From Arthrobacter agilis (GTDB lineage: Bacteria; Actinomycetota; Actinomycetes; Actinomycetales; Micrococcaceae), in assembly GCF_002157505.1 (NCBI RefSeq), contig NZ_NFSC01000029.1, positions 124,001-188,000 on the forward strand: 64,000 nucleotides of DNA. The letters run 5' to 3'. Shown here in pieces: positions 1 to 64,000 of the stretch; position 1 is the first letter of the stretch; each line of letters starts with the position of its first letter. Below the pieces are notes generated by a model, which was not told where the DNA came from, ran no database searches, and saw only the letters and a list, made by a program, of their open reading frames with translations. A program made the translations under genes and the position numbers.

Positions 1-35
1 CCCAGGCCGCAGAAGAACGTAGTGCGAGGATCGCG

Positions 36-962
36 GTGACACTGTTCCCGCTGCTCATCCTTGCCGGCGGGCTCGTGGCAGTGCTGACGCCCGGCACCTT
101 CACGGGGCTCGGGCCGCTGATCAATCCGCTCCTCGGCGTCATCATGTTCGGCATGGGCCTGACGCTCACGCCGGTGGACTTCGCGCTGATCGGGAAGCGC
201 CCCATTCCCGTGGCGATCGGCGTCGTGGCCCAGTTCGTCATCATGCCGCTGCTCGGCTGGGGCGTCGCGACGGCACTCGGGCTTCCATCGGCGCTCGCGG
301 CCGGTGTGATCCTCGTCGGATGCTGCCCCGGCGGAACGGCGTCCAACGTGGTGTCCTACCTCGCCCGTGGCGATGTTGCCCTGTCCGTCGCCATGACCTC
401 GGTGTCCACGATCCTCGCCCCCGTCCTGACGCCGCTGCTCACCCTCTGGCTCGCCGGCCAGTACATGCCGGTGGACGCCGCCGCGATCGGTCTGTCGATC
501 CTGCAGATCGTGCTGCTCCCGGTGGTCGTCGGGCTCGCCGTCCGGTACTTCCTGCCCCGACTCGTCGAACGGCTGCTTCCCGCGCTCCCGTGGATCTCGG
601 TGGCGGCGATCACCGTCGTCGTGATCGCCGTGGTGTCCGGCAGTGCGGCGATCATCTTCTCGGCGGGATTGCTGGTGTTCGCCGCCGTGATCCTGCACAA
701 CGGCCTCGGTTACCTGCTGGGGTACGGTGCGGCCCGGCTGTTCGGCCTGCCCACGTCGGCGAAACGGACGACGGCGATCGAGGTGGGCATGCAGAACTCG
801 GGTCTGGCCGCAGGTCTCGCACGGACCTACCTGACTCCTGAGGCCGCACTACCGGGCGCGATCTTCTCGGTATGGCACAACGTGTCCGGTGCGGCGATGG
901 CTGCCTACTGGCGTCGCCGCGATGCACAGGTGCGTGTTCCTGAGGTCGCCGCCCGGCGCTGA
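36..962 (+). CDS. Bile acid:sodium symporter (BASS) family transporter
   Basis: This 308-residue protein is hydrophobic almost throughout, with about nine or ten membrane segments, which fits the BASS/SBF fold. Residues 96-105 (CCPGGTASNV) match the conserved Gly/Thr/Asn-rich sodium-site region of the family. Members carry organic anions with Na+; the substrate here cannot be read from sequence (bile-acid-like acids, pantoate and 2-keto acids are known for relatives). The GTG start has a GAGGA ribosome site five bases upstream. The frame stays open to the window edge, so an upstream start is not excluded. The gene is convergent with the small gene that follows. Confidence 0.85.
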   Translation: MTLFPLLILAGGLVAVLTPGTFTGLGPLINPLLGVIMFGMGLTLTPVDFALIGKRPIPVAIGVVAQFVIMPLLGWGVATALGLPSALAAGVILVGCCPGGTASNVVSYLARGDVALSVAMTSVSTILAPVLTPLLTLWLAGQYMPVDAAAIGLSILQIVLLPVVVGLAVRYFLPRLVERLLPALPWISVAAITVVVIAVVSGSAAIIFSAGLLVFAAVILHNGLGYLLGYGAARLFGLPTSAKRTTAIEVGMQNSGLAAGLARTYLTPEAALPGAIFSVWHNVSGAAMAAYWRRRDAQVRVPEVAARR

Positions 963-983
963 ACTCGTGCAGGCGTCGAGGGG

Positions 984-1289
984 TCAACTGCCGGTGCCGC
1001 CGACGCTGAGCAGTCGCCACTCGTCGCGCCGGGCGTCGAAGCCGATCCTGAATTCCAGGACGGGGGAGGCCGGCCCGGTCTGTGCGGTGAACAGCCAGGC
1101 GGGCGGCGTCGCGCCGGTCCGGGCATGCGCTACGCCGGCGGGCTCCGGGACGGGGTCACCGACGACCTGCCAGATGCTGCCGTGCCACCGCAACGCGAGG
1201 GGCTTCGCGGCCGGCGTGAAGCGGACCGTCGCCGGCTCATCGAGTGCCCGCAGTGCATCGTCGCCTGCGCCAACCGCCTGTGCTGCCAT
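984..1289 (-). CDS. Small hypothetical protein, possibly SOS-regulated (DUF6504-like)
   Basis: This 101-residue soluble protein begins MAAQAVGAGDD. It is Trp-rich (RWHGSIWQVVGDPVP, then WLF, then DEWRLLSV). The W-x-W/VV-GDPVP...EFRIGFD...W-x-L pattern resembles the DUF6504 proteins that sit with imuB/dnaE2 mutagenesis genes in actinobacteria; that assignment is tentative. AAGGA lies seven bases before the ATG and fixes this start rather than a longer upstream one. A LexA-like palindrome lies 42 bases upstream and overlaps a candidate -10 (TATTCT on the minus strand), so damage-inducible expression is plausible. No imuA, imuB or dnaE2 is beside it in this window. Confidence 0.65.
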   Translation of the reverse strand: MAAQAVGAGDDALRALDEPATVRFTPAAKPLALRWHGSIWQVVGDPVPEPAGVAHARTGATPPAWLFTAQTGPASPVLEFRIGFDARRDEWRLLSVGGTGS

Positions 1290-1330
1290 GCCGGTGTCCT
1301 TCGGTCGGTCTCCTGCGTACCGACCAAGAA

Positions 1331-1346
1331 TAGAACACGTATTCGA
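1331..1346 (-). promoter_or_regulatory. Candidate LexA (SOS) box
   Basis: TAGAACACGTATTCGA matches the mycobacterial/Micrococcus SOS consensus TCGAACnnnnGTTCGA at all but two positions. It lies 42 bases upstream of the small minus-strand gene ending at 984 and overlaps its putative -10. It could also act on the divergent nitroreductase gene, but is 175 bases from that start. Confidence 0.6.
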
Positions 1347-1477
1347 TTCTCGCGTTCCTCGGTGTTCTCCCGCGGCCCCTGCCGTTCCCAGGCCGGGATG
1401 CGGTTGGAAGGTGGCCGGAATGTGGCGCGAGGCTTCGTTGTTGTCGCGAAGGAGGCTCAACGGTGCGCCGTCTTACC

Positions 1478-1499
1478 GGAACACGTACGGAACACGTAC
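1478..1499 (+). repeat. Tandem 11-bp repeat upstream of nitroreductase
   Basis: Two perfect head-to-tail copies of GGAACACGTAC lie 22-43 bases before the nitroreductase ATG. Each contains GAACACGTA, the same nine bases found in the LexA-like box at 1331-1346. This makes them candidate regulator half-sites. Confidence 0.5.
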
Positions 1500-1520
1500 G
1501 GATCAAGCACAGGAGCACGC

Positions 1521-2114
1521 ATGTCCTTCAGCCCTGCCACCACCACCCGCAGCGCGGATACCCGCGTTCCCATCCTGGCCGAGTTGGCCGAGCGCTGGAG
1601 CCCGCGGTCCTTCGACCCGCAGGCGACCATCTCGGAGGACCAGCTGGATGCGCTGCTCGAAGCGGCGCGCTGGGCGCCCTCGGCGAGCAACAACCAGCCC
1701 CGCCGGTTCATCGTCGCGCGGCGCGGGACGTCCGCCTTCGACACGATCGTCTCGGCCCTCGTGGGATTCAACGCCGCGTGGGCACACAACGCCTCGGCCC
1801 TGATCGTGGGCATCGCCGAGACCTCCTCCGTCGAGGGCGATGTGCGTCCCTACGCGGAGTACGACCTCGGGCAGGCCGTGGCACACCTGAGCGTGCAGGC
1901 GGAGGCGGAGGGCCTCGTGACCCACCAGATGGCAGGGGTCGAGTGGGACAGGATCGTCGCTGCGTTCGACCTCTCCGACAACATGAAGCCCATGACCATC
2001 ACGGCGGTGGGCACGGTCGACGAGGCGGACAGGCTTCCCGAGGCCCTGGCCGAGCGCGAGACCGCACCCCGCAGGCGTCTCCCGCTGGAGGAGCTGGTGC
2101 TCCTCCGCAGCTAG
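1521..2114 (+). CDS. Nitroreductase family protein
   Basis: This 197-residue FMN-dependent oxidoreductase of the nitroreductase fold reduces nitro, quinone or related acceptors with NAD(P)H; the physiological substrate is unknown. It opens with RWSPRSFDPQ and has the FMN phosphate/isoalloxazine loop RWAPSASNNQP at residues 50-60, a hallmark of the family. AGGAG six bases upstream selects the ATG. The upstream region carries an 11-bp tandem repeat and a LexA-like box. It converges with the flavoprotein gene that follows, with only eight bases between the stop codons. Confidence 0.85.
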   Translation: MSFSPATTTRSADTRVPILAELAERWSPRSFDPQATISEDQLDALLEAARWAPSASNNQPRRFIVARRGTSAFDTIVSALVGFNAAWAHNASALIVGIAETSSVEGDVRPYAEYDLGQAVAHLSVQAEAEGLVTHQMAGVEWDRIVAAFDLSDNMKPMTITAVGTVDEADRLPEALAERETAPRRRLPLEELVLLRS

Positions 2115-2122
2115 GGTGGCAC

Positions 2123-3493
2123 CTACCCGTGCAGGGCCGACCTCGCCGCATGCCCGATGACGGCACTGTACGTGGGGTAGGCGAACTTCACGCGGGCGAG
2201 CGTCGCGAGGTCGGTGCCGGCCGCCATGGCGGACGCCACGGCGGTGATGACCTCGACGGCGTTCTCGCCGACGGCGTGCGCGCCGAGGATCAGCTCGCGG
2301 CGCCGGTCGACGACCAGCTTGAGGAATCCCTGCTCACGATCGTCGATGATGGGGCGTTCGACGGCTGCGTACGGGACCGTGACGGCGTGGCACTCCGCGT
2401 CCCGCTCCCTCGCCTTCGCCTCGGTGAGCCCCACGCCCGCGTAGTCCGGGTCCGTGAAGCCACCCTCGGGCAGGAGATGGTGCGGCGTGGTGCGCGTGGC
2501 ACCCAGCACGGCGTTCTCGGCCGCGGTCTCGCCCTCGAAGACGGCCGCCTGGACCAGCATGCTGCTGCCGTTGGCGTCGCCGGCCACGAAGATGTGCGGC
2601 ACGTTGGAGCGCAGGTACTCATCCACCGGGATGAAGGAGCGCGCGGCCTGCACCCCGGCCGCGTCGAGGCCGAGCCCTGCGAGGTTCGCCGGCCACCCGG
2701 CCGCCATGAGGACCGCGTCCACCAGCCGGGACTGCGGCTCGCCGTCACGCCTCCACGTGAGCGTGAGGCCGTCCGCCTCCTTCCGGATGCTGTCGATACC
2801 GCCGATCCCGGTCTCCACCTGGACGCCCTTGCCCCTGAAGCTCGCGGTGACGGTAGCCGCGACGTCCTCGTCCTCCGTCATCAGGATCCGGGGTGCGAGG
2901 TCGAGCAGGAGGACGTCCGAGCCCATCGCATCGAAGATGGTGGTCAGCTGCGCACCCGTGTGCCCTCCGCCGATGATGGCCACCGAGCCGGGCAGGTTCT
3001 CCAGCGTCAGCACTTCGTGGGGCAGCACGGCGTGCTCGGCCCCGTCGATGGGCAGGCGGCGGCCGCTGCCGCCGATGCAGAGGATGATCGACGCGGCCGT
3101 GACCTCCCGCCCGCCCACGGAGATGCTGTGCGCCCCGGTGAGCTCGGCATCGCCCTCGATCAGTTCGATGTCCAGGCGGTCCATGGTGGGCCCGTACCCT
3201 TTGGCCTCGAGGACGCGGGCGACGGTGGCGCGCACCCGCTGCACCGTCCTGTCCCAGTCGACGCTGGGCTCGGCCACGACGATCCCGTAGTCGTAGGCCG
3301 TGCGGACCTCGCGGAACAGGCGGGCGGTCTTCGCGAGGACCCGCGTGGGGACGCAGCCTGAATTCACGCAGGTGCCGCCGAGTGCGGAACGTTCGACGAC
3401 GGCGGTGCGGGCTCCGAGTTCCGCCGCACGGGTGGCGGCCGCCATGCCGGCCGGGCCACCACCGATGACGAGGACATCGAACAGGTAGTCCAT
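2123..3493 (-). CDS. Dihydrolipoamide dehydrogenase/mercuric reductase-like flavoprotein
   Basis: This 456-residue class I pyridine nucleotide-disulfide oxidoreductase has an FAD GxGxxG (VIGGGPAGMAA, residues 9-19), the redox pair GGTCVNSGCVPT (Cys42/Cys47), an NAD(P) site IIGGGHTG (173-180) and a C-terminal dimerisation domain. Lipoamide dehydrogenase and glutathione reductase have a catalytic His-x-x-Pro-Thr-x-x-Glu near the C-terminus. This protein has FAYPTYSAV (about 437-445), lacking that His and Glu. It is therefore probably not a true E3 but a related NAD(P)H-dependent reductase. AAGGAGC seven bases upstream fixes the ATG at 3493; the frame extends further upstream without support. 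Confidence 0.8.
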   Translation of the reverse strand: MDYLFDVLVIGGGPAGMAAATRAAELGARTAVVERSALGGTCVNSGCVPTRVLAKTARLFREVRTAYDYGIVVAEPSVDWDRTVQRVRATVARVLEAKGYGPTMDRLDIELIEGDAELTGAHSISVGGREVTAASIILCIGGSGRRLPIDGAEHAVLPHEVLTLENLPGSVAIIGGGHTGAQLTTIFDAMGSDVLLLDLAPRILMTEDEDVAATVTASFRGKGVQVETGIGGIDSIRKEADGLTLTWRRDGEPQSRLVDAVLMAAGWPANLAGLGLDAAGVQAARSFIPVDEYLRSNVPHIFVAGDANGSSMLVQAAVFEGETAAENAVLGATRTTPHHLLPEGGFTDPDYAGVGLTEAKARERDAECHAVTVPYAAVERPIIDDREQGFLKLVVDRRRELILGAHAVGENAVEVITAVASAMAAGTDLATLARVKFAYPTYSAVIGHAARSALHG

Positions 3494-3725
3494 GAGAAGC
3501 TCCTTTCGTCCGTCCGGGTGGCTCCCATCCTCCACCGGCTGCGGCAGGGACCACAACGCCCGGCGTCGCAAGTACCCGCGGAACTCCCACTCCCGCCCGT
3601 TTCGTCCTAGGGTGGTTCGGTCAGCGAATCAGTAGGACGTCCCCGTCCGGCTGGACAGCGGCAACGCGCGGGCGATGAGACCGGTAGCGGCCCGCCCGTT
3701 GCCACCGATCCTCCAGGAGGAACCC

Positions 3726-4769
3726 ATGAAGACCGTCAATGCCTATGCCGCCCCGTCCGCCACGGAGCCACTCGTTCCGACGACCATCGAGCGCCGCGAC
3801 GTGGGACCGAAGGACGTGCTGATCAAGATCGCGTACGCGGGAATCTGCCACTCCGACATCCACACCGTGCGCGGCGAGTGGGGACCCCAGCAGTATCCGC
3901 TCACCGTAGGCCACGAGATCGTCGGCGTCGTCGAGGAGGCCGGCAGCGAGGTCACCCTGCACAAGGTCGGCGACCGTGTGGGCGTCGGCTGCATGGTGGA
4001 TTCCTGCCGCACCTGCGCGAACTGCCAGAAGGGGGAGGAGCAGTACTGCCTGAACGGCAACACCGGGACCTATGCCGGAGTGGACCGCGACGGCTCGATC
4101 ACCCAGGGCGGCTACTCCACCCACATCGTGGTCGTCGAGGACTTCGTGCTGTCGGTCCCCGAGAGCATCCCCTACGAGGCTGCCGCGCCCCTCCTGTGCG
4201 CGGGTGTCACGACCTACTCGCCGCTCGCGCACTGGAACGCGGGACCGGGAAAGAAGGTCGCCGTCGTCGGACTCGGTGGACTCGGGCACATGGCCGTCAA
4301 GATCGCGCACGCCATGGGCGCCGAGGTCACCGTCCTGTCGCAGACCCTCAGCAAGGAGGACGACGGCAAGCGCTTCGGGGCCGAGTACTACTACGCCACG
4401 AGCGACCCCGACACCTTCAAGCAGCTCGCGAACACCTTCGACCTCATCATCAACACCGTGAGCGCGAAGATCGACCTCGACGCCTACCTCTCGCTCCTCG
4501 GTCTGGACGGGACCATGGTCAACGTGGGCGCCCCGGCGGACGCCCTTCCCCTGCACGTGTTCACGCTGTTCAACCAGCGGCGCTCCTTCGCGGGATCCGG
4601 GATCGGCAGCATCCGGGAGACCCAGGAGATGCTGGACTTCTGCGCCGAGCACGGCATCGCGCCCGAGATCGAGCTCATCGGGGCCGATGCCATCAACGAG
4701 GCGTATGAGCGCGTGCTCGCCTCCGACGTGCGCTACCGCTTCGTGATCGACACGGCGACCCTCGCCTGA
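3726..4769 (+). CDS. Zinc-dependent NAD(P)-alcohol dehydrogenase (CAD/YahK-like MDR)
   Basis: This 347-residue medium-chain dehydrogenase/reductase carries both zinc sites. Catalytic ligands are Cys41 (GICHSDIH), His63-Glu64 (VGHEIVG) and Cys158. The structural zinc uses Cys94, Cys97, Cys100 and Cys108. The Rossmann motif [11 protein letters not shown] lies at about 180-190. Sequence pattern and length fit the cinnamyl-alcohol-dehydrogenase/YahK group, which reduces a broad range of aldehydes with NADPH. A strong AGGAGG precedes the ATG. It is divergent from the flavoprotein gene across a 232-base intergenic stretch and is followed by a strong terminator. Confidence 0.88.
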
Positions 4770-4786
4770 GCCGGGACTGCGCAGTG

Positions 4787-4820
4787 CTGGGGCGGGGTGC
4801 CAGGAGGCGCCCCGCTCCAG
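4787..4820 (+). terminator. Hairpin terminator after alcohol dehydrogenase
   Basis: The arms CTGGGGCGGGGTGCC and GGCGCCCCGCTCCAG pair over 15 base pairs (two G·U) around an AGGA loop, 17 bases after the stop codon. There is no clear U-run, as is common in high-GC actinobacteria. Confidence 0.7.
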
Positions 4821-4937
4821 CGGGGGAACACACGGAGGAAGGTGCCAGCAAGTAAGCTGGGCGACGGTGGCCGGTTCCGGCCCCGTGCCGCCGGTTCTGG
4901 TCCGACCGCGGCAGAATTCTTCTGAACGGGTAGTGGC

Positions 4938-7007
4938 ATGGGTGAGGGGCGGATGCAGGCGGTTGCGGGGCGACTGGCGGGGCTGTCTCCGGTGACCCTC
5001 CACGTCCTGTTCGCCCTGATGCTCGCCATGGCCGCCGTCTTCGGGCGCCTTACCACCCTCGAGTCCTCGGGCCTCGCCCTCGTGTGGCCCGCCGCGGGCC
5101 TCAACTTCCTCTGGGGGTTGTGGGCGTCCCGGACCCGGCGCGACCTCGCCGTAGCCCTTTCCGCCACCATTCCCATCCTCGCCGGGGTCAACCTCTCGAC
5201 CGGCCTCAGTTTCGCCCTCGCCCTGGCAGTGGCACTGGGGAGTGTGGCGCAGACCGCTGTGGCGGCCTACTTCTTCCGGCGGCTGGTCCCTGCCCTGCGT
5301 GTGCAGAGTGTGGGGGACTACCTCCGTCTGGGTGTCATCGCCCTCGGTGCCTGCTCGGTCGGCGCGCTGTTCATCGTCGTCGGCGTCGCCGTGGAGGGTT
5401 CGGCGGAGCCGTTCTCCGCCTTCATCCCGTGGCTGGTCCGCCACGCGGTGTCCCTGACCGCGATCGGCTCCCTGGGGATCGTGGCGGCTTCGAGCATCAT
5501 GGGCCGCGTGACGGGCGAACCCCGCCCGCCCCTCACCGTCGCGCGACGTGTCGAGTACGCACTCCTGGTCCTGGTCTCCGTGATCCTCTACGTCGCCACC
5601 TTCGGGACGAGCGCGGCCCTGCCGATCGCCTACACGACCATCCCCGCCCACATGTGGGCAGGTCTCCGGCTCCGGTCCGGGTGGGCCATGCTGCACGGCC
5701 TCGTGTGCGGCGCGTTCCTGGTCTTCTTCACCCTTGCGGGTCGCGGGCCGTTCCAGGACCTCGATGCCGATGTCGCCGCCTACGTGGCGCAGTCCTTCAT
5801 GTTCATCGCGTACTCGCTGTCCGCCGTCCTGGCACTCAGCATGGACGAGCGACGCCGCCTCATCGACCGCCTCTACAGCGCCAACGAGGAGGCGAGGGCC
5901 GCGGCGGACCTCCGGAACCTCGTGATCGGCAGGATGAACGACGGCGTCCTGGTCGCGGGACCGGACAAGCGGCTGATCTTCCAGAACGCGGCGAGCGAAC
6001 GCTGGCTGGGAGCGGGGACCGCCCGACCCGGTGAGGTGTGGCGGCGGGACTACGAGGCCACAACCCCCAGCGGAGGGCAGATCACCGAGGCGGAGAATCC
6101 ACTGACCCTCGCGCTGCAGGGGACGGTGACGGAGCGGATGGACGTCGACCTCAGGCACTGTTCCGGAGAGGTCATGCACTTGTCCGTCGACGCGATGCCC
6201 CTGCCCGGTGAGCGTGGTGCGGTCGTGGTGATGCGCAACGTCACCGAGGAGCGTGCGTACCAGCGCGACCTCGGGCGCTTCGCGTCCGTCGTCGCGCACG
6301 ACCTCCTGACGCCGCTCACGGTCTTCGACGGCTGGCTCGAGATGCTCGAGGATCCGGATCTACCGCCGGCCGAGCGGCAGGCCAGCATCGAGCGCCTGCA
6401 GCAGGCGAGCGTGCGCATGCGCAACCTCATCCGCAACCTCCTCGCCTACAGCCTCGCCAAGGAGGAGAAGCTCACGGCCTCCCGCATCGACGTGGGCTGC
6501 GTGGTCGAGGGCATCATCGACCTGCGGACGGCACTTCCGGGCACGCAGCTTCCCGCGGTCCGCTTCGACGTGAGCGCGGCGCACCCCGTCTACGCCGACG
6601 AGCGGCTCTTCCTGCAGCTCATGGAGAACCTCGTGGGCAATGCCATGAAGTACGGGCGGACCGACGGCACGGGGCAGGTCGGCGTCGCGACATCGGCCGA
6701 CGCGGCCACCGGCAGGACCCTCGTCCAGGTGCGCGACAACGGCATCGGTATTCCCGAGGGCGATCTCGAGCGCGTCTTCGAGGAGTTCCACCGCTCGGAG
6801 AACGGGCTCAGCCAGGCCACGGGCACGGGCCTCGGCCTCGCGATCTGCCGCCGTATCGCCGAGAGCCACGGTGGATGGATCAGGGTCCGCAACGTGGAGG
6901 AGGGCGGCGCCGAGTTCACCGTCAGCCTGCCGGGGTCGCCGGATCAGCTACCCGAGGGCATCCCGCTGGTCAGCGCGGACGAGGCCCCCCGGGTTCCGGC
7001 GCCGTAG
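4938..7007 (+). CDS. MASE1-PAS sensor histidine kinase
   Basis: This 689-residue membrane kinase has an N-terminal MASE1-type sensor region with about eight membrane helices (residues ~15-310, including SSGLALVWPAAGLNF). A PAS-like domain follows (~325-430: RMNDGVLVAGPDKRLIFQNAA). Next is a HisKA dimerisation domain with the phospho-acceptor His454 in VVAHDLLTPLTV. The ATP domain has an N box (ENLVGNAMKYG), a G1 box (VRDNGIGIP) and GTGLGLAICRR. The ligand of MASE1 is unknown. No response regulator is adjacent, so it is an orphan in this window. ATG at 4953 is an alternative start. It converges with the epimerase gene. Confidence 0.85.
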   Translation: MGEGRMQAVAGRLAGLSPVTLHVLFALMLAMAAVFGRLTTLESSGLALVWPAAGLNFLWGLWASRTRRDLAVALSATIPILAGVNLSTGLSFALALAVALGSVAQTAVAAYFFRRLVPALRVQSVGDYLRLGVIALGACSVGALFIVVGVAVEGSAEPFSAFIPWLVRHAVSLTAIGSLGIVAASSIMGRVTGEPRPPLTVARRVEYALLVLVSVILYVATFGTSAALPIAYTTIPAHMWAGLRLRSGWAMLHGLVCGAFLVFFTLAGRGPFQDLDADVAAYVAQSFMFIAYSLSAVLALSMDERRRLIDRLYSANEEARAAADLRNLVIGRMNDGVLVAGPDKRLIFQNAASERWLGAGTARPGEVWRRDYEATTPSGGQITEAENPLTLALQGTVTERMDVDLRHCSGEVMHLSVDAMPLPGERGAVVVMRNVTEERAYQRDLGRFASVVAHDLLTPLTVFDGWLEMLEDPDLPPAERQASIERLQQASVRMRNLIRNLLAYSLAKEEKLTASRIDVGCVVEGIIDLRTALPGTQLPAVRFDVSAAHPVYADERLFLQLMENLVGNAMKYGRTDGTGQVGVATSADAATGRTLVQVRDNGIGIPEGDLERVFEEFHRSENGLSQATGTGLGLAICRRIAESHGGWIRVRNVEEGGAEFTVSLPGSPDQLPEGIPLVSADEAPRVPAP

Positions 7008-7044
7008 CCTGACCTCCGCCTGGAGGCCCCCCACCAATGAGGCG

Positions 7045-8136
7045 TCAGGCCGCGTCCGGGGCCCGGCGCGGGTACATCTTGGGGGAGCCGCCATGGCCGC
7101 TGCCGCTGCGCATCCCGGCCAGGATCTCGGCCATCGCCTCGCGCGAGGAATGCCGTGCCTCCCACCCCAGTTGCGTCCTGGCCCTGGTGGTGTCCATGAC
7201 GGGGCTCTGCGCCGCCATGTCGATCCAGCCCGGATCGGTGCGCTGGACGCCCAGCCTCCAGCTCGCACCGACGAGCAAGCGCAGCACCCGGACGGGGAAA
7301 TCCATCACGCGGCGCGCGCCCAGCAGGTCGGCGACGCGCTCCGGCGTCAGCTCGGGCTCGGCAGCGATGTTGAATGCCCCGGACGCGCGGCGCGCGACCA
7401 CGCGCCAGTACGCCTCGGCGACGTCCTCGGCGTGCACCGCCTGGAAGATGAAGGCCTTCGGGATGGGCAGGAGCGGCAGCGGCAGGCCGCCGAGCAGGAT
7501 CTTCGGGATGAGCGGGCCCAGGAAGTAGCGGCCCACCTCGCTGCCCGCCTGCTCCTGGAAGATCAGCCCCGGCCGCAGGCGTGCTACGGGGATCTCGGGG
7601 TGGTCCTGCTCGAAGCTGTCCAGCAGGCGTTCCTGCTCGGCCTTGTGGCGGCTGTAGTGGGAGGACCGGATGCCGCCGGTGGGCCAGGACTCGTCCTTGC
7701 GGGTGTCCTTGTCCGACGGGGAGTAGGCGCCGACCGAGGACGCACAGACGAAGTGGCGCACGCCGGCGGCCCCGGCCGCCCGGAGGGCGTTGGCGGTGCC
7801 GGTGACATTGGTCCGGTACATGGCCGCCTCGTCGCGGTTGGGCTGGATGGCCCATGCGAGGTGCACGACGGCGTCGGCTCCGGCGAGCGCGAGTGTCAGG
7901 GCGTCCCGGCCCTCGTCCTTCCCGACGTCGATCGCGTGCCAGTCCACGCCGGCGTACGGTTCCTGCGAGGTATCCGGGATGGTGCGGGCGATCGCGGTGA
8001 TCGAGATGCCGCCCGTGTCCGCCGCCGTGTCATAGCTGGACTGCTGGATCGCCTCCCGGTCGCGGGCAGCCCGCTGGAGGCGGGAGAGGACCGCCGTGCC
8101 CACGTTTCCGCTGGCGCCGATGACTGCGATGCGCAT
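7045..8136 (-). CDS. NAD-dependent epimerase/dehydratase family protein
   Basis: This 363-residue extended SDR has the N-terminal nucleotide motif IGASGNVGTA (residues 6-15). It has the NAG/AWA-like stretch VVHLAWAIQPN and a Ser...Tyr-x-x-x-Lys active site (CASSVGAYS, then HYSRHK). The C-terminal third binds substrate and is not diagnostic. The reaction is likely NAD(P)-dependent isomerisation or reduction of a sugar nucleotide or similar alcohol. It is transcribed divergently from yihY across about 145 bases. Confidence 0.75.
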   Translation of the reverse strand: MRIAVIGASGNVGTAVLSRLQRAARDREAIQQSSYDTAADTGGISITAIARTIPDTSQEPYAGVDWHAIDVGKDEGRDALTLALAGADAVVHLAWAIQPNRDEAAMYRTNVTGTANALRAAGAAGVRHFVCASSVGAYSPSDKDTRKDESWPTGGIRSSHYSRHKAEQERLLDSFEQDHPEIPVARLRPGLIFQEQAGSEVGRYFLGPLIPKILLGGLPLPLLPIPKAFIFQAVHAEDVAEAYWRVVARRASGAFNIAAEPELTPERVADLLGARRVMDFPVRVLRLLVGASWRLGVQRTDPGWIDMAAQSPVMDTTRARTQLGWEARHSSREAMAEILAGMRSGSGHGGSPKMYPRRAPDAA

Positions 8137-8197
8137 GGTCTACTCCTAGGCGTGGTGGTTCGGGGACACGAGGGCGGTCCGATCTGAACTGGACTGC

Positions 8198-8209
8198 TAA
8201 GCAAGCTTA
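8198..8209. promoter_or_regulatory. Palindrome TAAGCAAGCTTA upstream of yihY
   Basis: A 12-bp inverted repeat (TAAGC-AA-GCTTA) lies in the divergent intergenic region, 74 bases before the YihY start. The same AAGCAAGCTT core occurs inverted at 49487-49496, and a close variant occurs at 37199-37208. It may be a regulator site. Confidence 0.35.
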
Positions 8210-8282
8210 TGGTGCAGTGGAAGGAACCGTATAGCCGTAAGGACGCCCGACACCGATTCAAGGGCCCGACTGGGAGGTATCC

Positions 8283-9374
8283 GTGAGCAGTAACAGCAAG
8301 GTGCGCAGCGACCCGCAGAGTGAGACGGGCAAGAAGGCGCAGACTGCACCCGACCCCAATGATCCCCGCAAGCCCGACGACCCGAGCGACGTCAAGAAGC
8401 CGGCCTGGAAGTACGTCTTCAAACGGTCGCTCAACGAGTTCGGCAAGGACCAGTGCACCGACCTGGCCGCCGCGCTGACCTACTACGCGGTGCTCGCGAT
8501 CTTCCCGGGCATCCTCGCCCTGCTCTCCCTCCTCGGACTGTTCGGGCAGGCCCAGGCCACCACGGACCAGGTCCTGGAGATCGTCGGCCAGTTCGCGCCG
8601 CCGGACACGCTCGAAACGATCAAGCCCACCATCGAGAACCTCGCCTCCAACCAGGCAGCCGGCCTGACCTTCGTGATCGGCCTCCTGGGTGCCATCTGGT
8701 CGGCATCGGGCTATGTCAACGCCTTCTCCCGCGCCATGAACCGGGTGTACGAGGTCGAGGAGGGCCGTGGCTTCTTCAAGCTCCGCCCGCAGATGCTCCT
8801 CATCACCGTCGTCGTCCTGGTCCTGATCGTCGTCATGGGCCTCATGCTCGTCCTGTCGGGTCCGGTTGCCGAAGCGGTCGGCAACACCATCGGTCTCGGC
8901 GGAACCGCGCTCGTCATCTGGAACATCGCCAAGTGGCCCGTCATCGTGGTCTTCGCCGTACTCATGATCGCCGTGCTGTACTACGGCGCACCGAACATCA
9001 AGCAGCCCAAGTTCCGTTGGATGAGCCTGGGCGGTTTCATCGCCCTGATCGTCCTCGCGATCACCACGGCGGCGTTCTCCCTCTACGTCGCGAACTTCGG
9101 CAACTACAACAAGACCTACGGCGCCATCGCCGGTGTGATCATCCTGCTGCTGTGGATCTGGCTCGCGAACATCTCGCTCCTGTTCGGCGTGGAGTTCGAC
9201 GCCGAGATGGAGCGTGGCCGCGAACTCCAGGCCGGCATCGAGGCCGAGGACAGCATCCAGTTGCCGCCGCGCGACACCAAGGCCGCCGAGAAGAAGCACG
9301 AGAAGCGCCGCAAGCTCGTCAACGAGGGGCGCGAACTGCGCGAGAAGTACGGCCGTGAGGCCGCTGGACGGTAG
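8283..9374 (+). CDS. YihY/virulence factor BrkB family membrane protein
   Basis: This 363-residue protein has a charged N-terminal tail, then about six membrane helices. The family signature DLAAALTYYAVLAIFPGILALLSLLG lies near residues 60-85, and IAGVIILLLWIWLANISLLFGVEFDAEMERGRE lies toward the end. The C-terminal tail is a Lys/Glu/Arg-rich cytoplasmic extension (residues ~315-363). The cellular role of the family is unresolved; it was once misassigned as RNase BN. The GTG start has GGGAGG upstream. A perfect hairpin terminator follows. Confidence 0.85.
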   Translation: MSSNSKVRSDPQSETGKKAQTAPDPNDPRKPDDPSDVKKPAWKYVFKRSLNEFGKDQCTDLAAALTYYAVLAIFPGILALLSLLGLFGQAQATTDQVLEIVGQFAPPDTLETIKPTIENLASNQAAGLTFVIGLLGAIWSASGYVNAFSRAMNRVYEVEEGRGFFKLRPQMLLITVVVLVLIVVMGLMLVLSGPVAEAVGNTIGLGGTALVIWNIAKWPVIVVFAVLMIAVLYYGAPNIKQPKFRWMSLGGFIALIVLAITTAAFSLYVANFGNYNKTYGAIAGVIILLLWIWLANISLLFGVEFDAEMERGRELQAGIEAEDSIQLPPRDTKAAEKKHEKRRKLVNEGRELREKYGREAAGR

Positions 9375-9392
9375 GTGAACCGCTCGACGCAC

Positions 9393-9426
9393 AGGAGGCC
9401 CGGACGTGTCAACGGCCGGGCCTCCT
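9393..9426 (+). terminator. Hairpin terminator after yihY
   Basis: Perfect 11-bp arms AGGAGGCCCGG and CCGGGCCTCCT surround a 12-base loop, 18 bases after the stop codon. It separates yihY from the downstream glutathione-transferase-like gene. Confidence 0.7.
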
Positions 9427-9453
9427 GCCTGTCCGCGGTCCTAGACTGACGGT

Positions 9454-10464
9454 ATGTCCGACACCCAGCAGGCTGACACATCCGAGCACAGCACGAAGGG
9501 GTCCTACGTGACCTCCGGGGAGGAGTTCACCCGCGACACCCAGTACATCGAGACGAGGATCACGCGCGACGGCGCCGACGGCTACCCGGTCGAGGCCGGG
9601 CGCTACCGCCTCATCGCCGCCCGGGCCTGCCCCTGGGCGAACCGCGCCATCATCGTCCGGCGGCTCCTCGGACTCGAGGACGCCATCTCCCTCGGCACAC
9701 CGGGGCCTACGCACGACAGCCGGTCCTGGACCTTCGACCTCGATCCGGACGGCCGTGACCCGGTGCTCGGCATCGAGCGGCTGCAGGAAGCGTTCTTCAA
9801 GCGCGACCCCCATTACTCCCGCGGCATCACCGTGCCGGCAATCGTGGACACCACCACCGGAGCGGTCGTCACCAACAACTTCCCGCAGATCACGCTCGAC
9901 TTCTCCAGCGAGTGGAAGGACTTCCACCGCGAGGGTGCGCCGGACCTGTACCCCGAGGAGCTCCGCGGGGAGATCGACTCCGTCAACAAGCGGGTCTTCA
10001 CCGAGGTGAACAACGGCGTGTACCGCTGCGGTTTCGCGGGCTCGCAGAAGGCCTACGACGCCGCCTACGACCGGCTCTTCACGGCCCTGGACTGGCTCGA
10101 GGACCGGCTGTCCACGCAGCGGTTCCTCGTCGGGGACACCATCACGGAGGCCGACGTCCGACTGTTCACGACGCTGGTCCGCTTCGATCCCGTCTACCAC
10201 GGCCACTTCAAGTGCAACCGGAACAAGCTCACGGAGATGCCCGCCCTCTGGGGCTACGCGCGGGACCTGTTCCAGACCCCCGGCTTCGGCGACACGATCG
10301 ACTTCGAGCAGATCAAGAAGCACTACTACATCGTCCACGAGGACATCAATCCGACCGGGATCGTGCCCAAGGGCCCGGACCTCTCGGGGTGGACCACCGC
10401 GCATGGCCGGGACTCCCTCGGCGGGCGGCCCTTCGGTGACGGGACACCGCCTGCCGCCGCGTAG
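9454..10464 (+). CDS. Glutathionyl/mycothiol-hydroquinone reductase-like (Xi-class GST) protein
   Basis: This 336-residue protein of the ECM4/YqjG family has a thioredoxin-fold N-domain with the catalytic cysteine in ARACPWANRA (Cys59) and an all-helical GST C-domain (ITEADVRLFTTLVRFDPVYHGHFKCN is typical). Family enzymes remove glutathionyl groups from hydroquinones. Actinobacteria of this kind use mycothiol, so the thiol partner here is inferred to be mycothiol. The gene stands alone between the yihY terminator and the iron-uptake operon. Confidence 0.85.
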   Translation: MSDTQQADTSEHSTKGSYVTSGEEFTRDTQYIETRITRDGADGYPVEAGRYRLIAARACPWANRAIIVRRLLGLEDAISLGTPGPTHDSRSWTFDLDPDGRDPVLGIERLQEAFFKRDPHYSRGITVPAIVDTTTGAVVTNNFPQITLDFSSEWKDFHREGAPDLYPEELRGEIDSVNKRVFTEVNNGVYRCGFAGSQKAYDAAYDRLFTALDWLEDRLSTQRFLVGDTITEADVRLFTTLVRFDPVYHGHFKCNRNKLTEMPALWGYARDLFQTPGFGDTIDFEQIKKHYYIVHEDINPTGIVPKGPDLSGWTTAHGRDSLGGRPFGDGTPPAAA

Positions 10465-10537
10465 GGCTGTCGCGGCCTCCACGGCAGCCCCGCCGCCGGG
10501 CATTAGGGAACAAACTCGTTTCTTAATTGCGAGGAGC

Positions 10538-10554
10538 ATAGGCTAGCCTTACTT
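10538..10554 (+). promoter_or_regulatory. DtxR/IdeR-type iron box
   Basis: ATAGGCTAGCCTTACTT matches the consensus TTAGGTTAGCCTAACCT at 13 of 17 positions, with the central palindrome AGGCTAGCCT. It lies 31 bases upstream of the first FecCD permease start, as expected for Fe2+-dependent repression of siderophore uptake. Confidence 0.7.
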
Positions 10555-10584
10555 CAGACCGATCGTCCGTCTGAGGGAGGCTCC

Positions 10585-11649
10585 ATGGCAGTCCATGCCT
10601 ACTCCCTGCGCCCGGCTCCCGTCGGGGATTCCCGCCCCGCCGTCCGCCGTTCCACCGGGGCGCGCACCCTGGTGAAGCTCCTTCTCGCGGCGTTGGTCCT
10701 CCTCGCATGCTGCCTCGCCTCGCTCACCATCGGGGCCCGTTCCGTGGGCCTCCCGACGATGATCGACGCCGTCACGGCCTTCGATCCCTCGAACGGCGAC
10801 CAGGCCGTCGTGCTCTCCCGCGTCCCCCGGACCGTCGTCGGCCTGCTCGTCGGCGCGGCACTGGCGACTGCCGGTGCCGCCCTGCAGGGCATCGCCCGGA
10901 ACCCGCTGGCAGACCCCGGCATCCTCGGCCTCAACGCCGGGGCCTCACTCGCGGTCGTCGTCGGCATCTACCTCTTCGGCCTCAGCAGCGCCTCCGGCTA
11001 CATCTGGTTCGCCTTCGCCGGCGCGGGCGCCGCGGCGCTCGCCGTCTACGCCGTGGCGAGCCTTGGGCGGGAGGGCGCGACGCCGGTGAAGCTCGCCCTC
11101 GCCGGCGCTGCGCTGGCGGCGGGACTCGCGAGCCTCACGAACGCCGTCCTCGTCTCGAGCCAGGAGACCCTGGACGCCTTCCGTTTCTGGCAGGTCGGCA
11201 CGCTGTCCGGCCGGGGCTGGGACGTCATCGGCGCCGTGGCCCCGTTCCTCCTCGGAGGACTCCTGCTGACCCTCGCGACGGGCAAGGTCCTCAACAGCCT
11301 GGCGCTGGGTGACGACGTCGCGCGCGGCCTCGGCCAGAACGTGAACCTGGCACGCGGCGGCACGGCACTGGGCGTCGTGGTCCTGTGCGGCGCGGCGACG
11401 GCCGCTGCCGGACCGGTCGCCTTCGTGGGACTCGTGATCCCGCATCTGGTGCGGCTCGCCGTCGGGCCGGACTACCGCTGGATCCTGCCGTTCTCCGCAC
11501 TCCTCGGACCCGTGCTGCTGCTCGGAGCCGACATCCTCGGCCGGGTCGTCCTGCCGCCGGGCGAGGTGCAGGTGGGCATCATGACGGCCGTGGTCGGTGC
11601 TCCCTTCTTCATCTGGCTCGTGCGCCGGCGCAGAATGGCACAGCTGTGA
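10585..11649 (+). CDS. FecCD-family iron-siderophore ABC permease (first)
   Basis: This 354-residue inner-membrane permease is of the FecCD/BtuC type with about ten helices. Family segments include VPRTVVGLLVGAALATAGAALQGIARNPLADPGILGLNAGAS and GPVAFVGLVIPHLVRLAVGPDYRWILP. It should form the channel with the second permease and the ATPase. It is the first gene of a four-gene operon behind an iron box and is translationally coupled to the next gene. No substrate-binding lipoprotein is encoded in the operon. Confidence 0.88.
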   Translation: MAVHAYSLRPAPVGDSRPAVRRSTGARTLVKLLLAALVLLACCLASLTIGARSVGLPTMIDAVTAFDPSNGDQAVVLSRVPRTVVGLLVGAALATAGAALQGIARNPLADPGILGLNAGASLAVVVGIYLFGLSSASGYIWFAFAGAGAAALAVYAVASLGREGATPVKLALAGAALAAGLASLTNAVLVSSQETLDAFRFWQVGTLSGRGWDVIGAVAPFLLGGLLLTLATGKVLNSLALGDDVARGLGQNVNLARGGTALGVVVLCGAATAAAGPVAFVGLVIPHLVRLAVGPDYRWILPFSALLGPVLLLGADILGRVVLPPGEVQVGIMTAVVGAPFFIWLVRRRRMAQL

Positions 11650-12731
11650 GCACGTCGCTCCACCGCGGCGCCGTCGCCCCGCTCCCTCCTCCGCCGGCGG
11701 CCCCGTCCCCGGGTGCCGGGCTCGCCCTCGTCCGCACGCGACGCCGAAGGAGCAGGGGTGTCCGCATCGGTGCCGCCGCGGGCGTCGTCGTCGTGCTGTT
11801 CGCCGTCACCATCCTGCTCGGTTCCTACACCGTGACCATCCCCGACTTCTTCCGGATCCTCGGCGGCGCCGACATCCCGGGGGCCAGCTTCATCGTCCTC
11901 GAGAACAAGCTGCCCCGCGCCGTGATCGGCGTCCTGGTCGGCCTGGCCTTCGGCGTCGCCGGCGCGGTCTTCCAGACGATGCTGCGGAACCCGCTGGCCA
12001 GTCCGGACATCATCGGCATCAGCTACGGGGCGAGCGCCTCCGCCGTCACGGCCATCGTGCTCTTCGGGGCTGCGGGAGCCGCGGTGTCACTCTCGGCACT
12101 CGTCGGAGCGATGGTGGTCGCCGCGGCGATCTACCTCATCTCGCGCCGCGGGGGAGTCGCGGGCTACCGGCTCATCCTCGTCGGCATCGGGTTCGCGGCG
12201 GTGATGCATGCGCTGGTGAGCTTCCTCCTCACCCGCACCGACCTCCGCACGGCGGGCGAAGCGCTGCTCTGGCTCAACGGCTCGCTGAATTCGAGCACCT
12301 GGGACCGCGCCACCGTGCTGGCTGCCGGTCTCGCGGTCCTCCTGCCCGCCGCGGCCGTCCTCTCGCGCAGCCTGCAGGGCCTGGAACTGGGCGACGACGC
12401 CGCAGCCGGCCTCGGGGTACGCGTCGAGGCGTCGCGGCTGGGACTGATGTCCACCGCCGTCGCCCTCGCAGCGGTCGCCACCGCCGCGGCCGGGCCGATC
12501 GCCTCCATCGCCTTCCTGTCCGGGCCGATCGCGCGCCGGCTGCTCGGCAACCGACCGTCGCTGGCGATGGCGGCCCTCGTCGGCGCCGTCATCGTCCTCG
12601 GGGCGGACTTCCTCGCCGCGAACCTCATCCCCGGGACGTCGCTGCCCGTCGGCGTCGTCACCGGCGCGCTCGGTGCACCGTTCCTGCTGTGGCTGCTCGC
12701 CACGGCGAACCGATCAGGCCAGGGAGGCTGA
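11646..12731 (+). CDS. FecCD-family iron-siderophore ABC permease (second)
   Basis: This 361-residue FecCD permease pairs with the preceding one. It starts at GTG overlapping the upstream stop (GTGA), indicating translational coupling. After a Pro/Ala/Arg-rich cytoplasmic leader (residues 1-40) come about ten helices, including LPRAVIGVLVGLAFGVAGAVFQTMLRNPLASPDIIGIS. LGDDAAAGLGVRVEASRLG is the loop that contacts the ATPase. Confidence 0.88.
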   Translation: MSTSLHRGAVAPLPPPPAAPSPGAGLALVRTRRRRSRGVRIGAAAGVVVVLFAVTILLGSYTVTIPDFFRILGGADIPGASFIVLENKLPRAVIGVLVGLAFGVAGAVFQTMLRNPLASPDIIGISYGASASAVTAIVLFGAAGAAVSLSALVGAMVVAAAIYLISRRGGVAGYRLILVGIGFAAVMHALVSFLLTRTDLRTAGEALLWLNGSLNSSTWDRATVLAAGLAVLLPAAAVLSRSLQGLELGDDAAAGLGVRVEASRLGLMSTAVALAAVATAAAGPIASIAFLSGPIARRLLGNRPSLAMAALVGAVIVLGADFLAANLIPGTSLPVGVVTGALGAPFLLWLLATANRSGQGG

Positions 12732-12732
12732 G

Positions 12733-13650
12733 ATGGCTCCGCGCCAGGACCCGATGAGGCCGGACACGCTGTCCGCCGAGGGACTCACGCTCGCATACGA
12801 CGAGCGCACCGTCGTCGACGGCCTCTCCGTCGACCTGCCGGCCGGCCGGGTGACGGTGATCGTCGGTGCGAACGCGTGCGGCAAGTCGACGCTGCTGCGC
12901 GGGCTCGCACGCCTCCTCAAGCCGGCCGGAGGAACCGTGGTGCTCAACGGATCGGACATCCACGAGCAGTCCACGAAGGCTGTCGCACGCGTCCTCGGGC
13001 TCCTTCCGCAGACGCCGGTCGCTCCGGACGGCATCAGCGTCGCCGACCTCGTGGGGCGGGGCCGGTACCCCCACCAGGGCTGGTTCCGCCAGTGGACGCC
13101 CGACGACGACGCCGCCGTGGCGAGCGCCCTCGAGGCTACCGACACGCTCGCCCTTGCCGACCGCACCGTGGACGAGTTGAGCGGCGGGCAGCGCCAGCGC
13201 GTGTGGATCGCCATGGCCCTCGCGCAGCAGACGGGCATCCTGCTGCTCGACGAGCCCACCACCTTCCTCGACGTCACGCACCAGATCGAGGTCCTCGACC
13301 TCATCACCGACCTCAACCGGCGCTCGGGCACCACCGTCGTCATGGTGCTGCACGATCTCAACCTGGCCGCGCGCTACGCCGACCACCTCATCGCCATGCG
13401 GGACGGCCGGATCGTGGCCGAGGGGCCGCCGGCCGCCGTCGTCACCCGGGAGACGGTGTCACGCGTGTTCGACCTGGAGTGCCGGGTCATCGAGGACCCC
13501 GTGTCCGGCACGCCTCTGGTGGTTCCCATCGGCAGGCACCACGGCCCTTCACCCGTCCGCGCCCGGACGTCCCCCGCCGGCGAGCAGGCCCGGGGCTACC
13601 GACCCAATCCGCAGGACACCGTTCCGGCCCACGTGGAGGCAGCATCATGA
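12733..13650 (+). CDS. Iron-siderophore ABC transporter ATPase (FepC-like)
   Basis: This 305-residue ATPase has Walker A GANACGKST (residues 45-53), the ABC signature LSGGQRQRVWIAMALAQQ, Walker B ILLLDEPTTFLD and an H-loop VLHDLNLAARYADH. It should power the two FecCD permeases. The ATG lies one base after the upstream stop codon, with GGGAGG upstream. Residues beyond ~265 form a Pro/Arg-rich tail without a recognised domain. Confidence 0.9.
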   Translation: MAPRQDPMRPDTLSAEGLTLAYDERTVVDGLSVDLPAGRVTVIVGANACGKSTLLRGLARLLKPAGGTVVLNGSDIHEQSTKAVARVLGLLPQTPVAPDGISVADLVGRGRYPHQGWFRQWTPDDDAAVASALEATDTLALADRTVDELSGGQRQRVWIAMALAQQTGILLLDEPTTFLDVTHQIEVLDLITDLNRRSGTTVVMVLHDLNLAARYADHLIAMRDGRIVAEGPPAAVVTRETVSRVFDLECRVIEDPVSGTPLVVPIGRHHGPSPVRARTSPAGEQARGYRPNPQDTVPAHVEAAS

Positions 13651-14690
13651 CCGAGATGACTCAGCGCAGCGCCCGGCGGACCGCCGCCGACACCGAACCG
13701 ATGGTGCTGGCGTTCGACGTCGTCGTCATGGCCGTGCAGGATCTCAGCGCAACCTTCCGTCGCATCACCTTCGGCGGTGCATGCCTCGAGGCGTTCGGGG
13801 TGGCGGGGGACAGCCTCGACCTCCGGATCAAGCTCATCATCCCGCCGGCCGGCAGGGAGTGCCCCGACATCACAGCCATGATGGGGCGCGGGAACTGGTA
13901 CCAGCTGTGGCTCGGCATGGACGCGGAGGAGCGCGGGTCCATGCGCACCTACACCGTGCGCACCACCCGCCGCCGGGGCCCGCACACGGAGATCGACGTC
14001 GACTTCGTCCTGCACCTCGACGACGACGGCCGCGGCGGCCCGGCGTCGGAATGGGCCGCCGCCGCCCGGCCCGGCGACCGGGTGTGCATGATCGGCCCCA
14101 ACGCATCGGCGGCGCAGTGCAGGACGGCGGGTGCGTACGGGGGCATCGAGTGGAGCCCCGGCCTCGCCCAGCACGTCCTCCTCGCCGGCGACGAGACGGC
14201 CGTGCCGGCCATCAGCGCCATCCTCGAGGCACTTCCCGAGGACATCAGCGGCTCCGCGTTCCTCGAGGTGCCGGACGTGCACGACATCCAGCAGATCGTG
14301 ACGCGGTCGGCAGTGGCCATCACCTGGCTCGCGCGGAGGGGCCGGCCGCACGGCGTGCTGCTGGAAGCAGCCGTCCGGGACGCGGTGCGCGTCCCGGGCT
14401 GGGTGTCGCTCTCGGGCCCGGATGTCATGCAGGGGGGCAGCGAGCCCGAGGATGTCGACGTCGACGGGACCATCCTCTGGGAGACCCCGCAGCTGCTCGA
14501 CGCTGCCATCGTGCAGTCGACGGTGAATCCCGGGCGGCCATCGGGCACCCAGCCCTTCTACGCCTGGATCGCCGGTGAGGCTGCCGTTGTGCGCGGGTTG
14601 CGCCGCTACCTCGTGCGGGACGTGGGCGTGGACCGGAAACAGGTCGCCTTCATGGGCTACTGGCGCAAGGGGCGCGCAGAACTGGCCTGA
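13647..14690 (+). CDS. Siderophore-interacting protein (flavin-dependent ferric-siderophore reductase)
   Basis: This 347-residue protein of the SIP/ViuB family has an N-terminal FAD-binding barrel (AFDVVVMAVQDLSATFRRITFGG, then SMRTYTVRTTRRRGPHTEIDVDFVLH with the R-x-Y-T/S flavin motif). The NAD(P)H domain includes LAGDETAVPAISAILEALP and AWIAGEAAVVRGLRRYLVRDVGVDRKQVAFMGYWRKGRAE. It releases iron from imported siderophores by reduction in the cytoplasm. The ATGA overlap with the ATPase gene places it last in the iron operon. Confidence 0.9.
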   Translation: MTEMTQRSARRTAADTEPMVLAFDVVVMAVQDLSATFRRITFGGACLEAFGVAGDSLDLRIKLIIPPAGRECPDITAMMGRGNWYQLWLGMDAEERGSMRTYTVRTTRRRGPHTEIDVDFVLHLDDDGRGGPASEWAAAARPGDRVCMIGPNASAAQCRTAGAYGGIEWSPGLAQHVLLAGDETAVPAISAILEALPEDISGSAFLEVPDVHDIQQIVTRSAVAITWLARRGRPHGVLLEAAVRDAVRVPGWVSLSGPDVMQGGSEPEDVDVDGTILWETPQLLDAAIVQSTVNPGRPSGTQPFYAWIAGEAAVVRGLRRYLVRDVGVDRKQVAFMGYWRKGRAELA

Positions 14691-14775
14691 CGCCTCCTCC
14701 GAGCTGTCGAGGACAGGGTTCCCGCAGTGCGTGGGGCGACCTTTATCACATTTATCCCCACATGCGATAACGAAA

Positions 14776-14804
14776 TTGTAACTTCAAACGCGCTGACCTA
14801 GTGT
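14776..14804 (+). promoter_or_regulatory. Predicted promoter of the riboswitch-M23 transcript
   Basis: TTGTAA and TAGTGT are separated by 17 bases, which places transcription start near 14811, just upstream of the riboswitch. The surrounding DNA is locally AT-richer than the genes. Confidence 0.45.
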
Positions 14805-14840
14805 TTAAGCAGTCAAAGCTGGATTCCAGATCCAGGTCCG

Positions 14841-15045
14841 CACGCCTAACCCTGTCAGCGGACCGCCTGAACACATCATGACAGGGGTGGAGGACCCACT
14901 TTCCGGCGGCCTGAGCCGCCTCGGGGTGAAGCCCTCATGCACTGCATACAGTTCGGCCCCGCCTGCGGCTTTCCCGCGGTGGAGGGCCGCGCAGAGGGGC
15001 CGAGTCAACTCTTGCTCGAATCCGACAGCTAACTTCGCGGGCGTC
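14841..15045 (+). promoter_or_regulatory. Cyclic-di-AMP riboswitch (ydaO-yuaA class)
   Basis: The region carries conserved ydaO-type signatures: GGGGTGAAGCCC near 14922 and the 3' core TCCGACAGCTAAC near 15021-15033 followed by GGGCGT. The closing P1 stem pairs ACGCCT (14842-14847) with GGGCGT (15039-15044). Between them are GC hairpins of the expected arrangement. The class binds c-di-AMP and normally shuts off cell-wall hydrolase and K+ transport genes. It ends 17 bases before the start of the M23 peptidase gene, a frequent partner in actinobacteria. Confidence 0.85.
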
Positions 15046-15061
15046 CCAGAGAGGTAAGCAG

Positions 15062-15820
15062 TTGATCCATACCGTTCTGCCCGAGCGCCGTCGCGCGTCC
15101 GACGATCGCGCCCTGCAGTGGGTTTCGCAGCCGACGCGCCGCGACCTCCGGCAGGAAAGGGCCGGAGATACCACGGCGTTCGCGCGACTGCGGAGCAACG
15201 CCGCGACGGCCGGCATAGTCCTCGCCTCGGCGGGCCTGCTGCTGGGTGCCGTTGCACCCTCGGCAACGACGGCCGCCCCTGCACCAGGTGCGCAGGCCGT
15301 CACGGCTGCCGCGGAAGCGCCCGTGACCTTCACCCTCGAAGGGGCCGGTCGGGCCGTGGAGGGTGTCGAGCCGGGCATCGCGAGTGCCCGGGCCCTCTCC
15401 GCGTCACTCACCCCCGCAGCTCGGGACCGCAAGGCCTTCGAGGCCCCGGTGGACAACCCGGTCGTGGCCTCCACCTTCGGCTACCGCGTCAACCCTCTGA
15501 GCGGGGCTGCCGACGAACTCCACGAGGGCCTGGACTACGCCGGCGCCTGCGGGACGCCGGTCAAGGCAGCGGATGCCGGCACCGTCGTGGACTCCGGCTG
15601 GCATGCCTACGGCGGGGGCCAGCGCATCATGGTCGATCACGGCGACGGGCTGAAGACCACGTACAACCACCTGAGCGCCCTCGACGTGCCGGCCGGCACC
15701 GAGGTGAAGCGCGGGGACGTCCTCGGGGCCGTCGGCAGCACGGGGAACTCCACCGGCTGCCACCTCCACTTCGAGGTGATGGTCGACGACAAGAAGGTCG
15801 ACCCGAAGCCCTGGCTGTAG
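15062..15820 (+). CDS. M23-family peptidoglycan endopeptidase
   Basis: This 252-residue secreted or membrane-anchored metallopeptidase has one hydrophobic segment (residues ~49-66) and an Ala-rich linker. The LytM domain (~130-250) carries zinc ligands His154 and Asp158 (HEGLDY) and His236 in CHLHFE, plus His203. It should cut peptide cross-bridges in peptidoglycan. The TTG start has GAGAGG seven bases upstream. It is controlled by the c-di-AMP riboswitch immediately before it, linking wall hydrolysis to c-di-AMP. Confidence 0.88.
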   Translation: MIHTVLPERRRASDDRALQWVSQPTRRDLRQERAGDTTAFARLRSNAATAGIVLASAGLLLGAVAPSATTAAPAPGAQAVTAAAEAPVTFTLEGAGRAVEGVEPGIASARALSASLTPAARDRKAFEAPVDNPVVASTFGYRVNPLSGAADELHEGLDYAGACGTPVKAADAGTVVDSGWHAYGGGQRIMVDHGDGLKTTYNHLSALDVPAGTEVKRGDVLGAVGSTGNSTGCHLHFEVMVDDKKVDPKPWL

Positions 15821-15839
15821 CCCGGCCGACCCTCCCCTG

Positions 15840-16859
15840 CTAGGGCAGCGGCTCGCTGACGACGGCGGGATCCTTGTACCCGAGCGGCATCCGCAGGCGC
15901 AGCGAATCCGGCTTCACCTCGAACGCCATGTGCGTCGCCTTGCCGAGGGGATCGCCGTCGAGCTGCACCTCCAGCGGCTCGTGCAGGGTGACCTCGGCCG
16001 TACGGCACTGGAAGTACTCCAGTGACGGGTCCTTGCCCTTGCCGCGGGTGAACAGCTTCCCGGCGACTGCCAGCCAGCCGAGCTTCCCCCGGGGCGCCAG
16101 GGTCATGAGGTCCATCAGGCCGTCGTCGATCTTGGCGCCCGGGAAGATCTCGAGACCGCCCATGATCTTGCCGCAGTTGCCGCCCATCACGCTCCGCAGG
16201 CGGCGCTCGAAGGACCTGCCGCCGTCCACCGAGATGGTGGTGCGCGCGGGCCTGCCCGGCAGATTGCGGATCCCGGCGTCGACGTAGGCCAGCCAGCCGA
16301 CCTTGTCCTTCAGGTCGTCACGCGTGTCCGACATGATGGCGGCGTCGTACCCGATACCGGCCATGACCAGGAACACATGCGCGTCCTGCGCGCGGTCCAC
16401 CGTCACGTGCACGACGTCGATGGTGCGCTCGGTCCCGCGGAAAGCGGCCTCGACGGCGGCATCCGGATCGTCGACGGCGATATCGAGGTTGCGGGCCAGC
16501 AGGTTGCCCGTGCCCAGCGGGACGAGGGCCATCAGAGTGCCGGTCCCCGCGAGCTCCTCGGCCACGCAGCGCACCGTGCCGTCCCCGCCTGCCGCGATCA
16601 CGAGGTCCACTCCCGCGTCGAGGGCCTCCCGCGCCTGGCCGTGCCCGGGGTCGTCCGCCGTGGTCTCGATGACCAGGGGCTCCTCCCAGCCGTCCTCGGC
16701 GGAGATGCGCTGGACAGCGCGCTGCACGTCGACGGTGGTGACCTTGATGGGGTTGATGATGAGCGCGGCACGTCGGCTGCGCGATCCGGCGTCCGGAGTC
16801 ACATCCGGAGTCACGTCCGTAACCGCGGCCGGAGTCGCTTCGGGAGATGCGTCGGGCAT
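15840..16859 (-). CDS. Diacylglycerol/lipid kinase (DagK family)
   Basis: This 339-residue protein of the DAGK catalytic family has the nucleotide loop AAGGDGTVRCVAEEL (GGDGT at 91-95) and PLGTGNLLARN, both diagnostic, plus a C-terminal beta-sandwich (LEVQLDGDPLGKATHMAFEVKPDSLRL). It phosphorylates diacylglycerol or a related lipid alcohol with ATP at the membrane. The first ~25 residues contain short TPDVTPD repeats and look disordered. The start at 16859 is chosen because AAGGA lies six bases upstream. The gene is divergent from the GDSL hydrolase. Confidence 0.88.
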   Translation of the reverse strand: MPDASPEATPAAVTDVTPDVTPDAGSRSRRAALIINPIKVTTVDVQRAVQRISAEDGWEEPLVIETTADDPGHGQAREALDAGVDLVIAAGGDGTVRCVAEELAGTGTLMALVPLGTGNLLARNLDIAVDDPDAAVEAAFRGTERTIDVVHVTVDRAQDAHVFLVMAGIGYDAAIMSDTRDDLKDKVGWLAYVDAGIRNLPGRPARTTISVDGGRSFERRLRSVMGGNCGKIMGGLEIFPGAKIDDGLMDLMTLAPRGKLGWLAVAGKLFTRGKGKDPSLEYFQCRTAEVTLHEPLEVQLDGDPLGKATHMAFEVKPDSLRLRMPLGYKDPAVVSEPLP

Positions 16860-16940
16860 GATGTCCTTCGGGCGGGTGTCAACGACTGGCTCCTTCGAGC
16901 TTATCCCGGTACCCGTCGGTGCCGAGGGTAATCTTTTACG

Positions 16941-17723
16941 GTGACCTTTCCCCAGCGATACGTGGCCCTTGGCGATTCCTTCACCGAAGGGGTGGGTGAC
17001 TGGGACCCGGCCTCCCCCAACGGCGTCCGCGGCTGGGCCGACCGTGTGGCCGAGCAGCTCATCCTGGCCGACGCGTCCTGGGGCTACGCGAACCTCGCGA
17101 TCCGCGGCAAGAAGATGCGCCAGATCCTCGACGAGCAGATCGACGCAGCGCTGGCGCTCGCACCGACGCTCGTCACCATCTACGCCGGCGCCAACGACAT
17201 CCTGCGTCCCCGGATCGACATCGACCGGCTGATGTCCTCCTACGACGACGGCATCGGCAGGCTCCGCGACGCGGGAGCCGAGGTCGTGCTCTTCACCGGT
17301 TTCGACGCATCGGGGTCCGCCGTCTTCGGCAAGACCCGTGGGCGCACCGCCGTCTACAACGAGTGGGTGCGCGAGATCGCCGACAGGCGCGGGGCCACCA
17401 TCGTCGACTACTGGCGCCTGCGCGAGTTCCAGGACTGGAGGTACTGGGACGTCGACCGGATGCACATGTCCACGGCGGGACACACGCTCATGGCCGCCCG
17501 GGTCCTGGAGGCCATGAAGGCCTCGCATGCCATCGACCTGCCGGAGCTCGACGCGCGCCCGGCCCTTCGGCGGATGGAACAGCTGCGGGCGGATGCGCAG
17601 TGGGCGCGCGAGTACGTCACGCCTTGGGTCGGCAGGCGCCTGCGCGGAGTCTCCTCCGGGGATGCCCTCACGGCGAAGTACCCGGCCCCGGTCCACCCGC
17701 ACTGGGCCTCCGTTTCCGCCTGA
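16941..17723 (+). CDS. SGNH/GDSL hydrolase
   Basis: This 260-residue esterase-fold protein has block I ALGDSFTEG (residues 9-17, nucleophile Ser13), the block III G-x-N-D motif YAGANDI and the block V D-x-x-H motif in DRMHMSTAGH, completing the SGNH set. No signal peptide is visible, so it is probably cytoplasmic. The substrate is unknown, but acyl-ester hydrolysis is expected. It starts at GTG only 81 bases from the divergent DagK gene, so the promoters overlap. Confidence 0.88.
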   Translation: MTFPQRYVALGDSFTEGVGDWDPASPNGVRGWADRVAEQLILADASWGYANLAIRGKKMRQILDEQIDAALALAPTLVTIYAGANDILRPRIDIDRLMSSYDDGIGRLRDAGAEVVLFTGFDASGSAVFGKTRGRTAVYNEWVREIADRRGATIVDYWRLREFQDWRYWDVDRMHMSTAGHTLMAARVLEAMKASHAIDLPELDARPALRRMEQLRADAQWAREYVTPWVGRRLRGVSSGDALTAKYPAPVHPHWASVSA

Positions 17724-17820
17724 GGGCCTGCGCGAGTACGGCTTCCGCCCCGTCCGCAACCCGTCCGGGGTGCCGGAGGCCCTCTACGGGGCGAGGGAAG
17801 GCGTATGCCAGAATGAGCGG

Positions 17821-18390
17821 ATGGCGGCGCAATGGCTCACACCCGACGAGCGGCGGGCATGGCTGGCTCTCTACGCGCTGACGTCCCTGCTCCCGGCATC
17901 CCTCGACGCCCACCTGTTCCGTGAGGCCCGGATCACCCTGTTCGACTACCACGTGCTGGCGATGCTCTCCGAGTCGGAAGGGGCGCGCCTGCCCATGAGC
18001 GAGCTCGCCGGCCGCTCGGCGGCGTCGCTCTCACGCCTGAGCCACGTGGTGAAGAAGCTGGAGGCGCGGGGCTGGGTCACCAGGCTGCCCTCCGATTCCG
18101 ACGGACGCGTGACCACCGCCTCGCTCACCCCTGCAGGGCTCGGGATGCTGACCGAACTCGCCGTGTCCCACGTCTCGCAGGTCCGCTCCACGGTGTTCGA
18201 CGCCCTGGACGGACAGGACGTCGCGGACCTGGAGAGGGTGGGCCGCAAGATCCTTCGGGGCATGGACGGCGCCCACTGGATCCTGTCCGACGGCGAGGCG
18301 GCGGCCGAGGCCGCCGTCCTGCACGCCGCATCCCCCTCCGCCGGGGGACCGGTCGCCACCGATCATGAGGCACTCACCACCGGGCAGTGA
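17821..18390 (+). CDS. MarR-family transcriptional regulator
   Basis: This 189-residue winged-helix regulator has a helix-turn-helix in MSELAGRSAASLSRLSHVVKKLEARGWV and a wing in RLPSDSDGRVTTASLTPAG, the standard MarR layout. Helices on both sides form the dimer. The last ~30 residues (Ala/Gly/Pro-rich) are an extension. The ribosome site is weak and the frame is open upstream, so the start is uncertain. It lies 22 bases upstream of the GlgC-like gene and may share its transcript. The effector is unknown. Confidence 0.82.
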   Translation: MAAQWLTPDERRAWLALYALTSLLPASLDAHLFREARITLFDYHVLAMLSESEGARLPMSELAGRSAASLSRLSHVVKKLEARGWVTRLPSDSDGRVTTASLTPAGLGMLTELAVSHVSQVRSTVFDALDGQDVADLERVGRKILRGMDGAHWILSDGEAAAEAAVLHAASPSAGGPVATDHEALTTGQ

Positions 18391-18412
18391 CCCGGCAGGA
18401 CAAGGACGGCAG

Positions 18413-19555
18413 ATGGACCAGAGCGCACAGTTCGGGCACCAGCCCCGCATCCTCGCGATCGTGCTGGCAGGTGGAGCGGGAGGGCGCCTCGGCGCCCTGA
18501 CCCACCACCGGGCGAAACCGGCCATGCCGCTGGGGGGCAGCTTCCGGCTGATCGACGTCTCCCTGTCCAACCTGCACCACAGCGGGATCTCCGATGTCTG
18601 GATCATGGAGCAGTACCAGCCCAAGACCATCAACGACCACCTCCGCAACGGCCGGCCCTGGGACCTCGACCGCACACGCGGCGGGCTGCTGGTGCTGCCT
18701 CCCTTCAGCGGCCACGAGGGGGAGGGGTTCGCCGAGGGGAACGCGGACGGCCTGCTCCGCCAGGCCGCCTTCATCCGCGACTTCGCACCGGACCTGGTCC
18801 TGGTGCTCAGCTCCGACCACCTGTACCGCCTGGACTACCGTGACGTCGTCGACACCCACCTCCGCACGGGCGCAGCCCTGACCATGGTCACGGTCGACTT
18901 CGACGGCGACGCCTCCAACCACGGCGTCGTCACGGTCGACGACGACGGCAGGGTGACCGGCTTCGCCTACAAGCCCGAGGAGCCGCAGACCAGGATTGTC
19001 ACGGCGGAGGTCTTCCTCTACACGGCAGCGACACTCCTCGATGCGCTCGGGCACCTGCAGGACCACCAGGACGGGCTCGGGGACTACGGGCACCACCTCG
19101 TGCCGCACCTCGTCGAGCAGGGATCCGTCGTCGAGCACCGGCTCGAGGGGTACTGGCGGGACCTCGGCACGCCGGCCAACTACCTCCGCGCTCACCTCGA
19201 CCTGGTGGACGGCAAGGGCCTGGACCTCGCCGATCCGGACTGGCCGATCCTCACCGAGCCCCCGCAGGTGGCTCCGGCCTTCCTCGGCGAGGGCGCCGTG
19301 GTGGCCGATTCCCTTCTGGCCCCCGGGGCCGCGGTGTATGGAACCGTCCGCAGGAGCGTCATCGGTTCCGGGGCCACGGTCGAGGCCGGCGCCGTCGTCG
19401 AGGATTCCGTCCTCCTGAACCGGGTCCGGCTGAGGCAGGGCGCGCACGTCAAATACGCGATCGTCGATTCGGGCGCCGACGTCTCCGGGGAGCGGGTGGG
19501 CGCCGGACCGGACGCTCCCGCCGTCGTCGACCGGGACGGGCGGCGCACCGACTGA
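18413..19555 (+). CDS. GlgC-like glucose-1-phosphate adenylyltransferase family protein
   Basis: This 380-residue nucleotidyltransferase has the N-terminal motif VLAGGAGGRLGALTHHRAKPAMPLGGSFRLIDVSLSN and SSDHLYRLDYRD, both typical of ADP-glucose pyrophosphorylase. A left-handed beta-helix C-domain (AVVADSLLAPGAAVYGTVRRSVIGSGATVEAGAVVEDSVLL) follows. It is shorter than a typical GlgC (about 400-430 residues) and GAL replaces the usual PLT region, so it may be a paralogue with another sugar phosphate. AAGGA six bases before the ATG selects this start over an upstream ATG. Confidence 0.75.
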   Translation: MDQSAQFGHQPRILAIVLAGGAGGRLGALTHHRAKPAMPLGGSFRLIDVSLSNLHHSGISDVWIMEQYQPKTINDHLRNGRPWDLDRTRGGLLVLPPFSGHEGEGFAEGNADGLLRQAAFIRDFAPDLVLVLSSDHLYRLDYRDVVDTHLRTGAALTMVTVDFDGDASNHGVVTVDDDGRVTGFAYKPEEPQTRIVTAEVFLYTAATLLDALGHLQDHQDGLGDYGHHLVPHLVEQGSVVEHRLEGYWRDLGTPANYLRAHLDLVDGKGLDLADPDWPILTEPPQVAPAFLGEGAVVADSLLAPGAAVYGTVRRSVIGSGATVEAGAVVEDSVLLNRVRLRQGAHVKYAIVDSGADVSGERVGAGPDAPAVVDRDGRRTD

Positions 19556-19860
19556 CCCGGTTTGGTCGAGCCGGATCCTGTCGGTAGTATGGAAGGGCGT
19601 TTGGCTGTGGCCGATGCCGACCCGTTCCAGGACGGGCCGGGATTTGCCCAGCTACCCGTGACTACCTAGAATTTAAGGCTGTGCCGGCCGCAAGGCCGCG
19701 CCCGCCTAATCTTCACCGTCTTCCCCGCGGCGAGGCGCTTCGGCAGGTTCTCACCCTGCCAGGTCAACCTCCGGAAAGCTGCAGTAATAACGGTGTCATT
19801 ACTGGTGGCGGGACGCTCAACAAGTGATTCCGTCACGTTCATCTAATCTGGAGGAGAGTT
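19556..19860 (+). promoter_or_regulatory. 305-base leader region of the rpmB operon
   Basis: No gene is visible. The stretch contains small hairpins, for example GGCAGG/CCTGCC near 19742-19760 and GGCCGCAAGGCC near 19688. It also has a symmetric element AGTAAT...ATTACT at 19783-19803, 58-78 bases before the rpmB start. The ribosome site GGAGGAG precedes the ATG at 19861. The length suggests a structured or regulated leader. Confidence 0.4.
19783..19803. promoter_or_regulatory. Inverted repeat upstream of rpmB (candidate operator)
   Basis: Six-base arms AGTAAT and ATTACT are separated by nine bases, with further partial symmetry (AAC/GTG-type) inside, giving an imperfect 21-bp palindrome. Cys-free ribosomal protein operons are commonly Zur-repressed in actinobacteria. 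This element does not match the classic 7-1-7 Zur box, so the regulator is uncertain. Confidence 0.35.
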
Positions 19861-20097
19861 ATGGCAGCCCACTGCCAAGTGACCGGAGCCGAGCCCGGCT
19901 TTGGACACAGCATTTCGCACTCGCACCGCCGCAACAAGCGCCGGTTCGACCCCAACATTCAGAAGAAGCGCTACTACGTGCCTTCCCTGCGCCGCAACGT
20001 GACGCTGCAGGTCTCCGCCCGCGGCATCAAGACGATTGACGTCCGCGGCATCGACGCTGTCGTGGCGTCCATCCTCGCGAGGGGAGTGAAGCTCTAA
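19861..20097 (+). CDS. rpmB: 50S ribosomal protein L28 (zinc-free type)
   Basis: The protein is 78 residues, beginning [24 protein letters not shown], with the L28 core [21 protein letters not shown]. It has a single cysteine (Cys5) and no CxxC pairs, so it is the C- form that does not bind zinc. It is first in the rpmB-rpmG-rpsN operon and overlaps rpmG by one base (TAATG). Confidence 0.95.
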
Positions 20098-20264
20098 TGG
20101 CAAAGGACAAGGACGTACGTCCGATCATCAAGCTGAAGTCCACCGCTGGTACGGGCTACACCTACGTGACGCGCAAGAACCGTCGTAACGATCCGGACCG
20201 CATGGTCCTGATGAAGTACGACCCCAAGATCCGCAAGCACGTCGAATTCCGAGAGGAGCGCTAA
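20097..20264 (+). CDS. rpmG: 50S ribosomal protein L33 (zinc-free type)
   Basis: This 55-residue L33 begins [20 protein letters not shown] and contains [21 protein letters not shown]. It contains no cysteine, so it is the C- paralogue lacking the zinc ribbon. The start overlaps the rpmB stop by one base, and rpsN begins two bases after its stop. Confidence 0.95.
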
Positions 20265-20266
20265 AC

Positions 20267-20572
20267 ATGGCCAAGAAGTCAAAGATTGCTCGTAACGAGC
20301 AGCGCAAGGTCATCGTCGAGCGCTACGCGGCCAAGCGCCTCGAGCTCAAGAAGACCCTCGTCGACGAGAACGCCACCGACGAAGCACGCGAAGCAGCACG
20401 CCTCGGCCTGCAGAAGCTTCCCCGCAACGCCTCGCCGGTACGCCTGCGCAACCGCGACCAGATCGATGGCCGCCCCCGTGGCACCATCCAGAAGTTCGGT
20501 ATCTCGCGTATCCGCTTCCGCGACATGGCTCACAAGGGCGAACTGCCCGGCGTGACCAAGTCGAGCTGGTAG
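20267..20572 (+). CDS. rpsN: 30S ribosomal protein S14 (long, zinc-free type)
   Basis: This 101-residue S14 has the conserved [43 protein letters not shown]. It is the long form without cysteines, as opposed to the ~61-residue zinc-binding S14. It is the last gene of the operon. A perfect 14-bp stem with a UUCG loop terminates the transcript 57 bases later. Confidence 0.95.
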
Positions 20573-20629
20573 CAGCCCCCGGGACACTCCAGTCCCACAG
20601 CACCACGCACCGCCTCGCGCGGTGAGCAG

Positions 20630-20661
20630 AGAAGCCGGCAACCTTCGGGTTGCCGGCTTCT
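20630..20661 (+). terminator. Strong hairpin terminator after rpsN
   Basis: Perfect arms AGAAGCCGGCAACC and GGTTGCCGGCTTCT surround a TTCG tetraloop and are followed by TCGTTT. It is the most stable terminator-like structure in the window. Confidence 0.85.
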
Positions 20662-20688
20662 TCGTTTCCACGCCATGACCAGCCCTGC

Positions 20689-20711
20689 AATCCCTCGGGG
20701 GCAGAGGGATT
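20689..20711 (+). repeat. Hairpin in the ANTAR gene leader
   Basis: Perfect 8-bp arms AATCCCTC and GAGGGATT enclose the loop GGGGGCA. Six loop bases (GGGGGC) are exactly complementary to GCCCCC at 20715-20720, just after the stem, so two mutually exclusive pairings are possible. The structure lies 144 bases before the ANTAR start codon. Confidence 0.4.
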
Positions 20712-20854
20712 CCGGCCCCCAGGCCACGGCATGTCTGCGGAACATCTCGACTTCCTGTCCTCACGAGATGGTTCTTCGGCGGCACAACACGTGAGAGGGT
20801 GTCTGGAAGGGACCTGTCGAACGGGGTCACGGGGGACAACACGAGGATCGCATC

Positions 20855-21157
20855 ATGGGGCACGACCCGAACGACCCGGCCGATGGCGTGACGGGCCGGG
20901 ACCGCCTTGCGGCGCTCGAGCAAGTATCGGAGCGGCTGCGGGAAGTAACAGAGAAAGTCGAACACCTGACCATCGCGTTGCAGAGCCGGGACGTGATCGG
21001 ACAGGCAAAAGGAATCCTGATGGAACGCTACGGGCTGACCGGCGAGCAGGCTTTCGAACTTCTCACCGTGACGAGTTCGAACACCAACACGAAGCTCCTC
21101 CAGGTTGCTGTGGAACTCGTCACCACGGGGCGGCTGAGCGGGACCCCGCAGCAATAA
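20855..21157 (+). CDS. ANTAR domain RNA-binding protein
   Basis: This 100-residue protein has a short helical N-terminus (RLAALEQVSERLREVTEKVEHL). An ANTAR domain follows at residues ~38-93: LQSRDVIGQAKGILMERYGLTGEQAFELLTVTSSNTNTKLLQVAVELVTTG. ANTAR domains bind paired hexaloop hairpins to stop transcription termination. No GAF, PAS or receiver domain is attached, so how it is switched is unclear. Flanking DNA has little coding content and separates rpsN from the HU gene. Confidence 0.82.
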   Translation: MGHDPNDPADGVTGRDRLAALEQVSERLREVTEKVEHLTIALQSRDVIGQAKGILMERYGLTGEQAFELLTVTSSNTNTKLLQVAVELVTTGRLSGTPQQ

Positions 21158-21493
21158 CTGCACGTCCATGTGCTTGCGCCCGTTACCGACGCGGCAGCCG
21201 TCAGGTGTGCACTCATCGGAGTACCCCGGGGATGCCTGTAGCAGCACGTGGATCCGTACCGCTAGCGGCACCCCCAGGAGCACCCCTAAGTTGCCCTCTG
21301 TTAAACAACCTAACTAAATTCTATGCCCGGTTACCCACCAGTACGTGCACAACTGGCGGAGCCGGAAAAAACAGCGTCGCAAGCGCAGGAAATCTGCATC
21401 ATCACCGGGCGGTTGCCTTCCTGATCGCCGGGTCCGGTCGCGAAGGCACCCTCTCACTCAGGCCGTGGAGGTCTTCCTGCTCGCGCGTGGACC
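21158..21493. other. Non-coding stretch after the ANTAR gene
   Basis: No convincing gene is present. The segment is AT-richer than the rest of the window around 21295-21330 (TTAAACAACCTAACTAAATTC) and contains short GC hairpin-like pieces. It may be degraded DNA or hold an untranslated RNA; nothing specific is recognised. Confidence 0.4.
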
Positions 21494-21730
21494 CTAATTG
21501 AGGGTCGCTGCCGCGGTGCTGGTCTTGATGTCGCGGGCGGTGGCCAGCATCTCACTGGTGGTGATCCCGTGATCAGGACCCCAATAGGCCCGGAGGCCCT
21601 TGTCGAGTTCGACCGCTATGGCCTTGGCATCCAATCTGCCGGCGGCGGGTAGGACGTCCCGGACCGCGAATACCAGGGCTCCGGCCATGGTCTGCGGTTC
21701 GCCGGCCGTGCCTCGTACCTCAGATCCCAT
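21494..21730 (-). CDS. Small hypothetical protein
   Basis: This 78-residue candidate begins MGSEVRGTAGEPQ and contains ALVFAVRDVLPAAGRLDAKAIAVELDKGLRAYWGPDHGITTSEMLATARDIKTSTAA. That is an ordered helical composition with reasonable codon use, so it may be real. No family is recognised. The ribosome site before this ATG is weak, and a longer form from 21838 is possible. It lies on the opposite strand to its neighbours, in the low-coding stretch between the ANTAR and HU genes. Confidence 0.4.
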   Translation of the reverse strand: MGSEVRGTAGEPQTMAGALVFAVRDVLPAAGRLDAKAIAVELDKGLRAYWGPDHGITTSEMLATARDIKTSTAAATLN

Positions 21731-22282
21731 GACGTGCCTGCCGCCCTGGGTTCGACGGCTCAGGCGAGGACGTGTCGGCAGTACTGGGATGTCCTCCTCG
21801 AAGGAGTGTGGTGCCGGGCTGATCGGGTTCGGGGGCAAGAAGATTCACGGGTTACTCCACGATGACCGCTTGATGGCCTTCTGCTAGACCGCGGTCCATG
21901 GAGCCTAGTTCGAACCGCTCCGGAAAAAAACAAGCACGGTTAGCATCACCAGCGCTTGAGTGGCTTTCGAAGTGCTCGCCTCCGTGAGCTCGACCACGAA
22001 CACCAGGCTCCATCGGGTCGCCCTGGACCTGATCGTCAGTCGGACACTGCGCGGTCTTCCACAGCAGTAACGGCTGGTGCCGATGACTCGAGCCGGCTGC
22101 ACCCTGCGCACAGCCCACTGCAGTCGCCGCGGGCCCGAAACATCCTCGAAATGATCGTGTTTAAGCTGAAAAGCCGCGTAAACACGCGGGGCGGGGCGTC
22201 CAAGCTGATAGGTTTTCGGACAGAGGCTTTCCGAATACCGGGGAAAGCTCGTTCAGAAGAGTGACGTCCAGGAGGACCTAAA
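21731..22282. other. Intergenic region upstream of the HU gene
   Basis: About 550 bases hold no gene that can be supported. An inverted repeat CGTGTTTA/TAAACACG spans 22156-22186, about 97 bases before the HU start. The last 25 bases hold the HU ribosome site AGGAGGA. Confidence 0.4.
22156..22186. repeat. Inverted repeat upstream of HU
   Basis: Perfect 8-base arms CGTGTTTA and TAAACACG are separated by 15 bases. It could be an operator or an RNA hairpin in the HU leader. Confidence 0.35.
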
Positions 22283-22561
22283 TTGGCTAAAAACCGTAGT
22301 GAACTTGTTGCCGAGGTAGCAGCGAAGGCTGACACCAGCCAGGCTTCAGTCAACAGCGTCCTTGACGCGCTGTTCGACGTCTTCGCCGAGTCCATCGCCA
22401 AGGACGAGAAGATCACCATTCCCGGATGGCTCGCCGTCGAGCGCACCAGCCGTGCCGCCCGCACCGGACGCAACCCCCAGACCGGCGAGACCATCCAGAT
22501 CGCCGCCGGCCACAGCGTCAAGCTGACCGCCGGTTCGAAGCTCAAGGCTTCCGCCAAGTAG
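22283..22561 (+). CDS. hup: HU-family DNA-binding protein
   Basis: This 92-residue histone-like protein begins at TTG with AGGAGGA seven bases upstream (MAKNRSELVAEVAAKADTSQASVNSVLDALFDVFAESIAKDEKI). The beta-arm region RTGRNPQTGETIQI is the classic HU DNA-binding ribbon, and it ends AGSKLKASAK. It lacks the long Lys/Ala tail of mycobacterial HupB. A strong terminator follows. Confidence 0.93.
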   Translation: MAKNRSELVAEVAAKADTSQASVNSVLDALFDVFAESIAKDEKITIPGWLAVERTSRAARTGRNPQTGETIQIAAGHSVKLTAGSKLKASAK

Positions 22562-22595
22562 TCCATCGAGTAGTCCACCACGTAGTACGTGCCCC

Positions 22596-22628
22596 GAAGG
22601 ACCGCTGCCGGAACGGCAGCGGTCCTTC
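22596..22628 (+). terminator. Hairpin terminator after the HU gene
   Basis: Perfect 15-bp arms GAAGGACCGCTGCCG and CGGCAGCGGTCCTTC surround the loop GAA, 35 bases after the stop codon. Confidence 0.8.
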
Positions 22629-22695
22629 GTCGCTCCGAGCTGCTGCGCTGCGGGCATCGCCGTCCCCGGTGCTCCCCGGGAGATTAGCCCTATTT

Positions 22696-22710
22696 TCTAC
22701 TCCGGGTAGA
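22696..22710. promoter_or_regulatory. Palindrome abutting the CopD/CtaG gene start
   Basis: TCTACTCCGGGTAGA has 5-bp perfect arms TCTAC/GTAGA and ends two bases before the candidate ATG at 22713. It overlaps a TAGAGA -10-like sequence. If that -10 is real, transcription would begin near 22719 and the GTG at 22722 would be a leaderless start. Confidence 0.35.
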
Positions 22711-22712
22711 GA

Positions 22713-24851
22713 ATGGTGTATGTGTCCACAACAGCGAAACACCCGCGCCAGACGCTTGCCGGCGCCTCTCCGGACCGTGCCATCGGCACCGGCTGGCTGA
22801 TCCTCGCGGGGGTCGTCGTCTTCGCAGCCCTCGTCGTGGCCCTGTTCTACTCGGGCGCGGCCGCCGCACGGCAGCTCGGCGACCCCGGTGCCCTGACGAG
22901 GTGGGGCCTGCCCGTCGCCAAGGTGCTGAACAACACGGCGGCTGCCGCCACCATCGGCGCCCTCGTCTTCGCGGTGGTCCTGCTGCCGCGGAAGGTCGGC
23001 GACAGCGGCCGGAAGCCGAAGGACGGTGCGGCCGAGCACCCCGCTTTCGCCCGTGTGCTGCTCCTGGCCTCCGTCTCGGCCGTCGTCTGGACGCTCGGGG
23101 CGCTCGGTGTCATGGTCTTCACCTACTCCGATGCCGCGGGCCTGCCGCTGAGCACGGACCCCGCGTACACGCAGGGGCTCGCCGCCTTCCTCACCGACTT
23201 CTCGACGGGGCGCGCGTGGCTGGTGACGTCCATCGTCTCCGCTGTCCTCGCCACGATCCTCTTCGGTGTCCGGTCGCAGACCGGCCTGGCGCTGACCCTG
23301 GTGCTGGCGCTCCTGAACCTCCTGCCCATGGCGCTGATCGGCCATTCCGCGAGCGGGGACGACCACAACGCCGCCGTGAACTCGATCGCGCTGCACCTCG
23401 TCGGAGTCTGCCTGTGGATGGGCGGGATCATCGCCCTGTCCGTCGTCAGCGGCACGCTAGGCGGACAGACCCTGCCGGTCCTGAAGCGCTTCTCGGCCCT
23501 CGCAGGGTTCGCCTTCGTCCTCGTGGTGGGCTCCGGCGTGGTGAATGCCAGCCTCCGCATCACGGACCTCGCGCAGCTCAGCTCCTCGTGGGGGCTGCTG
23601 GTCACCTTCAAGACCATCGCGACGCTGCTCCTCGGCGGTATCGGCTGGATGCACCGGCAGTGGATCATCCCGCAGCTCGAGGCATCCTCCGGCAGCGACG
23701 TGTCGAAGCTGTCCGCGCGCCGCGTGCTGTGGCAGCTCGTCGCCGTCGAGCTGGTCATCATGGGGGCCGTCTCCGGTGTGGCCGGTGCCCTCGGACGGAC
23801 CGCGCCCCCGCGCGCGGAGGAGCTCCCCACCGAGGCCGGCCCGGCCCGCATCCTGTCGGGTTACGACCTCCCGCCGGAGCCGACCGCGGGCCGCTGGCTG
23901 ACCGAATGGCGGCCGGACTGGCTGTGGATCACGGTCGCGCTGACGCTGGGCGTCGCCTACATCCTGGGCATGGTGAAACTGCACCGCCGCGGGGACTCGT
24001 GGTCCGTACCCCGGCTCCTCAGCTGGCTCCTGGGCCTGGCGCTGCTGACCTACTTCACGTCGGGTGCCCCGGCCATCTACGGCATGGTGCTCTTCAGCGC
24101 CCACATGATCGATCACATGGCGCTCACCATGGTGGTGCCGCTGTTCCTGGTGCTCGGCGCGCCCGTGACCCTCGCGCTCAAGGCGCTCGGTGCCCGCAGG
24201 GACGGCACGCGGGGGCTCCGGGAGTGGATCCTCGTGATCGTGCACTCCTGGCCGTCGAGGATCATCACGCACCCTCTGGTCGCCGCCGGCAACTTCGTGG
24301 CGTCCATCATCGTGTTCTACTACTCCCCGCTGTTCGGCTTCGCCCTGCGCGAGCACGTCGGCCACGAGCTGATGATCACGCACTTCCTCCTCACGGGCTA
24401 CATCTTCGTGCTCTCGATGATCGGCTCGGACCCCGTTCCGCTCCGCGCGCCCTACCCCCTGCGGATCCTGCTCCTCTTCGCGACCATGGCGTTCCATGCC
24501 TTCTTCGGGGTGACGCTGATGGGCTCGACGTCGCTGCTCGAGGCATCCTGGTTCGGCAACATGGGCCGCGAATGGGGTGCCTCGGCCCTCGCCGACCAGC
24601 AGGTGGGCGGCGCGGTGACCTGGGGAGTCGGCGAGATCCCGACCCTCCTCCTCGCGATCGGCGTGGCCGTTCTGTGGTCGCGGTCGGACGCGCGGGAGAC
24701 CAAGCGCAAGGACCGGGCGGCGGACAGGAATAACGACGCCGATCTCGAGGCTTACAACAACATGTTCTCCGACCTCGCCGCGCGCGACGTCGGACCCCGT
24801 CCGGGAGCCAAGCCCGCGGCGAGGGCCACCACAGCAGGAGACGATGAATGA
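22713..24851 (+). CDS. CopD-CtaG fusion: copper transport/cytochrome c oxidase assembly membrane protein
   Basis: This 712-residue polytopic protein has an N-terminal half (~20-330) of CopD type (copper resistance membrane domain, with conserved His in LIGHSASGDDHN and MHRQW). Its C-terminal half (~390-660) is of CtaG (caa3_CtaG) type: SGAPAIYGMVLFSAHMIDHMALTMVVPLFLVLGAPVTLALKAL. Such proteins are linked to copper delivery to cytochrome oxidase. GTG at 22722 is an alternative, possibly leaderless start. It overlaps the thioredoxin-NHL gene by ATGA, suggesting a joint extracytoplasmic redox/copper function. Confidence 0.85.
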   Translation: MVYVSTTAKHPRQTLAGASPDRAIGTGWLILAGVVVFAALVVALFYSGAAAARQLGDPGALTRWGLPVAKVLNNTAAAATIGALVFAVVLLPRKVGDSGRKPKDGAAEHPAFARVLLLASVSAVVWTLGALGVMVFTYSDAAGLPLSTDPAYTQGLAAFLTDFSTGRAWLVTSIVSAVLATILFGVRSQTGLALTLVLALLNLLPMALIGHSASGDDHNAAVNSIALHLVGVCLWMGGIIALSVVSGTLGGQTLPVLKRFSALAGFAFVLVVGSGVVNASLRITDLAQLSSSWGLLVTFKTIATLLLGGIGWMHRQWIIPQLEASSGSDVSKLSARRVLWQLVAVELVIMGAVSGVAGALGRTAPPRAEELPTEAGPARILSGYDLPPEPTAGRWLTEWRPDWLWITVALTLGVAYILGMVKLHRRGDSWSVPRLLSWLLGLALLTYFTSGAPAIYGMVLFSAHMIDHMALTMVVPLFLVLGAPVTLALKALGARRDGTRGLREWILVIVHSWPSRIITHPLVAAGNFVASIIVFYYSPLFGFALREHVGHELMITHFLLTGYIFVLSMIGSDPVPLRAPYPLRILLLFATMAFHAFFGVTLMGSTSLLEASWFGNMGREWGASALADQQVGGAVTWGVGEIPTLLLAIGVAVLWSRSDARETKRKDRAADRNNDADLEAYNNMFSDLAARDVGPRPGAKPAARATTAGDDE

Positions 24852-26830
24852 CCGAGACCACCGTGCGCACCGGCTACCGCGTGCGCGGCTCAGAGCTGAC
24901 CGGCCGTAACTGGCTCAACACCGGCGGCAGGCAGCTGCAGCTCGAGGATCTCCGGGGGAAGATCGTGATCCTCGACTTCTGGACGTTCTGCTGCATCAAC
25001 TGCCTGCACGTCCTCGACGAGCTGCGGCCCCTCGAGGAGCAGTACTCGGACGTACTCGTGACAGTCGGGGTGCATTCCCCGAAATTCGAGCACGAGGCGG
25101 ATCCGGTGGCCCTCGCAGCCGCCGTCGAGCGCTACGACATCCACCACCCCGTCCTCGACGACCCCGAGCTCACCACCTGGCAGGCCTACACGGCGAGGGC
25201 CTGGCCGACGCTCGTGGTCATCGACCCCGAGGGCTACATCGTGGCGCACCTCTCCGGCGAGGGACACGCCGCCGGCCTGACGTCCCTCGTGGAGGAGCTC
25301 GTCGCCGAGCACGAGGCCAAGGGCACGCTGCACCGGGGGAACGGCCCGTACGTGCCGGCCGAGAGCACCGCGGGCGATCTCAAGTTCCCGGGCAAGCTGC
25401 TGGCCCTGCCCGCCACCGGCACCTTCCTCGCCGGCGATACGGGTCACCACCGGCTCGTCGAGCTCGAGGCGGACCTCGTCACCGTGCGGCGCACCATCGG
25501 CTCCGGGACGAAGGGTTTCCGCGACGGACGTGCCGACGAGGCGCAGTTCAACGAGCCCCAGGGCGTCGCCCTCCTGCCCGCCGGACTGGCCTCCGAGGTC
25601 GGGTACGACGTCGTCGTCGCCGATTCCGTCAACCACCGCCTGCGCGGGGTGACCCTCGCCACGGGCGAGGTGCGCACCCTCGCGGGCAACGGGACCCAGC
25701 GCCTGCTCGACGCCGGGAACCACACGAAGACGGGGTGGCAGGAGAACGCCTCCGAGGTCGGCGCCCCGAGCGAGACCCCGCGCCTGACGGAGACGCAGCT
25801 CGGCACGGACGCCCTGAACGTCTCGCTGTCCTCCCCGTGGGACGTGCTGTACTCGTCGGTGCTGGACCGCGTGGTCGTCGCCATGGCCGGCACGCACCAG
25901 ATCTTCGGTTACGACCCCCGCACCTCCGCCGTCGAGGTGCTGGCGGGAACCGGCCTCGAGGGACTGCTCGACGGCGACGCCTCCGAGGCGTGGTTCGCCC
26001 AGTCCTCCGGCCTCGCGGAAGGCGCGGACGGCACTGTCTGGATCGCCGATTCCGAGACCTCGTCGGTACGCTCCCTGACCTTTGCCGAGGTGGACGGACG
26101 CAGCACGGTGCAGGTGCGGACGGCCGTCGGAACCGGCCTCTTCGACTTCGGCTTCCGTGACGGCGACGCGGACCAGGCGCGCCTCCAGCACCCGCTGGGC
26201 GTCACCGCGCTCCCGGACGGCTCCATCGCCATCGCCGACACCTACAACGGTGCCGTGCGCCGCTACGACCCGGCCACCCGCCAGGTGTCCACGCTGCTGC
26301 GCGGCCTGTCCGAACCGTCCGACGTCCTCGTGGACATGACGCCCGTGGCCGAGGGCGGGGATCCGCTGCTGATCGTCGTCGAGACCAACCGGCACCAGCT
26401 GGTCCGGGTGCCCCTGCCCAAGGAGGCGCTCGCCGTCGACGAGGGCGCGTCCCAGACGCAGCGGCCCAAGACCCCGATGTCCGCCGGCCCCGTGGCCCTG
26501 ACCGTGCGCTTCACCGCCCCCAAGGGGCAGAAGCTCGACGACCGCTGGGGCGATCCCACCCAGCTGAAGATCAGCTCGTCGCCCGAATCCCTCCTGGTGT
26601 CCGGGGGCGGCACATCGACCGGGCTGTCACGCGAGCTCGTGCTCGCGCCCGGGGCAGGCGGCGGCGTCCTGCACATCACGGCGCGGGCCGCGTCCTGTGA
26701 CGGTGAGCCGGGCGGCGAGATCCCCGACCACGCCGCGTGCCACCTGTACCAGCAGGACTGGGGTATCCCCGTCTCCGTGACGGCCGACGGCGACACGACC
26801 CTGACCCTGGACCTGCGCGGACTCGACTGA
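24848..26830 (+). CDS. Thioredoxin-like/NHL-repeat protein (NHLRC2-like)
   Basis: This 660-residue protein has an N-terminal TlpA/thioredoxin-like domain (~10-160) with WTFCCINC (CxxC = Cys49/Cys52) and a cis-Pro region ARAWPTLVVIDPEG. An NHL beta-propeller follows (~170-520), with repeats such as DSVNHRLRGVTLATGEVRTLAGNG and DTYNGAVRRYDPATRQVSTL, then a beta-rich C-terminal domain. No signal peptide is seen. It resembles animal NHLRC2. The ATGA overlap couples it to the CopD-CtaG gene. A hairpin terminator follows the stop. Confidence 0.88.
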   Translation: MTETTVRTGYRVRGSELTGRNWLNTGGRQLQLEDLRGKIVILDFWTFCCINCLHVLDELRPLEEQYSDVLVTVGVHSPKFEHEADPVALAAAVERYDIHHPVLDDPELTTWQAYTARAWPTLVVIDPEGYIVAHLSGEGHAAGLTSLVEELVAEHEAKGTLHRGNGPYVPAESTAGDLKFPGKLLALPATGTFLAGDTGHHRLVELEADLVTVRRTIGSGTKGFRDGRADEAQFNEPQGVALLPAGLASEVGYDVVVADSVNHRLRGVTLATGEVRTLAGNGTQRLLDAGNHTKTGWQENASEVGAPSETPRLTETQLGTDALNVSLSSPWDVLYSSVLDRVVVAMAGTHQIFGYDPRTSAVEVLAGTGLEGLLDGDASEAWFAQSSGLAEGADGTVWIADSETSSVRSLTFAEVDGRSTVQVRTAVGTGLFDFGFRDGDADQARLQHPLGVTALPDGSIAIADTYNGAVRRYDPATRQVSTLLRGLSEPSDVLVDMTPVAEGGDPLLIVVETNRHQLVRVPLPKEALAVDEGASQTQRPKTPMSAGPVALTVRFTAPKGQKLDDRWGDPTQLKISSSPESLLVSGGGTSTGLSRELVLAPGAGGGVLHITARAASCDGEPGGEIPDHAACHLYQQDWGIPVSVTADGDTTLTLDLRGLD

Positions 26831-26841
26831 CCCTGCGGGGG

Positions 26842-26871
26842 ACGGGAGGGCACCGGTCGGTGCCCTCCCGT
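26842..26871 (+). terminator. Hairpin terminator after the NHL gene
   Basis: Perfect 13-bp arms ACGGGAGGGCACC and GGTGCCCTCCCGT surround the loop GGTC, 12 bases after the stop codon. Confidence 0.8.
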
Positions 26872-27001
26872 ACGTCCCGGCTCCGCCCGGTCCGGGTGAC
26901 CGGGCGGCGATCGGAAGACTGCTCCGGGCGCCGTCGTCAAGTTATTGATCGTGGAACCCGGCTGCAACGCCGCCGAAACGGGCGCTCCGGACAGTGGAGT
27001 C

Positions 27002-27832
27002 ATGACACGCTCCACCGGTTCCACTGCCGCCTCCCTCCGATGTGACTCCTGCGGGCAGCTGCCCGAGCCCGGGAAGGTCCGGCTGACACTCGCCAATGTC
27101 GCCGTGATGCTTCCCATCGAACTGGCCGTCCACGCCGCGGTGGTCCAGACGCACCTGGCCTATCCGCTCAAGGTCCTCCTCCTCGCCCTCACCGCGACCG
27201 CCCTCGTGATCTGGGTGGCGGAGCCCTCCGTGATGCGATTCCTGCGGGCCTGGCTGCACGCTCCGGCCCTCAGGCAGCGCAAGCGCCTGGACACCGCGAT
27301 GGACCTGTGGCGGGCACGCGTGCTGGTCGAGGACACCCCCGGAGCCCTGGAACGCATCTCCCACCAGCTCGCCCGGCGCGGCGTCAACATCCTGTCACTC
27401 CACATCCACCCCGGCACACGCACCAGCGTGGACGAATTCGTCCTCGCCGCACCCGCCGGCGTCGGGGAGCAGGACCTGAGCCGGGCCCTCACGATCGGCG
27501 GCGGCACATCGGTGCGCGTCTGGCCGTCCACCGCACTGGCCCTGGCCGACGGGCAGACCAAGGCGCTCGCGCTCGCCTGCCGCGTGGTGCAGGATCCGCT
27601 GGAGCTGCGCTACGCCGTCGCCGAGCTCCTCGTAGCGGATCCGGTGGTGGCGCCGTCGCCCGCTGTCCGGTCCTTCATCGAGGGGGCCGAGTTCCTCAAG
27701 ATCCCCTCCCCGGTCGGGGAGCCCCTGGTGTTCTCCCGGACGGGTGAGCCGTTCACCGCCGCCGAATCCGCGCGAGCCCACCGGCTCGCCGAGCTCGCGG
27801 CCCTGGCGACGCACTCCGCCCGCCGCCCCTGA
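27002..27832 (+). CDS. Membrane-associated ACT-domain protein
   Basis: This 276-residue protein has two hydrophobic segments near residues 29-50 and 55-75, preceded by CDSCGQLPEPGK. An ACT-type ligand-binding domain lies at ~102-165 (RARVLVEDTPGALERISHQLARRGVNILSLHIHPG). The remainder (ADGQTKALALACRVVQDPLELRYAVAELLVADPV) is alpha/beta with no recognised domain. ACT domains usually bind amino acids, and pairing one with membrane helices is unusual. The ribosome site GGAG is very close to the ATG; an upstream GTG at 26951 is possible. Function unknown. Confidence 0.7.
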   Translation: MTRSTGSTAASLRCDSCGQLPEPGKVRLTLANVAVMLPIELAVHAAVVQTHLAYPLKVLLLALTATALVIWVAEPSVMRFLRAWLHAPALRQRKRLDTAMDLWRARVLVEDTPGALERISHQLARRGVNILSLHIHPGTRTSVDEFVLAAPAGVGEQDLSRALTIGGGTSVRVWPSTALALADGQTKALALACRVVQDPLELRYAVAELLVADPVVAPSPAVRSFIEGAEFLKIPSPVGEPLVFSRTGEPFTAAESARAHRLAELAALATHSARRP

Positions 27833-28081
27833 GGAGTTCGCGGTGCTGCTGTACGACCTGGGGTAGGGGCCGCCGCGCCGGGTGTCCAGACCCGTGGCAC
27901 AGGTTCCCCGGATGGGGGCCGCCGCGCCGGGTGTGCAGACTCACCGTGTACAACTCATTGCGCAGGGGTGAACGGCTGTTGAACGGGTAGCGTAACGGTA
28001 CTAGTCTGCTATGGGCCCGAGAACGGGTCCGATGTCAGGGGTGTTCGGCGAAGACGCGGGCATCTGGAACGCGAGGGTTGC
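27833..28081. other. Intergenic region with a 26-bp direct repeat
   Basis: No gene is seen in these 249 bases. Two copies of a 26-bp GC-rich sequence (27866-27891 and 27915-27940, one mismatch) lie 49 bases apart. The rest carries the promoter region of the downstream gene. Confidence 0.5.
27866..27940 (+). repeat. Direct repeat, two 26-bp copies
   Basis: The copies begin GGGGCCGCCGCGCCGGGTGT and end CAGAC at 27866-27891 and 27915-27940, differing at one base. They lie just after the ACT-protein gene and may be the remains of a local duplication. Confidence 0.55.
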
Positions 28082-29641
28082 ATGTCTGGCCGGATTCTCC
28101 ACGTGACCCGACGGGTCGGCGTCGTTCTGGGGCGCGTCCTGGTCTACGTCCTGATCTGGGCGGGACTCGCACTGCTCATCGCCGCCGCGGGCATCCGTTT
28201 CTACTGGGGCACGATCTCCGTCAGCCAGATGCTCATGAACCTCGTCTCCGTCGAGACCGACGGCGGAGGCGGATCCATCGTCTGGGTCGGCATCCTGGGG
28301 GTCGGGGTCGCGCCGCTGCTCATCACCGTCGGGATCGCCGTGGTGCAGTACTACCGCAGTCGGGCCCGTCGCCGCAGGGGCGAGGACCTGCGTCCCGGCC
28401 GCCGGCAGTGGATCCTGCGTACCGTCTCCACCGCCCTGGTGGCCGCGGTGGTTCTCGGCGGGGGCACGGCCTTCTCCACCACGGTGGGCGTGGCGGACTA
28501 CATCAAGGCGGCGAACTCCGAGTACGACATCGGCGACTACTACGTGGAACCGACCGTCACCAGCGACGAGCACAAGCGCAACCTGGTGCTGATCTTCCTC
28601 GAGGCCGGCGAGGCCACCCTCGCGGACGACCAGCTCTTCGAGAAGGATGCGTTCGCTCCCCTCGAGGATGCCACCCGGGCCTCGGACGGCTGGCAGAGCA
28701 TGGAGGATCTGCAGCAGTACGTGGGTGGAGGCTGGACCATGGGCGGCGTCGTCGCGACGCAGTGCGGCGTCCCACTGAAGGCCGGGGGATCCGCAGCGGG
28801 CAGCGCCCCCTCCAACGACCTCGGCGGCGGCGCCGATACCTACCTGGGCGGTCTGACCTGCCTGGGCGATGCCCTGGAGGACCATGGCTACACGAGCGTC
28901 TTCCTGGGCGGTGCCAACGCCTCCTTCGCCGCGAAGGACGTCTTCCTGCGCACCCACGGCTACTCCGAGGAGAAGGACCTCTCCGACTGGCGCGCCGCCG
29001 GCGAACCGGAGGAGAGTTTCCGCAGCGACTGGGGCCTGAGCGATGAACGACTGATGTCCCACGCCCGGGACGAGATCGACCGGCTGCACGCCGAGGCGGA
29101 GGCAACCGGGGAGCCGTTCAACCTCTCTCTGCTGACCCTGGACACCCACGACCCGGCGCACGTCTACGACTACTGCGACGTGGACACCGAGAACGTGGTC
29201 ATCTCCGTGTACTCCTGCTCCATGGCCCAGGTGGCCGGATTCGTGGGCTACATGAAGGACAAGGGTTACCTCGAGGACACCGCCGTTGTGATCACCGGCG
29301 ACCACCTCAAGCGTATGAGCGCGGGTGACCCTTTCCACGAGCAGCTGGACGATCACGAGAACCGCACCGTCTTCAACCGGATCTGGGTCCCGGGCGGGGC
29401 GACCGGAGGGCTGCGTCCTCGTGTTGACCAGCTGAATATGTACCCCACGATCCTGGAGGCCGCCGGCCTGACCCTGAAGGACTCCGAGGCCGGGCTGGGC
29501 GTGTCCGCCTTCGCCTCCGAGGTCCCGGCGGGTTCGGCTCAGGCCTTGAAGCCGGATCTTTATGCCGAGCTGCTGAACGCGAGTTCCCCGCGGTTCTATA
29601 CGGCGGCCTGGGCCGGTGAGGGCACCGGCCAGGAACCCTGA
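28082..29641 (+). CDS. LTA synthase/OpgB-family phosphoglycerol transferase
   Basis: This 519-residue membrane protein has hydrophobic helices at ~15-37, ~65-87 and ~110-132, followed by an extracytoplasmic sulfatase-fold domain. The stretch WTMGGVVATQCGVPL (Thr219 the likely nucleophile) resembles the WTIAGMVASQCGIPL block of E. coli OpgB/MdoB more than LtaS. LTLDTHDPAH and VVITGDHLKRM supply metal ligands. Family enzymes move phosphoglycerol from phosphatidylglycerol to glucans or teichoic acids; the acceptor here is unknown. It stands alone, with no glucan synthase nearby. Confidence 0.8.
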   Translation: MSGRILHVTRRVGVVLGRVLVYVLIWAGLALLIAAAGIRFYWGTISVSQMLMNLVSVETDGGGGSIVWVGILGVGVAPLLITVGIAVVQYYRSRARRRRGEDLRPGRRQWILRTVSTALVAAVVLGGGTAFSTTVGVADYIKAANSEYDIGDYYVEPTVTSDEHKRNLVLIFLEAGEATLADDQLFEKDAFAPLEDATRASDGWQSMEDLQQYVGGGWTMGGVVATQCGVPLKAGGSAAGSAPSNDLGGGADTYLGGLTCLGDALEDHGYTSVFLGGANASFAAKDVFLRTHGYSEEKDLSDWRAAGEPEESFRSDWGLSDERLMSHARDEIDRLHAEAEATGEPFNLSLLTLDTHDPAHVYDYCDVDTENVVISVYSCSMAQVAGFVGYMKDKGYLEDTAVVITGDHLKRMSAGDPFHEQLDDHENRTVFNRIWVPGGATGGLRPRVDQLNMYPTILEAAGLTLKDSEAGLGVSAFASEVPAGSAQALKPDLYAELLNASSPRFYTAAWAGEGTGQEP

Positions 29642-29813
29642 GCCGGGCAAGGCATCCCTGGCTGCGCTGCTCCCTGCTCCCGGTGGCCCCCGGAATATCC
29701 TGCCCATGGGGCGGCTTGTCGATTCCGGGGCCCGGAACGGGCCGAAGGACGCGGGCGGTGCCTGGACCCGCGGGGGCGGGCACCGGCGGCGGCACGACGA
29801 GAAGGAGAGCAGC

Positions 29814-30905
29814 ATGACGGCAGGAACCGCAACAGCACCCGACGGGCAGCGGAGGGCTCTCGTGGTGGGAGCCACGGGTATTGCCGGGTCGGCGCTTGTC
29901 GAGAAGCTCACCGCCGAGGGATGGCCCGTGCTGGCGCTGTCCCGCACTCCCGGACCGGAGCGCGACGGCGTGCGCCGGCTGTCGGCGGACCTGACGTCGG
30001 CCGAGTCCCTGGCAGCCGTCCTCGGGCCGGAGAATCCCACGCATGTCTTCTTCACGGCGTGGTCGCGGCGCGACACCGAGGAGGAGAACATCTCGGTCAA
30101 TGCCGGCATGCTGCGCGACCTGCTCGCCGCCCTCCGCGGCAAGGACGTGGCACATGTGGCCCTCATGACGGGCCTCAAGCACTACCTCGGCCCATTCGAG
30201 GCGTACGCGGCCGGGGAGATGGCGGATACGCCGTTCCACGAGGAGGAGCCGCGCCTGCCGGTGCCGAACTTCTACTACGCGCAGGAGGACGAGCTGTTCG
30301 CCGCGGCGGCGGAGCAGGGGTACACGTGGTCGGTGCACCGCTCGCACACGGTGATCGGCCATGCGGTGGGCAACGCCATGAACATGGGGCTCACGCTTGC
30401 GGCCCAGGCGACGCTCTGCCGGGAGTCGGGCGAGCCGTTCGTCTTCCCGGGCTCGGAGACGCAGTGGAACGGGTTGACCGACATGACGGACGCGGGGCTC
30501 CTCGCCGAGCACATGCTCTGGGCGTCGACGACCCCCGGTGCGGCCGACGAGGCCTTCAACATCGTCAACGGCGACGTGTTCCGGTGGCGCTGGATGTGGC
30601 CGAGACTCGCCGCCTACTTCGGTGTCGAGTGGGAGGGCTATGCCGGCGCACCGCGGCCGCTCGAGCAGGCCATGGCCGGACGTGAGGACCAGTGGACGGA
30701 GCTCGCGCAGCGCCACGGGCTCGCCGAAACCCGGCTGGACCGCGTGGCCTCCTGGTGGCACACGGACAGCGACCTGGGCCGGGACATCGAGGTGGTGACG
30801 GACATGGGCAAGAGCAGGGACGCCGGCTTTCCGGGGTACCGGCGGACCCTCGACGCCTTCCTCTCGCTCTTCGACCGCTACCGTGCCGACAACCTCATCC
30901 CCTGA
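29814..30905 (+). CDS. PRISE-type SDR reductase (progesterone 5-beta-reductase-like)
   Basis: This 363-residue SDR has the motif LVVGATGIAGSALVEKL (residues 15-31). It carries the PRISE signature NFYYAQEDELF with the catalytic Tyr, plus the conserved ALMTGLKHYLGP with the catalytic Lys. Plant members reduce enones such as progesterone or iridoid precursors; bacterial members reduce small enones. It begins at ATG after GAAGGAG. It converges with the membrane hypothetical gene ending at 30928. The physiological substrate is unknown. Confidence 0.82.
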   Translation: MTAGTATAPDGQRRALVVGATGIAGSALVEKLTAEGWPVLALSRTPGPERDGVRRLSADLTSAESLAAVLGPENPTHVFFTAWSRRDTEEENISVNAGMLRDLLAALRGKDVAHVALMTGLKHYLGPFEAYAAGEMADTPFHEEEPRLPVPNFYYAQEDELFAAAAEQGYTWSVHRSHTVIGHAVGNAMNMGLTLAAQATLCRESGEPFVFPGSETQWNGLTDMTDAGLLAEHMLWASTTPGAADEAFNIVNGDVFRWRWMWPRLAAYFGVEWEGYAGAPRPLEQAMAGREDQWTELAQRHGLAETRLDRVASWWHTDSDLGRDIEVVTDMGKSRDAGFPGYRRTLDAFLSLFDRYRADNLIP

Positions 30906-30927
30906 CCGGCGTGCCGGCCCGGTACAG

Positions 30928-31911
30928 CTAGTAGCGGACCACGGGTGTGACCGTGATGGTGTCCTCGGTCACCAGGAGGTCCGCCTCGAATTCGAAGGGG
31001 ACGGACTCCGACACGTCCCGGATGGCGCCGGAGAAGAAGTCGCGCAGCCGGGTGTCGATGCGGGCGGACCCGCGAAGCGGCGCCAGCGACCACCCGCCGC
31101 CGTTCGGCGTGATCGTCGCGGACGGATACTCCTCGATGGACCAGGCGATGCCCCCGGCCAGCCGCTCGTTCGTCGGGTAGTAGAACGGGCAGTTGGTCGG
31201 CTGGAAGACGGTCTGGCCGGCGCAGCCGTCGAGGAACGCATGCAGCTGGTCGTTGACAGCCTGAATGAGCTCCGGCGTCGCCTCCGTGGCGAGGGCCAGC
31301 GGAGGAGGGGGCGTGTCGCGGCTCGTGACCGCCGTGTGCTGCGGGGGAGCGGAGAAGTACTTCCCCTCGTAGGTCGCGTCGACGACGGCGGGGTAGAAGG
31401 ATGCCAGCGCGGCCCTGCCGTCGGGCAGTCCGACGTCGACGCCGTTCACTGCAGCCTCGACGCTGTTCAGGGCCGATACCTCGACGGTGGGCAGGACGGT
31501 GTGCTCGAACCGCCACACGTTGAAGACGCCCCACTCCGTGCCTGTCCGCCGGAGCGGGAAGACCGTGGTCGTCTCCGCTCCGTCGACGCTGTAGGTCACC
31601 GGGACCTCGACCCCGTCATCGCCCGTCGTCCGGGCGTCGCCGACCTCGACGTCCCCGAGGGACGCGGCGGCCCGGCGCAGGGCCTCGCCGTCGAGCAGGG
31701 TGGGGTCGGATCCCTCCGGCACGGAGGCGTTGAGCAGGCCCAGGGCCTTGCCACCGTCGCCCTGCCGCAGGGCCTCGAGGTACAGGCCCACCTGGTGTTC
31801 CGGGCCGTAGAGCCGTCCGTTGAGGAGGACCACGGTCGCGATGAACCCCGCGCCGACGAGCATGAGGCCGAGCAGCCATGCCGCGAGGACCTTCACTACG
31901 GGGGTGTGCAC
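30928..31911 (-). CDS. Membrane-anchored hypothetical protein
   Basis: This 327-residue protein has a single N-terminal hydrophobic helix (VLAAWLLGLMLVGAGFIATVVLL) and a large extracytoplasmic part. EHQVGLYLEALRQGDGGKALGLLNASVPEGSDPTLLDGEAL resembles DUF4878-like lumazine/NTF2-type lipoproteins. The C-terminal half has two cysteines (GCAGQTVFQPTNCPFYYP) that could form a disulfide. No enzyme motif is recognised. It starts at GTG with a poor ribosome site, so the start is uncertain. It lies just downstream of the DUF3592-like gene on the same strand. Confidence 0.7.
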   Translation of the reverse strand: MHTPVVKVLAAWLLGLMLVGAGFIATVVLLNGRLYGPEHQVGLYLEALRQGDGGKALGLLNASVPEGSDPTLLDGEALRRAAASLGDVEVGDARTTGDDGVEVPVTYSVDGAETTTVFPLRRTGTEWGVFNVWRFEHTVLPTVEVSALNSVEAAVNGVDVGLPDGRAALASFYPAVVDATYEGKYFSAPPQHTAVTSRDTPPPPLALATEATPELIQAVNDQLHAFLDGCAGQTVFQPTNCPFYYPTNERLAGGIAWSIEEYPSATITPNGGGWSLAPLRGSARIDTRLRDFFSGAIRDVSESVPFEFEADLLVTEDTITVTPVVRY

Positions 31912-31937
31912 CTCTCAACGGTACCGGCTGTGCCCGT

Positions 31938-32318
31938 TCAGCCGGGCAGGAAGCCCAGCAGCGCCCCTCCGATGAAGCACGCGAGTCCGACGACGGCGAG
32001 GATACGGGTGCCCCGATAGGGCTCCTCCAGCGACCAGTGGCCGGGATTGCGGGCGGAGTAGAAGATGGTCACGTCCTCACCGGGGGCCAGCGGCGCAGGG
32101 ACGGGGGTTCCCCGTCGCCGCCGCCGCACGCAGCTCGACCACAGGGCCTCCACGATGCGGTAGCGGTGGTCGTGCCAACGCAGGTAGGGATGCCCCTCGT
32201 GCTCGAAGGTGATCGCCTGGGTCCGGGTCCATGAGCCGTAGACCAGCCGGATCACGAGGGCGGCGACGAGCAGCCCCAGCCCCAGCGCCGTGAGGGCGGA
32301 ACCGACGACCTCGATCAC
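31938..32318 (-). CDS. Small membrane protein (DUF3592-like)
   Basis: This 126-residue candidate starts at GTG (VIEVVGSALTALGLGLLVAALVIRLVYGSW). It has one N-terminal helix, a central beta-rich extracytoplasmic part (DVTIFYSARNPGHWSLEEPYRG) and a C-terminal helix (ILAVVGLACFIGGALLGFLPG). The helix-beta-helix layout and DVTIFYSARNP pattern fit DUF3592 proteins. A longer form from GTG 32369 is possible. It probably shares a transcript with the next hypothetical gene, 26 bases away. Confidence 0.7.
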   Translation of the reverse strand: MIEVVGSALTALGLGLLVAALVIRLVYGSWTRTQAITFEHEGHPYLRWHDHRYRIVEALWSSCVRRRRRGTPVPAPLAPGEDVTIFYSARNPGHWSLEEPYRGTRILAVVGLACFIGGALLGFLPG

Positions 32319-32460
32319 GACCGCACCGCCCTGCCCCGTGCCGCGCTGCGCCGCGCTCCTCACTGCCACCCGGCACCGGAACGGGAGGCCGGACGCGCGT
32401 GTCCGGCGGCGCTTCCGCCGATCCCGGCGTCATCCTGTTCGGGCATAGGGCCACACTACA

Positions 32461-32499
32461 CAGCAAGACCGGCACCCTTCCGGATGCCGGTCCTGCTGC
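32461..32499 (-). terminator. Hairpin terminator after the sugar ABC operon
   Basis: Read on the minus strand, CAGCAGGACCGGCA pairs with TGCCGGTCTTGCTG (one G·U), with the stem extended by CC/GG, about 30 bases after the ATPase stop codon. It ends the lpqY-sugABC-like transcript. Confidence 0.7.
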
Positions 32500-32529
32500 G
32501 CCCTGCCGGAGCAGGGCACGTACGACGGG

Positions 32530-33927
32530 TCAGCCCGCGCTGCGCTTGCCGCCGGCCGCCGTCGCGCCGCCGGAGCGGGTCGCAGCGGCATCGACCGGGG
32601 CGCCGTTCCCCTGTCCGTGCGGAGCGCCGTCCGTCCGACCGGATGTGCCGCTGCTGAAACCGGTGCCGTTACCGTTCCCGTGTCCGTCCGCCTGCTGGGC
32701 GGTCGCGATCTCCTCGGCTCGCTCCTCGCCGGCCTGGCGCGTGAGCTCCGCACCCGCCTCCGCGTCGCGTGTCAGATTCTCACCCGTCTCAGCATCGAAC
32801 AGGTGGAGCTTGCGGGTGTCCAGCCAGAGCTCCGCCTCACGCCCGCCGCGGATCCGGCTCGCGGCGTCCAGGGTGACGACCACCTGCGGGCGCAGCTCGT
32901 CGGCGTCCATGTCCCGCGCGAGGTTGTTGAGCAGCTCGCGCATCTCGGGTGCCGGGTCGAAGTTGATGTACCCGTACTGCTCGTTGCCGAGCCACTCGGT
33001 GTGCGTCAGTGTCGCCATGAAGGTGGAGCCGTTGGACCGCTTGTGGTCCTCCACGAGCTTGGCGTCCTCGAAGAACTCCGGACGGACACCCACGAGGACG
33101 ACCTTCTTGCCCGCGGCCTTCCGGGCCTTCTCGGCCGGGATCTCCAGGTCGCCGACGGCCGTCCGGAGCACGTTCCCTTCGAGGGTGGCAGGCAGGAAGT
33201 TCATCGACGGTGAACCGATGAACCCGGCCACGAACAGGTTGACAGGCTGCTCGTACAGCTCGCGCGGCGACGCGATCTGCTGCAGTTCGCCCTTCTTCAG
33301 CACGGCCACGCGGTCACCGAGCGTCATGGCCTCGGTCTGGTCGTGGGTCACGTAGACGGAGGTGACGCCCAGCCGGCGCTGCATCTGGGAAATCTCCGAC
33401 CGCATCTGGCCGCGGAGCTTGGCATCCAGGTTGGAGAGCGGCTCGTCGAAGAGGAACGCATCCGCCTGCCGCACGATCGCGCGGCCCATCGCGACGCGCT
33501 GCCGCTGGCCGCCGGAGAGGTTGGCCGGCTTGCGCTGCAGGTGGTCCGTGAGTTCCAGGGTGGCCGCGGCCTCGGTGACGAGCTTGTCCACCTGCTCCTC
33601 GGAGTGCTTGCCCTTGGCGAGGCGCAACGGGAACGCGATGTTCTCGTACACCGTGAGGTGCGGGTACAGCGCGTAGTTCTGGAACACCATCGCCAGGTTG
33701 CGGTCGCGCGGTGCCTTGTCGTTCACGCGCTGTCCGTTGATGAGCAGGTCGCCGTCGGTGATGTCCTCCAGACCCACGATCATGCGCAGCAGCGTGGACT
33801 TCCCGCAGCCGGACGGGCCCACGAGGATGATGAACTCGCCGTCGGCGATGTCGATGCTGATGTCGTTGACGGCGGGGAAGCCGTCGCCGTACTTCTTGAC
33901 CAGGTGGTTGAGGGTGATTGAAGCCAT
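32530..33927 (-). CDS. sugC: Sugar ABC transporter ATPase (UgpC/MsmK/SugC-like)
   Basis: This 465-residue ATPase has Walker A GPSGCGKST (residues ~37-45), the Q-loop MVFQNYALYP, signature LSGGQRQRVAMGRAI, Walker B AFLFDEPLSNLD and switch VYVTHDQTEAM. A C-terminal OB-type regulatory domain follows (~240-380). Typical family length is ~360-390 residues; here an extra low-complexity tail of about 70 residues rich in Gly, Ala, Asn and Thr (ADGHGNGNGTG and similar) extends the protein. It closes an operon with two permeases and a binding lipoprotein. Confidence 0.88.
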   Translation of the reverse strand: MASITLNHLVKKYGDGFPAVNDISIDIADGEFIILVGPSGCGKSTLLRMIVGLEDITDGDLLINGQRVNDKAPRDRNLAMVFQNYALYPHLTVYENIAFPLRLAKGKHSEEQVDKLVTEAAATLELTDHLQRKPANLSGGQRQRVAMGRAIVRQADAFLFDEPLSNLDAKLRGQMRSEISQMQRRLGVTSVYVTHDQTEAMTLGDRVAVLKKGELQQIASPRELYEQPVNLFVAGFIGSPSMNFLPATLEGNVLRTAVGDLEIPAEKARKAAGKKVVLVGVRPEFFEDAKLVEDHKRSNGSTFMATLTHTEWLGNEQYGYINFDPAPEMRELLNNLARDMDADELRPQVVVTLDAASRIRGGREAELWLDTRKLHLFDAETGENLTRDAEAGAELTRQAGEERAEEIATAQQADGHGNGNGTGFSSGTSGRTDGAPHGQGNGAPVDAAATRSGGATAAGGKRSAG

Positions 33928-33957
33928 GGTGCGAATCCTTTTCTTGAACCGGGGGCG

Positions 33958-34806
33958 TTAGCCCTTGACGGCGCCCGAGGTCAGGCCCGAGACGATCTGG
34001 CGTTGGAAGAGCAGGACCAGGAGGACGATCGGGATGGTGACGATGATCGCCGCCGCCGAGATGGCTCCTGTCGGTGCCTCGAACTGCGAGGCACCCGTGA
34101 AGAACGCGAGCGCTGCGGGGACCGGCCGTGCCGCCTCGGTGGAGGTCAGCGAGATCCCGTACACGAAGTCGTTCCAGGCGATGAAGAACGCGATGATCGC
34201 CGTGGTGAACACCCCGGGAGCTGCCAGCGGCACGATCGCCTTGCGGAACGCCTGCCACGTCGTCGCGCCGTCCACCTGCGCGGCCTGCTCGAGCTCCCAC
34301 GGAATCTGCCGGAAGAAGGCGGCGAGGGTCCAGATGGAGATCGGCAGGGTCAGCGACAGGTAGGGGATGATCAGCCCGAGCCAGGTGTCGTAGAGGCCGA
34401 TGGTGCGCCACAGGTTGAACAGCGGTGTCACGATCGAGATGACGGGGAAGATCGAGACCGCCAGTGCCGTGGTGAGCACCAGCTTCTTGCCCGGGAAGTC
34501 GAGGCGGGCGATCGCGTAGGCGCACAGGGTGGCCAGCACGACGGCGATGAACGTGGCGATCAGCGAGATGCCGATCGAGTTGCGCAGGGCCGAGAGGAAC
34601 AGTCCCTGCGCGTCGCCGACGAGGATCTGCTCGTAGTTGCTGGTGGTGGCCTTACCCGAGGACGGCAGGAACTTGCCGCTCGTCAGGTCGCTCGGCGCCT
34701 TGAAGGACGTCGCGAGGATCGAGATCACGGGGAACAGCGCGTAGATCAGGACGAGGATCGTGACGACGGTCCAGAGGACCTTGCCCCTGGTCTTGGTGTT
34801 CGTCAT
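33958..34806 (-). CDS. sugB: Sugar ABC permease (SugB-like, MalG family)
   Basis: This 282-residue permease has six helices and the EAA loop [26 protein letters not shown] that docks to the ATPase. The ATG overlaps the stop of the preceding permease by one base (TAATG). With its partner it forms the channel of the LpqY-SugABC-like importer. The start is set by this coupling and by [12 protein letters not shown] preceding the first helix. Confidence 0.88.
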
Positions 34807-35819
34807 TACTTTCCTCCCTGCGTGCCGGCGAGATCGACCTTGAACAGCTTGATCGCCACGAAGCAGATCAGCAGGACGCAGAGGAACAGGAGGACGGAGA
34901 CGGCGGAACCGAGACCGATCTCGAGCCTGCTGATGGACTGCCGGTAGGCGAGCAGCGACAGCACTTCCGTGTTGTATGCACCATTGGTCATGATGAAGAC
35001 GTTGTCGAAGATGCGGAAGGCGTCCAGCGCCCGGAACAGCACGGCCACCATGATCGCGGCCTTCATGTTGGGGATGATCACCTTGCGCATCTGCTCCCAC
35101 CAGGTGGCGCCGTCGACCTTGGCCGCCTCGCTGAGCTCATCCGCCACCTGAGCGAGGCCGGCGAGGAGGAGCAGTGAGATGAACGGCGTGGTCTTCCAGA
35201 TCTCCGACGCCATGATGACGAACAGGGCAGTGGGCCCCTGCGCGAACCAGTTGAGGTTCTCGTCGATGCCGGGGAGCCAGCCGAACCAGCTGTTGACGTA
35301 CCCCGAGCTGATGTCGAAGGCGTAGAACCAGGCGAAGGCCGACACCACGGTGATGATGCCGTAGGGAACGAGGATCGCGGTGCGCAGGAGCCCCCGGACC
35401 GACTTCAGGGCCTTGTGCATGACGAGTGCGAGCGCGAAGCCGAGCACGAGTTCGACGGCCACGGTGATGACCGTGATGAGGACCGTGGTCCCCAGGTCCG
35501 ACCACCAGACGGGGTCGCTGAGGATCACCCCGTAGTTCCCCAGGCCGATGAACTCCCGCTCGTCCGGGGCCGTGAGGCGGAACTGGAACAGGGATTCGTA
35601 GATGGCCTGCAGGATCGGGTACAGCGTGACGAGCAGCATGATGACGAAGGCCGGACCGGCGAGTATCCAGCCGAGCCGCCGTTCCGCGCGTACCCGGTCG
35701 CTGTACTGTTTCGGCGCGCGGCCGGTCCTGCCGTTGGTCTTGCCGTTGCCTGCGTCGAGGCGCGGGCCGGGGTCGGAGGACGACGCCGTCGTCGTCTTGG
35801 CGGGAATGGCGGAGGTCAC
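34806..35819 (-). CDS. sugA: Sugar ABC permease (SugA-like, MalF family)
   Basis: This 337-residue permease has a hydrophilic N-terminus ([19 protein letters not shown]) followed by helices beginning [28 protein letters not shown]. The EAA motif is [28 protein letters not shown]. The GTG start overlaps the binding-protein stop (GTGA). It is the first channel subunit of the importer. Confidence 0.88.
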
Positions 35820-37135
35820 AGGAGTTGCTCCCCTCTGAGGACCGATGTGATGAAGTCGCTCGACGACCCGGGAGTGCTCTCGGGATCGACGGCGGCGGGC
35901 GGCGCCCAGGTCTGCTGGATGCCGGTGGAGACCTCGTTGTAGAACGGTGTCTGCGGACGGGGTGCTGCGACCTGGAGCGAGTCCCTGATCGTTCCGGCCA
36001 TGGGGAAGGACTCCTCGACGCGGGGATCCTCGTAGGCCTCCGTGTTCGACGGCGGGTTGCCGTTGGTCACGAAGTATTCCGCCTGGTTCTCGACCGAGAC
36101 GATGCACTGGATCGCCTCGAAGGCCAGCTCCGGGTTGCTGCTCTCGGCGCCGACGCCGAGGTTGATGCCCCCGAGTGGCGGTGCGGACTCCTGGTCCTCC
36201 GTCATCCGTGGGTAGATGCCCCAGGCGATGTCGTCCAGGACCGCCTTGTCGACCGTTCCGGCCTCGACGGCGCCGGAGGTGGCCGGCCAGACGAACGGCC
36301 AGTTCACCATGAAGGAGCCGGAGTCACCCTGGAAGCCGATGAGGGATTCGTTCTCCGCCTGCGTGGGAAGGCCCGGGCCGCCCAGCCCGTCCTTGCCGAT
36401 CGTCGAGATCACCTCGGCCGCCGCGATGCCGGCGTCCGAGTCGAGGCCGAGCTCGATCGTGTCCGCCGTGGCCTCGGGATCGACGATGATCGAGCCACCC
36501 GCCGACTCGATGAGCGCGTTCACCCACACCGTCATCGATTCCGCCGAGGCGCCCTGCACCCCGAGCGTCTTCTCCTGGCTCCTGGCGGCCTCCATGACCT
36601 GCTCCCAGGTCACGGGCTTGGACATGTCCAGGCCGGCTGCCTCGGCCACCGACTTGCGGTACCAGAGGATCTGCGTGTTGGCCCAGAACGGGACCGTGAC
36701 GAGTTCGTCCTTCCAGGTGGCCCCGGCGAGGGCACCCTCGACGACGTTCTCCGTCGTAGCCTGGGCGATGTCGTCGGGCACCGGCGCCAGGAAGCCCGGC
36801 TCGGCCAGTTCGGGGATGAAGGGGGGATCGAGGCTCATGATGTCGAGCGACGAATCGCCCGCGGCCAGGCGGCGTGCAAGCTGTTCGCGCTGCGAGGCAG
36901 CGTCGGTCGGGAGGAGCGAGGTCTCGATGCGGTAGCTCCCGCCGGACTCGTCACTGCACTTCTTCGCGATGGCGGCCTGGCCTCCGGCATCGGGATTGAT
37001 GTACCAGGTGAGCGTGTTGTCCGCCTGGGCCGGACCGCACCCGCTCATGGCCAGCGTCCCCATCATCAGGCCCGCCAGTACGGCGGCCTTCGGACGGTTC
37101 TTCGCGACTCTGCGTGTTCTTCGATTCATCGGCAT
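35816..37135 (-). CDS. lpqY: Sugar-binding lipoprotein (LpqY-like)
   Basis: This 439-residue extracellular solute-binding protein has a lipoprotein signal with lipobox LAMSGC (Cys33). The early stretch TWYINPDAGGQAAIAKKCSD followed by YRIETSLLPTDAASQREQLARRLAAGDSSLDIMSLD closely resembles mycobacterial LpqY, the trehalose-recycling binding protein. Trehalose is therefore the favoured ligand, but another disaccharide is possible. GGAGG ten bases upstream supports the ATG at 37135; an ATG six bases later is an alternative. No LacI-type regulator is adjacent. Confidence 0.8.
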   Translation of the reverse strand: MPMNRRTRRVAKNRPKAAVLAGLMMGTLAMSGCGPAQADNTLTWYINPDAGGQAAIAKKCSDESGGSYRIETSLLPTDAASQREQLARRLAAGDSSLDIMSLDPPFIPELAEPGFLAPVPDDIAQATTENVVEGALAGATWKDELVTVPFWANTQILWYRKSVAEAAGLDMSKPVTWEQVMEAARSQEKTLGVQGASAESMTVWVNALIESAGGSIIVDPEATADTIELGLDSDAGIAAAEVISTIGKDGLGGPGLPTQAENESLIGFQGDSGSFMVNWPFVWPATSGAVEAGTVDKAVLDDIAWGIYPRMTEDQESAPPLGGINLGVGAESSNPELAFEAIQCIVSVENQAEYFVTNGNPPSNTEAYEDPRVEESFPMAGTIRDSLQVAAPRPQTPFYNEVSTGIQQTWAPPAAVDPESTPGSSSDFITSVLRGEQLL

Positions 37136-37198
37136 CCGTACCGAGCCTCCACATCCTTGTAGACAACCCGGCTGGCAATTCAATCGAATCGACAGCCT

Positions 37199-37208
37199 AA
37201 GCATGCTT
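37199..37208. promoter_or_regulatory. Palindrome AAGCATGCTT upstream of lpqY
   Basis: A perfect 10-bp palindrome lies 64 bases before the lpqY start. It is a variant of the AAGCAAGCTT element found at 8199-8208 and, inverted, at 49487-49496. Confidence 0.3.
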
Positions 37209-37313
37209 CCTTTTCGACCCTATTCCTGAACGGCCGAAACCGCTAGACAGCCACCTTACTATCTCGCAACGGATAGGGGGGTCGGGAGGGGCCCAGGGGC
37301 CGGAGGAAGGGGG

Positions 37314-37745
37314 TCAGGCGGAGATGGTGGAGTTGTCCAGTGCGAAGGGAGGGCGCTCGACGTCGCCGAGAACTGCCTCTGCCGGATCGGAGCCGAGCTC
37401 CACGATGCGGTTCGCAGCATCCACGTGGACGACGGCGGGGACGAAGGTGCGCGCTTCCTCGGTGGTCATCTGCGCGTAGGTGATCAGGATGACGAGGTCG
37501 CCGGGCTGCACCAGGTGGGCCGCCGCACCATTGATGCCGAGAACGCCCGAACCCCGCTCGCCGGCGATGGTGTAGGTCTCGAGACGGGCGCCGTTGGTGA
37601 TGTCCACGATCGACACGAGTTCGCCGGGCAGGATGTCCGCGGCGTCGAGCAGGTCGAGATCGACGGTCACGGACCCGACGTAGTGCAGGTCCGCGTGGGT
37701 GACCGTGGCACGGTGGATCTTCGACTTGAACATGGTGCGATTCAT
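37314..37745 (-). CDS. panD: Aspartate 1-decarboxylase
   Basis: This 143-residue pyruvoyl enzyme makes beta-alanine for pantothenate/CoA. The autocleavage site Gly24-Ser25 (HYVGSVTVD) yields the pyruvoyl group on the alpha chain. The N-terminal [16 protein letters not shown] and [23 protein letters not shown] are family hallmarks. ATG at 37745 follows TTGGAG; an internal ATG at 37733 (MFKSK) is the start used in many relatives. The ~180 bases between it and lpqY contain no gene. Confidence 0.93.
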
Positions 37746-37844
37746 CGCTCCAAGGATACTGCTGAACGGAGGGCGGCAGCAGGGCGGGAGAAGTGGCCTC
37801 GGGCACATGCGGCGACCCCGGAAGCTCCAATCAAGGAAGCTGAG

Positions 37845-37915
37845 AGCGGGCGACGGGAATCGAACCCGCGTATCGAGCTTGGGAAGCTAGCGCTCTACCA
37901 TTGAGCTACGCCCGC
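37845..37915 (-). tRNA. tRNA-Gly (anticodon CCC)
   Basis: Cloverleaf read on the minus strand: acceptor GCGGGCG/CGCCCGC, D arm GCTC-AATGGTA-GAGC, anticodon loop TTCCCAA (CCC), T arm GCGGG-TTCGATT-CCCGT, discriminator U. No CCA is encoded. The anticodon stem CTAGC/GCTCG has one mismatch (U28·C42). Confidence 0.93.
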
Positions 37916-37941
37916 ATTGCGGTTGGAACCGCTCCATCACC

Positions 37942-38355
37942 TTACAACAGTTCTTCCGGCTTCCCGGGATCGGTGACGGGTGACGGCGCGGAGCCGGGGA
38001 CCCGGCCCCCTGCATCCGTACCGCCGATTCCCTCCGGCGGGGCTTCCGCCACGGAACCCCCGACACCGGAACCCGGAGTGGCGGACGCTGCATCCGTCGC
38101 ACGAGCGCGCTCGATGAGTTCCCGCCACGGGTCGTCGAGCCGGCTCTCGGAGAGGTGTACCTCCGTGTACCCGATGGCGATCCGGTAGGTGAAGCGGTCG
38201 CGCTGCAGACCGGGTCCGGACTCCGCGTCAGTGCCACCGGCCTCGGCCTCCGCGAGCGGCAGCCAGCGCTCTTCGGCCTCGGTCCGGCTGACCTCGATGC
38301 TCCAGGTCCGGGTGAGCCCGGCGAAACCGCCCGAGCGGGTGATCTCGATCTTCAC
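37942..38355 (-). CDS. Emfourin-type protealysin inhibitor
   Basis: This 137-residue protein starts MKIEITRSGGFAGLTRTWSIEVS, matching the emfourin family of intracellular inhibitors of protealysin-like M4 peptidases. The core covers ~1-85. The C-terminal ~50 residues (Ala/Gly/Pro/Ser-rich) are a low-complexity extension. The GTG start overlaps the stop codon of the M4 peptidase gene (GTGA), so inhibitor and protease are translated from one transcript. It is expected to block the protease inside the cell. Confidence 0.85.
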   Translation of the reverse strand: MKIEITRSGGFAGLTRTWSIEVSRTEAEERWLPLAEAEAGGTDAESGPGLQRDRFTYRIAIGYTEVHLSESRLDDPWRELIERARATDAASATPGSGVGGSVAEAPPEGIGGTDAGGRVPGSAPSPVTDPGKPEELL

Positions 38356-39401
38356 GCCGGCACGCCGACCCGCGACCAGGCGTCGGCGACCGCGTCGGCC
38401 TCGCGGCTGTCGACCCCGAAACGCTTTCCGGCGGCATCGTGGGTGGCCTTCGCGAAGGTGGGGAAGTCGCAGTTCGGGGGGATACCGCCGTTGAGGACGG
38501 CGTCGTACCAGATGCGCCCCGCGCCCTTCCAGGCCGGGCCGCCGAGGGCGGTGGCCGCCAGGTAGAAGGCATGGTTGGGGATGCCCGAGTTGATGTGGAC
38601 CCCGCCGTTGTCCGACGCCGTCTCCACGTAGTCGGCCATCATCGCAGGCTGCGGATCCTTGCCGAGGACGTCGTCGTCGTACGCCGTGCCCGGCGCCCCG
38701 AGGGAGCGCAACGCCTTCCCGTCCACGTTCGCGGTGAAGATTCCCGCACCCACGAGCCAGGAGGCGGCAGCGGCGTCCTGCCCGAGTGCGCGCTGCTCCA
38801 CGAGGACGCCGAACACATCGGACAGCGATTCGTTGAGCGCGCCGGACTGGCCCTGGTACTCGAGGTTGGTGGAGTACTGCGTGAAGCCGTGTGTGAGCTC
38901 GTGGCTGATCACCGTCAGGGACGACGTGAAGCGGCCGAAGATCTCGCCGTCGCCGTCCCCGAAGACCATGCGCTCGCCGTCCCAGAAGGCGTTGTCGTAG
39001 TGGGCACCGTAGTGCACCGTGGCCTCCAGCGGTTTGCCGGCCCCGTCGATGGACGACCTGCCGTACTCCTCCATGAACAGCCGGTACGTGGCCCCGAGCC
39101 CGTCGTAGGCCTCATCCGCGGCGGCGTCCCCGGTGGCGGAGGCCCCTTCGGCCCGCACGGGGTTCCCCGGGAGCTCCTCTCGACCGCCGGCGTCGTGGAT
39201 CCGACGCACCAGTGTCCCGACGACGGCCGAACCGCGGCGGACCGGGGCACGAAGGGCCTCCGAACGGACCTGCAGGACGGGGTCGAGCTCGAGCAGTGCA
39301 TGGCGAGCCGCGCCGGTCGCGACGGAGAGTCGCGGATCACGGAGCGCGGCAAGTCGGGTGAGAAGGTGCGGCGGGACGATGCCGCAGTGGATCCGGTGCA
39401 T
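38352..39401 (-). CDS. Protealysin-like M4 metallopeptidase
   Basis: This 349-residue thermolysin-family zinc protease has HELTHGFTQ (His167, Glu168, His171), third ligand Glu191 in GALNESLSDVFG and the downstream NGGVHINSGIPNHAF. It has no signal peptide. Its short propeptide begins MHRIHCGIVPPHLL, containing the PPxL motif typical of protealysin-type precursors. AGGAGG before the ATG at 39401 fixes the start. It is translationally coupled to the emfourin gene. Confidence 0.9.
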   Translation of the reverse strand: MHRIHCGIVPPHLLTRLAALRDPRLSVATGAARHALLELDPVLQVRSEALRAPVRRGSAVVGTLVRRIHDAGGREELPGNPVRAEGASATGDAAADEAYDGLGATYRLFMEEYGRSSIDGAGKPLEATVHYGAHYDNAFWDGERMVFGDGDGEIFGRFTSSLTVISHELTHGFTQYSTNLEYQGQSGALNESLSDVFGVLVEQRALGQDAAAASWLVGAGIFTANVDGKALRSLGAPGTAYDDDVLGKDPQPAMMADYVETASDNGGVHINSGIPNHAFYLAATALGGPAWKGAGRIWYDAVLNGGIPPNCDFPTFAKATHDAAGKRFGVDSREADAVADAWSRVGVPA

Positions 39402-39468
39402 GGGCCTCCTTGGGTTCGTCCCAACGTAGCCCGGCAGGCCGACATTCCATGCGACGTAGGCTTGCCGC

Positions 39469-40323
39469 ATGAGTGTCGAGCGGAACACCCGCGATCTGGA
39501 GCAGGGCATCGAGAGGGACTTCTCGGACAAGATGAGCTACGGGTCCTATCTGCAGCTCGACAGGCTGCTCGACGCGCAGCACCCCGTGAGTTCGCCCGAG
39601 CACCACGACGAGATGCTGTTCATCATCCAGCACCAGACCTCGGAGCTGTGGCTCAAGCTCGTGCTGCACGAGCTCCGCGCCGTGCGCCTCCACCTGCAGG
39701 GGGACGACCTGCGTGCCGCCATGAAGGGCATCGCCCGCATCAAGCACATCCAGCGCTCGCTGACCGAGCAGTGGTCCGTGCTCGCCACGCTCACCCCGTC
39801 GGAGTACGCGGAGTTCCGCGGCGACCTCGGGTCCTCGAGCGGCTTCCAGTCCTACCAGTACCGCGCCGTCGAGTTCCTGCTGGGCAACAAGAATGCCGCC
39901 ATGATCCAGGTCTTCGAGTCCGACCCTGCAGCCCGCGCCCTGCTCTCGGACCTCCTCGCGCAGAGCAGCGTGTACGACGAGTTCATCGCGCTCCTCGCGC
40001 GGCGGGGCTACGCCATCCCTGGTGACCTCCTGGGGCGGGACGTCACCGTGGCGCACGAGTTCCACCCGGCCCTCGTCGCCGTCTACAAGCAGGTGTACGA
40101 GGACGCCGCCGGCCACTGGGACATCTACGAGGCGTGCGAGGAACTCGTGGACCTCGAGGACAACTTCCAGCTGTGGCGGTTCCGGCACCTGAAGACGGTC
40201 GCGCGGACCATCGGATTCAAGGCCGGCACGGGAGGCTCGTCCGGCGTCGGCTTCCTCCAGCGTGCCCTCGAGCTCACGTTCTTCCCCGAACTCTTCGCCG
40301 TGCGCACCGAGATCGGGCGCTGA
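39469..40323 (+). CDS. kynA: Tryptophan 2,3-dioxygenase
   Basis: This 284-residue heme enzyme opens the indole ring of tryptophan to N-formylkynurenine. Conserved TDO blocks are [45 protein letters not shown] (heme/substrate face), [20 protein letters not shown] and [28 protein letters not shown]. Kynurenine formamidase and kynureninase genes are not adjacent. It is divergent from the protease gene, 67 bases away. Confidence 0.92.
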
Positions 40324-40367
40324 ACCGCGGATCGGAAGGACGCGTGCAGGGCTGGTAGCTTTGGACG

Positions 40368-40943
40368 GTGCTGATCTCAGACCGCGACATCCGAGCAGAA
40401 CTGGCCGCCCAGCGGATCGTCCTCGAACCGCACGATCCCGCGATGGTGCAGCCCTCCAGCGTCGACGTCCGGATCGACCGCTACTTCCGCCTCTTCGACA
40501 ACCACAAGTACGCGCACATCGACCCCGCCGAGGACCAGCCGGACCTCACGCGCCTGGTGGAGGTGGCCCCGCACGAGCCCTTCATCCTCCACCCCGGCGA
40601 GTTCGTGCTCGGATCCACCTACGAGACCGTGACGCTCCCCGACGACATCGCGGCGCGCCTCGAGGGCAAGTCGTCGCTGGGCCGGCTGGGACTGCTCACG
40701 CACTCCACCGCGGGCTTCATCGATCCCGGGTTCTCGGGCCATGTGACCCTCGAGCTCTCGAACATGGCGACCCTGCCGATCAAGCTGTGGCCGGGCTCGA
40801 AGATCGGGCAGCTGTGCTTCTTCAAGCTGACCTCCCCGGCGCAGCACCCCTACGGCTCGGGCGAGTACGGCAACCGGTACCAGGGCCAGCGGGGCCCGAC
40901 GGCGTCGCGCAGCCACCTCAACTTCCACCGGACGGACATCTGA
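40368..40943 (+). CDS. dcd: dCTP deaminase
   Basis: This 191-residue trimeric nucleotide enzyme converts dCTP to dUTP (or dUMP if bifunctional). Motifs are [49 protein letters not shown] and [34 protein letters not shown]. The bifunctional DCD-DUT form known in mycobacteria cannot be excluded. It starts at GTG seven bases after a TAGCTT -10-like sequence and has no ribosome site, so translation is probably leaderless. Confidence 0.93.
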
Positions 40944-40985
40944 CCCGCTTCCCGCAGGTAGGGCCGTCCGTCCGCAGCGGCGGGA

Positions 40986-42374
40986 TCAGGCTTCGGGGAC
41001 GACGGCCCGCACCACCCGGGAGGGCGGGCGAACCGGCAGCAGGACGAGGAGCCCGGCGAGCAGGACCACGAGGATTCCGACCACGCCGTAGAGCTGCGAG
41101 CCGAAGATCCCGATGCAGAGGGCGAAGAGCGTCGGGGCCAGGAAACTCACCGCGCGGCCCGTCGTCGCGTAGAGGCCGAAGAGCTCGCCCTCATCCCCGA
41201 CGGGTGCGAGGCGCGCGAGGTAGGCGCGCGATGATGCCTGGGCGGGCCCGACGAACAGGGTCAGGAGCAGTCCGAAGACCCAGAAGGTCGTGTCCGAGGT
41301 CCACTCCATGCCGAAGAAGGAATGCGTTCCCGTCCCGAGCAGGAGGATGGCCGTCCCGGCGACCAGCAGGCCCACCAGGGCCCCCATGATGACGCGTTTC
41401 GGCCCGATCCGGTCATCGAGGAAGCCGCCGATCACGGCGCCGGCGGCGGCGATGACGTTGGCGGCGATCGCGAAGACGATCACCTTGCTCGCGGAGAACC
41501 CGAAGGCGCCCGCGGCGAGGATGCCGCCGAAGGTGAACACCGCGGCCAGACCGTCCCGGAAGATGGCACTGGCCAGCAGGAAGAAGATCGTGTGGGGGCT
41601 TTCCTGGTAGATGGCCTTCACGCGCCGTACCAGCAGCCCGTACGAGGCGAGGAATCCCAGTTGCGCTGCCCGGGCCCTGCGCGGGACCTCCGGCACGGCG
41701 AACATCACCGGCAGCGCGAAGGCGGCGAACCACAGCGCCGAGAAGACGGCCACCAGCCGGATGTTCAAACCGTTGTCGCTCGAGGCACCCGGCCAGTCGA
41801 CCACCGGCTGGATGAACACCACGAGGACCACCACGAGCGCCACGATGCCGCCCACGTAGCCCATCGCCCAGCCGAAACCGCTGACCCGGCCGATCGTGGC
41901 CGGCGTCGAGATCTGGGTCAGCATCGCGTTGTAGTTGACTCCGGCGAACTCGAAGAAGATGTTGGCGGCGGCGATGAGGGCCACACCGAGGATCAGCATC
42001 CCGGAACTCGGGAACACGAAGAAGCACAGGGCCGTCAGCACGACGACGATGAGGGTGTTCACGCCGAGCCAGAGCTTCCGGCGGCCCCCGCTGTCGGAGC
42101 GCTGCCCGGTGACCGGGGCGAGGAGGGCGATCAGCAGGCCGGCGACGGCAAGACCCCATCCGAGTACCTGCGAGGCGCGTTCCTCCCCGCCGAAAGCCTC
42201 CGACGTGAGGTACACCGTGAACACGAACGTGGTCATGACCGCGTTGAAGGCGGCCGAGCCCCAGTCCCACGACGCCCACGCGAGGACGGGCTTGCTGAAG
42301 ATGCGGCCGGAGCCGACGGCCGGAAGGGGTGCAGGGGTTTCCGCGGGCTGCGGAAGCTGCTGGTGCGTACTCAT
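40986..42374 (-). CDS. MFS transporter, UMF1/Atg22-like
   Basis: This 462-residue transporter has about 12 helices. The N-terminal segment PVLAWASWDWGSAAFNAVMTTFVFTVYLTSEAFG is characteristic of the UMF1 (vacuole effluxer Atg22-like) family, and GPAQASSRAYLARLAPVGDEGELFGLYATTGRAVSFLAP is the family's second hallmark. The substrate in bacteria is unknown; amino-acid efflux is the role in yeast. It is divergent from the Mrp operon and convergent with dcd. Confidence 0.85.
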   Translation of the reverse strand: MSTHQQLPQPAETPAPLPAVGSGRIFSKPVLAWASWDWGSAAFNAVMTTFVFTVYLTSEAFGGEERASQVLGWGLAVAGLLIALLAPVTGQRSDSGGRRKLWLGVNTLIVVVLTALCFFVFPSSGMLILGVALIAAANIFFEFAGVNYNAMLTQISTPATIGRVSGFGWAMGYVGGIVALVVVLVVFIQPVVDWPGASSDNGLNIRLVAVFSALWFAAFALPVMFAVPEVPRRARAAQLGFLASYGLLVRRVKAIYQESPHTIFFLLASAIFRDGLAAVFTFGGILAAGAFGFSASKVIVFAIAANVIAAAGAVIGGFLDDRIGPKRVIMGALVGLLVAGTAILLLGTGTHSFFGMEWTSDTTFWVFGLLLTLFVGPAQASSRAYLARLAPVGDEGELFGLYATTGRAVSFLAPTLFALCIGIFGSQLYGVVGILVVLLAGLLVLLPVRPPSRVVRAVVPEA

Positions 42375-42561
42375 AGGGTGAATGCTAGCGCCGTATGATG
42401 CCCGTCACACCGGACCCGTCACGCCTGACCCGTCGCGGCGCGCGGAGCAGCCGGTCATGCGCCGAAAGGGAAGGCGCGGGGACGCCGAGGGGAGGCCGGA
42501 GGGAATCCTTGGATAGACTGGTAGGAGCCCGACCGACCCCCAGTGGAAGATCGAGACTCCC

Positions 42562-45546
42562 ATGCTCACCGTGCTGATCGCGATGTTCGCGCTGGCACTC
42601 GGGGCGCCTGTTCTCTTTTCCCGGCTCGGCAGGTCGGCGTTCTTCGTCCTGGCTGCAGCACCCGCAGCGGGCTTCGCCTGGCTCCTCCTCCAGCTGCCGG
42701 CGGTCCTGGCATCCGATCAGGAGGCTCTTGCCGGGCCCCGCGCCCCGCCGTCGGTCGTCATCCCCTGGATCCCGACCCTGCAGCTCGAGCTGGCCCTCCG
42801 GCTCGATGCGCTGGCCGCAGTGCTCTGCATCCTGATCCTCGGTGTCGGAGCGCTCGTACTCTTCTACTGCGCGCGCTACTTCAAGAACGACGATCCGGAC
42901 GTGGGTGCGTTCGGCGCGCAGCTGCTGGCCTTCGCGGCGTCCATGGTCGGGCTGGTCACGGCCGATGACCTGATCCTGATGTTCATCTTCTGGGAACTGA
43001 CCACGATCCTGTCCTACCTGCTCATCGGCTACGCGCGCCATCGCCTGTCCGCCCGGCGCTCCGCGCTGCAGGCACTGATCATCACGACCTTCGGCGGCCT
43101 GGCCATGCTCGTGGGCCTCGTGATGCTCGGCCAGGAAGCCGGAACCTACCGGATCTCCGAGATCCTCGCCGGCGCCGGGTCCCTCGTGGGGCGCGGGGCA
43201 CTCGTCGACGTGGCGATCGGGCTGGTGCTGGTCGGAGCCATCACCAAGTCCGCGCTCGTGCCCTTCCACTTCTGGCTGCCCGGCGCCATGGCGGCACCCA
43301 CGCCCGTCAGCGCCTACCTCCACGCCGCGGCGATGGTGAAGGCCGGCGTCTTCCTCGTCGCGCGCTTCGCCCCGGGATTCTCCGACACCGCGCTGTGGTA
43401 TCCCGTGATCTTCCTCCTCGGCATGGCGACGATGCTGCTCGGCGGCTGGCGCGCGCTGCGCCAGTTCGACCTCAAGCTCGTCCTCGCCTACGGGACGGTG
43501 AGCCAGCTCGGATTCCTGACCATGGTGGTCGGACTCGGCGGGCGGGACGGGGCCGTGGCCGGGCTCGGCCTGCTCCTCGCCCACGGCTTCTTCAAGGCGA
43601 CGCTCTTCCTGGTCGTCGGCATCATCGACCACCACTCGGGCACGCGCGACCTTCGCGTGCTGTCCGGAATCGGAGGCTCCTCGCCCGTCCTCTTCGCCGT
43701 CGCGCTGGTGGCCGCGGGGTCCATGGCGGGAGTGCCGCCACTGCTGGGTTTCGTGGCGAAGGAATCGGTGTTCGAGGCCTTCGCGCACCGCGCGGAGGAC
43801 GGCCCCGCCGGGGTGCTCCTGCTCGGCGGGATCGTGCTCGGATCCATCCTGACCTTCGCCTACAGCGCCCGTTTCCTGTGGGGCGCCTTCGCGCTGAAGC
43901 ACGGCGGGCCGCGGACGGCCTTCGAACCGGTCCGGGCCTCCTTCCTGCTGGCACCCGCCGTGCTCACCGTCGCCTCCGTGCTGTTCGGGATCTGGCCGGC
44001 CCCGCTCGACGCCACGATCCAGCCCTACGCCGCGCTCTTCGCCGGCGGAGGCGCACCGCACCTCGCCCTGTGGCACGGACTCAACCTGCCCCTGCTGCTG
44101 TCGGTCGTCACCATCGGGGCCGGCGCTGCGCTGTACCTCCTGCGCATTCCCGTCGAACGGCTGCAGGCCAGGGTGCCGTCCGTGCGGGAGGCCGAGATGG
44201 TCTACCGCTCCACCGTCGGTGTCCTCGACGACGTCGCCGTCTGGGTCACCGGACACACCCAGCGCGGCTCGCTGTCCTTCTACCTTTTCGTCATCCTGGC
44301 CACTGCCGTCGTCACACCGCTGAGCGCCCTTGTCCTGTTCGATGCTCCGCTGCCCTCGGATTTCCGCATCGCGGAGTCCCCGGCGCAGGTGGTCGTCGCG
44401 GCTGTCATCCTGGTGGGCATTCTCGCAGCGCTGCGGGCGGACAAGCGGTTCATGGCCGTCCTGATGGTCGGCATCACCGGCTACGGCATGGCGGTCATCT
44501 ACGCCCTCCACGGTGCGCCCGACCTCGCGCTCACCCAGATGCTCGTCGAGACCATCGTGCTCGTCGCGTTCGTCCTCGCCCTGCGCTCGCTGCCGGCCCG
44601 GCTGTGGAACCGCGAGGAGACCCGGCACCGGCTGCTCCGCGCCGCCCTGGGGATAGCGTTCGGGGGCATCATGGCGATCATCGCGATGTCGGCCATGGCC
44701 TCGAGGAATGCGACACCCATCTCGCTCGCCTACCCCGAGCTGGCGTACACGGACGGCGGGGGCGCCAACGCCGTCAACGTCCTGCTCGTGGACATCCGCG
44801 CGTGGGACACCCTCGGCGAGATCACGGTCCTGGCCACCGCCGCCACCGGAATAGCCAGTCTCATCTTCGTCCGAGGCCGCGGCGACAAGCGGCGCCGGGC
44901 CGACGGCGTGGAGGACGGCTCGGTCGACAGGGGGCAGGAGCCCCTGCACGGACGCGAGCACGCTGCGCGGACACTGGCGGCACGGTTCGCGGCCGTCGCC
45001 CGGGACCCCTGGCTCGTCGCCGGGAGGACCCTCGCGCCCGAACGCCGGTCCATCATCTTCGAGGTCATCACGCGGCTGCTCTTCCACACGATCATCGTGC
45101 TGTCGATCTACCTGCTGATCGCCGGCCACAACCTGCCGGGCGGGGGCTTCGCCGGCGGCCTCATGGCGGGCCTCGCCCTGGCCATCCGCTACCTCGCCGG
45201 AGGGCGGTTCGAGCTCGCCGAGGCCAGCCCGGTCAGTGCCGGTGCCCTGCTGGGCGTCGGACTCGCCATCGTCTCCCTCACGGCGGCAGCGCCGCTGCTG
45301 TTCGGCGGCGAGGTCCTCGAGAGCTACATCCTGGAATTCTGGCTGCCGGTCTTCGGCAACGTGAAGTTCGTGACGTCCACCATCTTCGACATCGGGGTGT
45401 ACATCATCGTCGTGGGCCTCGTCCTGGACGTCCTCCGGAGCCTCGGGTCGGAGATCGACGAGCGCAGCGAGGCCGACAGCCCCGTCGAGGAAGAGGCCGG
45501 ACCTGACGCCCTCGTCCCGCCCGCCATCGAAGGAGTCCGGCCATGA
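42562..45546 (+). CDS. mrpA: Na+/H+ antiporter subunit A with fused MrpB domain
   Basis: This 994-residue polytopic protein of the cation/proton antiporter-3 class is related to NuoL. Core proton-channel regions are in residues ~100-480 (GAITKSALVPFHFWLPGAMAAPTPVSAYLHAAAMVKAG). A DUF4040-type segment lies near 610-690 and a C-terminal MrpB domain near 830-960 (FHTIIVLSIYLLIAGHNLPGGGFAGGLMAGLALAIRYLAGG). No separate mrpB exists; the fusion accounts for it. It is the first of six overlapping genes. The complex exchanges Na+ for H+ in pH and salt stress. Confidence 0.92.
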   Translation: MLTVLIAMFALALGAPVLFSRLGRSAFFVLAAAPAAGFAWLLLQLPAVLASDQEALAGPRAPPSVVIPWIPTLQLELALRLDALAAVLCILILGVGALVLFYCARYFKNDDPDVGAFGAQLLAFAASMVGLVTADDLILMFIFWELTTILSYLLIGYARHRLSARRSALQALIITTFGGLAMLVGLVMLGQEAGTYRISEILAGAGSLVGRGALVDVAIGLVLVGAITKSALVPFHFWLPGAMAAPTPVSAYLHAAAMVKAGVFLVARFAPGFSDTALWYPVIFLLGMATMLLGGWRALRQFDLKLVLAYGTVSQLGFLTMVVGLGGRDGAVAGLGLLLAHGFFKATLFLVVGIIDHHSGTRDLRVLSGIGGSSPVLFAVALVAAGSMAGVPPLLGFVAKESVFEAFAHRAEDGPAGVLLLGGIVLGSILTFAYSARFLWGAFALKHGGPRTAFEPVRASFLLAPAVLTVASVLFGIWPAPLDATIQPYAALFAGGGAPHLALWHGLNLPLLLSVVTIGAGAALYLLRIPVERLQARVPSVREAEMVYRSTVGVLDDVAVWVTGHTQRGSLSFYLFVILATAVVTPLSALVLFDAPLPSDFRIAESPAQVVVAAVILVGILAALRADKRFMAVLMVGITGYGMAVIYALHGAPDLALTQMLVETIVLVAFVLALRSLPARLWNREETRHRLLRAALGIAFGGIMAIIAMSAMASRNATPISLAYPELAYTDGGGANAVNVLLVDIRAWDTLGEITVLATAATGIASLIFVRGRGDKRRRADGVEDGSVDRGQEPLHGREHAARTLAARFAAVARDPWLVAGRTLAPERRSIIFEVITRLLFHTIIVLSIYLLIAGHNLPGGGFAGGLMAGLALAIRYLAGGRFELAEASPVSAGALLGVGLAIVSLTAAAPLLFGGEVLESYILEFWLPVFGNVKFVTSTIFDIGVYIIVVGLVLDVLRSLGSEIDERSEADSPVEEEAGPDALVPPAIEGVRP

Positions 45547-46024
45547 CGGTCAACATCACGCTCATCGTGCTCATGGCCGCCCTGTTCGCCGCCGGGATCT
45601 ACCTGCTGCTCGAACGCAGCCTGACGCGCGTGCTCCTCGGCCTGATCCTCGTGGGGAACGGGGCCAACATCCTCATCCTGGCCATGAGCGGAGGCGGCGG
45701 GAAGTCCCCCCTCTACGTGACGGGGACAGCGGCGGAGGACTACACCGACAGCCTGCCGCAAGCCCTGATCCTCACGGCGATCGTCATCACGTTCGCCGTC
45801 ACCGCGTTCATGCTCGGCATCATCTACCGGTCGTGGGTGCTGGGCCGGGAGGACGACGTCCAGGACGATCCGGAGGACCGCCGCGTCGCCGACCAGGACA
45901 GCTACGACTACGAGGACGATGCCGACATCGCCGCAGATACCTCCGAATTCCCCGGCGACGACGACGAAGGCCTGGCGGGCGGGCACGACGACGCCGGCCG
46001 CACCGCCGGTGCCGGGGGTGCGCG

Positions 46025-46028
<4 letters not shown>
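45543..46028 (+). CDS. mrpC: Na+/H+ antiporter subunit C
   Basis: This 161-residue NuoK-like subunit has three helices, with LERSLTRVLLGLILVGNGANILILAMSG and the conserved DSLPQALILTAIVITFAVTAFMLG. The usual family length is ~110-125; an acidic, Asp/Glu-rich tail of about 50 residues (DDVQDDPEDRR...YEDDADIA) is added. It overlaps mrpA (ATGA) and mrpD (GTGA). Confidence 0.92.
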
Positions 46029-47631
<1,603 letters not shown>

Positions 47632-47635
<4 letters not shown>

Positions 47636-48177
47636 TCCGCCAGCGCATACCGCTCATCACCGAGCTTCCCCTCGTCATCTGGCTCGTCCTCGTCTGGGGT
47701 GCCCTCTGGCAGGACTTCGGCCCGGGCAATCTCGTCTTCGGGGCCCTCATCGCCTACGCCGTGGTGAATGTCTTCTACCTGCCGCCCGTAGAACTGACGG
47801 GCCGCTTCAACGTGCTGTGGCTGGTGCCGTTCCTCGGCCGGTTCCTGTACGAACTCGTCACGGCCAGCCTGCAGGTGTTCTGGCTCGCCGTGAGCAAGGG
47901 GCCGTCGCTGCGGAGCGCCGTCGTCGCCGTGAAGCTGCGCAGCTCCTCCGACTTCCTCGTCACCGCCACGGGCCACGCGATCTCCCTCATCCCCGGGTCC
48001 CTCGTGCTCGAGGTGGACCGTTCGACGTCGACGCTCTACCTGCATTGCCTGAACGTGGTGGACGACGCGGGCGCCGACGCGATCCGCCGGAACGTCCGTA
48101 CGACGGAAGCGTGGCTGATCCGGATCATGGGAAGCAGCACCGACCTGGCGGCACTCCGGACCGAGGAGGCACGATGA
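47632..48177 (+). CDS. mrpE: Na+/H+ antiporter subunit E
   Basis: This 181-residue MrpE has paired N-terminal helices (LPLVIWLVLVWGALWQDFGPGNLVFGALIAYAVVNVFYLPP). The cytoplasmic part GHAISLIPGSLVLEVDRSTSTLYLHCLNVVDDAGADAIRRNVRTTEAWLIRIMG is diagnostic. GTGA overlap with mrpD and ATGA overlap with mrpF keep it within the operon. Confidence 0.92.
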
Positions 48178-48431
48178 CGGCCGTCGCCTATGTCGTCGGA
48201 GGAATACTTGCCGCCGGGGCCGTCCTGGCGCTGTACCGGGCCGTGCAGGGTCCATCGATCCTCGACCGTGTCCTCGCACTCGACGTCGTCCTCGCCATCA
48301 TCGGCGCGGCACTGGTGCTGAACATGGTCGTGAACCGGCACCTCGACAACCTGATCCTCCTCGTCGCGATCTCGCTGATCGGGTTCGTCGGTTCGGTGAC
48401 TGTGGCCCGCTTCGTCACGGACAGGAAGTAG
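48174..48431 (+). CDS. mrpF: Na+/H+ antiporter subunit F
   Basis: This 85-residue MrpF has three helices. The conserved RAVQGPSILDRVLALDVVLAIIGAALVLNMVV includes the family Asp, and VAISLIGFVGSVTVARFVTDRK ends the protein. It overlaps mrpE and precedes mrpG by four bases. Confidence 0.93.
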   Translation: MTAVAYVVGGILAAGAVLALYRAVQGPSILDRVLALDVVLAIIGAALVLNMVVNRHLDNLILLVAISLIGFVGSVTVARFVTDRK

Positions 48432-48435
48432 CGCC

Positions 48436-48834
48436 GTGACCGACGTCGTCGTCTCCGTCCTCCTGATCGCCGGTGCGCTCCTGTCCCTCGCCGCGGGCAT
48501 CGGCCTGGTGCGCTTCCCGGATCTGCTCTCGCGCATGCACGCCGCGACCAAGCCGCAGGTCCTCGGGCTCCTGCTCTTCCTGCTGGCGCTCGCGGTCGAG
48601 TCCGGGAGCTGGGTGCTGGTGCCGCTGCTGGTGCTGTGCTGGGTGTTCCAGCTGCTGACGAGCCCCGTCTCGGCGCACATGGTCGGCCGTGCCGGATACC
48701 GCACCCGGCACCTCCGGCGCGATCTGCTCACGCTGGACGAACTTGACGACGTCGTGGTGCGGGCGGCGGACGACAGTGACGGGCCTGCGCGGCCGGATCT
48801 CGGTAGCGGGCGGGGAGCCGGCGGGGGGACCTGA
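48436..48834 (+). CDS. mrpG: Na+/H+ antiporter subunit G
   Basis: This 132-residue MrpG has the signature SLAAGIGLVRFPDLLSRMHAATKPQVLGLLLFLLALAVESG and LLTSPVSAHMVGRAGYR. It starts at GTG. The C-terminal ~45 residues are a hydrophilic extension. It is the last gene of the mrpACDEFG operon, which therefore supplies all seven Mrp functions in six genes. Confidence 0.92.
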   Translation: MTDVVVSVLLIAGALLSLAAGIGLVRFPDLLSRMHAATKPQVLGLLLFLLALAVESGSWVLVPLLVLCWVFQLLTSPVSAHMVGRAGYRTRHLRRDLLTLDELDDVVVRAADDSDGPARPDLGSGRGAGGGT

Positions 48835-48940
48835 GGACACAGTCGTCTCCGGCGGTGCACCGGCCTGCGTCCGTTGTCCAGCGGATCCCTGGAAGCCCGG
48901 GTACGCGCGACAGCTACAGGGCTGCGGCAGGATGAGGTGC

Positions 48941-49378
48941 ATGCGAAGCGGGCAAGCGATCCTGCGCGGAGTGGCCGTCGTAACGGCGGTGGGTGGATTC
49001 GTCATGGACCTCAACCGCACCCATATGTTCAACCCGCAGTGGACGCCGCACGCCAAGTTCCACGACGCCCAGACCATCGTCCTCGGAGCGCTGCTCGGTG
49101 GCAGCAGCCTCGGACTCCTGGTCCGGCAGGCGCCATCCCCGCAGGTGCGGGCCCCGGCACTCGCCGCCGTGCTGTCGGCATTCTTCTGGATCGCTCTGGA
49201 ACTCAGTTTCCTCTTCCCCGGTGCTCGGGGCCTCGAGGCCGAGGTCCCCTCCCTCGTGCCGAGGATCAGGGGTGTCTGGATCAACGAACGATTCGCCAGC
49301 GTCCTCATGCTGCTCTGCATCGCCGTCGGTTACCTGCTCGAGCGCGGCGCTGCACGGGACTCGTCGGCCCGCTCCTGA
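48941..49378 (+). CDS. DUF6640-like membrane protein
   Basis: This 145-residue protein has about four helices. The block MDLNRTHMFNPQWTPHAKFHDAQTIVLGALLGG matches the DUF6640 pattern (N-x-T-H-x-F-N-P-x-W-x-x-H-A-x-F-H), with several conserved His and Asn that may bind a metal or substrate. Function unknown. ATG 48932 is an alternative start; both have weak ribosome sites. It is not part of the Mrp operon by spacing (~106 bases). Confidence 0.7.
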   Translation: MRSGQAILRGVAVVTAVGGFVMDLNRTHMFNPQWTPHAKFHDAQTIVLGALLGGSSLGLLVRQAPSPQVRAPALAAVLSAFFWIALELSFLFPGARGLEAEVPSLVPRIRGVWINERFASVLMLLCIAVGYLLERGAARDSSARS

Positions 49379-49486
49379 TCCTTCGTGCGCGATCCGACGG
49401 GCCGCGAGGATCGCCGCAGACCCGGTTCCGGACTTCGACGTCGTCCCTCTCCGGCCTCGGCTGGCCACGTTCCGGCGCCGGACGGT

Positions 49487-49496
49487 AAGCTTGCTT
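49487..49496. promoter_or_regulatory. Palindromic element AAGCTTGCTT upstream of the receiver gene
   Basis: This is the exact reverse complement of the AAGCAAGCTT core at 8199-8208. It lies 22 bases before the receiver start codon. Confidence 0.3.
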
Positions 49497-49517
49497 CGAA
49501 TCGAGGAGCGATGACAT

Positions 49518-49916
49518 TTGGGGCTGGTTTCGGAGTTGGATGTGCGGCAGCGTATCGCCGTGGTGATTGAGGACGACGCCGACATCCGTCAGTTGCTCGT
49601 CATCATCCTGTCCTCGAGGGCCTTCGAGGTGCACGAGGCCGTCACGGGTGCCGAGGGACAGCGCCTCCTGGACACCGTGGATCCCTCACTCGTCACCCTG
49701 GACCTGAATCTTCCGGACATCGACGGAATCGACCTCTGCGCCCGGCTTCGGGGGACTTCGGATGCGCACATCCTGACGATCTCCGCACGGCCCCCACAAC
49801 TCACCGAGGAACAGTGCCTCGCGGCCGGATCGGACCATTTCATGGCGAAGCCCTTCAGCCCACGCCTCCTCGGTGCATACCTGGACGGTGTGTTCCCGCG
49901 CGAGGGTGCCGCCTAG
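49518..49916 (+). CDS. Stand-alone response regulator receiver protein
   Basis: This 132-residue CheY-like receiver has an acidic pocket in AVVIEDDADIRQ, phospho-acceptor Asp in LVTLDLNLPDIDGIDL, a Thr/Ser in ILTISARPP and Lys in HFMAKPFSPRLLG. There is no output domain. It starts at TTG; alternatives lie a few codons downstream. No kinase is adjacent, so its partner is unknown; the MASE1 kinase at 4.9 kb is the only one in the window. Confidence 0.82.
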   Translation: MGLVSELDVRQRIAVVIEDDADIRQLLVIILSSRAFEVHEAVTGAEGQRLLDTVDPSLVTLDLNLPDIDGIDLCARLRGTSDAHILTISARPPQLTEEQCLAAGSDHFMAKPFSPRLLGAYLDGVFPREGAA

Positions 49917-49926
49917 GCGCATCGAT

Positions 49927-49947
49927 CCACCGGTCATGGTCCGGTGG
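49927..49947 (+). terminator. Possible hairpin terminator after the receiver gene
   Basis: 7-bp arms CCACCGG and CCGGTGG surround a 7-base loop, 11 bases after the receiver stop codon. It is weak but correctly placed between convergent genes. Confidence 0.45.
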
Positions 49948-50057
49948 GCGGGGTGCCGCCCGCGGGGTCCTCTAGGCCGAGGGTCCGGTGAGCGGGGTGC
50001 CGGCCCGCGGGGGAGCTTTCGCGGCGAGCCGCCGGGCGGGCAGCGCCAGGCGGAGGG

Positions 50058-50969
50058 CTAGGCGGAGCGCTTGGTGGGCGAGATGACCCGGATGACCGCC
50101 GAGTCGTCCGCAGCGGCCAGGCCCTGTGCCTGACCGAGCAGGTAGAGCTGTTCCGCGGCCGCGGCCACGGGAGCGGCCATTCCGGCGGCCCGGGTCGCCT
50201 TTCCCACGATGCCCATGTCCTTGACGAAGATGTCGAGGCGGCTGAGGACCTCGGCTCCCTCGTCCGAATAGGCCTCGAGCATTCGGGGCCCCCGATTCGA
50301 GAGCATGAAGGACCCGGCTGCGCCGGCTTCGAGGGCGGCGAGGGTCCGGGCCGGATCGAGTCCGAGGGCGTCCGCGAGGGCCATCGCCTCGGCTGCGGCC
50401 GCGATGTGCACGCCGCACAGCAGCTGGTTGACGGTCTTGAGGGCCTGACCGTCCCCGGGCTTGTCCCCGACCACCGTCAGGGTGGATGCCAGGAGCTCGA
50501 GCACGGGCCGAGCCAATTCCAGGGCAGCAGGGTCGGCTCCCACGACGATCAGGAGGTCGCCCTCGCCGGCGCGCTTCGGGCCGCCCGAGAGCGGTGCGTC
50601 GACCAGTGCGACACCGTACCCCGCGAGCCGCTCCACGGTTGCCGGCACGGCGTCGGTCCCCACGGTGCTGGTGAGGATGACGACGGCGCCTTCCCGCAGC
50701 ACGGGAGCCACTCCCTTGTCGCCGAACAGGACGTCATCGAGCTGTTCGCCGTTGCGTACGGCGAGCAGGAGCGCGTCGGTGCCGGTCGCTGCCTCCTGGG
50801 CGGAGGAGAAGGTGCGGATTCCCGCCTCCCGGGCCAGCGCGAGCCTCGGCTCGGCGATGTCGAAGCCGTGGACCGTGAGGCCTGTGGCCAGGCGGGTGGC
50901 CATCGGCAGACCCATGGCGCCGAGGCCGAGGACTGTGACGGAGTAGCTGTCGGTCATGGGTATCGCCAT
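50058..50969 (-). CDS. ltnD: LtnD-like 2-hydroxyacid (L-threonate/hydroxyisobutyrate-type) dehydrogenase
   Basis: This 303-residue beta-hydroxyacid dehydrogenase has NAD site VLGLGAMGLPMATRLA (residues 13-28). The substrate loop DAPLSGGPKRAGEGDL and catalytic-Lys stretch GDGQALKTVNQLLCGVHIAAAAEAMALADALGLD are also clear. By context (DUF1537 kinase next to it) it is probably an L-threonate or D-erythronate dehydrogenase giving the 2-oxo-tetronate; 3-hydroxyisobutyrate dehydrogenase is the alternative. ATG 50957 (MTDSYS) may be the true start. It is the last gene of the left C4 operon. Confidence 0.78.
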   Translation of the reverse strand: MAIPMTDSYSVTVLGLGAMGLPMATRLATGLTVHGFDIAEPRLALAREAGIRTFSSAQEAATGTDALLLAVRNGEQLDDVLFGDKGVAPVLREGAVVILTSTVGTDAVPATVERLAGYGVALVDAPLSGGPKRAGEGDLLIVVGADPAALELARPVLELLASTLTVVGDKPGDGQALKTVNQLLCGVHIAAAAEAMALADALGLDPARTLAALEAGAAGSFMLSNRGPRMLEAYSDEGAEVLSRLDIFVKDMGIVGKATRAAGMAAPVAAAAEQLYLLGQAQGLAAADDSAVIRVISPTKRSA

Positions 50970-50985
50970 CCAATGCTAGTGCGGG

Positions 50986-51042
50986 TGCTGTCTGGGGGTG
51001 CTGTCTGGGGGTGCTGCCTGAGGGTGCTGCCTGGGGGTGCTG
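50986..51042 (+). repeat. 13-bp tandem repeat between kinase and dehydrogenase genes
   Basis: Four complete units with 13-base period (TGCTGTCTGGGGG with variants CCTG and GAGGG) and a partial fifth fill 57 of the 74 bases between the two coding regions. On the mRNA strand the unit reads CCCCCAGACAGCA. No known repeat family is recognised. Confidence 0.7.
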
Positions 51043-51043
51043 G

Positions 51044-52528
51044 TCAGAAGGTGGCGCTGAGCTTCCTGGTGACCTGGGCGAGGGAGGAATCGTCTCCCAC
51101 GTTGCCGGCGAAGACGACGTACGGGATGCCCTTGGCGGGTCCGTCCACCGGCTCCCACAGGCTCACGATCCCCGGGAGCATCGGCCCCCGGACGACTGCC
51201 CGCCTGATCTGCAGCCCGTGCGCGGCCACGTCGGAGGAGGTGATGCCCCCCTTGGCGATCACGAAGCGGGGCGGGAAGATCTTCAGCGAACGGTTCACGA
51301 CGGCGACGACCGCGGCGGAGACGGTCCGCGCGATCCGAAGGCTGGCGGCCGCATCGCTGGTCCGAACGAGCAGGCGGCTCGTATGCAGGATGACGTCGCC
51401 CTCCGCGAGGCGTGCCACGACCTCCTCGACGATCCCGTCGAGGTGGCGGGCCGCGCGATCATCGAGGAGTTGCTCGACGTCGATCTCGATGATGTGCGCC
51501 CGCTGGTGCTGCTCGGTGAGGATGCGGAGTTGCCGGGTCGTGACCCCGACGTGCGAGCCGACCACGATCAGCCCGCCGGCAGTCGACGGCTCGTTGCCGG
51601 CATAGGCCTCGTCCCCGGTCAGTTCGGCCCGGATGTCCTGCCCGATCCGGGCCCGCATGAAGGGCGGTCCCACCCGGTACAGCAGCTTCTTGCCGCGGCG
51701 TTCCGCTTCGTCCAGGCCGAGCGCCAGGGCGCGCAGGTCGTTCTCCGTCACGATGTCGGCGACGATCGGTGTGGCATGCGTGGCCGTGCCGATGGCGTCC
51801 GCGATGGCCTTCGCCGATGCTGCCGGGCCACCGCCCGCGCTGCCTGCGCGGATGATGCCGAGGTCCAGCACGATCACGGAGTCCGCCGGGACCCGTCCGG
51901 CGCTCTTCTCCTCCACGTATTTGGCGAGCGAGGCATTGCGGTAGCCGAAGGTGGCGTCCTGGGCGAACTCGGTGTCGGACACCGGGACGAGCTGACCCGC
52001 GCCGGCGTCGGGCGCCCGCACGTAGTGCACCCCGCCGATGGTGACGCGCCCGGCATCGGGGAAGGCCGGGACGATGACGACGCCGTCGGTCGTTTCCCCC
52101 GTGGCATCGAGGACGGTGGCGGCGATGGTGTCGGGCTCGAGGGGGTAATGCCCGCGCAGGGTGGAGTCCGACCGGCTGACGAAGCTGACATGGATCCCCG
52201 CCGCCTCGGCGGCTGCTGCTGCGGCCAGTGCGTTCCGGACGATCTCCTCGTTCCGTGCTGCCGCCTCCGGCGCGTCGAGGCTCCGGGTGTTCGTGAGCAC
52301 GTAGACCGCAGGCTTTCCCTGCCGAAAGGCCCAGGAGAAGTCCTCGGCATCCCAGCGCGTCAGGACCGGTAGGTCCGCCACGGACTGCGTCCCGGTCGGG
52401 TCGTCGTCGAGGACGACGAAGATCCGGGGCAGGTCCTGTTGCGACGCCTGGACTGCCGTTGCCACCTCCCGTGCGGATATCGGCAGCTCTGCCGGGTAGC
52501 CGGACAGGAGGTCGGATTCGGTGGGCAT
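51044..52528 (-). CDS. Four-carbon acid sugar kinase (DUF1537 family)
   Basis: This 494-residue kinase has the N-terminal substrate domain motif VVLDDDPTGTQSVADLPVL with Asp-rich DDDPTGTQ and VSRSDSTLRGHYPLE. The C-terminal nucleotide domain includes FVIAKGGITSSDVAAHGL and PGIVSLWEPVDGPAKGIPYVVFAGNVG. DUF1537 enzymes phosphorylate 3-oxo- or 2-oxo-tetronates, or D-threonate/erythronate, at C4. The exact substrate is not readable. The ATG follows GGAG. A downstream OtnC-type decarboxylating aldolase or PdxA2 is not found in the locus. Confidence 0.85.
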   Translation of the reverse strand: MPTESDLLSGYPAELPISAREVATAVQASQQDLPRIFVVLDDDPTGTQSVADLPVLTRWDAEDFSWAFRQGKPAVYVLTNTRSLDAPEAAARNEEIVRNALAAAAAAEAAGIHVSFVSRSDSTLRGHYPLEPDTIAATVLDATGETTDGVVIVPAFPDAGRVTIGGVHYVRAPDAGAGQLVPVSDTEFAQDATFGYRNASLAKYVEEKSAGRVPADSVIVLDLGIIRAGSAGGGPAASAKAIADAIGTATHATPIVADIVTENDLRALALGLDEAERRGKKLLYRVGPPFMRARIGQDIRAELTGDEAYAGNEPSTAGGLIVVGSHVGVTTRQLRILTEQHQRAHIIEIDVEQLLDDRAARHLDGIVEEVVARLAEGDVILHTSRLLVRTSDAAASLRIARTVSAAVVAVVNRSLKIFPPRFVIAKGGITSSDVAAHGLQIRRAVVRGPMLPGIVSLWEPVDGPAKGIPYVVFAGNVGDDSSLAQVTRKLSATF

Positions 52529-52636
52529 GCAACACTCCGTCGTGTGGTCAGGCGAAAGCCTGGGTCTTCGGTTCCGGGGACGGAATCGACGGCGGCGGGT
52601 GGGGGAACCGCGCCGCCGCCGTCGATCCGATGGCCG

Positions 52637-54016
52637 TCAGTGGCCGGGTACTGCCGCTACCTTCTCGTCCTCCGGCAGCAGGTTGTCCGAGCGTGCCCGC
52701 ATGTTGCGGGTCAGGATGAACATCACCGCGGCGAGGAAGGCGAAGACTCCGACCGAGATGGTGCCGTAGAGGCCTGTCTCGGTCGTGAAGCGCTCGTCGA
52801 TCGCGGTGCGCATGATGGGGGCGACGAACCCTCCGAGGTTGCCCAGGGAGTTGATGAGTCCGATACCCGCTGCTGCTGCCGTGCCTGTGAGGAACGCCGT
52901 GGGGTAGGACCACGTGATGGGGCCGCAGGCCAGGAAGCTGGAGACGGAGACCACGAGGAAGGCGATCGCCAGGACCGGCATGCCGTTCTCGCCGGCGTAG
53001 GCAGCACCGATGGTCGCCAGGCCGGTGAGGGTGTAGAACATCGTGCCCCAGGTGCGGCGGCGCCGGATGGTGTTGGCGCGCTTGCCCACGTTGTAGCAGA
53101 CGAACAGGCCGACGAGCCAGGGGATGGCCGTGATCAGGCCGACCTGCCAGAACTCGGCGTCGGGGCTGATGATGGCCTTGACCTGCTGCGGGAGGTAGAA
53201 CGTCGTGCCGTAGACCGCCACCTGCAGGCAGAAGTAGATCACCGTGAAGTACCAGACCTTCCAGTTCCCCATGGCACGCAGGATGCCCGAGGGCCCGTCG
53301 GTGCTGCGGACGACGTCCTCCGCCTCCATGACCTTGACCAGGGCGCGCTTCTCGTCCTTGTCGAGCCACTTCGCGTCCTGCGGGCCATTGATCAGGAAGA
53401 AGATCGCGGCGATACCGGCGATCACGGCCAGCATCCCCTCGGTGAAGAACATGACCTGCCATCCGTGCCACGGCGTGTACGCGTCGCCGAAGGAGATCAG
53501 GGCACCGGACAGGGGGTTGCCGAGCATCTGGGAGAAGGGCTGGGCGAGGTAGAACAGTGCGAACATCTGGACGCGGACCTTGTTGGGGAACCACTCCGAG
53601 AGGAACATGATCACGCCCGGGAACAGCCCGGCCTCCGTGACGCCGAGGAGGAACCGCAGGACGATGAACATGGTGTCGCCGGTCGTGAAGGCGAAGGCCG
53701 CGGCCACGATGCCCCAGGTGATGGCGATGCGGGCCAGCCACCAGCGTGCGCCCAGCTTCCTGAGCACCAGGTTCGACGGGATCTCGAAGATCGCGTAACC
53801 GATGAAGAAGATGCCGGCGCCGAGGGCGAAGGCCCCGGCGGAGACGCCGCGGTCGACCTGGAGGGCTTCTTGTGCGTATCCCACATTCGTACGGTCGAGG
53901 AACGCGACGAAGTACAGGATGATGAGCATCGGCATCAGGTGCCGTGCAGCTTTCTTGACGGCTGAGGCAAGCGCGGGGCTGTCCAGGTCGTCTTTGACCG
54001 CGTCCGTAGCGGACAT
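52637..54016 (-). CDS. ACS-family MFS transporter for an organic or sugar acid
   Basis: This 459-residue transporter has 12 helices. It shows the anion:cation symporter hallmarks YFVAFLDRTNVGYAQEAL, IFFIGYAIFEIPSNLVLRKLGARWWLARI and FLLGVTEAGLFPGVIMFLSEWFP. Relatives import tartrate, hexuronates or four-carbon acids with H+. Placement beside the DUF1537 kinase and LtnD-like gene suggests uptake of threonate or erythronate. AAGGAG precedes the ATG. A TGTTGG triplet repeat (54034-54051) lies in its leader. Confidence 0.85.
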   Translation of the reverse strand: MSATDAVKDDLDSPALASAVKKAARHLMPMLIILYFVAFLDRTNVGYAQEALQVDRGVSAGAFALGAGIFFIGYAIFEIPSNLVLRKLGARWWLARIAITWGIVAAAFAFTTGDTMFIVLRFLLGVTEAGLFPGVIMFLSEWFPNKVRVQMFALFYLAQPFSQMLGNPLSGALISFGDAYTPWHGWQVMFFTEGMLAVIAGIAAIFFLINGPQDAKWLDKDEKRALVKVMEAEDVVRSTDGPSGILRAMGNWKVWYFTVIYFCLQVAVYGTTFYLPQQVKAIISPDAEFWQVGLITAIPWLVGLFVCYNVGKRANTIRRRRTWGTMFYTLTGLATIGAAYAGENGMPVLAIAFLVVSVSSFLACGPITWSYPTAFLTGTAAAAGIGLINSLGNLGGFVAPIMRTAIDERFTTETGLYGTISVGVFAFLAAVMFILTRNMRARSDNLLPEDEKVAAVPGH

Positions 54017-54061
54017 GGGCCTCTCCTTAGTGCTGTTGGTGTTGGTGTTGGGTGGTGCGAC

Positions 54062-54160
54062 TCATCCCACGAGCGACGGGAGGATGAGCCAGGCCCCGAT
54101 CACGACGAGGATGACCCCGACGGCGAGGAACAGGATGCGGGACTTCGACCAGTCGCCCAT
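54062..54160 (-). CDS. 32-residue single-helix membrane protein
   Basis: This short gene encodes MGDWSKSRILFLAVGVILV followed by VIGAWLILPSLVG. It has a polar N-terminus and one membrane helix from about residue 8 to 30. It begins one base after the SDR stop codon (TGACATG), so translation is likely coupled, and ends 45 bases before the MFS transporter start on the same strand. Its position and composition suggest a small partner of the transporter. Length below common annotation cut-offs explains why it may be missed. Function is inferred only from context. Confidence 0.6.
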   Translation of the reverse strand: MGDWSKSRILFLAVGVILVVIGAWLILPSLVG

Positions 54161-54161
54161 G

Positions 54162-54932
54162 TCAGTGCATGTAGAGTCCGCCGTCGACGTTCAGGGTCTG
54201 GCCCGTCACGAATCCGGCGTCCTCGCTGATGAGGTAGGCGATGGCTGCTGCGATGTCACGGGGGGTGCCGATCCGCGGGAGGACGCCGTCGGCCGCCATG
54301 GCAGCCTTGCGTTCCTCCGTGAGCGTCCCACCCATGATGTCCGTGTCGATGGGACCGGGGGAGATGGCGTTGACGGTGATGCCCGCCCCGCCCAGTTCAC
54401 GCGCCACGGAGCGCGTGAATCCGATGACCCCGGCCTTCGCCGCGGAGTAGACGGTCTTGGAGAACGTCCCTCCGCCGCGCTGCGCGGAGACCGAGGACAG
54501 GTTGACGACCCGCCCGACGCCGTTCCCGACCATGGACTCGACGGCCCGCCGGGTGGCGTAGTGGACGCCGTTCATGTTGATGCTCATGACGCGGTCCCAC
54601 TCCTCGGAGGTGACCTCGAGGTAAGGCACGGGACTGGAGACCCCGGCGAGGTTCACCAGTGCCACGACCTGCGGGAGCTCGGCCTCAAGACTGTCGAAGG
54701 CCGCCCGTACCTCGGACTCGTTGGCGACATTGGCCCCGGCCCCGGCCGCCGTGACGCCGTGCTCCTCCGCGATCTCGCGGGCGACGGCCTTCGCCGCGGC
54801 ATCGTCGAGGTCGATGATGCCGATGTTCCAGCCGAGTCCTGCAAGGTAGTGGGCGGACGCGCGGCCGATGCCGCGCGGCGAGGCCGCGCCGGTGAGGACG
54901 ACCGACCTGGAGTCGGGGAATGCTGGTGCCAC
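54162..54932 (-). CDS. Short-chain dehydrogenase/reductase
   Basis: This 256-residue classical SDR has cofactor motif TGAASPRGIGRASA (residues 14-27), NLAG, catalytic Ser-Tyr-Lys (NLSSVSAQ, then VYSAAKAGV) and ISPGPIDTDI. It oxidises a polyol or hydroxy acid with NAD(P)+. In this operon a tetritol, tetronate or lactone substrate is likely. The GTG start has AGGAGG upstream. It lies 18 bases after the 3-hydroxyacyl-CoA-dehydrogenase-type gene and leads directly into the 32-residue membrane protein. Confidence 0.85.
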   Translation of the reverse strand: MAPAFPDSRSVVLTGAASPRGIGRASAHYLAGLGWNIGIIDLDDAAAKAVAREIAEEHGVTAAGAGANVANESEVRAAFDSLEAELPQVVALVNLAGVSSPVPYLEVTSEEWDRVMSINMNGVHYATRRAVESMVGNGVGRVVNLSSVSAQRGGGTFSKTVYSAAKAGVIGFTRSVARELGGAGITVNAISPGPIDTDIMGGTLTEERKAAMAADGVLPRIGTPRDIAAAIAYLISEDAGFVTGQTLNVDGGLYMH

Positions 54933-54950
54933 GATAGGGCCTCCTTGCGA

Positions 54951-55904
54951 TCAGTGGATGGGTGCAGGACCGAGTTCGTCCATGAGTTTCTTGATGGCCA
55001 CGTAGGCCTTGTTGCGGTAGGCGATCAGCTCGGCGGTGCGCTCCGCCGGGACGTCGAGGTAGCCGGATCCAGTCTTGGTCCCGAAGTGTCCGGCGTCCAC
55101 GAGTTGCTTCAGCGAATCGGGTGTTGCGAAACGCTCGGGCCAGCGGGTCTGCAGGGACGCGTAGCAGAAGGCGTAGACGTCGAGCCCTGCCATGTCCGCG
55201 ATGGCGAACGGGCCGAAGACGGGGAGCCGGAAGCCGAAGGTCGTGCGGACGATCGTGTCGACGTCGTCCGCGGTCGCGATGCCCTCCTCGACGATCTGGG
55301 TCGCCTCGTGGAACAGGGCGTACTGGAGCCGGTTCAGCACGAAGCCGGTGGCGTCCTTCACGCGCGCCGTCTCCTTGCCCGTGGAGGCGACGATCTCCTC
55401 GACCACCGGGATGATCCCGTCATCGGTCCCCGGGTGCGGGATGAGCTCGACGCCGGGGATGAAGGGGGCGGGATTCGAGAAGTGGACGCCGAGGAACCGC
55501 TCGGGATGCTCCACGGCCTCCGCGAGGCTGGCGATCAGGATGGTGGAGGTGTTCGAACCGATGATGGCGTCCGGACGGGCGGCCGCCGAGATCCGCCGCA
55601 GTGTCTCGTGCTTGATCTCGATCCGTTCCGGCACCGCCTCCTCGATGAACTCCGCGTCGGACACGGCGTCCTCGATGGAGTCGGCGGCGGAGACGTTCGC
55701 CTCGATGCGCTGGCGCGCATCCGCGGGGAACAGGCCGTCGGCGGCGAACTGGTCCGCCTCGGACAGCAGCCGCGCGAGGTTCGACGACGCTATCTCGGCG
55801 CTCACATCCGCGATCCGGACGGTGTGGCCGGCCAGGGCGAGGACCTGGGCGATGCCGCCGCCCATGTATCCCGATCCGACGACTGCGATTCTCTTCGGTG
55901 TCAT
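54951..55904 (-). CDS. 3-hydroxyacyl-CoA dehydrogenase-type oxidoreductase
   Basis: This 317-residue protein has Rossmann motif VVGSGYMGGGIAQVLALAGH (residues 8-27), HFSNPAPFIPGVELIPHPGT and a C-terminal helical domain (GFVLNRLQYALFHEATQIVEEGIATADDVD...GPFAIADMAGLDV). This architecture is shared by 3-hydroxybutyryl-CoA, L-gulonate 3- and L-carnitine dehydrogenases. In an acid-sugar operon an L-gulonate-dehydrogenase-like 3-oxidation of an aldonate is the best guess. The ATG overlaps the upstream isomerase stop (ATGA). It is part of the left C4 operon. Confidence 0.82.
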   Translation of the reverse strand: MTPKRIAVVGSGYMGGGIAQVLALAGHTVRIADVSAEIASSNLARLLSEADQFAADGLFPADARQRIEANVSAADSIEDAVSDAEFIEEAVPERIEIKHETLRRISAAARPDAIIGSNTSTILIASLAEAVEHPERFLGVHFSNPAPFIPGVELIPHPGTDDGIIPVVEEIVASTGKETARVKDATGFVLNRLQYALFHEATQIVEEGIATADDVDTIVRTTFGFRLPVFGPFAIADMAGLDVYAFCYASLQTRWPERFATPDSLKQLVDAGHFGTKTGSGYLDVPAERTAELIAYRNKAYVAIKKLMDELGPAPIH

Positions 55905-56845
55905 GCGTCCTTCTTCCCAGGCAGGAGTGAGCGGATGTAGGTCTGGTTGGTGCCGCAGTTCCCGAGGCTGTCCCCGCCGTAGTGCTCGCACAGGAAGATG
56001 CCGTCGAAACCGAGCTCGATGGCGTCGCGGATCACCTGGCGGTAATTGATCAGCCCGGCCTCCATCGAGCTGGGAACGCTCGTCGCCCACGAGCCGTCGG
56101 CGGCCTCGTCGCGCGTGTAGTTCTTGACGTGCCAGTAGTTGGCGTAGGGGAGGAGCTTCGTGTGGAGTTCACGCCAGTCCTCGACCGGGCGGTGCAGGCG
56201 GATGAGGTTGGCGACATCGGGGTTGATCCCCACGTTGTCGAGGCCGATCTCCTCCACGAGGCGCACGGCGCTGTCCGCGGTGCCGAGGTAGGTGTCCTCG
56301 TACAGCTCCAGCGACATCTTCAGTCCGACGTCGGCGGCATGCCGACCGAGTTCCCGCAGCCGCGTGACCGCGGCCTGCCATACCTCCGGGTCGTCGGGAT
56401 CCTTGGGTCCCTCCGCCGTCCAGAACCAGAGGGCGCGGCGCTGTGCCTCGCTGAAGGGCTGGTGGAGTCCGGTGGAGAAGACCTCCATGCCCCATTCGGC
56501 TGCCGCGTCGATCGTGCGGTGTGCGTAGGCGAGGTTGCGTTCCTCGTGGCCTGGCATGATGACGCTCTGCCGCTGCAGGTGGACCGACGGGATCCGTACG
56601 CCGTGCGAGGCCGCGATGGACAGGAACTCGTCGCGCCGGGACGGCTCGAGGTCGGCGGGACGGACGTGACTGTCGGCCAGTTCGGCGAGCGAGAATCCGA
56701 CGTGTTCCACCTGGGTGAACATGTCGTCCCACGCCTCCGGGTCGGCGTCGTGGAGGGCGACGCCCTCCTTGCTCACCGTCGGGATGCCGTGCAGGCAGGT
56801 GGCGATCGGCCAGTCCTGGGCAGTGAATGCGGGCTGCGAAGGCAT
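55901..56845 (-). CDS. TIM-barrel sugar (phosphate) isomerase/epimerase
   Basis: This 314-residue AP-endonuclease-2-like TIM barrel has metal and substrate residues in MSLELYEDTYLGTADSAV, NVGINPDVANLIRL, YWHVKNYTRD and FLCEHYGGDS, as in xylose-isomerase-like epimerases. It could do the 2-oxo/3-oxo-tetronate isomerisation normally done by OtnI, but it is longer than OtnI (~260 residues). It is the first gene of the left C4 operon, 42 bases downstream of a CTATAGGA operator. Start at ATG 56845 after GGAG. Confidence 0.8.
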   Translation of the reverse strand: MPSQPAFTAQDWPIATCLHGIPTVSKEGVALHDADPEAWDDMFTQVEHVGFSLAELADSHVRPADLEPSRRDEFLSIAASHGVRIPSVHLQRQSVIMPGHEERNLAYAHRTIDAAAEWGMEVFSTGLHQPFSEAQRRALWFWTAEGPKDPDDPEVWQAAVTRLRELGRHAADVGLKMSLELYEDTYLGTADSAVRLVEEIGLDNVGINPDVANLIRLHRPVEDWRELHTKLLPYANYWHVKNYTRDEAADGSWATSVPSSMEAGLINYRQVIRDAIELGFDGIFLCEHYGGDSLGNCGTNQTYIRSLLPGKKDA

Positions 56846-56886
56846 GTCGTTGCTCCGTTGCAATCGGGGGGAGGAGGAAAGAAAAG

Positions 56887-56900
56887 ATCCTATAGGAAAT
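56887..56900 (-). promoter_or_regulatory. GntR-type operator for the left C4 operon
   Basis: ATCCTATAGGAAAT contains the perfect palindrome TCCTATAGGA (56888-56897). It lies just downstream of a predicted -10. A near-identical site precedes the dhaK operon at 60683-60695 (ATTCTATAGGATA). Both flank the GntR gene region, so the FadR/GCD-type GntR encoded here is the likely repressor. Confidence 0.6.
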
Positions 56901-56926
56901 ATAGACGGACCTCCGGGGCTCTGCAA
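56898..56926 (-). promoter_or_regulatory. Predicted promoter of the left C4 operon
   Basis: On the minus strand TTGCAG (56921-56926) and TATATT (56898-56903) are separated by exactly 17 bases. The GntR-type palindrome begins directly after the -10, an arrangement suited to repression. Confidence 0.6.
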
Positions 56927-56957
56927 GACCTCATGCAGCTGTTTTTAAGGTTGCTTC

Positions 56958-57674
56958 TCAGGTGCCGGGAGAGTCGTCCAGGGAACGGGCGCGCACGCCC
57001 TCGATGTGGGCCCGCAGGGCCGCGACGGGCGAGGAGGGGTCCCCGCTGGCGAAGGCCTCCAGGATGGCGGCGTGCTCGACGGCGGCCTCGGAGACATCGC
57101 TCGTCCCCCGGATGACGGCCTGGCGCATCCGGTGCGTGAGCGCCCCGAGATTGGCGTACATGTCCTGCACGTAGCGGTTGCCGGCGGCATCCAGGATCAC
57201 CAGGTGGAAGGCGTTGTCGGCGTCGAAGTAGTCATGGATGGTGCGGATGGGTACCTCGCCGCCCCGCATCGCGTCGGTGACCCGCTCGCCCATCAGGTGG
57301 TGGTGTTCGTGGGCCTGCTGCAGGGCGGGCAGGAAGGATGCTGCGCGGGGGGCCGCGAGTCGCGCCGCCTCGACCTCGAGCATGATGCGGGCCTCGAACA
57401 GTTCGTCGAGCTGCTCCGGCCCGAGGGGAGGCGCGACGCGGTAGCCCTTGAGGGCCTCGCGAGTCACCAGGCCCGTGCGCTCGAGCTGGACCATGGCCTC
57501 GCGGATGGGTGTCGGGGAGACCTTGAGCTGCTTCGCCAGCGTGTCGATCGAGAGCCTCGCCCCCGGTTCCATCTCGCTCGAGAGGAGGATGTCGAGGATC
57601 CGGTCGTACACCCGGTCCCGCAGCCCGCGCCGGTCGATGTCCGGAACGGAACGGTCAGAAAGCCCTGCTGCCAT
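56958..57674 (-). CDS. GntR-family (FadR/FCD subfamily) regulator
   Basis: This 238-residue regulator has an N-terminal winged helix (~15-80: LRDRVYDRILDILLSSEMEPGARLSIDTLAKQLKVSPTPIREAMVQLERTGLV). A C-terminal all-helical FCD ligand domain follows, with likely metal/ligand His in YFDADNAFHLVIL, GALTHRMR and EHAAILEAF. It overlaps the TIM-like isomerase gene by 20 bases and is last in the right operon. It probably binds the TCCTATAGGA-type sites and responds to a C4 intermediate. Confidence 0.88.
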   Translation of the reverse strand: MAAGLSDRSVPDIDRRGLRDRVYDRILDILLSSEMEPGARLSIDTLAKQLKVSPTPIREAMVQLERTGLVTREALKGYRVAPPLGPEQLDELFEARIMLEVEAARLAAPRAASFLPALQQAHEHHHLMGERVTDAMRGGEVPIRTIHDYFDADNAFHLVILDAAGNRYVQDMYANLGALTHRMRQAVIRGTSDVSEAAVEHAAILEAFASGDPSSPVAALRAHIEGVRARSLDDSPGT

Positions 57675-58443
57675 CGCCAACCCCAATTCTCCAGGCCTCG
57701 TCCAGAATGGCCCCGAACGCAGCCGGGTCGTGTGCGAAGCGACCGAGGAACATGCCGTCGACATCCGGAGCGATGCGCGTCAGGAGGCCGGGGCCGGCAC
57801 TCCCTCCGTAGATTACCCGTGCATGCTGCAGTAGTCCGTCTCCGGACAGGTGGGAGCGCAGGGCGCGGGTGACGGCGCGGATGTGGGAATCGGGTGCGGG
57901 TTCCGGCTGCCCGATCGCCCAGACCGGCTCGTAGGCCACGATGATCGTCCCGCCGGTCCCTTCGCGGCGGGCGACAGCGAGGCACGCCTCGAGCTGGCGC
58001 AGGCACGCCTCGACCGCCGACGCATGCTCGCCCCGTTCCTCCTCGCCGATGCAGAGGACCGGCACCAGCCCGTGACGGAGGCTCGCATGGACCTTCCGGG
58101 CGGCGGAGGAGTCCGTCTCGCCGAACATCGACCTGCGCTCCGCATGGCCGATCTCCACGAGCCCGACGCCCAGCTCGGCCAGCTCCGCTGCCGAGACCTC
58201 CCCGGTGAAGGCGCCGGCGTCCTCCCAATGGACGTCCTGCGCTCCCACGAGCAGGCCCGCGGGAGCAGCCAGGTCCAGGACGGCGGGAATGGAGGGGAAG
58301 GTCGGAATGACGAAGGGTTCCACCACTCCGTCCCGTACCGCGGGGTGCGCCGATGCGATCTCCGCCACCCGCCGGGTCCAGTCGACCTGGCGCTGGTGGC
58401 CGAAATACATCTTCAGGCTGGAGCCGATGGTGAACCTCGGCAT
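57655..58443 (-). CDS. Triosephosphate isomerase-like L-erythrulose-1-phosphate isomerase
   Basis: This 262-residue TIM-family protein has catalytic His in VEIGHAERRSMFGE and Glu in VAYEPVWAIG, plus phosphate loop IYGGSAG. The N-terminal active-site region is IGSSLKMYFG: Lys11 is kept, but the Asn of true TIM (N-x-K) is Ser. Next to a DhaK-type kinase and an RpiB-like isomerase, this points to the EryH/LerI role (L-erythrulose-1-P to D-erythrulose-4-P) rather than glycolytic TIM. Start at ATG 58443, six bases from the rpiB stop. Confidence 0.82.
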   Translation of the reverse strand: MPRFTIGSSLKMYFGHQRQVDWTRRVAEIASAHPAVRDGVVEPFVIPTFPSIPAVLDLAAPAGLLVGAQDVHWEDAGAFTGEVSAAELAELGVGLVEIGHAERRSMFGETDSSAARKVHASLRHGLVPVLCIGEEERGEHASAVEACLRQLEACLAVARREGTGGTIIVAYEPVWAIGQPEPAPDSHIRAVTRALRSHLSGDGLLQHARVIYGGSAGPGLLTRIAPDVDGMFLGRFAHDPAAFGAILDEAWRIGVGDGSRAF

Positions 58444-58449
58444 GGGTCG

Positions 58450-58905
58450 TTACACGCCCTCGTAGGCGAGGATGTCGTCCACCTTGGCCTTCGACGCACT
58501 CGAGGTGTCGAACGTGTAGGTCAGCCACTCCCGCACGAGCCGGCGGGCGAGTTCGATGCCGACGACGCGCTGGCCCATGCAGAGCACCTGGCAGTCGTTG
58601 GACAGGACGGACCGCTCCACGGAGAAGGGGTCGTGGGCCGTGGCGGCACGGATGCCCTGCACCTTGTTCGCGGCGATGGCGACACCGATCCCGGTGCCGC
58701 AGATGAGGAGCGCGCGGTCCGCCTCGCCCCTCGCGACCCGCTCGGCGGCCTCAATGGCGACCTTGGGGTAGGGCGTGTGGCCGTCCGGTCCCACGCCGAC
58801 GTCGACCACCGACTCGACGAGGTCGTTCTGTTCGAGATCCTTCTTCAGGATCTCCTTGTACTCGTATCCCGCGTCGTCGCAGCCGATGATGAGCCTGAGG
58901 GCCAT
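58450..58905 (-). CDS. RpiB-family isomerase (D-erythrulose-4-phosphate isomerase-like)
   Basis: This 151-residue RpiB/LacAB-fold protein has [15 protein letters not shown] (phosphate/base region) and the catalytic Cys in [23 protein letters not shown]. In this operon it most likely acts as EryI/DerI, converting D-erythrulose-4-P to D-erythrose-4-P for the pentose phosphate pathway. Ribose-5-phosphate isomerase activity is the alternative. It lies eight bases after dhaK. Confidence 0.88.
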
Positions 58906-58913
58906 GTTCTCTC

Positions 58914-60656
58914 CTAGTGATCCTGCGGGCTGGTGCCCGGAGCGCTACTGATGACGTCCGCGACGGTGGTGCAGATGAGCGCGAAGGACACTGCGCCGGG
59001 GTCGGGCGTGCCGACTGATTTGTCTCCATGGGCCCGCGCGCGCCCGAGGGTCGCCTTCATCGCCGTCGTGGCTTCCGCCGCGGCGGTGGCTGCGGATGCG
59101 GCTCCCGACCACGCCTCGACGAGCCCCTGCCCGTCGCCGATCCGCGCCGACAGTTCGTCGGAGAACGGCACGATCGCGTCGATCATGGTCTTGTCGCCGA
59201 CCTTCGCTTTCCCGAAGGCCATGACGGCGTCACTGGCTGCCGACACTCCTCGCGCGAGGTCCTCGGCGGTGGGCCGCGCTTCGTCGCCGATCACCGTTCC
59301 GAGGGCCTTGAGGATGGTCGCCCAGATGGCGCCCGAGGTCCCGCCGGCGCGGTCGCTCCAGGCGTTGGCGGCGTGCCGCAGTGCCGTCTCGGCGCCGGCG
59401 CCCTGCCCGACGGCGGCGCGTGCCGCGTCCCGTGCGGCGTGGGCGCCGCGCTGCATCCCGATGCCGTGGTCGCCGTCGCCCGCCACCTGGTCCAGCCGGC
59501 CGAGTTCGTCGGCATGCTCGTCCACGATGCGTGCGACGGCGTCGAGGGCCGTGGCGATGGTGGCCGCGCAGGCGCGGGATTCGGCGGATGAACTGCCGAC
59601 CGTCTCCTCGGCGTCGTCCTTGACCTCCGCGTCGAAGCGCTGCTGCTCGGCGACCTGTCCGCGGCGGAAGCCGGGGGTGTCCGCCGGCGCTGTCCAGAGG
59701 CGTTCGAGCTCGTCGTCGAGCCACAGGAGGGTGAGGGAGCAGCCGGCCATGTCGAAGCTGGTGCACAGTTCGCCGACCTCTGGGTCGACGATGCTGATGC
59801 CGCGTTCGCCGAGCAACTGATGGACGGTGCGGTAGACGACGAAGAGCTCCTCGTACTTCACGCTGCCGAGGCCGTTCAGCAGGGGTACGACCCGCGCGCC
59901 CTCGAGGGAGACGCCGTCCGGGACCTCTTCGAGGAGGCGGGTGACGAACAGTTCGGCGAGGCCCGCTGCCGTGGGGATGTCCACCTCGTCGATGCCTGGC
60001 TCTCCATGGATGCCCAGTCCAACGGCCATGCGGCCTTCCGGAACCTCGAAGAGGGGAGCGTCGGCGCCGGGAAGGGTACAGCCTCCGAAGGCGACTCCGA
60101 GGGAGCGCGTCCGATCGTTCGCGCGGCGGGCGACGCGCTCGACGCCGTCGAGGTCGTAGCCCTCCTCACACGCCGCGCCGGCGACCTTGAACACCGTGAG
60201 GTCACCTGCGATGCCGCGCCGCTTGTGCTCCTCGCCCTTCGGCGCGCTGAAGATGTCGTCGGTCACGGTCACCGTGCGGACGTCCATCCCGGCCTCGCGC
60301 AGTTCGGCCTGCGCCTCGTCGAAGTGCAGGACGTCGCCCGCGTAGTTCCCGTAACTCAGGAGGACGCCCCGGCCCTGGTCGGCGGTCCGGGCGACCGTAC
60401 GGACCTGGTGTGCCGACGGCGATGCGAAGAGGTTGCCCATCACGGCTCCGTGCGCCAGGCCTGGCCCCACGAGGCCGCCGAACGCCGGGTAGTGTCCGCT
60501 GCCGCCCCCGATGACCAGGGAGACCGTCGGTGTTGCCGAGCGGCCCGCGCGGACGACGCCCCCCGGGATCTGCTGGACCCAGCGCGAGGCCGCAGCCGCG
60601 AAGCCGCTGATCATCTCGTCGACGAAGTCCCCGGGCTCATTGAACAGTCGCGTCAT
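58914..60656 (-). CDS. Fused DhaK-DhaL kinase (erythrulose/dihydroxyacetone kinase)
   Basis: This 580-residue single-chain ATP-dependent kinase has a DhaK domain (~1-330) with [31 protein letters not shown] and the covalent-substrate His in [13 protein letters not shown] linker is followed by a DhaL domain (~375-575) with the Mg-ATP loop [18 protein letters not shown]. Such fusions include the D- and L-erythrulose kinases DerK/LerK of Mycobacterium; the neighbouring isomerases favour erythrulose over dihydroxyacetone. ATG at 60656 follows AGGAGG. It is the first gene of the right C4 operon. Confidence 0.88.
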
Positions 60657-60682
60657 TGCGATTCCTCCTGGTCGATTCCTAC

Positions 60683-60695
60683 ATTCTATAGGATA
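60683..60695 (-). promoter_or_regulatory. GntR-type operator and promoter of the dhaK operon
   Basis: ATTCTATAGGATA shares the CTATAGGA core with the site at 56887-56900. On the minus strand TTGCCC and TAGAAT are spaced 16 bases and the -10 lies inside the palindrome, so binding would block transcription. The site ends 27 bases before the kinase start codon. Confidence 0.6.
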
Positions 60696-60782
60696 CGCGT
60701 TCCGGGGCAACTTCCTCGAGGGAATGTCCCGGCAGGTCGGTGGGTCTACTGACGGAGCGGCAGGTTCCGGACGTCTCCGCGA

Positions 60783-62618
60783 TCAGAGCCGCGTGTCGAA
60801 GGAGTCGCAGAAGACGTTCTCATTGAAGGTCCCCTCGAATCCGGACCTGCCCTGGATCTTGTCGATGGTGGCGCGAATGGCCTCCCGGGACCCGGCGTGG
60901 GCGTGGATGGCGGTTCGGACCATGGGCACGTCGATCAGGTGGTTGGGCTGGTTGAGTGACACGAACACCGTGGGCACCTCCGCGGCGTACCACGGGATCT
61001 CCGCAGCCAAAGGGGTCGACCATTTGATCCTGATCGCCGCTTCCTGGGCGAAGCCCTTGACATTGGCGAAAACCAGCGCCGCGTCGTACTTGTCCGGGTA
61101 GTCGCCGGTGGCTTCCTCCGACAGGATCCTCATGAAGTTCATGCCCTTCTCTCCCTCGGCTTGACGCTGGCCGGCGGTCCTGAACAGGTGCACCTCGAAA
61201 CCGGCGGCTTCCAGTTCTTCCTTGACGGTGTCCAGATATGCCAGGGGATCGGTGCGGGTGAAGTCGGCGTCGCCGGAGATCCCATACAGGCGGATTCGCC
61301 TGTGCGTCGTCGGCGTGATGGGCAGGTTGCCGGCGGTGTCCTTGACCAGGGTGACGGTCCTGTCCGCGATCTCCGCTGCGACGGCCCGGTGCGCCTCGCT
61401 GCCGATGACTCCGAGTGCCTCCACGGGCGGAACCAGCTGATCTGCAGGCCTGCGGTGCAGCCCGAGGCTCGCCTTCAGCGCCAGGATCCGGCGCAGCGCA
61501 TCGTGCAGGCGCTGCTCGGTGATCACTCCTGTCGAGTAGCCGTCCAGCATGTAGCGAAAGTCCTCGGCCGGGTTGCGGAAGAACAGGAACATGTCGCAGC
61601 CTGCCGCGATGGTGGCAGGCACCAGGTCCTTGCGCTTTCCGGCCTGGGTGAGACCGACCATCTGCGTGGCATCGGTCAGGATCAGTCCGTTGAAACCGAG
61701 GTCGCCGCGCAGCAGGTCCTGGAGCAGCTCGGGTGACAGCGTGGCGGGCAGGATGTCCGCATCCGCCATGGCGGGACGGAAGTGCCGGGACAGTCCGGGT
61801 GCCCCGATGTGCCCGGCCATGATCGATTGCACACCGTGGTCGATCATCTCCCGGTACACGTGCCCGTAGGTCCGGTTCCATTCCTCGAAGCCGAGGGTGT
61901 TGTAGGAGGTGACGACGTGCTGGTCACGTTCATCCACACCATCTCCCGGGAAGTGCTTGATGGCGCAGGCGGTCGCTGATTCGCTGATGCCGTCGAAGTA
62001 CTCCTTGGCACGCTCCACGACGATCTCCGGTGTATTGCCGAAGGCTCGGGTGGACACGACTGTGTTCCGCCAGTTGTAGTGGATGTCGACGATGGGCGCG
62101 AACGCCCAGTTGCAGCCCAAGGCCGTGGTTTCGACCCCGGCCACCTGTCCCATCCGCCGGGCGATCGTCCTGTCCGGGTGTGAGCCTGCCTGCAGGTGCG
62201 TCGACACGAACGTCCCGTCGTCGCAGCTTCCGGCTCCCCCCATCTCCGGGTTGGACGCCACCAGCAGCGGGATGCGCGTCTTCGACTGTGCATAGCGGAT
62301 ATGTTCCTGCACCGCAGCTGAGGGGCCGGGGCGGTACCGCATGCCGCCCACGTGGAAGTTCTCCAGGACGCCGTCGAGGTACTCCCGTGAGTAATCGTCG
62401 TTGTGGTTGATGAACAGTTGGCCGATCTTCTCCTCGAGGCTCATGCTCGTGATGGTCGATTCCACCCATGTCACAGCGTCGTCGTCGAGAGTGAACGGCG
62501 CGGCTCGGAGATCGACGTCGAACTGCCGCCCCCGGGTCTCGGAAGCATTCCTGCTGCGGGCGGCGGAATCCCGGAGGGGAAGGGACCGGTCTGGTTCGGC
62601 TGCAATCGAGAAGGGCAT
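60783..62618 (-). CDS. GH3 beta-N-acetylhexosaminidase/glucosidase-like glycosidase
   Basis: This 611-residue glycoside hydrolase family 3 protein has a (beta/alpha)8 domain (~40-370) with AIKHFPGDGVDERDQH (the NagZ-like KHFPG motif) and nucleophile region GLILTDATQMVGL. A C-terminal alpha/beta sandwich follows (NLPITPTTHRRIRLYGISGD..., VPTVFVSLNQPNHLID). No signal peptide is clear. It probably removes terminal beta-linked GlcNAc or glucose. The ribosome site before ATG 62618 is weak and the frame extends upstream to 62711. Confidence 0.8.
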   Translation of the reverse strand: MPFSIAAEPDRSLPLRDSAARSRNASETRGRQFDVDLRAAPFTLDDDAVTWVESTITSMSLEEKIGQLFINHNDDYSREYLDGVLENFHVGGMRYRPGPSAAVQEHIRYAQSKTRIPLLVASNPEMGGAGSCDDGTFVSTHLQAGSHPDRTIARRMGQVAGVETTALGCNWAFAPIVDIHYNWRNTVVSTRAFGNTPEIVVERAKEYFDGISESATACAIKHFPGDGVDERDQHVVTSYNTLGFEEWNRTYGHVYREMIDHGVQSIMAGHIGAPGLSRHFRPAMADADILPATLSPELLQDLLRGDLGFNGLILTDATQMVGLTQAGKRKDLVPATIAAGCDMFLFFRNPAEDFRYMLDGYSTGVITEQRLHDALRRILALKASLGLHRRPADQLVPPVEALGVIGSEAHRAVAAEIADRTVTLVKDTAGNLPITPTTHRRIRLYGISGDADFTRTDPLAYLDTVKEELEAAGFEVHLFRTAGQRQAEGEKGMNFMRILSEEATGDYPDKYDAALVFANVKGFAQEAAIRIKWSTPLAAEIPWYAAEVPTVFVSLNQPNHLIDVPMVRTAIHAHAGSREAIRATIDKIQGRSGFEGTFNENVFCDSFDTRL

Positions 62619-62778
62619 GGCTTCATCGTGACGAGGGACCGTTCGCGCGACAAGGGATTGCCATTTGTTGGCGTGGGAACGCGCCAGGGCCATGCCGGCG
62701 CTCCCGGTCATGCCGGTCGATCAGCCTCCCCGGGCTCCCAAGGCAGCGCTGCGCAGCTTTCAGCCGGCCGGCAGTGCG

Positions 62779-64000
62779 CTATGCCGGCTGGTATCCCCCC
62801 GCTCCATGGAGGGCCTGGACGGCATCCTCCGGGCGCGAGGCGGCCGCCACGAACCCGTCGGGCCGCACGAGGTACAGCATGCCGGGCCGGAGGGGCGTCG
62901 AGCCGGTGGTCGCGAAACGGTGGAGGGGGAGCCCGAACTCCCGCGCCGCGGCTTCCGCATGCCGGATCCCTGCCTCGTCCGCCGCATACAGGTGCAGCTG
63001 CCATACCGCAGAGCGCAGCACGTCGAAGTTCTCCCCGGTCCACTGCAGCCGCCTCCCGACGACGGCGTCCCGGCGTCGGCGCACGGTGCTCCCGTCCATC
63101 CAGTAGTGGATGCGGATCTGCCCGAGATACCCCGCGAGGCGCCGTCCGACCGGCAGGCGGGGGAACAGGGCGACGGCGACCGGCAGTACGACCCGGGGCA
63201 CGTACCTGCGCACGGCCATCACGACCTTCGAGGAGGATGTCAGGCCGCGGAACACCAGATCCGTCGTCGTGAGCAGGCGTACCGCCACGGGCCGGCGTTC
63301 TGCCTCGTAACGACCGAGGAGGGTCTCGGGCGCGCGCCCGGCGAGGACGTCGGCGAGCTTGAACGCGAGGTTGTGGGCGTCCTGCAGGCCCGTGTTCATG
63401 CCCTGGGCGCCGACCGGGGAATGGACGTGGGCCGCATCCCCGGCGAGGAACACGGAACCCGTGCGGAAGTGCGCGGCGATCCGGTGGTGGATGCGGTAGG
63501 TGGAGAACCAGCGGTAGTCCTCGTAGGTCACGCCGAACGCGTCGGCCATCCGGCGCCGCGCGAAGTCCTCCGTGACGGACGGGGTGTCGTCGTCGCCGGC
63601 GGTGCCGATGAGCCGCTGGCCGTTCCTGCCCGCGTCGTCGGGCCGCATGGGGAAGGCGAGGAGGAACTCGGTCGCCTCCTGGCGGATGTTCACGGAGGCG
63701 GGAGGAAGCCCGGTCACTCCCACCGCATCGACCAGGTAGAAGGTCTGCCGGCTGGTGGTGCCCTGGAACGCGATGCCGGACAGGGTGCGGACCCGCGATG
63801 ACGCCCCGTCGCAGCCGACCGCGAACCGTGCGGACAGGGTTGCGGTTCCCATGGGCCCCTCGACGACGGCCACGACGCCGCCGTCCACCTGGTCGAGGGA
63901 CGCCAGCCGGTGCCCCCAGCGGACGGATCCGCCGAGCGCCTGCAGGTTGTCGACGAGGAGCCGCTCGTTGGCGCTCTGCTCCAGCATGTGCATGCCGGGG
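62779..64000 (-). CDS. FAD-dependent aromatic monooxygenase (PheA/TfdB type), 5'-truncated
   Basis: At least 406 residues are present; the N-terminal FAD GxGxxG lies beyond the window edge. Visible motifs are the NAD(P)H/FAD motif FAVGCDGASSRVRT (DG motif) and the FAD motif SVFLAGDAAHVHSPVGAQGMNTGLQDAHNLAFKLADVLAG (GD motif). A C-terminal thioredoxin-like domain ends PGMLYLVRPDGFVAAASRPEDAVQALHGA. It hydroxylates a phenol-like or polyketide ring. It stops 160 bases from the GH3 gene on the same strand. Confidence 0.85.
   Translation of the reverse strand, partial: PGMHMLEQSANERLLVDNLQALGGSVRWGHRLASLDQVDGGVVAVVEGPMGTATLSARFAVGCDGASSRVRTLSGIAFQGTTSRQTFYLVDAVGVTGLPPASVNIRQEATEFLLAFPMRPDDAGRNGQRLIGTAGDDDTPSVTEDFARRRMADAFGVTYEDYRWFSTYRIHHRIAAHFRTGSVFLAGDAAHVHSPVGAQGMNTGLQDAHNLAFKLADVLAGRAPETLLGRYEAERRPVAVRLLTTTDLVFRGLTSSSKVVMAVRRYVPRVVLPVAVALFPRLPVGRRLAGYLGQIRIHYWMDGSTVRRRRDAVVGRRLQWTGENFDVLRSAVWQLHLYAADEAGIRHAEAAAREFGLPLHRFATTGSTPLRPGMLYLVRPDGFVAAASRPEDAVQALHGAGGYQPA

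Follow-up and report, generated by a model that had tools for sequence, protein, structure and literature searches.

The window, a 64,000-nucleotide (64 kb) stretch of the Arthrobacter agilis genome, carries ten genes between positions 50058 and 60656, all on the minus strand (Table 1). The gene set is the one that a sequence-only reading had described for this place, and profile searches uphold the family of every member. The genes form two adjoining sets that look like one jointly controlled unit. Many related bacteria carry such a unit as well, and rhizobia have part of it.

Table 1. Genes and operator-like sites of the cluster (window positions). For APTIM (56845), HCDH (55904), GntR (ca. 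57674) and DhaKL (60656) the starts are inferred and differ from those of the longest open reading frames.
Feature	Position	Strand	Profile or remark
LtnD-like 2-hydroxyacid dehydrogenase (3-hydroxyisobutyrate dehydrogenase superfamily)	50058..50969	-	PF03446+PF14833; accessory
DUF1537-type acid-sugar kinase	51044..52528	-	PF07005+PF17042; accessory
MFS transporter, best model anion:cation symporter (ACS, sugar-acid)	52637..54016	-	TIGR00893, 253.1 bits, cut-off of 395 not reached
Short-chain dehydrogenase (SDR)	54162..54932	-	PF13561/PF00106
HCDH, 3-hydroxyacyl-CoA-dehydrogenase-type; proposed beta-hydroxyacid dehydrogenase	54951..55904	-	PF02737+PF00725
APTIM, xylose-isomerase-like (AP_endonuc_2-type) TIM barrel	55913..56845	-	PF01261
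Operator-like palindrome TCCTATAGGA	56888..56897	.	upstream of the TIM-barrel operon
GntR/FCD regulator, probably binding the palindrome	56958..57674	-	PF00392/PF07729
TPI-like isomerase, LerI-like	57655..58443	-	PF00121
RpiB-type isomerase, DerI-like	58450..58905	-	PF02502
Fused DhaK-DhaL ketose kinase (DhaKL), LerK-like	58914..60656	-	PF02733+PF02734 (Dak1+Dak2)
Operator-like site TTCTATAGGA, one mismatch to a perfect palindrome	60684..60693	.	upstream of the DhaKL operon

A search for clusters of like content, as the same reading had proposed, found the arrangement in many genomes with the gene order reshuffled between lineages; thus, it is not a product of chance. The survey set comprised 117 loci (116 distinct, L092 and L155 being one locus counted twice) that were picked for encoding the TIM barrel rather than sampled at random. 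Genes within them were counted by tblastn, and the caller used for flanking open reading frames was crude, so that some genes were missed or inverted. The barrel is encoded in 68 of the 245 genomes of the window's family (E <= 1e-30) and in 19 of 394 genomes sampled from its class (E <= 1e-40), and relatives of it occur in 95 plasmid records, mostly from Sinorhizobium (E <= 1e-5). Several genera that carry the locus are plant-associated. DhaKL accompanies the barrel in 100/117 loci, and RpiB is present in 55/80 loci of the genome_contigs set, 11/16 family loci and 12/15 class loci; within the genome_contigs set, the SDR was found in 60 of the 80 loci and a GntR gene was detected in 75. Five rhizobial loci encode DhaKL with no TPI or RpiB within ca. 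20 kb. In five loci (L069, L132, L136, L142 and L153), the barrel stands without DhaKL and without either of the dehydrogenases discussed below; these may serve another purpose.

The pattern TYCTATAGRA, which was drawn up after the two operator-like sites had been seen, matches twice in the 64 kb against 0.01 matches expected, and three times in the whole genome, two of these in the cluster. The third match (contig C21, position 197306) has no recognizable target among the nearby open reading frames. With a laxer pattern, the window again gave two matches (0.24 expected), a count equalled by 2 of 100 shuffles. Across 86 loci, 119 of 123 sites precede cluster genes, and one more precedes a TIM barrel that the script had left unassigned. 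When 75 non-redundant loci were scored for all perfect 10-base palindromes, this one ranked best before both the TIM barrel (46/75) and DhaKL (31/61), the runner-up reaching 3 in each case. In 15 of the 16 Curtobacterium loci with DhaKL downstream on the same strand, the TIM barrel has a single site and DhaKL lacks one. The palindrome is missing in two Curtobacterium loci (L084 and L090) and in the five rhizobial loci. Because the shared palindrome precedes both operons, we regard them as one regulon, which supports the earlier suggestion that a single regulator governs both; the GntR protein of the cluster probably reads the site. A literature search on the palindrome listed no paper whose title or first abstract lines describe the cluster. 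As an experimental handle on the pathway, the operator is direct.

The DhaKL operon had been read as a module leading from L-erythrulose to erythrose-4-phosphate, and our comparisons agree. DhaKL scores 745 bits on model NF011049, above the cut-off of 492. The solved relatives of the TPI-like protein are a putative TPI (3s6d, 156.9 bits), an L-erythrulose-1-phosphate isomerase (11ef, 139.9 bits) and then a further TPI (126.4 bits); 11ef is thus the nearest one with a specific function, although its lead over classical TPIs is modest. A tree placed the cluster TPIs together with 11ef apart from 12 housekeeping TPIs (support 100/100), the clade of the window's protein being distinct from the one that holds 11ef. 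The cluster TPI of locus L150 matches 11ef at 241.7 bits, the other chains listed reaching at most 142.8. A separate housekeeping TPI is encoded elsewhere in the window's genome (C21:97296). The RpiB-type protein exceeds the cut-off of TIGR02133 (RPI_actino; 201.6 bits against 168.2) and stays below that of a rhizobial DerI model (137.2 against 240). In PMC10733421, enzymes of the LerK/LerI/DerI system are put to use, LerI and DerI reportedly converting L-erythrulose-1-phosphate to erythrose-4-phosphate in E. coli. The paper also describes a transketolase-null type of E. coli K-12 strain, which requires erythrose-4-phosphate supplements.

Beside the TIM barrel, 109 of the 117 loci encode an HCDH or a PdxA-like dehydrogenase: HCDH only in 90, PdxA-like only in 18, both in one (L026) and neither in eight. 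Two loci without either dehydrogenase, L034 and L146, sit at contig ends. On a quick tree of the TIM barrels, the exchange of HCDH for PdxA requires at least eight changes. Beta-hydroxyls are the usual targets of 3HCDH-type and PdxA-type enzymes, and their recurrent exchange points to oxidation of a beta-hydroxyacid. A TctA/TCT carboxylate transporter goes with PdxA in 16/18 loci and with HCDH alone in 0/90, and the PdxA gene of L026 bears a palindrome site of its own; each dehydrogenase might have an acid of its own, the two branches meeting at the barrel. The best solved relative of the window's HCDH is 4om8, a free-carboxylate dehydrogenase (162.4 bits), with a 3-hydroxybutyryl-CoA dehydrogenase close behind (159.9 bits). 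Five PdxA-like cluster proteins that were scanned fell under every PdxA cut-off and scored 185-205 bits on the NCBIfam model for D-threonate 4-phosphate dehydrogenase, whose cut-off is 583.

The TIM barrel itself is probably metal-dependent. Its solved relative 5tnv, the title of which gives no function, contains Mg, and residues E180, D210, H239, E287, K241, R245, R216, H218 and R219 are invariant in 25 aligned rows. An AlphaFold model of the barrel (mean pLDDT 85.5) retrieved 5tnv first. The fold neighbours after it are for the most part ketose 3-epimerases, and the 50 that were listed include no decarboxylase; because of these neighbours, the fold does not settle the choice between decarboxylase and epimerase. 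In profile searches that bear on a possible OtnI-type 2-oxo-tetronate isomerase, the barrel matched only the D-psicose 3-epimerase and L-ribulose-5-phosphate 3-epimerase models, both weakly (27 and 21 bits). We propose that the barrel is either a 3-oxo-acid decarboxylase or a tetrulose epimerase. PdxA enzymes decarboxylate by themselves, which would leave the barrel with an isomerase role. A part in inositol catabolism was also considered: in three Clavibacter loci (L055, L062 and L067) the barrel and HCDH stand behind iolC/iolA/iolB/iolD-type genes, assigned by clustering and by profiles of single representatives. A separate IolE-like match lies ca. 11-14 kb off in these genomes (144-148 bits, below the cut-off of 290), and the window's barrel gave no match to the IolE model at E 1e-3. 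We read this neighbourhood as local adjacency because it was seen in Clavibacter alone.

An MFS carrier like that of the window occurs in 65/117 loci and TctA in 18/117; other loci replace the MFS protein by TctCBA or, in two cases, by a GntP permease. Because three unrelated families of acid-type carriers (ACS-MFS, TctCBA and GntP permease) adjoin the cluster, the substrate should be an acid. Three Sinomonas loci encode an extra carrier, again with an ACS-type best model, that bears a palindrome site. Non-acid carriers also lie beside these genes, namely an ABC solute-binding protein (SBP_bac_8) in L151 and an ABC permease in L148; an EamA-type gene follows PdxA in L086 and L088, and an ABC permease lies some kilobases away in L065. 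Twenty-six HCDH loci have neither this MFS protein nor TctA, a minority of which were inspected.

The sequence-only reading had assigned the LtnD-like dehydrogenase and the DUF1537 kinase to a separate acid-sugar branch without a final step. The survey does not support this division: LtnD (19/117 loci) and the kinase (23/117; 0/18 of the PdxA-only loci) are optional, whereas the barrel with its dehydrogenase is the usual partner of DhaKL, so the acid side most likely ends in a tetrulose for this kinase. For the LtnD-like protein, the L-threonate dehydrogenase model scores best (245.3 bits, cut-off of 350 not reached), and the kinase reaches 59.4 bits on the D-threonate kinase model against a cut-off of 450. 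C4 acids are not supported as yet as the main substrate. The further statement that the locus encodes no OtnC and no PdxA2 is correct: it has no OtnC, for which the best model match across the 3.88-Mb genome is 73.9 bits (cut-off 250), and no PdxA, including the PdxA2 that pairs with DUF1537 kinases. Yet a PdxA homologue (C24:342331-343296; 310.1 bits, over the cut-off of 290.35) stands directly behind a DUF1537-like kinase, so a kinase and PdxA2-type module exists elsewhere in the genome. The SDR scores 146.8 bits on the GolD/DthD model against a cut-off of 286, far too low to be recognized as a tetritol dehydrogenase of the DthD type, and its best matches, of the FabG type, are also below cut-off.

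From the observed gene content and its conservation, the exchange of dehydrogenases and transporters, and the shared palindrome, we infer one regulon encoding one linear pathway from a sugar acid via a tetrulose to erythrose-4-phosphate, a reading that we hold to be, on balance, just probable. One linear route is preferred to two parallel C4 routes. A sugar acid, most likely a C5 aldonate, which appears to fit best, would enter by the ACS-type MFS carrier. HCDH, or the PdxA-like enzyme that substitutes for it in relatives, would use NAD to oxidize the beta-hydroxyl of this acid, and loss of CO2 would yield a tetrulose, probably L-erythrulose. The barrel would either decarboxylate the 3-oxo acid or turn the tetrulose into an isomer that the kinase accepts. 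DhaKL would then phosphorylate C1 of the tetrulose (L-erythrulose). From this product the LerI-like TPI paralogue would form D-erythrulose-4-phosphate, and the DerI-like RpiB would form D-erythrose-4-phosphate, feeding the pentose phosphate pathway. GntR is predicted to repress both operons at TCCTATAGGA until the substrate or an intermediate releases it, and LtnD with the DUF1537 kinase may form an optional gene pair that handles another acid, probably one of four carbons such as L-threonate. Any role of the SDR is conjectural. The TIM barrel is widespread, and the names under which its partners are filed (3-hydroxyacyl-CoA dehydrogenase, PdxA, dihydroxyacetone kinase and triosephosphate isomerase) are probably misleading.

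Several known systems offer other ways to connect these genes. Zhang and co-workers reportedly described in 2016 a catabolism of four-carbon acid sugars by LtnD, OtnI, OtnK/DtnK and either OtnC or PdxA2, and the adjoining LtnD and DUF1537 genes of the window, like the PdxA-like enzyme of its relatives, recall it. L-threonate or erythronate might be oxidized at C3 without phosphorylation and decarboxylated to give dihydroxyacetone, then DHAP by DhaKL and glyceraldehyde-3-phosphate by the TPI-like enzyme. C4 acid-sugar routes are known to employ PdxA-type enzymes, a family in which NCBIfam has a D-threonate 4-phosphate dehydrogenase, and a C3 product would suit the rhizobial loci that have DhaKL without TPI or RpiB. 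Such a route would leave the frequent RpiB without a role, the genome already owns a housekeeping TPI, and the cluster TPIs fall outside the housekeeping enzymes, together with the L-erythrulose-1-phosphate isomerase; we therefore think it unlikely. The cluster differs from the system of Zhang and co-workers also in that its genome has no OtnC over cut-off and its kinase and LtnD are optional and score below curated cut-offs. Very unlikely, in our view, is the earlier combination of a tetritol/erythrulose operon with a separate C4 acid-sugar operon that share a regulator by happenstance. The LtnD-like and DUF1537 genes on one side and the LerK/LerI/DerI-like genes on the other suggested it, and the ABC carriers of some relatives would suit a neutral sugar; against it stand the optional acid-sugar genes, OtnC falling short of its cut-off throughout the genome, the low GolD/DthD score of the SDR, and the acid type of the commonest identified carriers. 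Mycobacterium smegmatis is said to catabolize L-erythrulose and tetritols by LerK, LerI and DerI (Huang and co-workers, in 2015). The cluster shares with that system a DhaKL-type kinase and TPI-like and RpiB-like isomerases in one operon, ending in erythrose-4-phosphate, but has no recognized tetritol dehydrogenase; instead, a TIM barrel, a dehydrogenase of the beta-hydroxyacid type and transporters that are mostly of acid type precede this module.

Another parallel in chemistry is the D-apiose catabolism that Carter and co-workers reportedly described in 2018, in which D-apionate passes via 3-oxo-isoapionate (ApnO, OiaC) to L-erythrulose, that is, from a C5 acid through a 3-oxo acid and its decarboxylation. 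The dehydrogenase of the cluster would then be an oxidoisomerase and the barrel an OiaC-like 3-oxo-isoapionate decarboxylase, and plant-associated carriers of the locus would be in keeping with this. We rate it as quite improbable: the beta carbon of D-apionate bears a tertiary alcohol, which allows no direct oxidation, whereas beta-hydroxyls are what the families of the cluster's dehydrogenases typically attack, and no typical apiose gene was recognized among the 30 flanking proteins scanned by Pfam, a small part of the flanks.

A more specific version of the linear pathway starts from L-xylonate and/or L-lyxonate, products of vitamin C decay in plants. Oxidation at C3 by 3HCDH or PdxA and decarboxylation would give L-erythrulose and then erythrose-4-phosphate, the LtnD/DUF1537 cassette would take up the sister product L-threonate, and the barrel would found a decarboxylase or tetrulose-epimerase family. 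This version is speculative and, in its full detail, rather unlikely. If true, it would be a so far undescribed bacterial route, L-erythrulose being itself an ascorbate breakdown product, and 5tnv would be the only solved member found here of a new TIM-barrel family; a literature search on erythrulose, apionate, aldonates and ascorbate products found the cluster described in none of the titles and first abstract lines listed. Stack and co-workers are said to have described in 2020 an aerobic L-ascorbate catabolism in which a PdxA-family oxidative decarboxylase acts on 2-carboxy-L-lyxonate. That route leads via L-lyxonate to alpha-ketoglutarate, whereas the module of the cluster leads to erythrose-4-phosphate; the two have in common a PdxA-family enzyme for an unphosphorylated sugar acid and, possibly, a substrate derived from plant ascorbate. 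Locus L086 has amidohydrolase-family genes upstream, and an amidohydrolase reportedly belongs to the ascorbate pathway as well.

The ten genes of the locus lie in two minus-strand operons within a genome of 3.88 Mb in 31 contigs, and profile searches bore out the gene families named in the sequence-only reading. In order of transcription these are a fused DhaK-DhaL ketose kinase (DhaKL), RpiB, a TPI-like isomerase and a GntR regulator, then a xylose-isomerase-like TIM barrel (APTIM, PF01261), a 3-hydroxyacyl-CoA-dehydrogenase-type enzyme (HCDH), a short-chain dehydrogenase (SDR), an MFS carrier, a DUF1537 kinase and an LtnD-like dehydrogenase. We regard the cluster as a variation on known sugar-acid catabolism that uses an erythrulose module; none of the literature matches listed describes it.

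Coordinates of the locus and of features in the same genome (contigs C21, C24) and in relatives' loci (L numbers)
Feature	Record	Position	Strand
Ten-gene locus	window	50058-60656	minus
Second TPI gene	C21	97296	
Third TYCTATAGRA site	C21	197306-197315	
Second DUF1537-like kinase gene, then directly a PdxA homologue	C24 (L124)	about 341030-343341 (6031-8342)	
Two adjacent same-family genes, the first matching Amidohydro_2, upstream of GntR-APTIM-PdxA	L086	5229-7466	
Diverged second APTIM copy, with one GntR and three SDR genes around it and no DhaKL module	L132	7469-11502	
Alpha-L-arabinofuranosidase-type gene directly behind HCDH (APTIM-DhaKL-RpiB-HCDH locus)	L147	13324-14949	
TIM barrel, DhaKL and RpiB, no dehydrogenase recognised	L148	5400-14800	

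Public genomes were scanned with the APTIM protein; from 236 relatives, the 80 best were taken and combined with six plasmid loci (from 6 of 95 records), 16 loci of the window's family, hand-picked to span identity classes, and 15 of its class. This produced 117 loci, 116 of them distinct (L155 repeats L092); genes were scored by tblastn, and all counts are conditional on APTIM, for which every locus was selected. The module does recur, with DhaKL in 100 of the 117 loci: 80 of the 90 with HCDH only, 16 of the 18 with PdxA only, three of the eight with neither dehydrogenase and the one with both. LtnD was found in 19 loci and a DUF1537-type kinase in 23, the pair occurring together in 18. Gene order varies widely, as in APTIM-DhaKL-RpiB-HCDH-SDR-MFS-TPI (L111), TPI-HCDH-RpiB-DhaKL-APTIM on the minus strand (L130) and GntR-TctA-APTIM-DhaKL-RpiB-PdxA-TPI (L133).

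Loci with each gene, by sample set
Set	Loci	HCDH only	PdxA only	Both	Neither	RpiB	TPI
Genome contigs	80	70	7	1	2	55	66
Plasmid	6	1	5			1	1
Family	16	11	3		2	11	14
Class	15	8	3		4	12	10

A palindrome is common to the two operons: TTTCCTATAGGATC lies upstream of APTIM and TATCCTATAGAATG, one base off a perfect palindrome, upstream of DhaKL. The pattern TYCTATAGRA, composed after both sites were seen, occurs twice in the window against 0.01 expected and three times genome-wide, twice at this locus and once, on C21, with no recognisable target gene. When ATCCTATAGGAT was allowed up to two mismatches, the window held 2 matches against 0.24 expected, a count reached by 2 of 100 shuffles. Across 86 loci (80 genome-contig and six plasmid), a scripted search returned 123 sites, assigned to APTIM (70), DhaKL (45), PdxA (2) and GntR (2); of the four to which the script assigned no gene, one precedes the L092 APTIM and three precede an extra Sinomonas carrier that matches an ACS-type model best, though below its cut-off. 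When all 10-base perfect palindromes were counted without selection at 75 non-redundant loci, TCCTATAGGA led the ranking both before APTIM (46 of 75, against 3 for the runner-up) and before DhaKL (31 of 61, against 3), and it stood before both together in 27 of 61 (runner-up, 1). It preceded HCDH in 3 of 53 and was outside the four commonest palindromes before SDR, MFS, RpiB and TPI. DhaKL lies downstream on the same strand in 16 of 18 Curtobacterium loci, 15 of which have a single site, at APTIM and none at DhaKL, and one of which (L084) has no site; of the other two, L071 has the site but lacks DhaKL within its stretch, and L090, where DhaKL lies on the opposite strand, has no site. No palindrome site occurs at any of the five rhizobial plasmid loci. 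These patterns suggest that the APTIM and DhaKL operons form one regulon. The shared site supports the earlier proposal of one regulator for both; that the cluster's GntR protein reads it we infer from co-occurrence.

The dehydrogenase and carrier are exchanged among relatives. In a quick tree of 76 APTIM rows, in which 22 of 73 inner branches have good support and several branches are long, the HCDH/PdxA state must have changed at least 8 times. Setting the PdxA group apart from the remaining rows takes 9 changes, at least 4 of them forced by well-supported branches. TctA, a carboxylate transporter, accompanies PdxA in 16 of 18 loci and HCDH alone in none of 90. L026 (Agrococcus) has both dehydrogenase sets, its PdxA gene with its own palindrome. 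Because the five PdxA-like proteins scanned score below every PdxA cut-off (e.g., 241.8 versus 290.35), we regard them as a divergent group. The usual carrier is predicted to be ACS-MFS, TCT or GntP; a GntP-family permease accompanies HCDH in L149 and L150, where APTIM has, as judged by eye, the N-terminal motif of the solved structure 5tnv. Exceptions are an ABC solute-binding protein (L151), an ABC permease (L148; in L065, some kilobases off) and an EamA-type gene behind PdxA (L086, L088), and tblastn found neither this MFS nor TctA in 26 HCDH loci. What the 3HCDH and PdxA families have in common is that they oxidize, with NAD, a hydroxyl group beta to a carboxyl. The exchange can mean one reaction by two enzymes, or two acids converging on the same intermediate. 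The amidohydrolase-family genes of L086 could encode (sugar) lactonases.

At the tetrulose end, the TPI-like protein scores 185 bits against 290.8 for the C21 TPI, and we therefore do not take it for the glycolytic enzyme; a second, weaker copy was found in 10 of 12 genomes tested. Its nearest solved relatives are 3s6d, a putative TPI (156.9 bits), and 11ef, an L-erythrulose-1-phosphate isomerase (139.9), with classical TPIs at 126.4 or less; the L150 cluster TPI gives 241.7 with 11ef versus at most 142.8 with others. In a careful tree, a branch with 100/100 support parts 12 housekeeping TPIs from 11ef and 23 cluster-type copies, which include two identical pairs and one copy (L168) away from its APTIM. 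Given this composition, and since the window copy falls in a clade (13 rows) other than the one with 11ef (11 rows), "LerI-like" is the right strength. RpiB exceeds the cut-off of the actinobacterial RPI model and stays below that of rhizobial DerI. The proposed match of this operon to the L-erythrulose route is supported at the level of LerI-like and DerI-like proteins. LerI and DerI are described as turning L-erythrulose-1-phosphate into erythrose-4-phosphate in E. coli (PMC10733421).

Among solved structures, APTIM is closest to 5tnv, an M. smegmatis protein that contains Mg and has no function in its title. The others of the 50 best fold neighbours listed are mostly ketose 3-epimerases, UlaE and D-tagatose 3-epimerase among them. 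E180, D210, H239 and E287, which we take, by analogy with 3-epimerases, to be metal ligands and two catalytic glutamates, are invariant in 25 rows, as are R216, H218, R219, K241 and R245, which would suit a substrate that is acidic (or phosphorylated). The barrel may be a 3-oxo-acid decarboxylase or a tetrulose 3-epimerase; its fold does not discriminate between the two. Most likely, an acid would be imported and beta-oxidized, CO2 would be lost to give a tetrulose, and LerK/LerI/DerI-like steps would yield D-erythrose-4-phosphate. Oxidation at C3 and decarboxylation convert a pentonate to erythrulose and a tetronate to dihydroxyacetone; we favour the former because the cluster has dedicated TPI-like and RpiB-like isomerases. 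L-configured pentonates yield L-erythrulose, the substrate of LerK. Carriers of the locus include the plant-associated genera Curtobacterium, Clavibacter, Rathayibacter, Plantibacter and Sinorhizobium. L-threonate, L-lyxonate and L-xylonate are named as ascorbate breakdown products in plants (PMC11066805), and, for mammals, L-xylonate, L-lyxonate or L-erythrulose are named (PMC11276620). These products, the plant-associated carriers and the possible lactonases of L086 make a role in vitamin-C decay attractive but unproven.

The LtnD-like protein and DUF1537 kinase both score below curated cut-offs. Their genes come after MFS in several Microbacterium loci, as in the window, but precede APTIM in Sinomonas and lie beside TPI in L154. 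As the sequence-only reading had it, neither OtnC nor PdxA2 is present at the locus. Genome-wide no OtnC exceeds the cut-off, but the C24 PdxA homologue, with its own kinase, exceeds its cut-off (310 bits). Judged by sequence, the C24 pair is probably a C4 acid-sugar module of the kinase-PdxA2 type away from the window, and the simplest reading of the LtnD/kinase pair would be a second acid input.

Several relatives' loci have other neighbours. The L132 genome also has a close APTIM copy, and an APTIM of the diverged type may have another use. In L148 the neighbours of the module are the ABC permease, which is of BPD_transp_2 type, and a gene resembling adenosine deaminase; the substrate there may be a C4 acid or sugar linked to a nucleoside. 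In three Clavibacter loci (L055, L062, L067), iolC-iolA-iolB-iolD type inositol genes precede the barrel and HCDH, and at a distance of about 11-14 kb lies an IolE-like match. L-arabinonate as substrate would fit the arabinofuranosidase-type neighbour in L147.
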